Below, piece by piece: positions 1 to 40,313 of a stretch of DNA of 40,313 nucleotides. The translations under genes were made by a program, and so were the position numbers. The DNA comes from Clostridiales bacterium. Lineage in GTDB: Bacteria > Bacillota > Clostridia > Lachnospirales > Lachnospiraceae. The notes under the pieces were generated by a model. It was not told where the DNA came from, made no database searches, and saw only the letters and a program-made list of their open reading frames with translations. Each line of letters opens with the position of its first letter. Position 1 is the first letter of the stretch. The stretch is taken from positions 1 to 40,313 of the forward strand of contig DUNS01000117.1 of the NCBI GenBank assembly GCA_012839235.1, given 5' to 3'.

Positions 1-701
1 ACTTAGACCATGGTCCTGATTTTGAAACTTGTAAATCTTGTATAGATGGTGGGTTTACATCCGTTATGATAGATGGTTCTCATCTTAGTTTTGAGGAGAA
101 TATAGCATTAACAAAGCAAGTAGTTGATTATGCTCATGCTCGTGGTGTTACTGTTGAAGGTGAATTAGGTAGATTAGCGGGTATTGAAGATGATATTAAT
201 GTTAGTGCAGAGGATGCATCATATACTAGACCTGAAGAGGTAGAGGAATTTGTTAAACGCACAGGAGTTGACTCTTTAGCAATAGCTATAGGTACAAGTC
301 ATGGTGCATTTAAGTTTAAACCAGGCACCAAGCCACAACTTCGCTTTGATATCCTTGAGGAGATTGAGAAGAGACTACCTAACTTCCCAATTGTTTTACA
401 TGGAGCTTCTTCCGTTTCTCAGGAATATGTTAAGATTATCAATGAGAATGGTGGAAAGCTAGATGATGCTATTGGTATTCCTGAAGACATGCTAAGACAA
501 GCTGCAAGAATGGCTGTATGTAAGATTAATATTGACTCTGATCTTAGACTTGCATTTACAGCAGGTATTCGTCAACATATGAATGAGAATCCTGGACATT
601 TTGATCCAAGACAATATCTAACACCTGCAAGAGCTAACATTAAGACTCTTGTTCGCCATAAACTTATTAATGTACTTGGCTGCGCAGGTAAAGCAGAGTA
701 A
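1..701 (+). CDS. fba: Class II fructose-1,6-bisphosphate aldolase, 5' truncated by window edge
   Basis: Glycolytic enzyme interconverting fructose 1,6-bisphosphate with glyceraldehyde 3-phosphate and dihydroxyacetone phosphate, in the cytoplasm. The open frame runs in from base 3 with residues LDHGPDFETC before the first internal Met at 66, so the true start lies outside the window. Visible class II features are the zinc/active-site LDHG motif, the MIDGSHLSFEENI stretch, the VEGELG segment with the metal-binding Glu, the conserved GTSHGAFKF, VLHGASSV with a metal-binding His, and a C-terminal KINIDSDLR. The stop is TAA at 699-701. It would process the fructose phosphates that the downstream mannan pathway produces, although it is not in that operon. 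Identification is firm; only the N-terminus is missing. Confidence 0.95.
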   Translation, partial: LDHGPDFETCKSCIDGGFTSVMIDGSHLSFEENIALTKQVVDYAHARGVTVEGELGRLAGIEDDINVSAEDASYTRPEEVEEFVKRTGVDSLAIAIGTSHGAFKFKPGTKPQLRFDILEEIEKRLPNFPIVLHGASSVSQEYVKIINENGGKLDDAIGIPEDMLRQAARMAVCKINIDSDLRLAFTAGIRQHMNENPGHFDPRQYLTPARANIKTLVRHKLINVLGCAGKAE

Positions 702-795
702 GTTGTTGAAAATATTTAATTTAAAACATACTTATTAATAATGAGATTTATTTCTTATGGCTCTTGACCTAGATTCACAGTATTCTTACTTAAGA

Positions 796-890
796 AAAAC
801 AGGGTCCAATTATTGATCCATAAAGAGACCGCTATGAGCGACATCCGAGCGAAAGCGTGTCTCTGTTGGACAATAATTGGACCCTGTTTT
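796..890. terminator. Long perfect inverted repeat between convergent genes; bidirectional terminator-like
   Basis: Bases 796-815 and 871-890 are exact reverse complements (20 bp; arm begins AAAACAGGGTCC). T-rich sequence leaves the stem on both strands. The 55-nt interior is itself structured: AGAGAC (824-829) can pair with GTCTCT (859-864) around a segment containing CGCTATGAGCG. Lying between the ends of fba and the oppositely oriented GGDEF-EAL gene, it fits a bidirectional terminator, but stem and loop are much longer than usual. The inner ACCGCTATGAG resembles ACCGGTATGAG in the repeat at 5121-5292. Confidence 0.6.
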
Positions 891-910
891 GTAAACCATT
901 CTGAGAAATC

Positions 911-3349
911 TTATGCAGTTTCTAAAATCACATCCACAAGTGCAGGTGGATGAAGTGGTTCACTAAAGATAAAGCCTTGAATAATATCACATTTTTGCCG
1001 TTTCAAGAGAGCAAGCTGGTTCATATCTTCAACACCTTCAGCTACAACCTGAATATTCAGACTATGAGCAAGCTGGATTATGGTTTCTGCTATATGAGTA
1101 TCCTTGCTACTGGAGCAAATGTTATCAATAAATGACTTATCAATCTTAAGGGTATTGATAGGTAGCTTTGTTAAGTAATTTAAGGAAGAATATCCTGTTC
1201 CGAAGTCGTCTAGTGAGATTTTAATACCCAGCTCCTGTAGAGTGGTTAATAATAATGTAGCATCTGTGATAGAGGACACTAGAGTACTCTCTGTAATCTC
1301 AATTTCAAGATACTTTGGTGGAAGCTTTGTTTCCTCTAATATACCGGAGAGTAGCTCGACAAAATCCGGTTGGTTTAATTGTACGGATGAAATATTAACA
1401 GATACAGTACAAGGGCCAATTCCCTTATCTATTAATTCCTTGTTAAAGGAGCATGCTTCTCTTAGAAGCCAAGTACTTAGCTCGATAATAAGTCCTGTCT
1501 CCTCAGCAATAGGTATAAATTCATTAGGTGAAAGATATCCCAGTCGTTCACTATGAATTCTCATCAATGCCTCATATCCCACAACTTCATTCTTCTTAAG
1601 ATTAAGAAGAGGTTGATATTGTATGTATATCTCATTATTCTCAATAGCATTGTGAAGAACCTCAATAATCATGGTATTTCGATTTAGTTCCTCTTCCATC
1701 TTAGCATTAAACATGGTACATTTGTTTTTGCCGGAATCCTTTGACTTATACATGGCTATGTCCGCATTTTTAATAAGTGCATTGGAGCTCAAACCATCCT
1801 CAGGATATACTGCAACACCAATACTCATAGAGACATAGACCATCTCACCATCTAAATTCAAAGGGCTTTTAAAGCATTCAATAATCTCGTTAGCGAAGGA
1901 AGCGGCTTCTTCTTTACTGGATATATCCTCTTTAAAAATAATAAATTCATCTCCACCTGCTCGAGCGAGCATGCCTTTATCCTCTAAAAGTAATGCTAAC
2001 TTTTGAGATGTTTTGACCAGTAGTTCATCCCCATATTCATGACCAAGGGTATCATTAATCGTCTTAAAATTATCCAAATCTAAAAAATATACTCCATAGA
2101 TGTTGCTACTTGTTTCAGGAGAAGTTAGAACAGCTTCAACATAATTAAGTAATGCCAATTTATTAGGAAGGCTAGTCAATGTATCATGATAAGCCAAAAA
2201 TTCTATATGATCATAGTTCGACCGTAGTTGTTCCTCGTTGGAGAGAAGCTCTTCATGCATATTGGATAAATCATCATAATTGTTTTTTATGATATGCATC
2301 ATTTTATTAAAGTTCTTAGATAGTTCTCCAAGCTCATTAGTAGCTTTAATATTAGATTGGGCGGTCAGATTGCCCTCAGCTGCCGTTCGCATTGCATCTC
2401 GAAGAGATATGATAGGAGCGGTATATCTTTTAGCAAGAACATTGGCGAATATACTAACGAGAATAATTAATACAAGGCAGATTATTACTAATGATGCCAG
2501 CATTATATTATTAATAGATTGTACCTCTGCCAGATCCTGCTTAATTAGAAGAACCCAATTTAACTGTGGTATATAGCTATAACTAAATATTTGGTCTACC
2601 TTATCATAGGTGTATTGAAAATGACCATCTGAAGTGGTTAATCCCTTTTCTATATTACTGACAAGCTCTGAAAGCTTTCCTGGGCTAACGGAGGTACCTA
2701 TAAGCTCTTCATCTTGATGATAAAGTATAGTTCCATTCCTATCCAGCAATATCCCAAAACCAGAACCTCCTACACTGATTTCTGCAACAGTTTTACTAAG
2801 ATATGCGGTGTTAAGATTGCTTATTATGTAACCGATTGTATCCCATGATTGTGAGTCATATATAGGGGTTCCAATGTTGAAGGTATTATCATTAACACCT
2901 CCTACACAAGTGGATACCTCACCGGTAGTAGACATATATGATAAGGAAAGATCATTAATTGCCAAGCTACCAATCAATGAGGCTTCAGTGCTGGCAACAA
3001 CGGTTCTATCAATATTATAAACTGAAATGTGGTTGATAGAGCTATAGGTTGAGAGTCTTGAATTAAGTATAGCATTTACCCTATCATTAGCTATTAGCTT
3101 GCCCTGGTTACTTTCCTTAACTAATTGCTGAATATCACTTTGTATTCCTAACAAGGAAACTTCGGTTATTTGGTTATTCACAAGTGATTCTATATTAACT
3201 CTAGTAGATTGGGCGGTGCTTAAAATATTATTTGATTGAGCAACAACTAATCGATTAGTTAATAATTGCAGCGCAATAATAGAAGTCACAAAAAAAGGAA
3301 TAATGGATGACAAAATCAATAGAATCCGTAAAGATTTTTTGATTGACAT
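911..3349 (-). CDS. Membrane dCache-HAMP-GGDEF-EAL cyclic-di-GMP turnover protein
   Basis: An 812-residue bifunctional-type cyclic-di-GMP enzyme. Order: TM helix (about 8-30), an extracellular region of about 250 residues with a Cache-like pattern, a second TM helix (about 283-305), HAMP (about 305-360), a GGDEF domain with intact GGDEF at 465-469, and an EAL domain with EAL at 593-595 and DFGTGYSSL further on. Both signature motifs are intact, so both synthesis and hydrolysis are possible. The RxxD inhibitory site normally just upstream of GGDEF is absent (EDKG there), so product inhibition by that site is not expected. The start at 3349 follows a G-rich site. It is transcribed alone, away from tgt. 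The ligand of the sensor domain is unknown. Confidence 0.93.
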   Translation of the reverse strand: MSIKKSLRILLILSSIIPFFVTSIIALQLLTNRLVVAQSNNILSTAQSTRVNIESLVNNQITEVSLLGIQSDIQQLVKESNQGKLIANDRVNAILNSRLSTYSSINHISVYNIDRTVVASTEASLIGSLAINDLSLSYMSTTGEVSTCVGGVNDNTFNIGTPIYDSQSWDTIGYIISNLNTAYLSKTVAEISVGGSGFGILLDRNGTILYHQDEELIGTSVSPGKLSELVSNIEKGLTTSDGHFQYTYDKVDQIFSYSYIPQLNWVLLIKQDLAEVQSINNIMLASLVIICLVLIILVSIFANVLAKRYTAPIISLRDAMRTAAEGNLTAQSNIKATNELGELSKNFNKMMHIIKNNYDDLSNMHEELLSNEEQLRSNYDHIEFLAYHDTLTSLPNKLALLNYVEAVLTSPETSSNIYGVYFLDLDNFKTINDTLGHEYGDELLVKTSQKLALLLEDKGMLARAGGDEFIIFKEDISSKEEAASFANEIIECFKSPLNLDGEMVYVSMSIGVAVYPEDGLSSNALIKNADIAMYKSKDSGKNKCTMFNAKMEEELNRNTMIIEVLHNAIENNEIYIQYQPLLNLKKNEVVGYEALMRIHSERLGYLSPNEFIPIAEETGLIIELSTWLLREACSFNKELIDKGIGPCTVSVNISSVQLNQPDFVELLSGILEETKLPPKYLEIEITESTLVSSITDATLLLTTLQELGIKISLDDFGTGYSSLNYLTKLPINTLKIDKSFIDNICSSSKDTHIAETIIQLAHSLNIQVVAEGVEDMNQLALLKRQKCDIIQGFIFSEPLHPPALVDVILETA

Positions 3350-3404
3350 AGTAAATTAACCCCCGTTTGTATTTAGGAATAATAGTATGACAATTTCTTT
3401 CTAT

Positions 3405-3433
3405 ATAATACCAATTTCTTCTTAATAATGCAA
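3405..3433 (-). promoter_or_regulatory. Candidate sigma-A promoter for the GGDEF-EAL gene
   Basis: On the minus strand, TTGCAT (3428-3433) and TATTAT (3405-3410) are separated by exactly 17 nt, about 55 nt upstream of the start codon. It was identified by eye from consensus. Confidence 0.5.
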
Positions 3434-3533
3434 TGTTTTTTAGAATATTTTCCAAAAATCAGAAAAACATATGAAGTGGAATTTGATACATCTATATAGA
3501 AAGACTGAAGAAGGGTTCCATAATATATTTTTG

Positions 3534-3562
3534 TTGAAATAATAGGATACAGAGGGTATACT
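3534..3562 (+). promoter_or_regulatory. Candidate sigma-A promoter for tgt-yajC
   Basis: TTGAAA (3534-3539), a 17-nt spacer and TATACT (3557-3562), about 42 nt upstream of the tgt ATG. It is divergent from the GGDEF-EAL promoter in the same 255-nt intergenic region. Confidence 0.6.
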
Positions 3563-3604
3563 TGTAATGATGAAAACAGTGATAGAAAGCAGGAATAATT
3601 TTAG

Positions 3605-4738
<1,134 letters not shown>

Positions 4739-4786
4739 TGTGAATAACATTGAATTTTAGAATAATATCATTAGGAGGAAATAGTT

Positions 4787-5113
4787 ATGAATAATTTTAT
4801 ATTATTAGCTCCAGGAGCTGAAACCCCATCACCCACAGGATCATGGATTATGATAATAGGGCAGGTAGCCGTACTTGGACTACTACTTTATTTTATGTTA
4901 ATACGTCCACAGAAAAAGCAACAAAAACAGATGGAAGCGATGCTGTCAACTCTAGATAAAGGTGATAGTGTATTAACATCTAGTGGGTTTTATGGTGTGG
5001 TTATTGACGTAATGGAAGAAGTAGTGATTGTGGAATTTGGTAATAACAAAAACTGTAGAATTCCAATGAAGAAATCTGCAGTAGTGGAAATAGAAAAAGC
5101 TAAAACTGAGTAA
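4787..5113 (+). CDS. yajC: Preprotein translocase accessory subunit YajC
   Basis: A small (108 aa) single-span membrane protein associated with SecDF-YidC and the Sec translocon. An N-terminal hydrophobic helix (about residues 20-40, WIMIIGQVAVLGLLLYFML) is followed by the hallmark RPQKKQQKQ and a soluble domain with LDKGDSVLTSSGFYGVV. A strong AGGAGG site lies 8-13 nt before the ATG. It is the second gene of the tgt-yajC unit. Confidence 0.95.
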   Translation: MNNFILLAPGAETPSPTGSWIMIIGQVAVLGLLLYFMLIRPQKKQQKQMEAMLSTLDKGDSVLTSSGFYGVVIDVMEEVVIVEFGNNKNCRIPMKKSAVVEIEKAKTE

Positions 5114-5120
5114 TATAATT

Positions 5121-5292
5121 GTTGTTTCAAAATTTTTGGTGTATTATATCTCCTCACACACCGGTATGAGTACACTTGCATGATTTGTATGTCTTATACG
5201 GACGTAAACGTCCGCATATGCCAATACAAATACTAGCAAGCGTTCTCATAACGGTGCATTATGGAGACATAATACACCTTTTTTGAAACAAC
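5121..5292. repeat. Long structured palindromic repeat, copy 1 (R1)
   Basis: A 172-nt element between convergent yajC and dpaB. Nested arms: 5121-5132 with 5281-5292 (12 bp perfect), 5138-5153 with 5263-5278 (15 of 16), then CACCG/CGGTG, ATGAG/CTCAT, CTTGC/GCAAG, ATTTGTAT/ATACAAAT, and a terminal hairpin around GGACGTAAACGTCC. A T-run (TTTTTT) follows the second stem on the + strand, so it can also end tgt-yajC transcription. A second copy, inverted, lies at 37893-38083 with a very similar core but different outer stem sequence. No ORF of its own is credible here. Confidence 0.75.
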
Positions 5293-5348
5293 TCTTATAT
5301 TTGCTTGTAAGTTAGGTTTAGTTTTTGTCTAATGGTGGTTGTGTCGTA

Positions 5349-5936
5349 TTAAGCTGGGGTGCGAGTTACTGGTTGTATCTGTTTCCCCTCTAAGGCTTTT
5401 TCAAGAGTTGGTATGATTTGATTAAAATGTGCTACTAATGAATTGGGTTTCTTCCTATAGTTATCCTGCCCAAATGGCACAAAGTAAATATTCTTACTAT
5501 TAATAAGCTGTCCTATATTTTTAAGATTATTGCCGAGACCATCATTAGTTGCAAGGGCGATTACCACCGGCTTGCCATTGCGAAGATGACCTTTGGCAGT
5601 CATTAACACAGGAGAATCAGTAATAGCATTAGCTAATTTAGCTAGGGTATTACCTGTACAAGGGGCAATTATTACGATATCAAGTATCCCGCGGGGAGTA
5701 AAATTTTCTGCATCTACAATTGTGGTTGCTGGATCATTTCCTGATATCTCTTTAGCTTTTTTTAGAAAATCCTTAGCCTTTCCAAACCGGCTATCGGTTA
5801 TCTGGGCACGGTCGGAAAACACGGGATATACATTAGCACCAGCCTCGACTAAGTTTTCCATTTCTTTATATACATCTTCATAAGTGCAAAATGATCCAGT
5901 AAGGGCAAAGCCCACATTTTTTCCTTCAAGGGTCAT
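5349..5936 (-). CDS. dpaB: Dipicolinate synthase subunit B
   Basis: The flavoprotein-like subunit (195 aa) of dipicolinate synthase, which makes the DPA stored in the spore core. Recognisable segments are the N-terminal KNVGFALTGSFCTYEDVYKE, the IIAPCTGNTLAKLANAITD nucleotide-binding region and VIALATNDGLGNN. Its ATG directly abuts the dpaA TGA with no gap, so translation is probably coupled. It implies that the organism sporulates and uses the dpaAB route rather than the EtfA-dependent alternative of some clostridia. The gene ends facing yajC, with the R1 repeat between. Confidence 0.95.
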   Translation of the reverse strand: MTLEGKNVGFALTGSFCTYEDVYKEMENLVEAGANVYPVFSDRAQITDSRFGKAKDFLKKAKEISGNDPATTIVDAENFTPRGILDIVIIAPCTGNTLAKLANAITDSPVLMTAKGHLRNGKPVVIALATNDGLGNNLKNIGQLINSKNIYFVPFGQDNYRKKPNSLVAHFNQIIPTLEKALEGKQIQPVTRTPA

Positions 5937-6821
5937 TCAATCACTTCTTTCTTTTAGATATGCAAGGGTCTCAGTAACAAGAATATTGGCAGAAGACCTT
6001 GGGGCGATTTTCCCAGGTATGCCAAGAAATAGTCCGGCATTAATATTATGCTTTTTGGTGTATTCATAATCAATGCCACCTGGTGAGGAAGCAATATCTA
6101 TGATAGTTACATCAGGCTTCACCTGTTCAAGGATATCCTTATCTAGGATTCTTGATGGTATTGTATTAAAAATATAATCAAAGGAGGATATATGATTCTT
6201 CATATTAGCTAATAATATGGTTCCATGTCCTGTAGCTTCGGCATAAGCCAGAGCATCTTCTGATCGAGCAGCAACAGTAACTAGAGCATTTAACCCCTGT
6301 AGTTTTTGTGCTAGGATTTTAGCACAGCGTCCGTAACCTAAGACTAAACAATTACTGTGGTGAAGATTGATATCACTAGATTTTATGGCCTCCATTATTG
6401 TACCTTCCGCTGTTGCAATGCCATTTTTAACTGCTATTTTGTCGCTTTTCATATAATCAAAGCAAGAGATGCTTTTTGTGGCGCATATATCTGCTAATAA
6501 TTTAGGAATATTGCCTCCCATTAGTAAATAATGGTTTTTCAGTAAGGAAGCAATATGATTAATAGTAAGGTCAGAAGCAGTCAAACTGGCTGTTATATCA
6601 ATATTATTACGTGACATCGGTATAGGTCCGATCAGTACATTAGAAATCTCAAAAAGCTCCTGCATAGATTTTGCAGAACTGCATCTATCATTCCTTACTT
6701 TCTCACATAGGCCATAGACTGTAGTACTATAACCCATTTGTATAAAGGCCTCCGCCATATATACTTGACGAAGATCCCCTCCAAAGACACCAAAATTATA
6801 GGGACTAGGCATATGTCTCAC
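5937..6821 (-). CDS. dpaA: Dipicolinate synthase subunit A
   Basis: The NAD(P)-dependent subunit (294 aa) that, with DpaB, converts the lysine-pathway intermediate (4-hydroxy-tetrahydrodipicolinate or its dehydrated form) into dipicolinate in the mother cell. It has a Rossmann-type nucleotide-binding motif GYGRCA at about 162-167 inside LVLGYGRCAKILAQKL, a family-typical N-terminus with FGVFGGDLRQVYMAE, and a C-terminal IDIASSPGGIDYEYTKK. The start is preceded by AAAGGAG. A sigma-K-like promoter lies just upstream. No dapA/asd genes neighbour it. Confidence 0.95.
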   Translation of the reverse strand: MRHMPSPYNFGVFGGDLRQVYMAEAFIQMGYSTTVYGLCEKVRNDRCSSAKSMQELFEISNVLIGPIPMSRNNIDITASLTASDLTINHIASLLKNHYLLMGGNIPKLLADICATKSISCFDYMKSDKIAVKNGIATAEGTIMEAIKSSDINLHHSNCLVLGYGRCAKILAQKLQGLNALVTVAARSEDALAYAEATGHGTILLANMKNHISSFDYIFNTIPSRILDKDILEQVKPDVTIIDIASSPGGIDYEYTKKHNINAGLFLGIPGKIAPRSSANILVTETLAYLKERSD

Positions 6822-6833
6822 TCCTTTACCCCA

Positions 6834-6860
6834 TATTATATGTAGGATTTTTTTATATGT
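6834..6860 (-). promoter_or_regulatory. Candidate sigma-K (late mother-cell) promoter for dpaAB
   Basis: On the minus strand, AC (6859-6860), a 16-nt spacer, then CATATAATA (6834-6842), matching the sigma-K consensus AC-N16/17-CATANNNTA. B. subtilis spoVF is sigma-K dependent, so the match is biologically sensible, but the motif is short. Confidence 0.4.
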
Positions 6861-6984
6861 GACGGAGCAGTATTGCCAATCAGTCTATATGATTAGAAAT
6901 ATATGTAAAACTTGTAATGTGACAAAACTCTAGTGTATAAGGTGTTTATCACTGCAATCCGATGAACTTTTTAGCTTTAGTGTA

Positions 6985-7013
6985 TTGACTAAAGCAATCT
7001 TTTAGTTTATTAT
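6985..7013 (+). promoter_or_regulatory. Candidate sigma-A promoter for oppA
   Basis: TTGACT (6985-6990), 17 nt, TATTAT (7008-7013), about 110 nt upstream of the oppA ATG. It shares the 303-nt dpaA/oppA divergent intergenic region with the dpaA promoter; nothing else was recognised there. Confidence 0.6.
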
Positions 7014-7124
7014 GTTACTACGATTAAGATATACTAAGGAAGTATAGATAATGTACTTCCTTTTTATATATTAGAAAACAGGACGAATTTATTTCGCTTG
7101 TCGAATATAAGGAGGAGAGAATTT

Positions 7125-8834
7125 ATGAAAGCTAAAAAGCTATTAGCCATACTTTTGGTTCTAGCAATGTCAGTAATGTTATTTACTGCATGCGGATCAA
7201 AGGATGATGGTAAGAAAAACAATGATACTAATACAAACACTGGAACAGAAGCTGATGATAATGAACCAGCAGACACCGGCGATAATGCAGGTGATACAAG
7301 TGCTTATCCAGGAACTCCAGGGGCGAATGAGGTTACATTTAATATTTTATCAGAACCACCTGAGATGTTTACTGTAACTACTACTGATACAACTTCTTTC
7401 ACAATTATTCGTCATATTATTGAGAACCTAGTTATGTTAGATGCTGATGACAATGTTGTAGAAGGTGTTGCTACAGATTGGACAGTTAGTGATGATGGCT
7501 TAACTTATAATTTTAAGCTTCGTGAAGGTATGACATGGTCTAACGGTGAACCTGTTACCGCTCATGACTTCGTATTTGGTTGGAAATCCCTATTAAACCC
7601 TGACTTTGCTGCTCCTTATGCATACTTTGGTTATGTATTCAAAAATGGCCAGGCATTCTACAATGGCGAGGTTGGTGAAGATGCATTAGGTTTCAAGGCC
7701 TTAAGTGAATATGAGTTAGAAGTTGTTCTTGAATATCCAACAGCTTATTTCTTATCTCAGTTAGCATTTGGTGTATTCGCGCCATTGAATGAGAAAGCAT
7801 ACAATGAGTTTGGTGATGCCTATGGTACAGATGCAGACAAGATGGTGTACAATGGAGCATTCAACATGACTTCTTGGGAGCATGAGAGCAAGATCGTTCT
7901 AGAGAAGAACACTAATTACTGGAACGCAGATGCTATTCAAGTTGAAAAACTTACTGCGGTTATGATTAATGATACTAACGCAGCTTTAAATGCTTTCAAA
8001 GCTGGTGAAGTTGATATAGTTAACCTTAATGGTGAGCAGGCTGAGCTTATGAGAAGCGAAAACTACCCAATTAACACTTATGATGATGGTGCTTGCTTCT
8101 ACTTAGAGTACAACCTTAACGAACCTGCACTTGCTAATAAGAATCTTCGTAAAGCTCTTACCTATGCTATTGATAAACAGGCTTTCGTTGATGCTATAGT
8201 AAAGAATAGTTCTAAAGCTGCTGTAGGCTTCACACCTTTTGCAGTTAACGGTTTAAATGATAAGTTCCCTAATGAAATTGGTCCATTACTTCCTACGGTT
8301 GACGTTGATAAGGCTAAGGAACACTATGCTTTAGCATTAGAAGAACTTGGTGTTGATACTGTTGATCTTACTATGATCGCTGATGATAGTGATACAGCAG
8401 TTGAAAACGCAGCATTTATTCAAGAGCAATTAAGAGTTAACCTTGGAATTGATCTTAAGGTTGAGAATATGCCATTTAAATCCAGACTTGATAGAATGGA
8501 GAATAAAGACTTCTCAATCGTATTTGCTGGATGGGGACCTGACTATAATGATCCTATGACATTCCTAGATCTATTTGAAACTGGTAATGGTAATAACCAT
8601 ACAAGTTACACAAACCCAGAATATGATGCGTTATTGGCAAAGGTTCGTACTGAAGCAGATCCTGCTACACGTATGGGATACCTTATGGATCTTGAGAGAT
8701 TACTTCTTGATGATGTGCCAATCAGTCCTGTATACTGGAGATCCAGAGATTATGTCACCAGTGGAAAGATTGCTTCAGGAGTTATTAGAACTGCATTCCA
8801 AGATATGAACTATAGATATTTAGTTTTAAAATAA
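7125..8834 (+). CDS. oppA: Oligopeptide ABC transporter substrate-binding lipoprotein (family 5)
   Basis: A 569-residue extracellular peptide-binding lipoprotein feeding the OppBCDF importer. The signal peptide KKLLAILLVLAMSVMLFTAC ends at lipobox Cys23, followed by an acidic Asn/Asp/Thr-rich linker (about 25-65) and a family 5 fold with typical GLTYNFKLREGMTWSNGEPV and DFVFGWKSLLNP. The start chosen is the ATG at 7125, because AAGGAGGAG lies directly before it and the lipoprotein signal begins there; an upstream in-frame ATG at 7098 would put extra charged residues ahead of the signal. It has its own promoter and a terminator-like hairpin after it, which allows a higher binding-protein level than permease level. 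Confidence 0.93.
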   Translation: MKAKKLLAILLVLAMSVMLFTACGSKDDGKKNNDTNTNTGTEADDNEPADTGDNAGDTSAYPGTPGANEVTFNILSEPPEMFTVTTTDTTSFTIIRHIIENLVMLDADDNVVEGVATDWTVSDDGLTYNFKLREGMTWSNGEPVTAHDFVFGWKSLLNPDFAAPYAYFGYVFKNGQAFYNGEVGEDALGFKALSEYELEVVLEYPTAYFLSQLAFGVFAPLNEKAYNEFGDAYGTDADKMVYNGAFNMTSWEHESKIVLEKNTNYWNADAIQVEKLTAVMINDTNAALNAFKAGEVDIVNLNGEQAELMRSENYPINTYDDGACFYLEYNLNEPALANKNLRKALTYAIDKQAFVDAIVKNSSKAAVGFTPFAVNGLNDKFPNEIGPLLPTVDVDKAKEHYALALEELGVDTVDLTMIADDSDTAVENAAFIQEQLRVNLGIDLKVENMPFKSRLDRMENKDFSIVFAGWGPDYNDPMTFLDLFETGNGNNHTSYTNPEYDALLAKVRTEADPATRMGYLMDLERLLLDDVPISPVYWRSRDYVTSGKIASGVIRTAFQDMNYRYLVLK

Positions 8835-8855
8835 TATAATATTAGAATACTAATA

Positions 8856-8890
8856 TATACCGAGAACACGATTATCGTGTTTTCGGTATA
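8856..8890 (+). terminator. Hairpin after oppA, terminator-like
   Basis: Arms 8856-8872 and 8874-8890 form a 17-bp stem (one G-U) with a 1-nt nominal loop; only a weak T stretch follows. A second hairpin, AGTGCGGG/CCCGCACT at 8912-8938, lies just downstream. Together they probably end or attenuate the oppA transcript. Confidence 0.55.
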
Positions 8891-8911
8891 TTATCTGCTT
8901 ACACAAAGGTT

Positions 8912-8938
8912 AGTGCGGGGTTTTTTGATACCCGCACT
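8912..8938 (+). terminator. Second GC-rich hairpin after oppA
   Basis: AGTGCGGG (8912-8919) pairs with CCCGCACT (8931-8938) around an 11-nt T-rich loop; TTTTGTTTT-like sequence follows at about 8943-8951. This is either a back-up terminator or mRNA 3'-end protection. Confidence 0.45.
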
Positions 8939-8988
8939 TCCATTTTGTTTTAATACAATTCAAACCATTAATTTCAAATAAAAAACTT

Positions 8989-9017
8989 ATGACATTTGAA
9001 TGATTTTGTTGTATAAT
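8989..9017 (+). promoter_or_regulatory. Candidate sigma-A promoter for oppBCDF
   Basis: ATGACA (8989-8994), 17-nt spacer, perfect TATAAT (9012-9017). It gives an untranslated leader of roughly 190 nt before oppB. Confidence 0.65.
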
Positions 9018-9062
9018 AGATAAGCGATTGTAAAAAGGAGCGAGAGCAAGAGCTTCCTTCTT

Positions 9063-9153
9063 AGAATTGCCATCCTATATTACTTTGTTGGGGGAGTAGC
9101 TGTATGGACAATACACAAATGTCTTTTGAAAGGTAATATAGGATAACAATTCT
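9063..9153 (+). promoter_or_regulatory. Structured oppB leader with a long imperfect hairpin
   Basis: Bases 9063-9086 pair with 9129-9153 as an imperfect hairpin of about 22 bp (AGAATTG...ATCCTATATTAC against its complement, with a 2-nt mismatch and a bulge) enclosing a 42-nt loop. A smaller AAGGAGC/GCTTCCTT hairpin precedes it at about 9035-9060. It matches no riboswitch class I recognise and lacks T-box hallmarks. The role is unknown: leader RNA, attenuator or protein-binding site. Confidence 0.45.
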
Positions 9154-9212
9154 GAATAGGACAAAGCTTGAGTTCCATAATGAAATAAGGAGAAAAGAAA
9201 GGAGGAGTGCAT

Positions 9213-10157
9213 GTGATTAAATATGTTGGAAAGCGATTATTTTACGCAGTGTTAACTATATTAACTCTAACGGTTTTAACATTTTTTATGATGCGTCTGT
9301 TACCAGGTGATCCTTTCATCGGTACAAAGGCGTTACCAGAAGCAACGATGGCAGCACTCAATCGAAAGTATGGACTGGACAAGCCAGTTCTCGAGCAATT
9401 AATTATATATATTTCTAATGCTTTGAAGGGGGACTTGGGTATATCGATTAAATATAACCGTCCTGTTACCGATATAATTTCACAGGCTTTCCCATATTCA
9501 TTTGACTTGGGGGTTAGAGCCCTTATATTTGCTTCTATAACAGGTGTATTACTTGGTATTGTTGCAGCAGTAAAGAGGGGGACTGGCTGGGATAGTGCAT
9601 CTATGTTTTTTGCAATTATTGGTGTATCAGTTCCGAACTTTATTATAGGTTCTTTACTTCAATATTTATTAGGATTAAAACTATTTGAATTAACAGGAAT
9701 TAAGTTTTTCCCTATAACAGGTTGGGATAGTTTTGCCAGCAAGCTTATACCTGCGTTTGCCTTAAGCTTTAGTTCTTTGGCTACTATTTCAAGACTGATG
9801 AGAACAAGTATGCTTGATGTTTTGGGACAAGATTATATAAAGACTGCGAAGTCAAAAGGTTTATCTCAGAGTAAGATTATCTGGAGACATGCTGTTCGTA
9901 ATGCTATTATGCCAGTTATAACAGTACTAGGCCCAATCACTGCATCAGTACTTACAGGTGCATTCGTAGTTGAGAACATTTTTTCAATTCCAGGTATGGG
10001 TAAATTTTTCGTAATGAGTATTCAGGAACAAGACTATACAATGATTTCGGGAATAACAATATTCTATGGTATCTTCCTTGTACTGGCCAATCTTTTAGTT
10101 GACCTTGCCTATGGATTCATTGATCCCCGTGTTAAAATAGCGGAAGGAAAGGAGTAA
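9213..10157 (+). CDS. oppB: Oligopeptide ABC transporter permease (OppB-type)
   Basis: Inner permease subunit of the peptide importer, with six predicted membrane helices starting at the N-terminal YAVLTILTLTVLTFFMM. The family-typical RLLPGDPF, YGLDKPVLEQ and the EAA-type cytoplasmic loop AKSKGLSQSKIIWRHAVRNA are all present. The start is a GTG: the Shine-Dalgarno AAAGGAGG ends at about 9205, so the GTG at 9213 (7-8 nt away) fits better than the in-frame GTG at 9207. That gives 314 aa. It is the first gene of oppBCDF; oppC follows after 4 nt. Confidence 0.93.
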   Translation: MIKYVGKRLFYAVLTILTLTVLTFFMMRLLPGDPFIGTKALPEATMAALNRKYGLDKPVLEQLIIYISNALKGDLGISIKYNRPVTDIISQAFPYSFDLGVRALIFASITGVLLGIVAAVKRGTGWDSASMFFAIIGVSVPNFIIGSLLQYLLGLKLFELTGIKFFPITGWDSFASKLIPAFALSFSSLATISRLMRTSMLDVLGQDYIKTAKSKGLSQSKIIWRHAVRNAIMPVITVLGPITASVLTGAFVVENIFSIPGMGKFFVMSIQEQDYTMISGITIFYGIFLVLANLLVDLAYGFIDPRVKIAEGKE

Positions 10158-10161
10158 TTCA

Positions 10162-11139
10162 ATGGATAATATAATAGATCAGACAGTTAATCAGAATGTT
10201 AGTGAACCAATAGATAAAAGTCGCTTTGAGTGGGTTGGACCAAATGCTAACGATAGTGAAAGCATTAATAGACCTGCTACTAGTTATTGGAAGGATGCTA
10301 TGAAACGTCTTTCTAAGAACAAAGCAGCTATGATAAGTTTAATTGTAATAATTCTTATATTGTTACTTGCAATAATTGTCCCTATGATATCTCCTTATAC
10401 TATGAGTGAGCAGCACTATGGACACACTAGTGAGGGAATTGGATTTGTAGACCCAGATGATGGCCATGTTCATATATTTGGTACCGATAAATTAGGACGA
10501 GATATATTTACAAGAGTATGGTCAGGAGCTAGAATTTCTTTGTTTATCTCATTTACTGCAGTTTTTGTTAACGTAATTATTGGTATTATATACGGAGGTA
10601 TATCCGGTTATATTGGTGGAGCTGTAGATAATGCCATGATGAGAATTATAGAGATAATTAATGGTATTCCATATTTGATCGTAGTTATTCTTTTGATGAT
10701 GGTTTTAGAACCCGGTGTTATGACTATGGTTGTAGCTTATGCAGCGGTAGGATGGACTGGTATGGCCAGACTCGTTCGTGGCCAGATAATGAGCTTAAAG
10801 CAGCAGGATTATGTAGTGGCGGCTAAGGTAATGGGTGCTAAGCCAGGAAGAATTATATTCAAGCACTTAATTCCTAATACCTTAAGTGTTGTTATTGTAA
10901 ATATTACTTTAGCAATTCCTAGCGCTATCTTTACTGAAGCTTTCCTAAGTTACATTGGTCTTGGAGTTCAAATTCCAATCGCCAGCTGGGGAACATTGGC
11001 AAATGATGGTAGTAAGGTGTTCCAGATGTATCCATCACAATTGGTTATTCCAGCAGTTTGTATAAGCTTAACAATGTTATCCTTCAACTTACTAGGTGAT
11101 GGATTACGTGATGCTCTGGATCCTAAGTTAAGGAGGTAG
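10162..11139 (+). CDS. oppC: Oligopeptide ABC transporter permease (OppC-type)
   Basis: Second permease subunit (325 aa). A cytoplasmic N-terminal tail of about 55 residues precedes the first helix (AMISLIVIILILLLAIIVPM). An extracellular HIFGTDKLGRDIFTRVWSGAR segment is characteristic of OppC/DppC, and the EAA loop VVAAKVMGAKPGRIIFKHLIPN contacts the ATPases. It starts 4 nt after oppB and is followed by a hairpin-containing 81-nt gap before oppD. Confidence 0.95.
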   Translation: MDNIIDQTVNQNVSEPIDKSRFEWVGPNANDSESINRPATSYWKDAMKRLSKNKAAMISLIVIILILLLAIIVPMISPYTMSEQHYGHTSEGIGFVDPDDGHVHIFGTDKLGRDIFTRVWSGARISLFISFTAVFVNVIIGIIYGGISGYIGGAVDNAMMRIIEIINGIPYLIVVILLMMVLEPGVMTMVVAYAAVGWTGMARLVRGQIMSLKQQDYVVAAKVMGAKPGRIIFKHLIPNTLSVVIVNITLAIPSAIFTEAFLSYIGLGVQIPIASWGTLANDGSKVFQMYPSQLVIPAVCISLTMLSFNLLGDGLRDALDPKLRR

Positions 11140-11198
11140 TGTGAAGAAAAAATCTTCACACGCAAATTTGTGTCTATAGCCCAAAGTTTGCAGGCTAT
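11140..11198 (+). promoter_or_regulatory. Two hairpins in the oppC-oppD gap, including the GCCCAARGTTTGCAGGC leader motif
   Basis: The first hairpin is TGTGAAGA/TCTTCACA around AAAAA (11140-11160). The second is ATAGCC (11176-11181) with GGCTAT (11193-11198) around CAAAGTTTGCA. The 17-mer at 11179-11195 recurs with one change at 32848-32864 before the GH26 mannanase gene. It precedes the GAAAGG ribosome-binding motif of oppD. The function is unknown. Confidence 0.45.
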
Positions 11199-11220
11199 GA
11201 TGAAAGGAATGGATGTTAGG

Positions 11221-12225
11221 ATGAGTAAAGTATTAGAAGTAAATAACTTACAAGTATCCTTCGACACTTACGCTGGAGAAGTTCAGGCTGTCCGTGGAGT
11301 TAGCTTTGAGCTTGAGGAAGGGGAGGTTTTGGCCATAGTTGGTGAGAGTGGTTGCGGTAAAAGTGTTACTGCTCAGACGATTATGAAGCTAAACCCAATG
11401 CCTCCAGCAAGAATTAAGGACGGAGAGATTATTTTAAATGATAAAGATATAGTTCAGGCTACTGAGAAAGAGATGAGGCAGATTCGTGGTAATGATGTAA
11501 GTATGATATTCCAGGATCCCATGACTTGTCTTAATCCCACAATGCAAATTGGTAAGCAGTTAGTGGAAGCTATTAAGAACCACAGAAAGCTAAGTAAGGA
11601 TGAAGCTATGGAGGAAGCGATACGCTTATTAAAGCTTGTTAACATTCCTAATCCTGAACAAAGAATTAAGCAATATCCCCATGAGTTCTCTGGCGGTATG
11701 AGACAGAGAGTTATGATAGCGATGGCTCTTTCTTGTGAGCCAAAGCTCTTAATAGCAGATGAGCCTACAACTGCACTTGATGTTACTATTCAGGCTCAAA
11801 TTATGGATCTTCTTCAAGAGATTAAAGAAAAAACTAATACAGCAATTATATTGATTACCCATGATCTTGGTGTAGTTGCAAGTATGGCTGATCGTGTTGC
11901 AGTTATGTATGCTGGTAAGGTGGTTGAAACAGGAACATCTAAGGATATATTCTATAATCCTTCCCATCCTTATACAAAGGCATTATTAAAGAGTCTTCCT
12001 TCTACAGATATGGATCGTAGTACCCGTCTGGTTTCTATTCCAGGAACACCTCCAGACTTACTGAATCCACCTGTAGGATGTGGTTTTGCAAGCCGCTGTG
12101 AACACTGTATGAAGATATGTCATGAGGTTTATCCATATCAATTTGATGTAGATGAGAAGCATGTTTCAGCCTGCTGGTTATTGCATGATGATTGCCCAAG
12201 TCCCAAAGTGGGAGGTGAGAAGTAA
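11221..12225 (+). CDS. oppD: Oligopeptide ABC transporter ATPase (OppD-type)
   Basis: ATP-hydrolysing subunit (334 aa) that powers peptide import with OppF. Walker A GESGCGKS begins at residue 41; the signature EFSGGMRQRV, Walker B LLIADEP and the H-loop ITHDLGVV follow. The C-terminal region has the Opp-type cysteine cluster (CGFASRCEHCMKIC) found in ATPases of this family. The start was taken as the ATG at 11221, giving MSKVLEVNNLQVSF; upstream in-frame Mets at 11170 and 11209 lie within the structured leader or almost on the GAAAGG site. Its stop overlaps oppF by one base. Confidence 0.93.
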   Translation: MSKVLEVNNLQVSFDTYAGEVQAVRGVSFELEEGEVLAIVGESGCGKSVTAQTIMKLNPMPPARIKDGEIILNDKDIVQATEKEMRQIRGNDVSMIFQDPMTCLNPTMQIGKQLVEAIKNHRKLSKDEAMEEAIRLLKLVNIPNPEQRIKQYPHEFSGGMRQRVMIAMALSCEPKLLIADEPTTALDVTIQAQIMDLLQEIKEKTNTAIILITHDLGVVASMADRVAVMYAGKVVETGTSKDIFYNPSHPYTKALLKSLPSTDMDRSTRLVSIPGTPPDLLNPPVGCGFASRCEHCMKICHEVYPYQFDVDEKHVSACWLLHDDCPSPKVGGEK

Positions 12226-13196
12226 TGGCTAATGCTGAGAATAAATTATTAGAGATAAAGAATGTATCCAAGCACTTTAAGGTATCCGAGGGTAGATTAA
12301 AGGCAGTTGTTGATGTAAACCTTGATATTTTCAAGGGAGAGACCCTAGGATTAGTAGGTGAATCTGGATGTGGTAAATCAACATTTGGAAAGACCCTAGT
12401 AGGAATATATAATCCGACCAAGGGAACGGTTCTATACTATAAAGAAGATGGTACTCCTATGGAGATTAATAAGAAGACACTTTTCTCCTATTCAAAGATG
12501 GCTCAGATTATCTTCCAAGATCCATATTCTTCATTAGACCCAAGAATGACTGTTGCCGATATTATTGAAGAGGGCATGATTATTCATAAAATGTATGATA
12601 AAACTAGACGTAAGGAGAGAGTTTTTGAGCTACTTGAACTGGTAGGACTTAATAGAGAGCATGCTAGTCGTTTTGCTCATGAGTTCTCCGGTGGTCAGCG
12701 TCAGCGTATTGGTATAGCTAGAGCTCTTGCAATTGAGCCCGAGTTTATAGTTTGTGACGAGCCTATCTCTGCACTGGATGTTTCTATTCAGTCTCAGATT
12801 ATAAACTTGTTACATGATTTACAGAAGAAGCTAAACCTAACATATCTCTTTATTGCTCATGACCTGAATATTGTAAAATATATAAGTGATCGTATTGCAG
12901 TTATGTACCTTGGTAATATCGTTGAATTAGCATCTAGTAAAGATCTTTATGCTAATACTCTTCATCCTTATTCCCAGGCCTTGCTATCAGCTGTTCCTAT
13001 TGCGGATCCTGATAAAGAAACCCAGAAGAAGAGACAGATACTTGAAGGTGATGTACCTAGTCCAATTAATACTCCAAAGGGTTGTCCTTTTGCAGGTCGT
13101 TGTCCATATGTTATGGATATCTGTAAACAGGAAAAACCTCCTCTAGAGATGAAACAGGGACATCTTGTAGCTTGTCACTATGTAAAAGATAAATAA
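12225..13196 (+). CDS. oppF: Oligopeptide ABC transporter ATPase (OppF-type)
   Basis: Second ATPase of the importer (323 aa). Walker A GESGCGKS begins at residue 45, signature EFSGGQRQRIGIARAL, Walker B FIVCDEP, H-loop IAHDLNIV, and a C-terminal Opp-type Cys cluster within CPFAGRCPYVMDIC. The ATG at 12225 shares its A with the oppD TAA stop, so the two are translationally coupled; GGAGGTGAG lies upstream. It is the last gene of the operon, with terminator hairpins after it. Confidence 0.95.
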   Translation: MANAENKLLEIKNVSKHFKVSEGRLKAVVDVNLDIFKGETLGLVGESGCGKSTFGKTLVGIYNPTKGTVLYYKEDGTPMEINKKTLFSYSKMAQIIFQDPYSSLDPRMTVADIIEEGMIIHKMYDKTRRKERVFELLELVGLNREHASRFAHEFSGGQRQRIGIARALAIEPEFIVCDEPISALDVSIQSQIINLLHDLQKKLNLTYLFIAHDLNIVKYISDRIAVMYLGNIVELASSKDLYANTLHPYSQALLSAVPIADPDKETQKKRQILEGDVPSPINTPKGCPFAGRCPYVMDICKQEKPPLEMKQGHLVACHYVKDK

Positions 13197-13205
13197 GTAT
13201 ATAGT

Positions 13206-13238
13206 ATACACCCGGTGGATTTTCCCCCGGGTGTATTT
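13206..13238 (+). terminator. Terminator-like hairpin after oppF
   Basis: ATACACCCGG (13206-13215) pairs with CCGGGTGTAT (13227-13236) around a short loop, 9 nt after the oppF stop; the trailing T-run is short (TTT at 13236-13238). Confidence 0.6.
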
Positions 13239-13261
13239 AATTGCTGTTATAACTAGAAAGG

Positions 13262-13294
13262 TAGGCTTTATCTATAAGGGGTAAAGTCTATTTT
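13262..13294 (+). terminator. Second hairpin downstream of oppF
   Basis: TAGGCTTTA (13262-13270) can pair with TAAAGTCTA (13282-13290), with one G-U, followed by TTTT. It is a weaker, back-up terminator candidate. The rest of the 220-nt gap has a TATAAT at 13361-13366 but no well-spaced -35. Confidence 0.35.
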
Positions 13295-13416
13295 ATTAAA
13301 GTAAGTATGACATGTGGAAAGAACTTGAATTTTTGCATAGGCTTATCCAATATTATGGGGTATAATTAAAAGGTGACACTATATTTACAGTCTATGAAGA
13401 AAGGCATGGTTTTGAC

Positions 13417-13986
13417 ATGAAAACAGATTTATTAACTTATTGGAGGCTGTTTGTTATCTTTTTTAAAGCAGGAACCTTCACCTTTGCTGGTGGTTTGGCA
13501 ATGCTTCCCGTGATCCAAAGGGATGTGGTGGACAAATACAAAATGATGGACAAGGATGAATTCTTAGAGTATGGAACTCTATCCCAGACCCTCCCTGGTG
13601 TCATCGCCCTTAACTGCGCTTCCTTTGTTGGTCGCAGGGTAGGTGGGACCATTGGTATGTTGATAGCAGGTCTAGGAGCAACAATTTCTGCATTTATTCT
13701 AATGATTCTTGCCACCGTATTATTGCAATTTATACCCCAGGATGGACCTGTGGCTGGAGCCTTTAATGGGATAAGAATAGCATCATCAGCATTTATATTA
13801 TCTGCAGCATTCACCCTTGGAAGACATAATATAAAGAATTTTTTTGGAGTTATACTTATGCTCTCTGCATTTGTTTTGGTCCAGTTTACTAATATAAGTG
13901 CACCGTTAGTGGTATTGGCAGCAGGAGCTGCTGGATATGTTTATGATCATTTATCAAATAAAAAGGATAGGAGTGAGACAAAATAA
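13417..13986 (+). CDS. chrA1: Chromate transporter, half-size N-terminal-type subunit
   Basis: A short-chain (189 aa) CHR-family membrane protein; pairs of such half-size proteins act together where other bacteria have one double-length ChrA. It has about 5-6 hydrophobic segments, an FFKAGTFTFAGGLAMLP N-terminal motif and the QTLPGVIALNCASFVG segment. The start at 13417 follows GAAGAAAGG with 12 nt spacing. The next gene overlaps its stop by one base. Whether it moves chromate, sulfate or something else cannot be told from sequence. Gene symbol by analogy. Confidence 0.85.
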   Translation: MKTDLLTYWRLFVIFFKAGTFTFAGGLAMLPVIQRDVVDKYKMMDKDEFLEYGTLSQTLPGVIALNCASFVGRRVGGTIGMLIAGLGATISAFILMILATVLLQFIPQDGPVAGAFNGIRIASSAFILSAAFTLGRHNIKNFFGVILMLSAFVLVQFTNISAPLVVLAAGAAGYVYDHLSNKKDRSETK

Positions 13987-14552
13987 TGATACTATATCTA
14001 AGACTGCTTTGGGTGTTTTTTAGAGTTGGTGCTGTAGGCTTCGGTGGAGGTTATGCTATGATGTCCATGATTATTGATGAAGCCGTTAAATTCGCTGTTA
14101 CCCCTGAGGAGCTAGCTTCTCTTACTGCCCTTGATATGGTAGTACCGGGGCCAATTGCCATTAATGCTGCTACTTTTGTAGGCTATTTAAGTGGCGGCTT
14201 TTGGGGTTCCCTTTTTGCAACAATAGGTGTTTCCCTACCTTCATTTCTTATTATCACATTAGTTATGAAATTTTTAGATCGTTACAGGGAGAATAAAGTG
14301 ATGCAAAGCTTTCTTGGTGGAGTTAAGCCGGCGGCTGTAGGCCTAATAGCATCAGCGGCTATAACAATTGCTTCAGGAGTTTTATTGCTTCCAGATGCAG
14401 ATATATCCGCAATATTTACTAATCCCTTAGGAGTGTTCTCCGTTATTGGAGTTGTTATATTTGTTGTTGCAGCTTTTGCTAATATTAAGTTTAATATAAA
14501 TCCTATTATACTAACCTTGTTAGCAGGAGCTATAGGAGCATTTTTATTATAA
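13986..14552 (+). CDS. chrA2: Chromate transporter, half-size second subunit
   Basis: Partner (188 aa) of the preceding CHR protein, with the parallel motif FFRVGAVGFGGGYAMM and DMVVPGPIAINAATFVG, and five to six hydrophobic stretches ending in INPIILTLLAGAIGAFLL. Its ATG overlaps the TAA of the first subunit, so the two are expressed together. The matching FGGG...PGPIAIN pattern shows that the two genes are paralogous halves. Confidence 0.85.
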   Translation: MILYLRLLWVFFRVGAVGFGGGYAMMSMIIDEAVKFAVTPEELASLTALDMVVPGPIAINAATFVGYLSGGFWGSLFATIGVSLPSFLIITLVMKFLDRYRENKVMQSFLGGVKPAAVGLIASAAITIASGVLLLPDADISAIFTNPLGVFSVIGVVIFVVAAFANIKFNINPIILTLLAGAIGAFLL

Positions 14553-14560
14553 GATTGGGA

Positions 14561-14589
14561 TTGACAATCCTTTATTAGTTAAGTAAAAT
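14561..14589 (+). promoter_or_regulatory. Strong candidate sigma-A promoter for the manA mannan gene group
   Basis: A perfect TTGACA (14561-14566), 17-nt spacer, TAAAAT (14584-14589), only 8 nt after the chrA2 stop. It is immediately followed by a LacI-operator-like palindrome. Confidence 0.65.
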
Positions 14590-14592
14590 TGG

Positions 14593-14604
14593 GTTAACGA
14601 TAAC
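14593..14604. promoter_or_regulatory. LacI-family-like operator candidate at the manA promoter
   Basis: GTTAACGATAAC, an imperfect palindrome with a central CG, placed 3 nt after the -10 box where repressor binding would block initiation. A near-identical GTTGACGATAAA lies at 19505-19516, downstream of the lacI-type gene. Confidence 0.4.
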
Positions 14605-14638
14605 TTAATAATATATCGAAATGATAGGAGATAAAATT

Positions 14639-15571
14639 ATGAAAGATATTGTGTTTTTAGAGCCGATTTTTAAATCAGCTATATGGGGTGGGGAAAAGCT
14701 TAAATCAATATTTGGATATGATATTCCTAATGATCACACAGGGGAATGCTGGGCTATAAGTGCCCATAAGAACGGTGACTGTCTTATTGCTAGTGGACAG
14801 TATAAGGGCAAGACTCTCAGTTGGCTTTGGGATAACCATAGAGAATTATTCGGTAATATCCAGGGAGATGTATTTCCTCTATTAATAAAGATAATTGATG
14901 CTAAAGCAGACCTGAGCATCCAGGTTCACCCTGATGATGAGTATGCAAATGATAATGAGGGTGGGGCTCTTGGTAAGACTGAGTGCTGGTATATCCTAGA
15001 CTGTGATGAGGATGCCAAAATTGTTAATGGACATAATGCTAAGGATAAAGAAGAACTGAAACAGATGATAAAGGACAATAGATGGCAGGATCTAATTAAT
15101 GTAAGGCCGATTAAAAAGGGTGATTTCTTTCAGATTGATCCTGGGACAGTTCATGCGATAAAAGAAGGGACTCTACTGCTTGAGACCCAGCAAAGCAGTG
15201 ATATTACCTATCGCCTCTATGATTACGATCGTTTGGACAATGGTAAACCAAGAGAGCTTCATATTGATAAAAGCATTGATGTTATCACATGTCCTCATGT
15301 TGATGTAAAAACCGGAGGGAATATAATCAAAGGCGATAATTACATTATTGAGGAATTCATTAAGTCTACCTACTATACGGTTAAGAAGATTAGCTTAGAT
15401 GGAGAAGGAGATTTTCTACAAGACAAACCGTTTCTAAATGTAAGTGTTATAGAGGGTCAAGGTGAAATTGATGGAATATCGATTAAAAAGGGAAGTCATT
15501 TTATATTGCCCTTTGATTATGGCGATTATCATCTAAAGGGAACAATGGATTTAATTGTATCCCATATTTAA
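14639..15571 (+). CDS. manA: Class I mannose-6-phosphate isomerase
   Basis: Zinc enzyme interconverting mannose 6-phosphate and fructose 6-phosphate; 310 aa, the short Bacillus-type class I form. Metal ligands sit in QVHPDDEYA (His97), KTECWYIL (Glu115) and PGTVHAIKEG (His172), positions that match the Bacillus enzyme as I recall it. The start is the ATG at 14639, preceded by ATAGGAGAT; an upstream in-frame ATG at 14621 would contain this ribosome binding site. It is the first gene of the mannan-catabolic group and carries mannose into glycolysis. Phosphomannomutase, needed for mannose 1-phosphate from the phosphorylases, is not in the window. Confidence 0.95.
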   Translation: MKDIVFLEPIFKSAIWGGEKLKSIFGYDIPNDHTGECWAISAHKNGDCLIASGQYKGKTLSWLWDNHRELFGNIQGDVFPLLIKIIDAKADLSIQVHPDDEYANDNEGGALGKTECWYILDCDEDAKIVNGHNAKDKEELKQMIKDNRWQDLINVRPIKKGDFFQIDPGTVHAIKEGTLLLETQQSSDITYRLYDYDRLDNGKPRELHIDKSIDVITCPHVDVKTGGNIIKGDNYIIEEFIKSTYYTVKKISLDGEGDFLQDKPFLNVSVIEGQGEIDGISIKKGSHFILPFDYGDYHLKGTMDLIVSHI

Positions 15572-15585
15572 TATAGGGAGACAGG

Positions 15586-15640
15586 GTGAAGAAGCCTACC
15601 TTCACACAGGAAGAACTTCGAAGCACCCACAGTGGTGCTT
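15586..15640 (+). promoter_or_regulatory. Hairpin pair between manA and the epimerase gene
   Basis: GTGAAG (15586-15591)/CTTCAC (15600-15605), and AAGCACC (15621-15627)/GGTGCTT (15634-15640) around CACAGT. No clear T-run follows, so these look more like mRNA processing, stability or read-through control elements than a terminator. The GAAAGG start motif of the epimerase follows at 15667. Confidence 0.35.
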
Positions 15641-15684
15641 ACCCCTTGTTCACCTAGGTTTATTGAGAAAGGAATAGTAATGAT

Positions 15685-16860
15685 ATGATAATTAATGAGG
15701 TTAAGGAAGAGCTAATTGGTAACATTATTCCATTCTGGCGAAGCCTAAAGGATGATAAACACGGTGGCTTCTATGGTGGAATGGGCTATGACCTAGAAAC
15801 CCTAAAACATTCTATTAAGGGTGGAATATATAATAGCAGAATATTATGGTTCTTCTCCAATGCTTATATCACCTTGAAGGATGAGGAATGCCTAAAGTGT
15901 GCAGACCATGCCTATGAGTTTCTAAGGAATAAGTTAATTGACAAGGAGTTTGGTGGAGTGTATTGGTCAGTAACCTACGATGGTAAAGCTGAGGATGATA
16001 CAAAGCACACATATAATCAGGCCTTTGCAATCTATGGCTTGGCCTCATATTATGGTGCAACTGGCAATAAGGAAGCATTAAAGATAGCCTATGATTTAGT
16101 AGATAAGATAGAGAATATATGTAAGGACGACTTGGGCTACCTAGAAGCATTTGATAGGGAATTCAAACCTGCGGATAATGAAAAATTATCTGAAAATGGG
16201 GTTATGGCCAGCCGTACTATGAACACTCTTCTTCATGTTTTGGAAGCCTACACTGAATTATACAGAGTGGATAAGACAAAAAAAGTAGGAGACTACATCA
16301 AATTTATGTTGGATTTATTCGCTGACAGGGTATACAACCAAGATTTAAGAAGACTTGATGTATTCTTTGATATGGACTGGAATTCTATTATCGATCTTCA
16401 TTCATATGGTCATGACATTGAAGCTTCTTGGTTAGTTGACCGTGCCTGTGAGGTCCTTGGTGATGAGGAATATACCAGGAAAATATCTAAGATTACTAAG
16501 GAGCTTGCCCGTAAAATTTATTCAGTTGGCTTGGATGAGGGAACATCTCTATACAATGAATGTGAAAATGGAAAAGTAGACACTAAAAAGGTATGGTGGG
16601 TCCAGGTTGAGGCTATTATTGGATTTGTTAACGGCTATGAGAAGGATCCAAGTAGAACTGATTATCTTGAAACTGCTAGGAAGATATGGGATTATACCAA
16701 AGAATATATGATTGATAAAAGGGCTGATGGAGAATGGTTTAATGAACTATATAAAGATGGAAGCCCTATTAAGGAAAAGGAAATCGTTGGTCCTTGGAAG
16801 GGTCCATACCACAATGGAAGAATGTGCCTTGAGATGATTAACCGTAATGTAGAATTTTAA
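15685..16860 (+). CDS. Cellobiose/mannobiose 2-epimerase (AGE family)
   Basis: Epimerises the reducing-end sugar of beta-1,4-disaccharides; in mannan metabolism it turns mannobiose into mannosyl-glucose for GH130. The length of 391 aa fits cellobiose 2-epimerases. Visible are the (alpha/alpha)6-barrel motifs THTYNQAFAIYGLASYY-like (KHTYNQ here), MASRTMNTLLHVLEAYTELY, DLHSYGHDIEASWLV with a conserved His, and GPYHNGRMCLEM with a second conserved His. A simple N-acetylglucosamine 2-epimerase is less likely given the GH130 gene next door. No signal peptide; cytoplasmic. The ATG lies 12 nt after GAAAGG. Confidence 0.9.
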   Translation: MIINEVKEELIGNIIPFWRSLKDDKHGGFYGGMGYDLETLKHSIKGGIYNSRILWFFSNAYITLKDEECLKCADHAYEFLRNKLIDKEFGGVYWSVTYDGKAEDDTKHTYNQAFAIYGLASYYGATGNKEALKIAYDLVDKIENICKDDLGYLEAFDREFKPADNEKLSENGVMASRTMNTLLHVLEAYTELYRVDKTKKVGDYIKFMLDLFADRVYNQDLRRLDVFFDMDWNSIIDLHSYGHDIEASWLVDRACEVLGDEEYTRKISKITKELARKIYSVGLDEGTSLYNECENGKVDTKKVWWVQVEAIIGFVNGYEKDPSRTDYLETARKIWDYTKEYMIDKRADGEWFNELYKDGSPIKEKEIVGPWKGPYHNGRMCLEMINRNVEF

Positions 16861-16927
16861 AATAGATAGTACATACAAATACTATGGGCAGGGTTAGATG
16901 ACAATCAGAGATTTTAATCTAGAAAGC

Positions 16928-16979
16928 TTGCAGGCTAATGTGAATAAAATTTACACAAATGAAAGGTTTGGTGGCGAAT
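16928..16979 (+). promoter_or_regulatory. GH130 leader with TTGCAGGC...GAAAGG motif
   Basis: CTTGCAGGCTAATG (from 16928), then TTTACACAAAT and GAAAGG (16961-16966) before the start. The arrangement aligns with the GH26 leader (32857-32907): after TTGCAGGC, the spacing to GAAAGG is 25-26 nt in both. It may be a shared leader element. The rest of the 119-nt gap shows nothing clear. Confidence 0.35.
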
Positions 16980-18152
16980 ATGCATCCTAATTATTATGTA
17001 GAACTTGATAAATATGAAAGACTGATTAATAGAAAGAACGAAAAAAGTAAAGCTTATAATGGTATGTATGATAGATATATGTACCCTGTATTAACTAATG
17101 AACATGCACCTATTTTCTGGAGATATGACCTTGATGAAAAGACTAATCCATATTTTATGGAAAGACTAGGAATTAATGCTGTATTTAATTCCGGTGCTAT
17201 AGAATTAGATGGTAAGTATTATCTTGTTGCCCGTGTAGAAGGTCATGATCGTAAATCCTTCTTTGCTGTTGCTGAAAGTGAAAGTCCTATTGATGGATTT
17301 GAGTTCTGGGATTATCCAGTGGAGCTTCCTGATACCCACAAAGAGGAGGCTAATGTCTATGATATGAGATTGACTAAGCATGAGGATGGATATATCTACG
17401 GAGTGTTTTGCTCTGAAAGTAAGGATCCAAGCAATCCTGATTTGTCTGCAGCAGTTGCAGAGGCTGGGATAGTAAGAACAAAAGATTTAAAAACCTGGGA
17501 GAGACTTAATAATCTTGTGACTTTAAATTCACCTCAGCAGAGAAATGTTGTTCTTCATCCTGAGTTTGTTGATGGTCAGTATATGTTTTACACAAGACCT
17601 ATGGATAGCTTTATCGATACAGGTTCCGGTGGAGGCATAGGTGTGGGCTTCTGCTCGGATATAACTAATGCTGTTATCAAGGAAGAGATTATTACAAGTA
17701 AAAGAAAATACCATACAATAACAGAAGCAAAGAATGGTGCTGGAGCGGTTCCAATAAAGACGGAAAAGGGTTGGATTCATATCGCTCATGGAGTTCGTAA
17801 CACTGCAGCAGGACTTCGCTATGTTATATATGTATTTGCAACTGATCTTAATGATCCTACTAAAGTAATCGCAGAGCCCTCTGGATATTACATTGCACCT
17901 ATGGGTGAGGAGCGGGTAGGAGATGTATCTAATGTTGTTTTCACCAATGGTGCAATCGTAACAGATAGTAAGGATGTATATATATATTACGCATCTTCTG
18001 ATACTCGTTTACATGTTGCGGCTACTACCCTTGATAAGCTTATAGACTATACTTTTAATACACCTTCTGATCCACTTCGTTCTGTGGATTGCGTAAAACA
18101 AAGATCAGAGTTAATTAAAAAGAACCTTAATATTATTGGGGAAAATAGGTGA
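16980..18152 (+). CDS. GH130 (subfamily 1-type) 4-O-beta-mannosylglucose phosphorylase
   Basis: Predicted to phosphorolyse mannosyl-beta-1,4-glucose to mannose 1-phosphate and glucose. At 390 aa with a long N-terminal segment ([16 protein letters not shown]), it resembles GH130_1 mannosylglucose phosphorylases rather than the shorter GH130_2 type. Five-bladed propeller segments include [35 protein letters not shown] with Asp128 at the expected general-acid position, and [21 protein letters not shown]. The start was put at ATG 16980, 13 nt after GAAAGG; a GTG at 16971 or the ATG at 16959 (over the ribosome binding site) are alternatives. It directly follows its epimerase partner. Confidence 0.9.
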
Positions 18153-18215
18153 TATTTGTTGTGCAAAATATAGGGCATAAATAGTCAGATTTTACGAATT
18201 ATTTTTAAATGGCTC

Positions 18216-18244
18216 TTGAAAAACCCGTAATCTTGTAGTAAACT
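18216..18244 (+). promoter_or_regulatory. Candidate sigma-A promoter for the lacI-type regulator
   Basis: TTGAAA (18216-18221), 17-nt spacer, TAAACT (18239-18244), about 105 nt before the regulator's start. Confidence 0.5.
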
Positions 18245-18250
18245 TCAATT

Positions 18251-18277
18251 GTGCATACAATTGCATTGTGAGTGCAT
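18251..18277. promoter_or_regulatory. Paired GTGCAT sites downstream of the lacI promoter
   Basis: GTGCAT at 18251-18256 and 18272-18277, 21 nt apart (two helical turns), flanking the palindrome ACAATTGCATTGT (18258-18270). The reverse complement ATGCAC recurs at 19557, 19688 and 19722. This is a plausible autoregulatory site. Confidence 0.35.
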
Positions 18278-18348
18278 AGCCTAATATTATATTAAAAGCC
18301 TATACTAGAAAGCAGGTATAAGCCATGGGTGAGAGGGAGAATACTATA

Positions 18349-19389
18349 ATGAAAAAAGTTACCATTCAGGATATTGCCAAGAAGCTTAACTTGTCAAGAA
18401 ACACAGTAGCAAAGGCGCTTAATAACAGTGATACTGTGTCTTATGAGACAAGATTTTTGGTAATTGAAACCGCTTATGAAATGGGGTATTCCAAGCTATC
18501 CCCAGTAGTACTTAATGAATTTAAAGTTCGCAATAAGATAGATGAAACGAAATCTATTGTTGTTCTGACGAGAAGAGAGATATCTTTCTTCTGGAATAGC
18601 GTAATTATGGGTATATCAGATGAGCTTAACAAGTATGGATGCAAGCTGCAGTTTAATTTTATCAGCGAACAGGATGAGAAGAATTTAGTGCTTCCAATAG
18701 ACTTTAAAGAAGAAGTAAGTGGTGTAATTATACTGAGTATTTTTTCAGATGATTATGTTTCTCTAATAGTCAAACAGAATGTACCTGTAGTATTTCTTGA
18801 TGGTCCAGTTGAGCTGGGGAATACATCTAAACTCGGTGATATAGTAATTTGTGAAGGAAGAAACAGTATTCAGACCATAACTTTTGATCTTATCTCCAAG
18901 GGTCTAACTAAGATCGGTTTTATTGGAGATGCTACTTACAGTAAGACCATTAATGATCGTTATGAAGGATATATATCTGCACTGAATAAAGCAGGTATTA
19001 GGCCTGATGCTTCAATTATAGCTAATTATCATACGACCCATAAGTTTTATAAGAAGGAAGAAGTAGAAGCGGCAATAGATAAGTTCCCCTACATGCCAGA
19101 GGCAATTGTCTGTGCCAATGATGATATCGCTTTATTTACCATTCGACATCTACGTAGCAAAGGTTTATCGGTTCCTGATGATGTGGCAGTAACTGGCTAT
19201 GATAATGTTGAAATTATGTCCCAGGCAGAGCCTATGCTTACGACCGTTAAGGTTGGTAACCAGAGGTTAGGTAGAAGATTAGTGCAGAAGTTGATGTGGC
19301 GGTTGAAAAATCTCACATTTCCAAAGGAAGTATTATATATTAATTCTGAAGTAATATTTCGTGAATCTTCAGACAAGCGAATAGAGTAA
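18349..19389 (+). CDS. LacI/GalR-family transcriptional regulator
   Basis: A 346-aa repressor-type regulator. The N-terminal HTH (MKKVTIQDIAKKLNLSRNTVAKALNN style, residues 1-50) is followed by a periplasmic-binding-like effector domain with VVFLDGPVE, GFIGDATYSKTINDRYEGY, AIVCANDDIALFTIRHL and VPDDVAVTGYDNVEIM. The ATG at 18349 is chosen because the HTH begins there; an in-frame ATG at 18325 preceded by AGAAAGCAGG is also possible and would add eight residues. It lies between the two halves of the mannan island and probably controls them in response to a manno-sugar, which is inference from position. Confidence 0.92.
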   Translation: MKKVTIQDIAKKLNLSRNTVAKALNNSDTVSYETRFLVIETAYEMGYSKLSPVVLNEFKVRNKIDETKSIVVLTRREISFFWNSVIMGISDELNKYGCKLQFNFISEQDEKNLVLPIDFKEEVSGVIILSIFSDDYVSLIVKQNVPVVFLDGPVELGNTSKLGDIVICEGRNSIQTITFDLISKGLTKIGFIGDATYSKTINDRYEGYISALNKAGIRPDASIIANYHTTHKFYKKEEVEAAIDKFPYMPEAIVCANDDIALFTIRHLRSKGLSVPDDVAVTGYDNVEIMSQAEPMLTTVKVGNQRLGRRLVQKLMWRLKNLTFPKEVLYINSEVIFRESSDKRIE

Positions 19390-19409
19390 GTAGTACTAGA
19401 TCTTTATAG

Positions 19410-19465
19410 GGCTAGTTATATAACATTGTGTACCCTAAGCAATGTTATGTAACTAGCCTTTTTTT
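19410..19465 (+). terminator. Strong rho-independent terminator after the lacI-type gene
   Basis: A 19-bp stem, GGCTAGTT... (19410-19428) with its near-perfect complement (19440-19458), 11-nt loop, then seven Ts and a further T-rich stretch to 19473. Confidence 0.9.
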
Positions 19466-19504
19466 GTTTTTTTGCTCAAGAAATTGCATAAAAAAAGCAA
19501 AAAA

Positions 19505-19516
19505 GTTGACGATAAA
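19505..19516. promoter_or_regulatory. Second LacI-like operator candidate
   Basis: GTTGACGATAAA, 10 of 12 identical to GTTAACGATAAC next to the manA promoter. It lies about 145 nt upstream of the promoter of the binding-protein operon, so it would act from a distance or serve a promoter I did not recognise. Confidence 0.35.
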
Positions 19517-19563
19517 CCCATGTCCTGCATGAAATACATGTTTTAGTGTAAGATAAATGCACC

Positions 19564-19591
19564 TATGCTTAAAATGCTGATTTTAAGCATA
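19564..19591. repeat. Perfect inverted repeat upstream of the binding-protein operon
   Basis: TATGCTTAAAA (19564-19574) and its exact complement TTTTAAGCATA (19581-19591) around TGCTGA. The dyad is AT-rich with no T-run, so a protein-binding site is more likely than a terminator. Confidence 0.5.
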
Positions 19592-19660
19592 TTATATAGA
19601 AAATGAATAGAAAGTATTCGAAAATAATATGTTTTATTAATATAAATCACAAAACAAGGC

Positions 19661-19689
19661 TTGTCTTAGAACATCTATTATGCTATAAT
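19661..19689 (+). promoter_or_regulatory. Candidate sigma-A promoter for the carbohydrate import operon
   Basis: TTGTCT (19661-19666), 17-nt spacer, perfect TATAAT (19684-19689), about 74 nt before the 980-aa binding-protein gene. It is the only obvious promoter for the genes up to 32.6 kb. Confidence 0.65.
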
Positions 19690-19737
19690 GCACACATAGG
19701 ACATGATAAATGCAATAGGAAATGCACCATTATGCAT
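19688..19737. promoter_or_regulatory. Array of ATGCA direct repeats over the import-operon start site
   Basis: ATGCAC 19688-19693, ATGCAA 19710-19715, ATGCAC 19722-19727 and ATGCAT 19732-19737 are spaced 22, 12 and 10 nt, roughly on one face of the helix, and begin at the -10 box. This is a likely repressor or activator binding array; its protein is unknown. Confidence 0.4.
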
Positions 19738-19762
19738 TAATTATTATTAGGGGGACGGCTTC

Positions 19763-22705
19763 ATGAGGAAATCAAGGGATATGAATAGACCACTATCAAT
19801 CCTTCTTTTGTTTACAATTAGTTTGATTATTGGATTAACAAGCTATAGATCACATAAAGAGGTCAATGCTAAAACAGATAGAACTCCTGAGGACTTTAAG
19901 GAATTATTAAGTGAGATAGGAACTGAGGGTTTGGATTATAAAGAATACTTGACTCAGTATGATATAAGTAAGAAACCTAAAGTAGAGTACATAATAGATG
20001 CCAAAGACTATGTCAGAACGGAAGATATGGAAGTAGTAGAATATAAAGACTTTGATGGAATGGAAGGAACTTCTCTATATACAGGAGAGAAGGGGTTTAT
20101 TGAGTATGAAGTAGACATTAAAGAAGAAGGCTTCTATGACATTTCCCTACTATACTATCCTATCGAAGGAAATAGCGCATCCATACAACGAGGGATATTT
20201 ATAGATGGAGAGCTTCCCTATAATCAACTAAATCTTGTAGAGTTTTCCCGAATATGGGTTGATGAGGTTAGTCAGTGGGAAACAGATAACCGTGGTAATG
20301 ATATAAAGCCAAAGCAGATTGAAGCACCAGAATGGTTGACTAGCTATCTTTATGATAGCGAAGGATATGAGACAGATAGGCTTTCTGTTTACCTGACAAG
20401 AGGTAACCATACCATAACCATTTATTCCAGAAGAGAGCCTATGGTTCTTAATAGTATTATCCTTAATAACATAGAAGGCAATGGGGATTATAAATCCACC
20501 AAAGAAAGATATGATGAACAGGGGATTGTTGATACTAAAGACCAGCTAATAACAATCCATGCTGAACATGCAAGTAGAAAGTCCTCCCAGATGCTATATC
20601 CTTCTCAGGATAAATCATCTCCTTCAGTATACCCTTACAGTGCAAAAGAACTTAAGAACAATACTATAGGAAGTAATAGTAGCTGGAGAATAGTGGGACA
20701 GTGGCTTGAGTGGGACTTTGAGGTAGCAGAGAGTGGATACTATAATATCACTCTTCATGCAAGGCAAAACTTCGTAAGAGGAATATATACCTCTAGGAAG
20801 ATATCCATCGATGGAGTAGTTCCATTTGATGAGATGAAGGACTATGGATTTAATTATAAAAGTAAGTGGACAATGACTACATTAAAGGATGATGAAGGAG
20901 AAAACTACCGGTTTTATCTTGAAGAAGGTAAACATACATTGAAGATGGAAGTAGTTCTTGGAGATTTTTCTGACATTGTAAGTAATATCTCTGACGCTTT
21001 ATTAGATATTAATGGAGTATATCGCAAGGTTATTCGTATCACTGGTGTTGAGCCTGATAAATATAGAGATTATAACATTTCAAAAAGTATTCCAGGGCTT
21101 GTAGAGGAACTGGCAGATATAAGAGAGAGAATCGCAACAGAGGTTAGAAAGCTAGAAGAGCTAGCAGGTAAGGGAAGTGATCGTGAAGCAGCCCTTGTGA
21201 CCATGGTTGAGCAGCTAGATTATCTAATTGAGGATATCGAACGCTTTCCTAAGATACTTGCTTCCTTTAAGCTGGACGTCAGTGCCTTAGGTACATGGAT
21301 AACAGGAGTATTGGAACAACCCTTAGCATTAGACACAATATATATCCATTCCCCCAATGCAGAGCTTCCAGAGGTTAAGGATTCTCTATGGGATAGATTT
21401 ATTCATACAATAAAGACTCTATACTACTCCTTTATAATTGATTACAACACTATAGGTAATGTGGCAGAGAAAGAAGAAGAGGTAAAGACAATAACTATCT
21501 GGATTGGCTCAGGACGAGATCAAGCTAATGTAGTTAAGCAATTAATAGATGAGACCTTTACTCCTATCACTAACATTAATGTTAATGTTCAGCTAGTTGA
21601 TATGGGAACATTACTTCAGGCAACTCTGGCTGGCCAGGGACCAGATGTAGCAATTCAGGTTGGTAATGACCTTCCTATGAACTATGGACTTCGTAATGCA
21701 GTAGTTGATTTATCGGAGTTTGACGATCTTTTAGAGATACAAAGTCAGTTCCGTGAAAGTGCCTTAGTTCCTTATGAGTTTGAAGGGAGAACATATGGCC
21801 TTCCCGAGACAGAAACCTGCCTAATGATGTTCTATAGAAAAGATATACTTAAGGAATTAAATCTTGAGGTTCCTAAAACATGGGATGAGATGAAGGTAGC
21901 CCTCTCAGTATTAAGCAAGAATAACATGGACCTTGGTATGCTACCAACAGCCCTAACTCCTCAGCAGGCAGAGCAGGTGTTTGCAATGCTGCTTTATCAA
22001 AAAGGTGGTCAGTACTATAAGGAGGATGGAAGAGCCTCAGCTTTAGATAGTGATATTGGAATAAGTGTATTTAAAGAATATACAGAGTACTACACTGATT
22101 ACAAATTAGAAATGGAAGCTCCTGTTGATCAAAGGTTTAGAACCGGTGAGGCACCAATAGTTATATCGGACTTTACACTTTATAATCAGCTACAGGTATC
22201 TGCCCCTGATATTAAAGGATTATGGGGATTTACCATGGTGCCGGGAACAGTTAAAGAAAATGGGGAAGTTGATTATTCCGTATCAAGCATGGGTTCGGCA
22301 TGTATTATGATGAGTCAGACCCGGGATAAGGAAAGCTCTTGGGAGTTTATGAAGTGGTGGGTATCCGCCTCTACACAAACCCAGTATGCCAGGGAGATGG
22401 AAGCGCTTATGGGGGCTTCAGCTCGTTATCCAACGGCCAATATAGAAGCCTTTAGTAACCTACCCTGGCCAACAGAGGATTATGAGGCCTTAATCGCTCA
22501 ATTTGAGTGGATGAAGGGAATACCTCAAGTACCTGGTGGATATTTTTCATGGCGTAATGTAAGTAATGCCTTCTATAAGGTGGTTAATGCTTCTGATGAA
22601 GAGAAGATGATGCCAAGAGAAGCACTGACAGATTATGTAAGATATATAAATGAAGAAATAACCTTTAAACGCAAAGAATTCGGACTACCGACATCAGAAG
22701 ATTAG
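19763..22705 (+). CDS. Membrane-anchored sugar-binding protein with two N-terminal beta-sandwich modules
   Basis: A 980-aa extracellular solute-binding protein of unusual size. One N-terminal hydrophobic helix (about 10-28) with no lipobox Cys suggests a membrane anchor or cleavable signal. Two beta-rich modules follow, about 75-240 and 263-425; their patterns (GFIEYEVDIKEEGFYDISLLY; QWLEWDFEVAESGYYNITLHAR; FYLEEGKHTLKMEV) resemble CBM6/35-like carbohydrate-binding folds. A helical linker (about 440-560) leads to a family 1 solute-binding domain from about 574 to the end (ITIWIGSGRDQANVVKQLI; GQGPDVAIQVGNDLP). It starts at ATG 19763 after AGGGGG and is followed at 11 nt by its permease. Import of (acetylated) manno-oligosaccharides is inferred from context. 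Confidence 0.82.
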   Translation: MRKSRDMNRPLSILLLFTISLIIGLTSYRSHKEVNAKTDRTPEDFKELLSEIGTEGLDYKEYLTQYDISKKPKVEYIIDAKDYVRTEDMEVVEYKDFDGMEGTSLYTGEKGFIEYEVDIKEEGFYDISLLYYPIEGNSASIQRGIFIDGELPYNQLNLVEFSRIWVDEVSQWETDNRGNDIKPKQIEAPEWLTSYLYDSEGYETDRLSVYLTRGNHTITIYSRREPMVLNSIILNNIEGNGDYKSTKERYDEQGIVDTKDQLITIHAEHASRKSSQMLYPSQDKSSPSVYPYSAKELKNNTIGSNSSWRIVGQWLEWDFEVAESGYYNITLHARQNFVRGIYTSRKISIDGVVPFDEMKDYGFNYKSKWTMTTLKDDEGENYRFYLEEGKHTLKMEVVLGDFSDIVSNISDALLDINGVYRKVIRITGVEPDKYRDYNISKSIPGLVEELADIRERIATEVRKLEELAGKGSDREAALVTMVEQLDYLIEDIERFPKILASFKLDVSALGTWITGVLEQPLALDTIYIHSPNAELPEVKDSLWDRFIHTIKTLYYSFIIDYNTIGNVAEKEEEVKTITIWIGSGRDQANVVKQLIDETFTPITNINVNVQLVDMGTLLQATLAGQGPDVAIQVGNDLPMNYGLRNAVVDLSEFDDLLEIQSQFRESALVPYEFEGRTYGLPETETCLMMFYRKDILKELNLEVPKTWDEMKVALSVLSKNNMDLGMLPTALTPQQAEQVFAMLLYQKGGQYYKEDGRASALDSDIGISVFKEYTEYYTDYKLEMEAPVDQRFRTGEAPIVISDFTLYNQLQVSAPDIKGLWGFTMVPGTVKENGEVDYSVSSMGSACIMMSQTRDKESSWEFMKWWVSASTQTQYAREMEALMGASARYPTANIEAFSNLPWPTEDYEALIAQFEWMKGIPQVPGGYFSWRNVSNAFYKVVNASDEEKMMPREALTDYVRYINEEITFKRKEFGLPTSED

Positions 22706-22716
22706 GAGAGAATGGG

Positions 22717-23646
22717 ATGAAGAGGATGCCAAACAAAGTGACAAATAACAAGGAATGGACATTGGCTAACCGAATAAAAAGAAGCAAAGCATCTTATATC
22801 ATGATGGCTCCATATCTAATTCTTTTCTTCTTTTTTACAGTGTTACCAGTAGGAATTTCTGTATTCTTAAGCTTTACAAACTTTAATGTATTAGAGCCCC
22901 CTCAGTTTACTGGATGGGCTAACTATATAAGATTATTTCTTGATGATGATATATTTAAAATTGCCTTAAAGAACACCTTGATATTCGCAGTGATTACTGG
23001 ACCAATTAGTTATATGATGTGTCTTATATTTGCATGGATAATCAATGAGTTTAGTGGGAAGGTAAGAGCTTTTTTGACCTTAATATTTTATGTACCTTCT
23101 ATATCAGGTAATGCCTATGTTATCTGGAACCTGATATTAAAGGGAGACCGATATGGTATCCTTAATGGTTTGCTATTAGATTGGGGCTTCATTAACACAC
23201 CAATAGTTTGGATGAAGACAGAGAAGTATGTAATGTTATTTCTGATAATTGTTCAGCTATGGCTTAGTCTTGGTACGGGATTTCTTACATTTATAGCTGG
23301 TCTTCAGACAGTGGATAAATCCTTGTATGAAGCTGGTGCAGTGGATGGAATAAAAAACCGTTGGCAGGAGCTTTGGTATATAACCCTGCCTGCAATGAAG
23401 CCACAGTTACTATTTGGAGCAGTTATGCAGATAACCCAGTCCTTTAGTATAGCAGATGTATCAATTCAACTAGCAGGTAACCCTAGTGTTAATTACTCAG
23501 GAACTACTATAGTCACCCACCTTATGGATTTTGGTTCCATTAGATATGAAATGGGCTATGCCTCAGCCATAGCAACAATCCTATTTTTATTAATGGTAGG
23601 ATCTAATGCTCTGGTTCAGAAAGTTCTTAGAAAGGTAGGTAAGTAG
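22717..23646 (+). CDS. Carbohydrate ABC transporter permease 1A (MalF/UgpA type)
   Basis: A sugar permease of 309 aa with six predicted helices, the first at YIMMAPYLILFFFFTVLPVGISVFL. The cytoplasmic EAA loop YEAGAVDGIKNRWQELWYITLPAMKP is intact, showing that it couples to an ATPase, which is not encoded in the window. GGAGAG precedes the ATG. The second permease starts 1 nt after its stop, so the two form a heterodimer by context. Confidence 0.92.
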   Translation: MKRMPNKVTNNKEWTLANRIKRSKASYIMMAPYLILFFFFTVLPVGISVFLSFTNFNVLEPPQFTGWANYIRLFLDDDIFKIALKNTLIFAVITGPISYMMCLIFAWIINEFSGKVRAFLTLIFYVPSISGNAYVIWNLILKGDRYGILNGLLLDWGFINTPIVWMKTEKYVMLFLIIVQLWLSLGTGFLTFIAGLQTVDKSLYEAGAVDGIKNRWQELWYITLPAMKPQLLFGAVMQITQSFSIADVSIQLAGNPSVNYSGTTIVTHLMDFGSIRYEMGYASAIATILFLLMVGSNALVQKVLRKVGK

Positions 23647-23647
23647 G

Positions 23648-24538
23648 ATGGCAAGAGATTACATGAAACCCAGAGGGCATATCTTTCGAAGAAAAAAGAA
23701 ACAGCTTAATAGGTCAATGGCTGGAAACTTAAGCTTATTTATATTCATGGGTATCTGTGGTGTTTTTATGGCTCTTCCCTTGGTACTTATAGTAAGTAAT
23801 GCCTTTAAACCCTTAGATGAGTTGTTTAGATATCCACCTATGCTATTTCCTAGGAACCCAAGATTAGATAACTTTTCAGATTTACTGGTTTTGATGAGTA
23901 ATTCCTGGGTACCTTTTTCTAGATACATAATTAATACGTTAATAATAGTAGGGGGTGGAACGGTTGGCCATGTGGTGGTTGCTTCCCTTGCAGCCTATCC
24001 CTTAGCAAAGCATGATTTCCCTGGAAAGAATATGATCTTTAGGATGGTTGTACTTTCCCTTATGTTTAGCTGGCAGGTAACCCAGATACCAAACTATCTA
24101 ATAATATCAAAGCTTAAAATAAACAATACATACCTAGCCCTAATACTTCCTGCATTTGCCTTTGGACTTGGGCTATATCTAATGAAGCAATTCATGGAGC
24201 AGATACCTAACTCCTTAATAGAATCAGCTAGGCTGGATGGTGCTAGTGAATACAAGATTTACTGGTCCATAATAATGCCTAATGTAAAGCCTGCCTGGTT
24301 AACCTTGGCAGTGTTACAGTTTCAACAGATGTGGGGTAATACCGGTAGCCAGTACCTAAGAAGTGAAGAGCTAAAGCCTTTGCAGTTTGCCCTACAACAG
24401 ATAGTTAACGGTGGACCTGCAAGGCAGGGAGCGGCAGCAGTAGTAACCCTATTAATAGCAGCTGTACCGGCAATATTTTTTATAGTGTGTCAAAGCAGTA
24501 TTATAGAAACCATGACAACATCAGGAATGAAGGAATAG
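23648..24538 (+). CDS. Carbohydrate ABC transporter permease 1B (MalG/UgpE type)
   Basis: Partner permease (296 aa). A basic N-terminal tail (RGHIFRRKKKQLNR) precedes six helices; the EAA loop IESARLDGASEYKIYWSIIMPNVKP is intact. It starts one base after the previous stop. With the upstream binding protein it forms the first of two importers in this operon. Confidence 0.92.
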   Translation: MARDYMKPRGHIFRRKKKQLNRSMAGNLSLFIFMGICGVFMALPLVLIVSNAFKPLDELFRYPPMLFPRNPRLDNFSDLLVLMSNSWVPFSRYIINTLIIVGGGTVGHVVVASLAAYPLAKHDFPGKNMIFRMVVLSLMFSWQVTQIPNYLIISKLKINNTYLALILPAFAFGLGLYLMKQFMEQIPNSLIESARLDGASEYKIYWSIIMPNVKPAWLTLAVLQFQQMWGNTGSQYLRSEELKPLQFALQQIVNGGPARQGAAAVVTLLIAAVPAIFFIVCQSSIIETMTTSGMKE

Positions 24539-24555
24539 ACCTAAGGAGGAAAAGT

Positions 24556-26013
24556 ATGAAAAGAAATAGAATATGGCTTATCCCAATAATCCTTCTGATG
24601 TTATGTATTAATGTGGAGACAGCTATAGCTCATGCCAACGTTCCTTATCACACCTATAACTATGATTATTGGGAAGATATATACTATACACCAGCAGCAT
24701 ATGTACCAAATGGAAATATCTCTGGGACAAAGATTGATATTGGTATCCTAAACTCTCCCCAGGATATTTTTGTTGGTGAGGATGAAAGGGTATATATAGC
24801 TGATACAGGAAACAACAGAATAGTTGTACTTGATAAGAACATGAAGCTAGAAAGGATTATAGATAGCTTTGATAATGAAGGAAGCCTAGATACCTTTAAA
24901 GCTCCTTCAGGGATCTACGTAACAGAGAGGAATGAGCTGTATATAGCAGATACGGATAATCTAAGGGTAATAGCCCTTAATGAGGATGGTTCATTACTAA
25001 AGATTATAAGTAATCCAAAATCAGAGGTATTGGCTAATGATTTTATATTCGCACCCCTTAAGATTACAGTGGATTATGCAGATAGGGCCTATATAATAGC
25101 TAAGAACATGTTTCAAGGAATTATGGCATTTGATGAAAATGGGGAGTTCACAGGTTTTACAGGAACAATCAATGTTACCATTACAGCCTATGAGAAGATC
25201 TGGAGAAAGCTTTCTACAAAGGCCCAGAGGGAAAGACAGATACAGTTTATACCTACTGAATTTACAGGAGTTGATATATCCCCAGATGGATTTGTATATG
25301 CAACCAATATTGATGGTGGAGGAGAACAATCCATAAGAAGACTTAATCCTAAGGGACAGGACGTTATAAAAAAAGGAAGGGGAGGCCTAAGTGGAGACCT
25401 AACCTGGAGGCTGGCAGGACATTACTCAGGAGCTTCAAGAATAGTTGATATAGTATATAGAGACAATGGAATCTATTCCGTAGTTGATAAAACCAGGGGT
25501 CGTATCTTTACATATGACCATGAAGGAAACCTACTATATATCTTTGGAGGAATGGGAAGCCAGGAGGGAACATTCAAAAATCCTGTAGCAATAGAAGAAA
25601 AGGGAGAAGAAATATTGGTCCTTGATTCCTACCGTGGGGAAATTCTAAGATTTTTGCCAACTCAATATGGAAGATTAATTAACGAGGCAGTATCCCTAAG
25701 ATTTGATGGAGATGAAGCCTCAGCAGTAAATGTATGGAAACAGGTTTTGGAGCTGGATTCAAACTTTGAATTAGCTTATGTAGGGATAGGTAAGTCCTAT
25801 CTTGCAGCAGGGGATAATAAAAAAGCTATGGAGTATCTAAAACTTGGAATGGACAGGGAATACTATTCCATAGCATACAAGAGATATAGAGATGATATCT
25901 TAAAGGATAATCTAAGCTATATACTTACAGGAGCCATGGTATTAATTGTGGTACTATCCCTTAGATCAGTAATTAATAAGAAAATGGGGAGGAGAGTAGT
26001 AGAAGATGAGTAA
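24556..26013 (+). CDS. Exported NHL-propeller / TPR / C-terminal TM protein
   Basis: A 485-aa protein with an N-terminal signal or anchor helix (WLIPIILLMLCINVETAIA), then NHL-type propeller repeats (LNSPQDIFVGEDERVYIADTGNNRIVVLD; FKAPSGIYVTERNELYIADTDNLRV; FKNPVAIEEKGEEILVLDSYRGEILRF), a TPR-like pair at about 395-440 (AVNVWKQVLELDSNFELAYVGIG; YLAAGDNKKAMEYLKLGM), and a C-terminal helix YILTGAMVLIVVLSL. Most of it should be extracellular, tethered at the C-terminus. The start is ATG 24556 with AAGGAGGA before it. It overlaps the next gene by 8 nt. The role is unknown; it may be a scaffold for the transport complex. Confidence 0.8.
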   Translation: MKRNRIWLIPIILLMLCINVETAIAHANVPYHTYNYDYWEDIYYTPAAYVPNGNISGTKIDIGILNSPQDIFVGEDERVYIADTGNNRIVVLDKNMKLERIIDSFDNEGSLDTFKAPSGIYVTERNELYIADTDNLRVIALNEDGSLLKIISNPKSEVLANDFIFAPLKITVDYADRAYIIAKNMFQGIMAFDENGEFTGFTGTINVTITAYEKIWRKLSTKAQRERQIQFIPTEFTGVDISPDGFVYATNIDGGGEQSIRRLNPKGQDVIKKGRGGLSGDLTWRLAGHYSGASRIVDIVYRDNGIYSVVDKTRGRIFTYDHEGNLLYIFGGMGSQEGTFKNPVAIEEKGEEILVLDSYRGEILRFLPTQYGRLINEAVSLRFDGDEASAVNVWKQVLELDSNFELAYVGIGKSYLAAGDNKKAMEYLKLGMDREYYSIAYKRYRDDILKDNLSYILTGAMVLIVVLSLRSVINKKMGRRVVEDE

Positions 26014-26629
26014 GAAAGAAAAACTATTATATCCCTTTTATGTTATTTCTCATCCCTTTGATGGTTTCTATGAGGTAAGACATAGAGGAAAGGGGAGCGT
26101 TTCTCTTGCCCTTTTATTAATATTTTTATTTGGTTTGTCATTTTCATTAAACAGAAGATATGCTGGATTTGTAGTAAATCTAATTAATCCAAGACATGTA
26201 GATAGCCGAGCAGAGATAATAGGTATATTTTTGGCAGTAATCCTATTTGCAACAGCTAATTGGTCAATAACCTGTTTGATGGAAGGCGAAGGAAGATTTA
26301 AGGATATAATCACAGTGATTGGATACTCTATGCTGCCCATGGTTATAGTCTTTGTTCCAGCTACATTTATTTCAAGATTTATAGCTTCTGATGAAGAGAG
26401 TATCTATTACTTAATAATAAGTCTATCAATTATATATTTTGTTATTTTATTACTAATCGGAATTATGGTAATCCATAATTTTGGATTTGGAAAGACACTG
26501 GGGACTTTACTATTAACATTTGTAGCCTTATTGCTTATTATTTTTATTATTTTGCTCTTGTTATCTCTGATTAATCAGGTTTGGTTATTCCTACAAAGTG
26601 TTTATACAGAGCTTATTATGAGAGGATAA
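26006..26629 (+). CDS. Yip1-like polytopic membrane protein
   Basis: 207 aa, with about five hydrophobic helices and a short cytoplasmic N-terminus, LLYPFYVISHPFDGFYEVRHRGKGS, which is typical of bacterial Yip1-domain proteins. The function of bacterial members is not established. Its ATG overlaps the end of the NHL gene by 8 nt and the DUF5696-like gene follows after 12 nt, so the three proteins are probably made together. A membrane hub for the flanking transporter subunits is inference. Confidence 0.7.
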   Translation: MSKKEKLLYPFYVISHPFDGFYEVRHRGKGSVSLALLLIFLFGLSFSLNRRYAGFVVNLINPRHVDSRAEIIGIFLAVILFATANWSITCLMEGEGRFKDIITVIGYSMLPMVIVFVPATFISRFIASDEESIYYLIISLSIIYFVILLLIGIMVIHNFGFGKTLGTLLLTFVALLLIIFIILLLLSLINQVWLFLQSVYTELIMRG

Positions 26630-26641
26630 GGAGGGGACTTT

Positions 26642-29224
26642 GTGAAAAAGACAAAAAATATAAAGCTGATAATTATTTTAACAATTGTCCTTATACTGGC
26701 TGGCTACGGAACGTATATCTGCCTCCATTATTTCTTCTATAAAGGCTATGAAAAATATCTGACACATTATACATATGAGACAGGGACAGAATTTACCGGA
26801 CTTAGTGATGGGGACCCACAGGTTCCAGGGATGGTATTAGGAGCAGAAAATGATAATCTAAAGCTTTATACTAATCTAAAAACCACAGAAATAGCAGTAT
26901 ATGATAAGAGGACAGGAGAAATTACATATTCCAATCCAGTAGATAGAAAGGATGACCCCATAGCCTCAGGTAGAAATATGACTGCTCTTAACTCACAGTT
27001 TATGATTTCCTACTATGACTTAAGTATGACCCAGGTAACTATGTATAACTATGAATATAGTGTGGAAAGAGAGCAATTTGAGATAGAGGCCTTAGAGGAT
27101 GGGATACGTTATACATACCTATTAGGTAACCTAGATAGTCCAACAGGCCTTGTTCCTCCCTATATATTAGAGGAAAGATTACAAGAGAAGATCTTAGATC
27201 AGCTATCTGAACGAGAAGCTAGAACCTTTAGAAATAGCTATCTTCCTTCTAAGGATCTTGAAGGATTTATGGAGCTTACTTCTGGTGCTAAAGCAAGTAA
27301 GGTAGGACTTCAAAAAATGAACAAGATGTTAGATGACATTGGGTATAGTCAAACTGATTTTGATGAGGATGCAAGGCTTGCAGCAGGTGGTGAACTAGTT
27401 GAGAGAACCACATTCAATGTGGTTTTGGAGTATAGACTAAGGGATGATAAATTAGTAGTTAATGTCCCAACGGAAGCAATTACAAGTACCGGAACAGGTA
27501 AGATATACGATATATCATTACTTAACTTTTTTGGAGCCGGAAGCTTAGAAGAGGAAGGCTATATACTGGTTCCCAATGGTTCTGGGTCCCTAATATACTT
27601 TAATAATGGGAAACAAACTGAACGTTACAATCAATACATATATGGAATGGATGAGACACTTCAGTCCTTTACGGTTGTTGAGGATACCCATGAAGCTAGA
27701 ATGCCTATATTCGGAATAAAGAAGGAAAATAGTGCAATATTTGCAGAGATAACTAATGGTGATTCTTTGGCCAATATTATAGCCGAAGTATCCGGTAAGG
27801 TTAACAGCTATAATTATGTATTCCCCTCCTTTAACTTAAGAGGTAGTGAAAAGGTATCTATGTTTGGGGCAGAGGGGGTATCAGCGGACCTTCCTACAGC
27901 TGAAAAGGAAATATATAAATTAGATATATCAATAGAATACTCATTCCTAACTAAGGAAAATGCTAGTTATTCAGGTATGGCTAATTACTATAGAGATGAA
28001 CTAATAAGCCGTGGAGTCCTAGAAGCCAAAAAAGATAGGGGGAATGTTCCTTTTTACCTAGATATTGTAGGAGGAGTAAAACGTCAGCAAAGTATCTTGG
28101 GAGTTCCTTACCTTACAGTTTATCCTATGACTACCTTTGAAGAAGCTGGAGTAATCGTAGATGCTCTTAGTGACAAGGGTATAGATAATATTAAGATGAA
28201 TTATCTAGGGTGGTTCAACGGTGGTTATTATCATGATGTAGCTAAGGATATAAAGATAGATAGAAAGATGGGAGGTAAAAAGGATTGGAATAAGCTTTAT
28301 GAGAAGCTAACAGCTAATGGTTCTAAGCTTTTTGGTGATGTATCTATTCAAAGAATATCCTTTGAATCAGACCATTATAATTATCGAATGGAAAATGCCA
28401 GATATTATTCCGGCTTTGTAGTAAGCTTTGGGCGAGTAAACCCAGTTACCATGAGACAAACAGGGGGGATGGGATATATGGAAACCAACTTTAATGTCCT
28501 TTCGCCTAAATTCCTAGATCGACATGTAAGACAGTTTTTGAATGAAATCAAAAGGATTAACATATCTGGAGTGACCTTTAGGGATATGGGAGAGTTACTT
28601 ACTTCTGATAAGAGAAGAACAAATGTAATTAATCGTCAGGAATCCAAACAGATAGTCATGGGACAGTTGGAATTAATGGAGGAAGCCATTGGTGATATGA
28701 TGTTTGATGGTGGTAATTCCTATTCATGGGGATATGCAAGTGACTTAATCAATATTCCTGGGGGACATAATCCTTACTATATAGTTGATGAGGAAGTACC
28801 GTTTTACCAGATGGTCATTAATGGATATATAGATTATGCCTCCAGCTCAATCAATCTAAGTGATAGCTACCATAAGCAGGAGATAATTCTAAGAATGATT
28901 GAATATGGATCCGCTCCTCATTTTACATTTTCATATGCTGATTCAAGTGAGATAAAATATACAGGGCTTAACAGCTTATATTCCACACAATATGAAACCT
29001 GGCTAGATGAGGCTTTGGAAATATACCAGGCAACCAACAAGGCCCTTTCCCATGTTATGGGTAGTACAATGATAGATCACAATATTATTGATGATGGTAT
29101 AAAGAAGATAACCTATGATAATGGAGTAACCATATATGTCAATGTGACAAAAAACAGTTTTCATGTAGGGGATATTACAATACCTCCTATGGATTACCTG
29201 GTAGAGGGGGTTGCTAATGAATAA
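26642..29224 (+). CDS. Large membrane-anchored DUF5696-like protein, possible glycoside hydrolase fold
   Basis: 860 aa, GTG start after AGGAGGGG. One N-terminal TM helix (about 6-28), then a beta-rich extracellular half (about 45-460) and a second half from about 467 (DIVGGVKRQQSILGVPYLTVYP; DNIKMNYLGWFNGGYYHDVA; ISGVTFRDMGELL; HFTFSYADSSEIKY) ending in a beta strand-rich tail (NGVTIYVNVTKN). I recognise it as the DUF5696 type seen near sugar transporters. The layout (beta-sandwich, putative TIM barrel, C-terminal beta domain) recalls clan-type glycosidases, but no catalytic pair can be named. It overlaps the next permease by 8 nt. Confidence 0.65.
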   Translation: MKKTKNIKLIIILTIVLILAGYGTYICLHYFFYKGYEKYLTHYTYETGTEFTGLSDGDPQVPGMVLGAENDNLKLYTNLKTTEIAVYDKRTGEITYSNPVDRKDDPIASGRNMTALNSQFMISYYDLSMTQVTMYNYEYSVEREQFEIEALEDGIRYTYLLGNLDSPTGLVPPYILEERLQEKILDQLSEREARTFRNSYLPSKDLEGFMELTSGAKASKVGLQKMNKMLDDIGYSQTDFDEDARLAAGGELVERTTFNVVLEYRLRDDKLVVNVPTEAITSTGTGKIYDISLLNFFGAGSLEEEGYILVPNGSGSLIYFNNGKQTERYNQYIYGMDETLQSFTVVEDTHEARMPIFGIKKENSAIFAEITNGDSLANIIAEVSGKVNSYNYVFPSFNLRGSEKVSMFGAEGVSADLPTAEKEIYKLDISIEYSFLTKENASYSGMANYYRDELISRGVLEAKKDRGNVPFYLDIVGGVKRQQSILGVPYLTVYPMTTFEEAGVIVDALSDKGIDNIKMNYLGWFNGGYYHDVAKDIKIDRKMGGKKDWNKLYEKLTANGSKLFGDVSIQRISFESDHYNYRMENARYYSGFVVSFGRVNPVTMRQTGGMGYMETNFNVLSPKFLDRHVRQFLNEIKRINISGVTFRDMGELLTSDKRRTNVINRQESKQIVMGQLELMEEAIGDMMFDGGNSYSWGYASDLINIPGGHNPYYIVDEEVPFYQMVINGYIDYASSSINLSDSYHKQEIILRMIEYGSAPHFTFSYADSSEIKYTGLNSLYSTQYETWLDEALEIYQATNKALSHVMGSTMIDHNIIDDGIKKITYDNGVTIYVNVTKNSFHVGDITIPPMDYLVEGVANE

Positions 29225-30122
29225 AAAGCGAATGACACTTAGACAAAAAAGAGCAATTACCGGACTTATCTTTATTCTGCCATGGTTTATCGGGTTTGTA
29301 GTTTATTATGTAAGAAGCTTGATACTGACAATTCAATTCTCCCTTAGCAATGTTAAAATAGCTGAAACAGGAGGATATACAACAACCTTTATAGGACTGA
29401 GAAACTTTAAGTTTGCCCTACTTGAGCATGCTACATTTAACCAAATCCTTGTGGACTCATTATGGGAAATCCTTGTGGATGTGCCTTTTATAGTATTCTT
29501 TAGCTTATTTATTGCAATAATGCTTAATTCCAAGTTTAAAGGGAGAGCTTTAGTTAGAGCAATCTTCTTCCTACCGATTTTATTAGGATCTGGTGCGATT
29601 TTAGAAGCACTTCAACTGGCAACTGAGAACATACAAGGAGGAGCTGCTTCTACTGTAGCAGAGTTGGCCACAAGCTCTGGGGTTAATATGGAGTATTTTC
29701 TTAATATTTTTATAGAGATTGGATTACCATTATCCTTTGTTGAATATATTACAGGACTTGTTGCAAGGATTTATGAAATTGTTAGAGCCTCTAGTGTTCA
29801 GATTATTATATTTTTAGCATCTCTACAATCAGTTCCACCCTCCATGTATGAAGTGGCTAAGATCGAAGGAGCAACTACCTATGAAATATTCTGGAAAGTA
29901 ACATTTCCCATGGTATCTCCTTTAATTCTGACTAATGTGGTTTATACAATTATCGACTCATTTATCAATAGTGAGGTGGTTACCACTGCCTATGAGGTGG
30001 CATTTACTCAGTATAATTACGGCTTGTCCAGTGCTATGAGTATGCTAAGTACAATTATTATCAGTTTAATATTAATTATTGTCGGTGCCTTAATAACAAG
30101 AAAAACATTCTACTATAACTAG
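29217..30122 (+). CDS. Carbohydrate ABC transporter permease 2A
   Basis: 301 aa. First helix AITGLIFILPWFIGFVVYYV; EAA loop YEVAKIEGATTYEIFWKVTFPMVSP intact. Compared with permease 1A it has an unusually long extracellular segment around residues 130-190 (ENIQGGAASTVAELATSSG onward). ATG 29217 follows GAGGGGG; an in-frame TTG at 29211 is less likely. It is coupled to the DUF5696-like gene by overlap. Confidence 0.9.
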   Translation: MNKKRMTLRQKRAITGLIFILPWFIGFVVYYVRSLILTIQFSLSNVKIAETGGYTTTFIGLRNFKFALLEHATFNQILVDSLWEILVDVPFIVFFSLFIAIMLNSKFKGRALVRAIFFLPILLGSGAILEALQLATENIQGGAASTVAELATSSGVNMEYFLNIFIEIGLPLSFVEYITGLVARIYEIVRASSVQIIIFLASLQSVPPSMYEVAKIEGATTYEIFWKVTFPMVSPLILTNVVYTIIDSFINSEVVTTAYEVAFTQYNYGLSSAMSMLSTIIISLILIIVGALITRKTFYYN

Positions 30123-30137
30123 AAAGGGGGCAATGCT

Positions 30138-31127
30138 TTGAAGGGTAATGAAATAAGGTTACAAATAAAAAGGCTTAATGAAGATACTGTTCTTCTTAAC
30201 AAGAGATCTAGATTAATTCATAAATTTAAAGCAAGTCTCTTTTCTGTTATTAAATTTATAATACTGCTGGGTATTTCCTACATAATATTAGGACCAATCA
30301 TTAACATAGTGGCCAATTCATTTTATTCGCCATCAGATGTATATAATCCATCGGTATTTTTGTTTCCATTAAATCCAACAATGGATAACTACTCTCTTAC
30401 TTATAGCCGTTTGGAATATTGGAAGACCTTGGGGTGGTCCCTATTATATGTAATAGCCTTAACTGCCATACAGATTATTATAACTTCCATGGCAGGATAT
30501 GGCTTTGCAAGGTTTGACTTTCCCTTTAAGAAGTTATTATTTGCATGTGTAATCATAACAATAGTGTTACCAACCCATACGATTATGCTTCCCTTATATC
30601 AGCACTTTAGAAACTGGGATATCTTTGGGATATTTAGTGCTAGCTTAGGACATAAGGTGAATCTCTTATCTAGTGAAGCACCTATGTTTCTTATGACCTT
30701 ACTAGGAAGTGGACTTAGATCTGGTTTGTTCATATATATCTTCAGGCAGTTTTTTAGAGGATTGCCAAAAGAGATTGAAGAAGCTGCATTTATTGATGGA
30801 GCAGGAATGGCATATACTTATCTTCGAATTATGATGCCTAATGCCATACCCTCAATCGTAACTGTAACAGTATTCTCCGTGGTATGGCAGTATAATGATA
30901 TGTTCTATGTGAACCTATTCTCAATGCCGTCTAGCAAGCATATAACATTTAGATTATCTACAGTTCGGTCAACAATTGAATTCGTAGATCTGGTTAAGGA
31001 TCCAATGATATCTCAGCTGAATGTATACGCAGGAGTTATACTTGTAGTTCTACCTATTCTAATTATCTATCTGTTCTTACAGAAGTATTTTATTGAGGGA
31101 GTAGAGCGAAGCGGTATTGTAGGTTAG
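30138..31127 (+). CDS. Carbohydrate ABC transporter permease 2B
   Basis: 329 aa, beginning with TTG at 30138, 7 nt after AGAAAGGGGG. A long basic N-terminal cytoplasmic tail of about 35 residues precedes six helices; the EAA loop IEEAAFIDGAGMAYTYLRIMMPNAIPS is present. It pairs with permease 2A and probably serves the lipoprotein encoded next, 58 nt downstream. Confidence 0.9.
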   Translation: MKGNEIRLQIKRLNEDTVLLNKRSRLIHKFKASLFSVIKFIILLGISYIILGPIINIVANSFYSPSDVYNPSVFLFPLNPTMDNYSLTYSRLEYWKTLGWSLLYVIALTAIQIIITSMAGYGFARFDFPFKKLLFACVIITIVLPTHTIMLPLYQHFRNWDIFGIFSASLGHKVNLLSSEAPMFLMTLLGSGLRSGLFIYIFRQFFRGLPKEIEEAAFIDGAGMAYTYLRIMMPNAIPSIVTVTVFSVVWQYNDMFYVNLFSMPSSKHITFRLSTVRSTIEFVDLVKDPMISQLNVYAGVILVVLPILIIYLFLQKYFIEGVERSGIVG

Positions 31128-31185
31128 TACCCCATTCTATCCATCTTAAAATAAATGAGTATAAAATTATGAAGGAGGAGAAGTA

Positions 31186-32661
31186 ATGAAAATTAAGAAG
31201 TTAGTATCACTTTTAATCATTCTCGCTATGGCATTCTCGTTAGTAGCATGCGGTAATAAAGAGGATGAGAAAGGAAAAGAAACCGAGACAGCACCTGCTA
31301 CATCTACATCAGAGGATACAGATGAGGCTGATGTGACTGATGAGGCTGAGCCAGTTCCCACAGAGGAACCAGTAGCAGACAAATATCCTGCATTTGACTT
31401 TGGTGGAAGAGAAATCAAGGTTGGTATATGGTGGGATTACTACTACACCAGTGAGCATACTGATATTACAGATGATGCCGGCTTATCTAATCCAGAGACA
31501 GCACAGATGAAGCTTGATAATGTTAGAAGAATTGAAGAAAAATATAATGTCAGGATTAAATTTGTTAATCTAGGTTGGGATGGTATTATTGAAAGTATTA
31601 ATACTTCTATAACTGCAGGTACACCAGAGTGTGACATCTATTATACCGACCTTCAATTCGGTATTCCAGCAGCTGTTAATGGGCTGGCTCAAGATTTAAC
31701 AAGTTTTGTTCCTGCAGACTCCGATTTATTTAATGATCAGATTATTATGAAACCTCTAGAAGGTCTTGGGGGAACATACTTCTTTGCTGAGCAGGGATTA
31801 CCTCAGAATGGTATTTACTTAGGTTATAATGCTACTATGCTAGATGAATTGGGACTTGAGGATCCTCGTGCACTTTTTGCTCGTGGAGAGTGGACTTGGG
31901 ATAAATTTGCTGAATATGCGGCAGCAGGTACTCAGGATACTGATAATGATGGAACCGTTGATATATACGGTTATGGTGGTGTGTTTACAGACTTTGTTAA
32001 TGGTCTTATGTTTAATAATGGTGGAGCAATGGCAGCTACTGAAACGGAAAGCTTAAGCTCACAAGAAGTAGTTGAAACCCTTGAGTTTATTGACCGTATC
32101 TATAATCAAGATAAATCAGGTAGACCTTGGAACTGGGATGACTGGAATGACAATTTGCTTGCATGGTCAGACGGTAAAGTTATGTTCTGGACAGGGCAGG
32201 CATGGTTATTAAAGCAAGAGGCAGATGCTGCAATTGCTGAAGGAGCTGAATTACCTTTCGACTACCATGTAGTACCTTATCCTATCGGACCTAGTGGAGA
32301 TGGCACAATTTCAAGTCCGGTATCCGGAAACTGGTTTATAGTACCTGTTGGTGTTCAAGAACCAGAAAAGGTATTCCAAGTATTTGAGGAGTTTTTAAAT
32401 TGGCATCAGGGAGAAACAGAGCTTAGGGATGATCCAACATGGTTTGAAAGCTGCTTTACAACATATGAAGATGTAGAAATTGCATTTGAAACCGGTATGA
32501 ACTTAAGACTTGATATATGGGATAAACTATCTCCTGGATTTGACTTTGGTGCAACTATCTGGGGCCCTATAGTGGTTGATAAGACATCTACAGTTGCTCA
32601 GGCAGTTGAGGCGGCAAAACCAGTACTTCAGGATGCTATTGATGCCTTCTATAGTAAGTAA
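31186..32661 (+). CDS. Sugar-binding lipoprotein, second importer
   Basis: A 491-aa family 1-type extracellular binding protein. Signal peptide with lipobox LVAC and lipid-attachment Cys22, an acidic Thr/Glu/Asp-rich linker (about 25-65), then the binding domain (REIKVGIWWDYYYTSEH; LDNVRRIEEKYNVRIKFVNLG; GYGGVFTDFVNGLMFNNGG). AAGGAGGAG lies before the ATG. It ends the import operon, with a strong terminator following. Unlike the 980-aa protein it has the ordinary single-domain design, so the two may differ in ligand size or decoration. Confidence 0.92.
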   Translation: MKIKKLVSLLIILAMAFSLVACGNKEDEKGKETETAPATSTSEDTDEADVTDEAEPVPTEEPVADKYPAFDFGGREIKVGIWWDYYYTSEHTDITDDAGLSNPETAQMKLDNVRRIEEKYNVRIKFVNLGWDGIIESINTSITAGTPECDIYYTDLQFGIPAAVNGLAQDLTSFVPADSDLFNDQIIMKPLEGLGGTYFFAEQGLPQNGIYLGYNATMLDELGLEDPRALFARGEWTWDKFAEYAAAGTQDTDNDGTVDIYGYGGVFTDFVNGLMFNNGGAMAATETESLSSQEVVETLEFIDRIYNQDKSGRPWNWDDWNDNLLAWSDGKVMFWTGQAWLLKQEADAAIAEGAELPFDYHVVPYPIGPSGDGTISSPVSGNWFIVPVGVQEPEKVFQVFEEFLNWHQGETELRDDPTWFESCFTTYEDVEIAFETGMNLRLDIWDKLSPGFDFGATIWGPIVVDKTSTVAQAVEAAKPVLQDAIDAFYSK

Positions 32662-32730
32662 CTATCGAGTTTATAATTTGTAAAATCATATGTAATTAAA
32701 AAACAATTTGTATTTAACTATGTATTATAG

Positions 32731-32787
32731 ATGTTGCAGTGTCATTGACAATCAAAGGTAATAATAATATGGCACTGCAACATTTTT
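32731..32787 (+). terminator. Rho-independent terminator of the import operon
   Basis: ATGTTGCAGTGTCAT (32731-32745) pairs with ATGGCACTGCAACAT (32769-32783; one G-U) and is followed by TTTT. It separates the importer from the mannanase group. Confidence 0.8.
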
Positions 32788-32833
32788 AAGTATTCTTGGT
32801 TTGTAGATATGAGCTGAGACAGGAGAGTGTGAG

Positions 32834-32907
32834 ATATTGTGCCTAAGGCCCAAGGTTTGCAGGCGAATGCGAGCTTTGTACCCACAGAAGAAAGGCATGG
32901 TTATGTA
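32834..32907 (+). promoter_or_regulatory. GH26 leader with GCCCAARGTTTGCAGGC motif
   Basis: It contains TATTGTGCCTAAG (also found at 36735-36747 before the GH113 gene), the 17-mer GCCCAAGGTTTGCAGGC (32848-32864; one difference from 11179-11195) and GAAAGG at 32890, 12 nt before the ATG. No well-spaced promoter was found by eye between the terminator and this leader. Confidence 0.4.
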
Positions 32908-34536
32908 ATGAAAAAGTATATTATCAAAGCATTAATATTATTGGGTTTTTCCATGACATTTTTATATGCTTGTAAACCCAGTGAAGATAATAAAGATAAG
33001 GTTACCCATATTAGCTCCGATGAAACAGGCAATGGCATGGGAGGGGAGACCGATACAGATTTGGATAAAGAGGAAGATAAGGCTGGAACAGATACTGATG
33101 CAGAAGAGTCAGTTAGTTGTCTGGAAGATAATTATGACCCGGGTTTTTCTATAATAATAGAAGCTGAGGAGGCTCAGTTTACCGGTAATGTTAAGGTTGA
33201 AAATAAAAAACATGGATATACAGGATCAGGGTATCTGACAGGAATACAAGAAGATAGTGATATTGTAACATTTACTATTAAAGTACCGGGGACAGGGGCC
33301 TATGATCTGAATTTTAGAAGTGTTGGTAACACTGGTTATAAGGAAAATAATATCTATATTGATGGAGAATATATTGGTATTGCAAAGGTTGATGGCGATG
33401 AATTTACGGATTCTTTTTTGGAAAAGATCTATCTTGAAACAGGAGAACATGAAATCACTATGAAAAAAAGTTGGGGATGGATTTTCCTTGATCACTTAGA
33501 AATAATTGCATCAGGAACAGTGGATAGGTCAATCTATGAAGTTTCTTCAGAGCTTGTTGATCCTAAGGCGTCAGAAAGCGCTAAAAGATTAATGAAATTC
33601 TTAGTTGACTCCTTTGGTAATAAGGTTATATCTGGTCAATATAGCAATGGTGGTTTGAATGGAAAAGAATTTAAAGCAATTTATGATGGAACAGGAAAAT
33701 ATCCAGCAATGCTAGGACTGGATTTTATCGAATACACTCCTTCTAGAGTGGCTTTTGGTTCTAAAGGTAATGATGTTGAACATGCAATTGAATTTGATAA
33801 AGAGGGTGGCATAGTAACATTTGCTTGGCACTGGAATGCTCCAGAACCATACTTGCCTAACAGGCAAGATCAGCCTTGGTGGTCGGGATTTTATACTAGA
33901 GCAACTAATATCGATCTTATGAAGATTATGAATGGTGAAGATGAAGAGGGCTACAATCTCTTGATAAGAGATATTGATGCTATTGCTAAGGAACTTAAGA
34001 TCCTAGAAGCAGCTGATGTTCCTATTTTATGGAGACCTCTTCATGAAGCCAGTGGTGGCTGGTTCTGGTGGGGAGCTTCAGGTCCTGAGCCATATATAGA
34101 GCTTTATAAGCTTTTGTTTGACAGATTGAGTAATCACCATGATATACATAACCTAATTTGGGTGTGGAATGGCCAGGGCAGGGATTGGTATCCAGGAGAT
34201 GAATATGTTGATATAGTGGGAACGGATCTTTACCCAGGAGAAAGGGTATACTCCTCTCAGGCAGCAAGCTTCAATGAATTGCTGGACTGGTTAGATAAAA
34301 GCCGCAAGATAATAGCTCTAACTGAAAATGGATGCATATTTGATCCTGATTTAGCATTTAGAGATAATGCCATCTGGTCATACTTTGGAACCTGGAGTGG
34401 TGAATTTGTAATACTTAATAATACGTATACCTTGTCTGAAAAATATACAGAGACAGATATGCTTATAAAAGCATACACAAGTGACAAGGTTCTAACATTA
34501 GATGAATTACCAAATCTTAAAAGCTATGGTAATTAG
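32908..34536 (+). CDS. Surface lipoprotein GH26 endo-beta-1,4-mannanase with CBM6/35-like module
   Basis: A 542-aa secreted mannanase. Signal peptide with lipobox LYAC and Cys22, an acidic linker, then a beta-sandwich module at about 85-220 (IIEAEEAQFTGNVKVENKKH; YIDGEYIGIAKV; GWIFLDHLEII) of CBM6/35 type, and a GH26 domain from about 221. Acid/base Glu380 lies in WRPLHEASGGWFWWG and nucleophile Glu473 in ALTENG, both intact. The start at ATG 32908 begins the lipoprotein signal; an in-frame GTG at 32839 lies in the leader. It is the only clearly extracellular hydrolase here and would generate the oligosaccharides imported by the upstream transporters. Confidence 0.93.
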   Translation: MKKYIIKALILLGFSMTFLYACKPSEDNKDKVTHISSDETGNGMGGETDTDLDKEEDKAGTDTDAEESVSCLEDNYDPGFSIIIEAEEAQFTGNVKVENKKHGYTGSGYLTGIQEDSDIVTFTIKVPGTGAYDLNFRSVGNTGYKENNIYIDGEYIGIAKVDGDEFTDSFLEKIYLETGEHEITMKKSWGWIFLDHLEIIASGTVDRSIYEVSSELVDPKASESAKRLMKFLVDSFGNKVISGQYSNGGLNGKEFKAIYDGTGKYPAMLGLDFIEYTPSRVAFGSKGNDVEHAIEFDKEGGIVTFAWHWNAPEPYLPNRQDQPWWSGFYTRATNIDLMKIMNGEDEEGYNLLIRDIDAIAKELKILEAADVPILWRPLHEASGGWFWWGASGPEPYIELYKLLFDRLSNHHDIHNLIWVWNGQGRDWYPGDEYVDIVGTDLYPGERVYSSQAASFNELLDWLDKSRKIIALTENGCIFDPDLAFRDNAIWSYFGTWSGEFVILNNTYTLSEKYTETDMLIKAYTSDKVLTLDELPNLKSYGN

Positions 34537-34561
34537 TATAAATACATAAGGAGAGAACAAT

Positions 34562-35581
34562 ATGAGTAAAGTTAAAATTATAGGCAGCAGCCTACCTAAT
34601 ATCCCTTGGCAGGAGAGGCCAGAGGGAGGTGTTGGTCCCGTATGGAGATATTCAGAAAACCCTATTATTAAAAGAAATCCCCTTCCTGGTGTAGCAAGAA
34701 TATTTAATAGTGCTGTTATACCTTATAAGGGAGAGTTCATCGGAGTGTTTAGAGCCGAGCAAACCAATGGAGTTCCCCATCTATATATGGGATATAGCAA
34801 GGATGGAGTGAACTGGACATATGAGCCGGAGAAAATTCCATTTGTTAATGAAGCTGGTGAGCCATTTATGCCTCGCTATGCATATGATCCTCGTCTTATT
34901 GAAATAGAGGGCACTTACTACATAATATGGTGTACAGATTTTTATGGGGCAGCTTTAGGAATGGCTAAAACAAAGGATTTTAAGAAATTTGTTAGAATTG
35001 ATAACCCATTCTTACCATTTAACAGAAATGGAGTTCTCTTCCCAAGAAGGATTAATGGCAATTTTGTTCTTTTATCAAGACCTAGCGATAGTGGGCATAC
35101 ACCATTTGGTGACATATTCGTAAGTGAGAGCCCTGACTTAACCTACTGGGGTAAGCATAGACATGTTATGGCTCGTGGTAGTGAGTGGTGGCAGTCATTA
35201 AAGATTGGTGGAGGCTCTGCTCCTATTGAAACAAGTGAAGGATGGTTAGTAATATATCATGGTGTTACAGGCACATGTAATGGTTATGTATATAGTATGG
35301 GAGCTTGTATCCTAGACATAGACAATCCTTCTATAGTTAAGTATAGAGCTAACAGATTCATCCTTACACCGGAGGAATGGTACGAGGAGAGAGGATTTGT
35401 TGCTAACGTTGTCTTCCCTTGTGCTGCTTTAACTGATGCAGATACAGGAAGAATAGCAATCTACTACGGAGCAGCGGATAGCTATGTGGGAATGGCATTT
35501 ACTACTGTTGATGAGCTTGTAGAATTTGTTAAGGCCAATGATGGGGCAACTGATGATGATAGGAGCATAGGAATTATATAA
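34562..35581 (+). CDS. GH130 (subfamily 2-type) beta-1,4-manno-oligosaccharide phosphorylase
   Basis: Predicted to release mannose 1-phosphate from the non-reducing end of manno-oligosaccharides in the cytoplasm. At 339 aa it has the shorter GH130_2 size. Motifs include ARIFNSAVIPYKGEFIGVFR, RYAYDPRLIEIEGTYYI with Asp109 at the expected proton-donor position, GGGSAPIETSEGWLVIYHGV and IAIYYGAADSYVGMA. It differs from the GH130 at 16980 in length and N-terminus, so the two are complementary and not duplicates. AAGGAGAG precedes the ATG. Its stop overlaps the next gene by one base. Confidence 0.93.
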   Translation: MSKVKIIGSSLPNIPWQERPEGGVGPVWRYSENPIIKRNPLPGVARIFNSAVIPYKGEFIGVFRAEQTNGVPHLYMGYSKDGVNWTYEPEKIPFVNEAGEPFMPRYAYDPRLIEIEGTYYIIWCTDFYGAALGMAKTKDFKKFVRIDNPFLPFNRNGVLFPRRINGNFVLLSRPSDSGHTPFGDIFVSESPDLTYWGKHRHVMARGSEWWQSLKIGGGSAPIETSEGWLVIYHGVTGTCNGYVYSMGACILDIDNPSIVKYRANRFILTPEEWYEERGFVANVVFPCAALTDADTGRIAIYYGAADSYVGMAFTTVDELVEFVKANDGATDDDRSIGII

Positions 35582-36693
35582 TGAAAGCAATGTATGATAA
35601 GGGGATTGTTAATAAGGGTAACCCAGCCAGGATTATAAAGGTCATGAATATGGCACTGGCTGGGCAACCAGTCAAAGTAGGATTTATAGGAGGATCTATA
35701 ACTGCAGGTTCTTTGGCGTCTACTAAGGAAACCTGCTATGCTTATAGGGTTTATTCATGGTGGATTGAGAAATTCCCTTTAAGTGAGGTTTCCTATATTA
35801 ATGCTGGCATTGGAGCTACAACATCTCAGTTTGGAGTGGCTAGAGTCTATCCAGACTTGCTTCAATATAATCCGGATATGGTATTTGCCGAATTCTCTGT
35901 CAATGACAGTGATGATGATAAATTTCAGGAAACCTTTGAAGGGCTAATAAGTTCTATTCTTTCATATGAGACTAGTCCAGCTCTTCTGATGCTTAACAAT
36001 GTAGAATATGATAGTGGCAATAATGCTCAAAGAGTTCACAATGAGGTTGGATTTCATTATGACCTTCCTATAGTAAGTGTAAGGGATAGTATCTATGAGG
36101 AGATTGTCGCTGGCAATCTTGAGATATCAGAGATTACCCCTGACAACCTCCACCCCAATGATTATGGTCATGAGCTTGTAGCAGGGTTAATAATTAATCT
36201 CTTGGAGAAGTTTTATGAAGAAGCTTCTAGTATAACTGATACCAATGTTCATGTTACATATGAGCTTCCTGAAAAACCATTAACCTTCAATAGATATGGT
36301 AAATCTGTCCTTAGAAATAATCTGAATACAGAAGCATGTCTAGAGGGATTTAGCAGGGATTTAGAGATAAAAGAAGAGTGGGATGTGTTTAGGAATGGTT
36401 GGGTAGGCAAGAAAAAGGGAGCAAGGATTTCATTGGAAGTAGAAGCCTCACTCATATCAATTCAATATAGAAAATATGCCAAGCATCCAGCCCCTATAGC
36501 CAAGGTTACTATTGACCAAGAACAGGATAAGGAGATCATCCTAGATGGAAACTTTGATGAAGACTGGGGAGACTGCTTATATTTGCAAGATATAATGGTT
36601 GCGGGAAAGGCTGGATTACACACAGTGGATATAGAGATTATTGAAGAAGTTATAGGAGTGAATTTCTATCTTGCTTCTATCATAACAGCATAA
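35581..36693 (+). CDS. SGNH-hydrolase, probable mannan acetylesterase with C-terminal beta domain
   Basis: 370 aa, no signal peptide, so cytoplasmic. SGNH blocks: GGSIT with nucleophile Ser39, NAGIGAT glycine block, FSVNDS with Asn108, and DNLHP with Asp188 and His191. A second, beta-rich domain fills about 240-370. SGNH followed by a CBM35-like domain is the layout known for CE17 acetylesterases in gut mannan loci, so deacetylation of imported manno-oligosaccharides is the likely role; assignment to CE17 is inference. It is one-base-coupled to the GH130_2 gene, as expected if deacetylation must precede phosphorolysis. Confidence 0.82.
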   Translation: MKAMYDKGIVNKGNPARIIKVMNMALAGQPVKVGFIGGSITAGSLASTKETCYAYRVYSWWIEKFPLSEVSYINAGIGATTSQFGVARVYPDLLQYNPDMVFAEFSVNDSDDDKFQETFEGLISSILSYETSPALLMLNNVEYDSGNNAQRVHNEVGFHYDLPIVSVRDSIYEEIVAGNLEISEITPDNLHPNDYGHELVAGLIINLLEKFYEEASSITDTNVHVTYELPEKPLTFNRYGKSVLRNNLNTEACLEGFSRDLEIKEEWDVFRNGWVGKKKGARISLEVEASLISIQYRKYAKHPAPIAKVTIDQEQDKEIILDGNFDEDWGDCLYLQDIMVAGKAGLHTVDIEIIEEVIGVNFYLASIITA

Positions 36694-36785
36694 ATAAACA
36701 GCAGATATATGGTAGGATCTTGGTTTGATTATGAGTATTGTGCCTAAGCACAGGATAGTAGGATATGTAGGGAGGTATGCTGAAT

Positions 36786-37754
36786 ATGGATATAAAGGGA
36801 TTTACTTATGGCTGGGGAGGTCGTAGGGGACAGTATAGAAGTGAGAAAGCTCTAGCCTCACAGGACAAACTATTTGATCTAGGTATTAATTGGATGTGTT
36901 TGGCTTTTTCAGTTATGCAAAAAAGCTTTTCCTCTACAGAGATATATTTTGATTATCGTAGTACAGTTACAGATAAGGATATTATATATACAATTAACAG
37001 AGCCCATGAAAGAGGAATTAAGGTCTGTTTAAAGCCTGTTATAAATTGCTCTGATGGAGTATGGAGAGCCCTTATTGATTTTCCAGATAGTGATATGCTG
37101 GAAAGGGATGTGTATTGGAAACAATGGTTTGAATTCTACAGTGCATTTATGTGCCATTATGCTGAGATAGCTGAAGATACTGGATGTGAGATGTTATGTA
37201 TCGGGTGTGAGATGAGTGGAACAGAGCGTATGGAAAAGGAATGGAGAGAGCTAATAAAGAAGATACGATCCATATACTCAGGTCCCCTAGTTTATAATAC
37301 AAACCATGGCAGGGAGGAAGATGTTAGATGGTTCGATGCAGTAGACTACATAGGAACCAGTGCCTACTTTAGAGTAGGTAAGGTTCCAGGGGATACTAAG
37401 GAGAATATGACTGCTGTATGGAAGGAGGTTGGAATAGACATGAAACGCCTTAGCCAGACTCTTAAGAAAAAGATTATATTTATGGAAATTGGATGTAGGA
37501 GTGCTAAGGGATGTGCCATGATGCCATGGGATTTCGTACATACTGAGTTTGAACGAAGCGAAGAGGAGCAAGCTAATTTCTATGATTCCTGCCTTATGGC
37601 ATTTCACGATGCAGATTGGTTCGCAGGGGCCTTCTGGTGGGATTGGAGCGTAGAGGTCTACGATACCATTGAAGAAGCCAAAGAAAACAAGGGCTTCGAT
37701 ATCCACATGAAAAAAGCTGAAGAGGTACTTAAAGGCTGGTACGCAAAATTGTAA
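36786..37754 (+). CDS. GH113-like cytoplasmic beta-mannanase/mannosidase
   Basis: A 322-aa TIM-barrel hydrolase without signal peptide. KGFTYGWGGRRGQYRS at the N-terminus and the barrel pattern fit GH113. Candidate acid/base Glu142 is in CIGCEMSG, candidate nucleophile Glu234 in FMEIGCRS, and FWWDWSVE lies near the end. ATG 36786 is preferred because AGGGAGG ends at about 36775; the ATG at 36777 would be only 1 nt away. It would act on imported oligosaccharides, alongside the phosphorylases. It is last in the island and a terminator follows. Confidence 0.85.
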   Translation: MDIKGFTYGWGGRRGQYRSEKALASQDKLFDLGINWMCLAFSVMQKSFSSTEIYFDYRSTVTDKDIIYTINRAHERGIKVCLKPVINCSDGVWRALIDFPDSDMLERDVYWKQWFEFYSAFMCHYAEIAEDTGCEMLCIGCEMSGTERMEKEWRELIKKIRSIYSGPLVYNTNHGREEDVRWFDAVDYIGTSAYFRVGKVPGDTKENMTAVWKEVGIDMKRLSQTLKKKIIFMEIGCRSAKGCAMMPWDFVHTEFERSEEEQANFYDSCLMAFHDADWFAGAFWWDWSVEVYDTIEEAKENKGFDIHMKKAEEVLKGWYAKL

Positions 37755-37755
37755 A

Positions 37756-37794
37756 CAAAAGCTATTTATTTGTAGTGGCTTTTGGGTTTTGTTT
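37756..37794 (+). terminator. Terminator after the GH113-like gene
   Basis: CAAAAGC (37756-37762) pairs with GCTTTTG (37778-37784), followed by GGTTTTGTTT. A short stem, but well placed right after the stop. Confidence 0.6.
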
Positions 37795-37892
37795 CAAGTT
37801 TCAGGTGAGGTCATAGCACTGACAATATAGTTTTTTATATTGTGATAAACTTAATACGTAAATTTGCAGGACAAAATATATGTAGAATATAA

Positions 37893-38083
37893 AAGGGCAG
37901 TTTCAAAATTATATTTAAAGGTTACTGTATTACCATCATGTACCGTTAGGAGAAGGCTTGCGTTATTTGTATTGGCGTATGGGGACGTTTACGTCCCTAT
38001 AAGACATACAAATAATGCAAGTGTACTCGTTCCGGTGTGTGAGGTAATATCATGTAACCTTAGAGTGATTTTGAACTGCCCTT
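37893..38083. repeat. Long structured palindromic repeat, copy 2 (R2), inverted relative to R1
   Basis: A 191-nt element in the 367-nt gap between convergent GH113 and chemoreceptor genes. Outer arms 37893-37909 and 38068-38083 are complementary with one bulge; next arms 37919-37934 and 38043-38060 pair at both ends. The reverse complement of the core (37935-38042) matches R1 5154-5262 over its full length at high identity, including ACACCGG, GAGTACACTTGCAT, GGACGTAAACGTCC and CCAATACAAATA. A 110-codon ORF at 37864-38196 runs through it but is explained by the repeat. Confidence 0.75.
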
Positions 38084-38121
38084 CAATATATAATTATTTT
38101 GTTCTGAAAATTTACTATATA

Positions 38122-40313
38122 TTAGCCTATATTGTTGCTATTCATTATTTCTGTACGGGTATGTATTACGTCTTCAGGTATCTCTCCTGCTACTAGGTAG
38201 TTGTGTAGGTAGATTATGGGGTCGTGGCCTTGTCCAAATGGATCTTGTCCTAAGGCTGCATAGACTACACCTTCACGGATTAACTCTATGAGTTCATCAT
38301 CATAATCGAAGCATATTATCTTTGTTGTTCCTACACGATCCATCTGCTTAATAGCTTTAGCCGCTGCAGATGCACCACCGCTTATTATGACTATGACCTT
38401 AAGCTGATGGAACTTTTGAAGGATTTCTTTAATGTTCTTATGGACATAATCATCATCCATGCTTACTTCGATTTCAGTTGCTAAGCTAACATCCTTATAT
38501 TTTTTCATTATAGACATAATGGTGTCACGTCTTAAGTGATTAATAGAGTTGGTGATATCACCACTTAAGAAAGCGTACTGACCTTCTCCAGCCATAGCCG
38601 TAGCTAGTAATTCACCAGCAATTCTTGCGGCATCTTTTACATTAGGACCAAAATAGGATAATCTCTTAACATCATTAGAGAAATCATTATTAAATGCTAT
38701 TACAGGAATATTCTTCGTATTAGCATATGCTATTTTCTCTTCAATTCCAGGAACAACTCCAGGGAGAATTAATCCATCACAACCCTCTTTGATTTTCTCA
38801 GCTAAAGTAGGTAAAAACTTATCGCTCTCATCTCTCTCAAAACCTATATACTCTACTGTAGTATTCAAGGATTTAAGTTCATTCTCAGCGTAAAGGGCAC
38901 CTTTTCTAACAAAATGCCAGAAGGGATGATCTAGAGGACTCATCATTACTATATGGTGAGATTTATTATCTTTATTCTCCACAGGAGCTATAGAAGTTTT
39001 ATATCTCTTAATAAGTGATTGAATACCTGATAGCATACTAGTAAGAGAATGTATCTGAGTGTTGATTTCCTCAGTCTCTGCTAATTGTTCTTGAGTTACG
39101 GCTGCTACATCCTGAGTAATGGAGGATATTTCATGAGAAGCATCGTGAAGTATCTCACCCTGATCGTGAATGGTGTTAGTTTTATCACTAATATCCTTAG
39201 CCTCTGAATATACCATCTTCATATCATCATTGAGGATGTTGGCATTGTTATTAATGGTTTCAAAGGATTCCTTAACGGATTGGAATATATCCCTACTTAG
39301 GTTAAAGCTATTATATACAGAATTAATGCTTACGCTAACCTTTTCGTTACTAATCATAATATTTTTAATAAAATCGTTTATCTGAACAATACTATCTCTT
39401 GTTTGTGCAGACAATTTATTCATTTCATCAGCCACAACCACAAATCCCCTACCGGATTCTCCAGCTCTTGCAGCCTCTACAGCTGAGTTGAGAGACAAAA
39501 GCTTAAGCTGTTCGGTAATGGTTATTATAAGACTACCAACTTGGTTGATCTGCTGTAATTCATCATTTAATGTAGATAGAAAGTCTGTAGCATTTCCAAG
39601 GTCTGCTGATATAACATCCATCTGTTCCATATATTTATCTAAGTGCTGTGTTCCATCAGTTGCCTTTGTTGTAGTATCTTCAACAAAGCCTTCGATCTTT
39701 TCTAAGGAATTAGTTATACTTACTACTCTTTCCTTCATCTCGCTAATACTGTCCAAGGTGCTTTTTACTATGCTTAGCTGTTCCTGAGATTTCTCTGAAG
39801 CTGTAGACATGCTAGATGCAATCTGTTCATTGCCCTGCAAACTCATGTCGATACTTTTTGTAACCTTATCAACTGCATCAGATAAGACAATAACATTACT
39901 CTTGGTGTTTTCAATAAAACTTGTAAGGTCACGCTTCATATCATTAAAAGCAATAGTTAATGTCTCTAATCCTTGTGTGCGACTTGCTAGTACATCATTG
40001 ATATTAAGATTACCTTGGGAAAGCTGATTGGCATTATGGTTAATTAATTTAATACCATTAAAGAAACGAATTAATAAAATGAATTGTGTTATTAGCATTG
40101 CTGTTACAATTACCATTGAAAATGGAAGAATAGCATTAAGGACCTTTTGATTGATCATGTAAATTAAAAAAAGTAGTAGAAAAAAGCCCAAGATAATTAA
40201 GGTTAAGATCAAAATCAAAGATTTAATATCAAAATCAGATTTTTTTCTTCTATTTAGTAATGAATCTAGCATTTCCAAGGTCTGCTGATATAACATCCAT
40301 CTGTTCCATATAT
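38122..40313 (-). CDS. Methyl-accepting chemotaxis protein with C-terminal cytoplasmic sugar-binding-protein domain (5' end uncertain)
   Basis: At least 724 aa from the first in-window ATG at 40296. Two adjacent TM helices (about 25-48 and 54-78) are separated by fewer than ten residues, so there is no extracellular sensor. A HAMP-like region (about 80-135) and a long MCP signalling coiled coil follow, with the hairpin tip around [17 protein letters not shown] (about 286). From about 446 there is a complete type 1 periplasmic-binding-protein-like domain ([40 protein letters not shown]), which by topology must be cytoplasmic. The first ten or so residues come from a 47-nt sequence duplicated from inside the gene, and no ribosome binding site is visible, so the N-terminus is unreliable. 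ATG 40272 is an alternative. Confidence 0.85.
39588..39634. repeat. 47-nt exact direct repeat, internal copy
   Basis: Identical to the last 47 bases of the window (40267-40313). Here it is in the normal reading frame of the chemoreceptor (coding [15 protein letters not shown]). Confidence 0.9.
40267..40313. repeat. 47-nt exact direct repeat at the window edge
   Basis: Matches 39588-39634 exactly and in the same orientation, but is read in a different frame. It ends only because the window ends. This is suspicious of a contig-end or assembly-graph artefact. Confidence 0.9.

Follow-up and report, generated by a model that had tools for sequence, protein, structure and literature searches.

The window, by which we mean the whole stretch of 40,313 nt that was analysed, contains a cassette of about eight genes in which two permease pairs flank genes for an NHL protein, a Yip1-domain protein and a DUF5696 protein (Table 1). 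On balance, we favour reading this block as a modular type I ABC importer of fragments of plant polysaccharides, made up of a constant half and a variable half. The cassette is larger than first described. A sequence-only reading had listed seven genes; these are real, but the extent was drawn too small: SBPa, which starts at 19763, is the first gene and belongs to the cassette, and the solute-binding protein after P2B (SBPb) is often included. The tight packing of the seven + strand genes was read correctly, with gaps of +1, +17, −8, +12, −8 and +15 nt recovered when ATG starts at 24556 and 29217 are used. The NHL ORF has a GTG start at 24487 and an internal ATG at 24556, the latter giving the +17 gap; the P2A ORF has a TTG start at 29211 and an ATG at 29217, the latter giving the −8 gap that precedes it. 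Several features of a type I (CUT1-like) ABC importer are present: MalF/MalG-type pairs with EAA-like loops, sugar-type solute-binding proteins and, in the four genomes tested for it, a MalK-type ATPase. All four permeases match Pfam BPD_transp_1 at 32–56 bits, and the EAA-like loops are seen in both pairs among aligned relatives.

Table 1. Genes of the cassette and its flanks in the window, with proposed assignments.
Feature	Position (nt)	Strand	Basis and remarks
Upstream genes: phosphomannose isomerase, GlcNAc-2-epimerase-like protein, GH130, LacI regulator	14621..19389	+	Pfam
SBPa, 980 aa, first gene of proposed constant half	19763..22705	+	Pfam, AlphaFold2, Foldseek
P1A, MalF-type permease, proposed constant half	22717..23646	+	Pfam BPD_transp_1, EAA-like loop
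P1B, MalG-type permease, proposed constant half	23648..24538	+	Pfam BPD_transp_1, EAA-like loop
NHL protein	24556..26013	+	Pfam NHL, hydropathy; ORF may start at 24487
Yip1-domain polytopic membrane protein	26006..26629	+	Pfam Yip1 (53.8 bits), hydropathy
DUF5696 protein	26642..29224	+	Pfam PF18952, model, Foldseek, hhalign
P2A, permease, proposed variable half	29217..30122	+	Pfam BPD_transp_1, EAA-like loop; ORF may start at 29211
P2B, permease, proposed variable half	30138..31127	+	Pfam BPD_transp_1, EAA-like loop
SBPb, conventional solute-binding protein with lipobox	31186..32661	+	Pfam SBP_bac_1; lipobox read in sequence; variable across loci
Downstream genes: GH26-CBM35, GH130, GDSL esterase, GH113	32839..37754	+	Pfam

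The cassette is a recurrent unit. Among 100 further DUF5696 loci, with neighbourhoods taken from genome searches, P2A and P2B lie 3' of DUF5696 in 96/96 testable loci, NHL and Yip1 lie 5' of it in 92/92, and SBPa, P1A and P1B are nearby in 75/83. In related loci, NHL and Yip1 are fused as one polypeptide in 44 ORFs. The proposal that the NHL, Yip1 and DUF5696 genes travel with the permeases is thus borne out by the neighbourhoods and by the fusion. This supports in part the earlier reading, which had also proposed a surface assembly that would capture glycans and pass them to the permeases. Median intergenic gaps within the core range from −11 to 15 nt, complete cassettes have two distinct permease pairs each, and the genomes with a cassette span 12 family labels. 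The cassette can occur up to ~10 times per genome; for example, genome G122 has 10 DUF5696 genes. A single-protein scan of contigs for DUF5696 found only two loci, which share their contigs with L039 and L034 (common sequence checked); these two are excluded from the 100-locus counts and included in the 44-ORF fusion count and the median gaps.

SBPa is nearly confined to genomes with DUF5696. In a set of relatives, it is present in 31/31 DUF5696 genomes and 0/30 other genomes, the first figure becoming 31/32 if a protein of genome G043 is retained as DUF5696; that protein scored above the PF18952 cut-off and was dropped post hoc because its whole length aligns with the GH129 enzyme NagBb. In a sample of the phylum, SBPa is present in 26/26 DUF5696 genomes and 2/273 others, a count in which many absences rest on the best 4–5 candidates scored per genome. 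In five f37 genomes, the N-terminal profile of SBPa gives weaker hits (E 1e-32 to 1e-50), which are not counted as SBPa. The contigs that carry SBPa in the two DUF5696-free genomes are 3.8 and 4.3 kb long. Seven DUF5696-rich genomes were re-searched with every candidate scored. All co-occurrence counts are to be read with the phylogenetic non-independence of the sampled genomes in mind. Eleven other weak DUF5696 matches were fetched; the five scanned with Pfam are four alpha-amylase-type proteins and one DUF6259 protein.

What distinguishes the two halves? The earlier reading missed that the two permease pairs are not equivalent: conservation is higher for pair 1 and SBPa, which can also be found by themselves as a stand-alone operon. 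Across an identical set of 71 distinct loci (72 loci recomputed without the doubly counted loci on the L039 and L034 contigs), conservation is 0.51/0.48 for P1A/P1B versus 0.36/0.36 for P2A/P2B, and the same holds for pairs within a genome (n = 63; 0.47/0.43 versus 0.32/0.31). Eight testable loci lack a complete SBPa-P1 set; seven of them belong to families f69 and f84, and a single stand-alone SBPa-P1A-P1B operon is found in 6/6 resolved genomes of these families. In a quick tree, the six stand-alone SBPa proteins cluster together with support 91. Five of these six genomes additionally have cassettes complete with SBPa-P1, and that SBPa-P1 could serve the short cassettes there; the sole exception, G299 (a draft of 220 contigs), has a single short cassette besides a single stand-alone constant half. 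Replacement of all other constant halves by one in f69 and f84 was considered and rejected, as most such genomes retain cassettes with their own SBPa-P1. NHL-Yip1 and DUF5696 vary with the constant half (Spearman 0.77–0.88) more than with P2 (0.72–0.75); they are assigned to the P2 half because of gene linkage in short cassettes.

At its N terminus SBPa has a hydrophobic segment, followed by two beta-sandwich domains, of which one is CBM-like, a helical region and a C-terminal MBP-like solute-binding domain. Pfam places SBP_bac_1 at 591–872 and GH115_C exactly at the cut-off; the AlphaFold2 model (pLDDT 88.5) matches 5ysb and 5ci5 in Foldseek, the C-terminal fold being like 5ysb, and profile positions 302–401 match cycloisomaltooligosaccharide glucanotransferase. 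Lipid anchoring of SBPa was considered and set aside, a simple lipobox pattern occurring in just 2/79 SBPa; several relatives have possible signal-peptidase sites (16 N-termini inspected). The NHL protein (Pfam NHL, 48.8 bits) consists of a propeller, a TPR-like stretch recognised by eye, with no TPR from Pfam at E ≤ 1e-3, and a C-terminal TM helix by hydropathy, and is probably exported. A MalK-type ATPase encoded elsewhere presumably serves the permeases: OB_MalK gives one match per genome, outside the cassette, in 4/4 genomes tested, G122 among them. A crude ATPase motif scan with a looser pattern was positive for 5/3277 six-frame ORFs and recovered 4/4 MalK-type control loci; two of the five are Opp ATPases in the window, and L067, L099 and L121 have one ORF each. 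A narrower pattern (1/3277 ORFs) was too strict, missing the two Opp ATPases.

The DUF5696 protein (PF18952, 684.7 bits; model pLDDT 92.2) has an N-terminal TM anchor in the window and is predicted with high confidence to have a GH129/GH101 glycosidase-like fold. Foldseek matches it to 5opq and 5wzn (best E 3.4e-31, target-normalised TM-score up to 0.71), and hhalign indicates homology to a GH129 protein across 382 columns. Earlier, the NHL, Yip1 and DUF5696 proteins had been described as a three-protein set between permease pairs; the genes are confirmed, but that description missed both this fold and the membership of SBPa. Could DUF5696 be a working glycosidase, anchored in the membrane, that shortens oligosaccharides where they enter the transporter? 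Fold and homology favour this, as does the window protein, in which candidate positions 648 and 689 are both Asp. In NagBb, the nucleophile and the acid/base are Asp435 and Glu478 (positions read in its sequence). Across the family, however, the candidate nucleophile column is acidic in 44/79 members at 648, or 17/79 at 652 in the hhalign register, the acid/base column 689 in 32/79, and both in only 11/79 in either register, while columns acidic in at least 85% of members are 337 and 754 only. At 10–14% identity the alignment register between DUF5696 and GH129 is uncertain; with that proviso, the family alignment shows no conservation of the GH129/GH101 catalytic carboxylates, and an active enzyme is improbable. 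Catalytic residues might be supplied from elsewhere, given the same uncertainty of register. Compared with the GH129/GH101 alpha-N-acetylgalactosaminidases NagBb (5wzn) and ZgGH129 (5opq), DUF5696 has the same fold and remote sequence homology but differs in these carboxylates, in its anchor and in its position beside permeases in every testable locus.

A second alternative is that the cassette encodes two ABC importers that share their regulation but act independently, SBPa-P1A-P1B and SBPb-P2A-P2B, each for a different class of oligosaccharide, with NHL-Yip1 and DUF5696 accessory to the second only. Each pair indeed has EAA-like loops and a candidate solute-binding protein, the weakest correlations with the other parts are those of P2, stand-alone constant halves exist, and NHL-Yip1 and DUF5696 stay with P2 in short cassettes. 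We nevertheless consider this unlikely, though it deserves attention, because it leaves unexplained why, in both samples, SBPa occurs almost exclusively in genomes with DUF5696, even when unlinked, and why the constant half is usually repeated beside different hydrolases and varies with DUF5696 (Spearman 0.77–0.85). Conservation of SBPa-P1A-P1B beside different hydrolase sets, and its stand-alone copies, would also suit a sensor or energising partner that senses sugar via SBPa and gates or powers P2 importers; its resemblance to an ordinary importer, with EAA-like loops and an MBP-like domain, makes this very improbable.

How might the favoured modular importer work? Each locus's secreted hydrolases would cleave the polysaccharide, and the chain would be captured by SBPb, by the carbohydrate-binding domains of SBPa and by the groove of the GH-like DUF5696 protein. 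The constant half would be SBPa with P1A/P1B; the variable, substrate-tied half would be the NHL-TPR-Yip1 membrane protein, the membrane-anchored DUF5696 protein and P2A/P2B, served by the locus-specific SBPb. The propeller-Yip1 protein would keep both permease pairs together, and a MalK-type ATPase common to the cell and encoded elsewhere would power them. Some lineages may use a single constant half, encoded at another site, for several variable halves. The physical complex, joint glycan import, the capture roles, the NHL-Yip1 scaffold and action of the constant half in trans are inferred.

What are the implications? Uptake of large glycans is less well understood in Gram-positive fibre degraders than in Bacteroidota. 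In the latter, SusCD provides locus-specific glycan capture beside degrading enzymes, using a TonB-dependent porin with a lipoprotein lid. The cassette would similarly place capture beside degrading enzymes but is without a TonB-dependent porin; Pfam found no SusCD homologue or such porin among 30 window proteins scanned. Group II ECF vitamin transporters use one common module (EcfT with ATPases) for several substrate-specific modules. The common-module logic is alike, although the proteins are unrelated and here a type I permease pair and its solute-binding protein would form the common part. A bolder proposal, which we hold tentatively as a real possibility, is that this is a new ABC importer architecture, in which a constant P1 and SBPa core, in cis or in trans, would dock and translocate for many interchangeable glycan modules, each combining another permease pair, a scaffold formed by the propeller-Yip1 protein and a glycan grip derived from a glycosidase. 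If true, this would be a Gram-positive answer to SusCD for importing large polysaccharide fragments. The cassette also leads to a prediction: if a small stand-alone operon is lost, growth should suffer on several unrelated polysaccharides simultaneously. The cassette, which lies next to genes of many glycoside hydrolase families, also puts DUF5696 and a bacterial Yip1 family into context. No description of it was found among the matches listed in a search of open-access journal literature.

CUT1-type sugar importers of Bacillus subtilis use a shared MsmX-like ATPase, according to the excerpts of PMC7658222 and PMC5730181. The cassette, compared with the importers as these excerpts present them, likewise has MalF/MalG-type permeases with EAA-like loops, solute-binding proteins and no ATPase gene adjoining the permeases, but it differs in combining two permease pairs with NHL, Yip1 and DUF5696 as one unit, and in having a permease pair with its solute-binding protein as a stand-alone copy as well. 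The window locus itself reads, from its predicted gene content, as a beta-mannan locus. It shares GH26, GH113, GH130, an epimerase, a LacI regulator and an ABC importer with the mannan locus of Roseburia intestinalis, whose importer RiMnBP/RiMPP1/RiMPP2 has one solute-binding protein and two permeases; the excerpt of that paper makes no mention of a second pair, NHL, Yip1 or DUF5696 (PMC6385246). Across cassettes, the 82 downstream neighbour proteins include diverse CAZymes, with GH43 (9), GH16 (8), GH10 (7), GH26 (7) and GH130 (7).

A gene block made up of a large solute-binding protein (SBPa), a permease pair (P1A, P1B), NHL, Yip1 and DUF5696 proteins and a second permease pair (P2A, P2B), often followed by another solute-binding protein (SBPb), is found in genomes carrying 12 family labels. 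The sequence-only reading had described the seven genes from P1A to P2B as one closely spaced run in the window. They are indeed where it placed them, all on the plus strand, and its gaps are reproduced with the NHL and P2A starts in the table. Pfam matches in the block are BPD_transp_1 in the four permeases, plus NHL, Yip1 and DUF5696. The genes around the block look like a beta-mannan locus.

Features of the window and of related loci
Feature	Position	Place	Description
Flavoprotein-family protein	5349-6821 (- strand)	adjoins dipicolinate synthase A-like protein
Chromate-transporter family gene pair	13417-14552	directly 5' of the mannose genes
SBPa	19763-22705	before the seven genes	980 aa, solute-binding, extra N-terminal domains
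NHL	start 24556
P2A	start 29217
SBPb	31186-32661	after the seven genes	conventional solute-binding protein
GH26-CBM35 protein	32839-34536
Mannan-locus context		window	phosphomannose isomerase, epimerase-like protein, two GH130, LacI, GH26-CBM35, GDSL esterase, GH113
GH129 relative of NagBb	L133:1414-3294	genome G043
Stand-alone SBPa-P1A-P1B operons		L178 (G122), L184 (G195), L188 (G100), L191 (G225), L196 (G299), L197 (G161)

DUF5696 scored above its Pfam cut-off in 32 of 61 genomes (the window's own and 60 relatives), with as many as 10 matches in one genome when fragments are counted. One of the 32 was dropped, the match in G043 being a GH129 enzyme. A phylum-wide sample gave 26 of 299 genomes, and 14 control genomes gave none above the cut-off. 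Yip1, searched independently in the same 61 genomes, had per-genome counts nearly equal to those of DUF5696 within genus g1, mostly at neighboring places. We fetched 100 loci around DUF5696 genes, picked from the longer matches in both samples, and classified their ORFs with profiles made from the window's homologues. Among loci with sufficient flank, P2A and P2B lay downstream of DUF5696 in 96/96, NHL and Yip1 upstream in 92/92, and SBPa, P1A and P1B nearby in 75/83. Median gaps in the core were −11 to 15 nt, and part order differed in four loci (L074, L077, L129 and L199). Single stops interrupt the DUF5696 frames of G011 (L071) and G142 (contig C81) and the SBPa frame of G002 (L077); these are decayed copies or assembly errors.

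SBPa, sought with a profile of its N-terminal region, follows DUF5696 at the level of whole genomes. It was present in 31/31 DUF5696 genomes versus 0/30 others among the relatives, and in 26/26 versus 2/273 in the phylum sample (Fisher p = 4e-18 and 2e-35, related genomes not being independent). In one of the 26, G163, the match is partial and lies at the start of a contig. The exceptions are G164 and G214, in which the contigs bearing SBPa measure 3.8 and 4.3 kb. Left out of the count were five f37 genomes whose matches were weaker (E 1e-32 to 1e-50).

We divide the block into a proposed constant half (SBPa-P1A-P1B) and a proposed variable half (NHL-Yip1-DUF5696-P2A-P2B, with SBPb). Mean pairwise identity, taken over the 71 distinct loci in which the seven core parts are complete, was 0.51 for P1A, 0.48 for P1B, 0.36 for both P2A and P2B, 0.35 for SBPa, 0.32 for NHL-Yip1 and 0.27 for DUF5696. 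Paralogue pairs within a genome (n = 63) gave 0.47/0.43 for P1 versus 0.32/0.31 for P2.

The full SBPa-P1 set was missing from eight of the 83 testable loci. One, L084 (G053), has two P1B genes, one adjoining P1A and the other 5' of NHL, with SBPa absent from the stretch. The other seven come from families f69 and f84. Seven genomes of this kind were searched with full scoring and loci were fetched from them; G142 was too fragmented and six were resolved. These genomes hold short cassettes of NHL-Yip1, DUF5696, P2A, P2B and often SBPb, and all six resolved genomes have an SBPa-P1A-P1B operon without the other parts. The ORFs flanking these operons are of similar length in several of the six, which suggests that several occupy the same chromosomal place. 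G122 and G195 each have 10 DUF5696 and 4 SBPa genes, with 7/10 cassettes seen to be short in the former and 4 among 7 examined in the latter. G225 has 8 and 4 (4 short among 7 examined), and G161 has 3 and 3 (1 short). In G299, the sole cassette is short (L195) and the sole SBPa is in the stand-alone operon. Quick trees placed the six stand-alone SBPa in one group (support 91), and the 21 short-cassette DUF5696 proteins in one group together with 11 from cassettes having SBPa-P1 (support 92). Most simply, this reads as multiplication of the variable half, with one constant half retained for common use.

We consider it somewhat probable that the block is one modular importer built from these halves. 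The main rival, two importers under one control, seems to us rather unlikely. The weakest step of the one-importer proposal is that P1 and P2 would be physically linked. Identities of all parts are correlated (Spearman 0.67-0.89, lowest for P2), and NHL-Yip1 and DUF5696 track the constant half (0.77-0.88) somewhat more than P2 (0.72-0.75). NHL and Yip1 are fused in 44 ORFs and hold a fixed position adjoining P2, which suggests that the NHL-Yip1 protein is part of the permease assembly; judging from hydropathy, its Yip1 part would sit in the membrane with the propeller directed outward. Unlike the block with its two permease pairs, the Roseburia intestinalis mannan importer is described with one solute-binding protein and two permeases (PMC6385246). 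EAA-like loops are kept in all four permease families. OB_MalK was matched once per genome in the four genomes searched, one of which was G122 with its ten DUF5696 genes. A crude motif search through 3277 six-frame ORFs of the fetched loci and the window gave 5 resembling ABC ATPases, two being the window's Opp ATPases, away from the cassette. This pattern is consistent with the MsmX-type ATPases shared among importers in B. subtilis (PMC7658222, PMC5730181).

In the SBPa model (pLDDT 88.5), a hydrophobic helix at the N-terminus is followed by two beta-sandwich domains, a region of long helices and a C-terminal MBP-like domain that is close to 5ysb and 5ci5. The second-sandwich region matches cycloisomaltooligosaccharide glucanotransferase, and the SBPa profile also matches the window's GH26-CBM35 protein, in line with a putative CBM35-like domain. 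A lipobox pattern occurs in only 2/79 SBPa, a scarcity we find unusual for a Gram-positive solute-binding protein.

The DUF5696 structure is predicted confidently (pLDDT 92.2). Foldseek places GH129 first (5opq, 5wzr and others; TM-score at most 0.71 on the target) and GH101 next, and a PDB profile search retrieves GH129 members. With hhalign, DUF5696 aligns to the GH129 protein of L133 over 382 columns (probability 96.8, E 2.8e-10). In the GH129 enzyme NagBb, we take Asp435 to be the nucleophile and Glu478 the acid/base; the former corresponds to about position 648 of DUF5696 when aligned by eye, or 652 with hhalign, and the latter to 689. Among 79 members, an acidic residue occupies 648 in 44, 652 in 17 and 689 in 32, and both candidate columns are acidic in 11 in either register. 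As a family, DUF5696 seems to be a glycosidase fold repurposed for binding. In the window's protein both 648 and 689 are Asp, so this member may be active as a glycosidase. A simple lipobox pattern lies within the first 45 residues of 22/101 DUF5696 proteins of related loci, so some subgroups may, from sequence, be lipid-anchored rather than TM-anchored. Against Pfam DUF5696, the L133 protein itself reaches 52.8 bits, the cut-off being 25.6; it is also above the GH101 cut-off and falls just under those of DUF6259 and GH129. These families look like a single superfamily.

Neither the name DUF5696 nor a description of the block was found in the open-access literature searched; the component families are known, and the arrangement appears new to the searchable literature. 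The block accompanies many polysaccharides, judged by the diversity of downstream enzyme families. We took the closest downstream ORF on the same strand that was unassigned and had 270 aa or more, which 81/100 loci provided, and added the window's GH26 protein. These 82 proteins matched 84 families in total; among the 25 listed are GH43 (9), GH16 (8), GH10, GH26 and GH130 (7 each), and GH42 and GH31 (4 each). In f50 genomes, six (L102) and five (L106) consecutive SBPb-like genes lie 3' of P2B, as if a set of binding proteins served one permease pair. Elsewhere in the window, a chromate-transporter gene pair precedes the mannose genes, and the Flavoprotein-family and dipicolinate synthase A-like pair fits a spore former, as one would expect.
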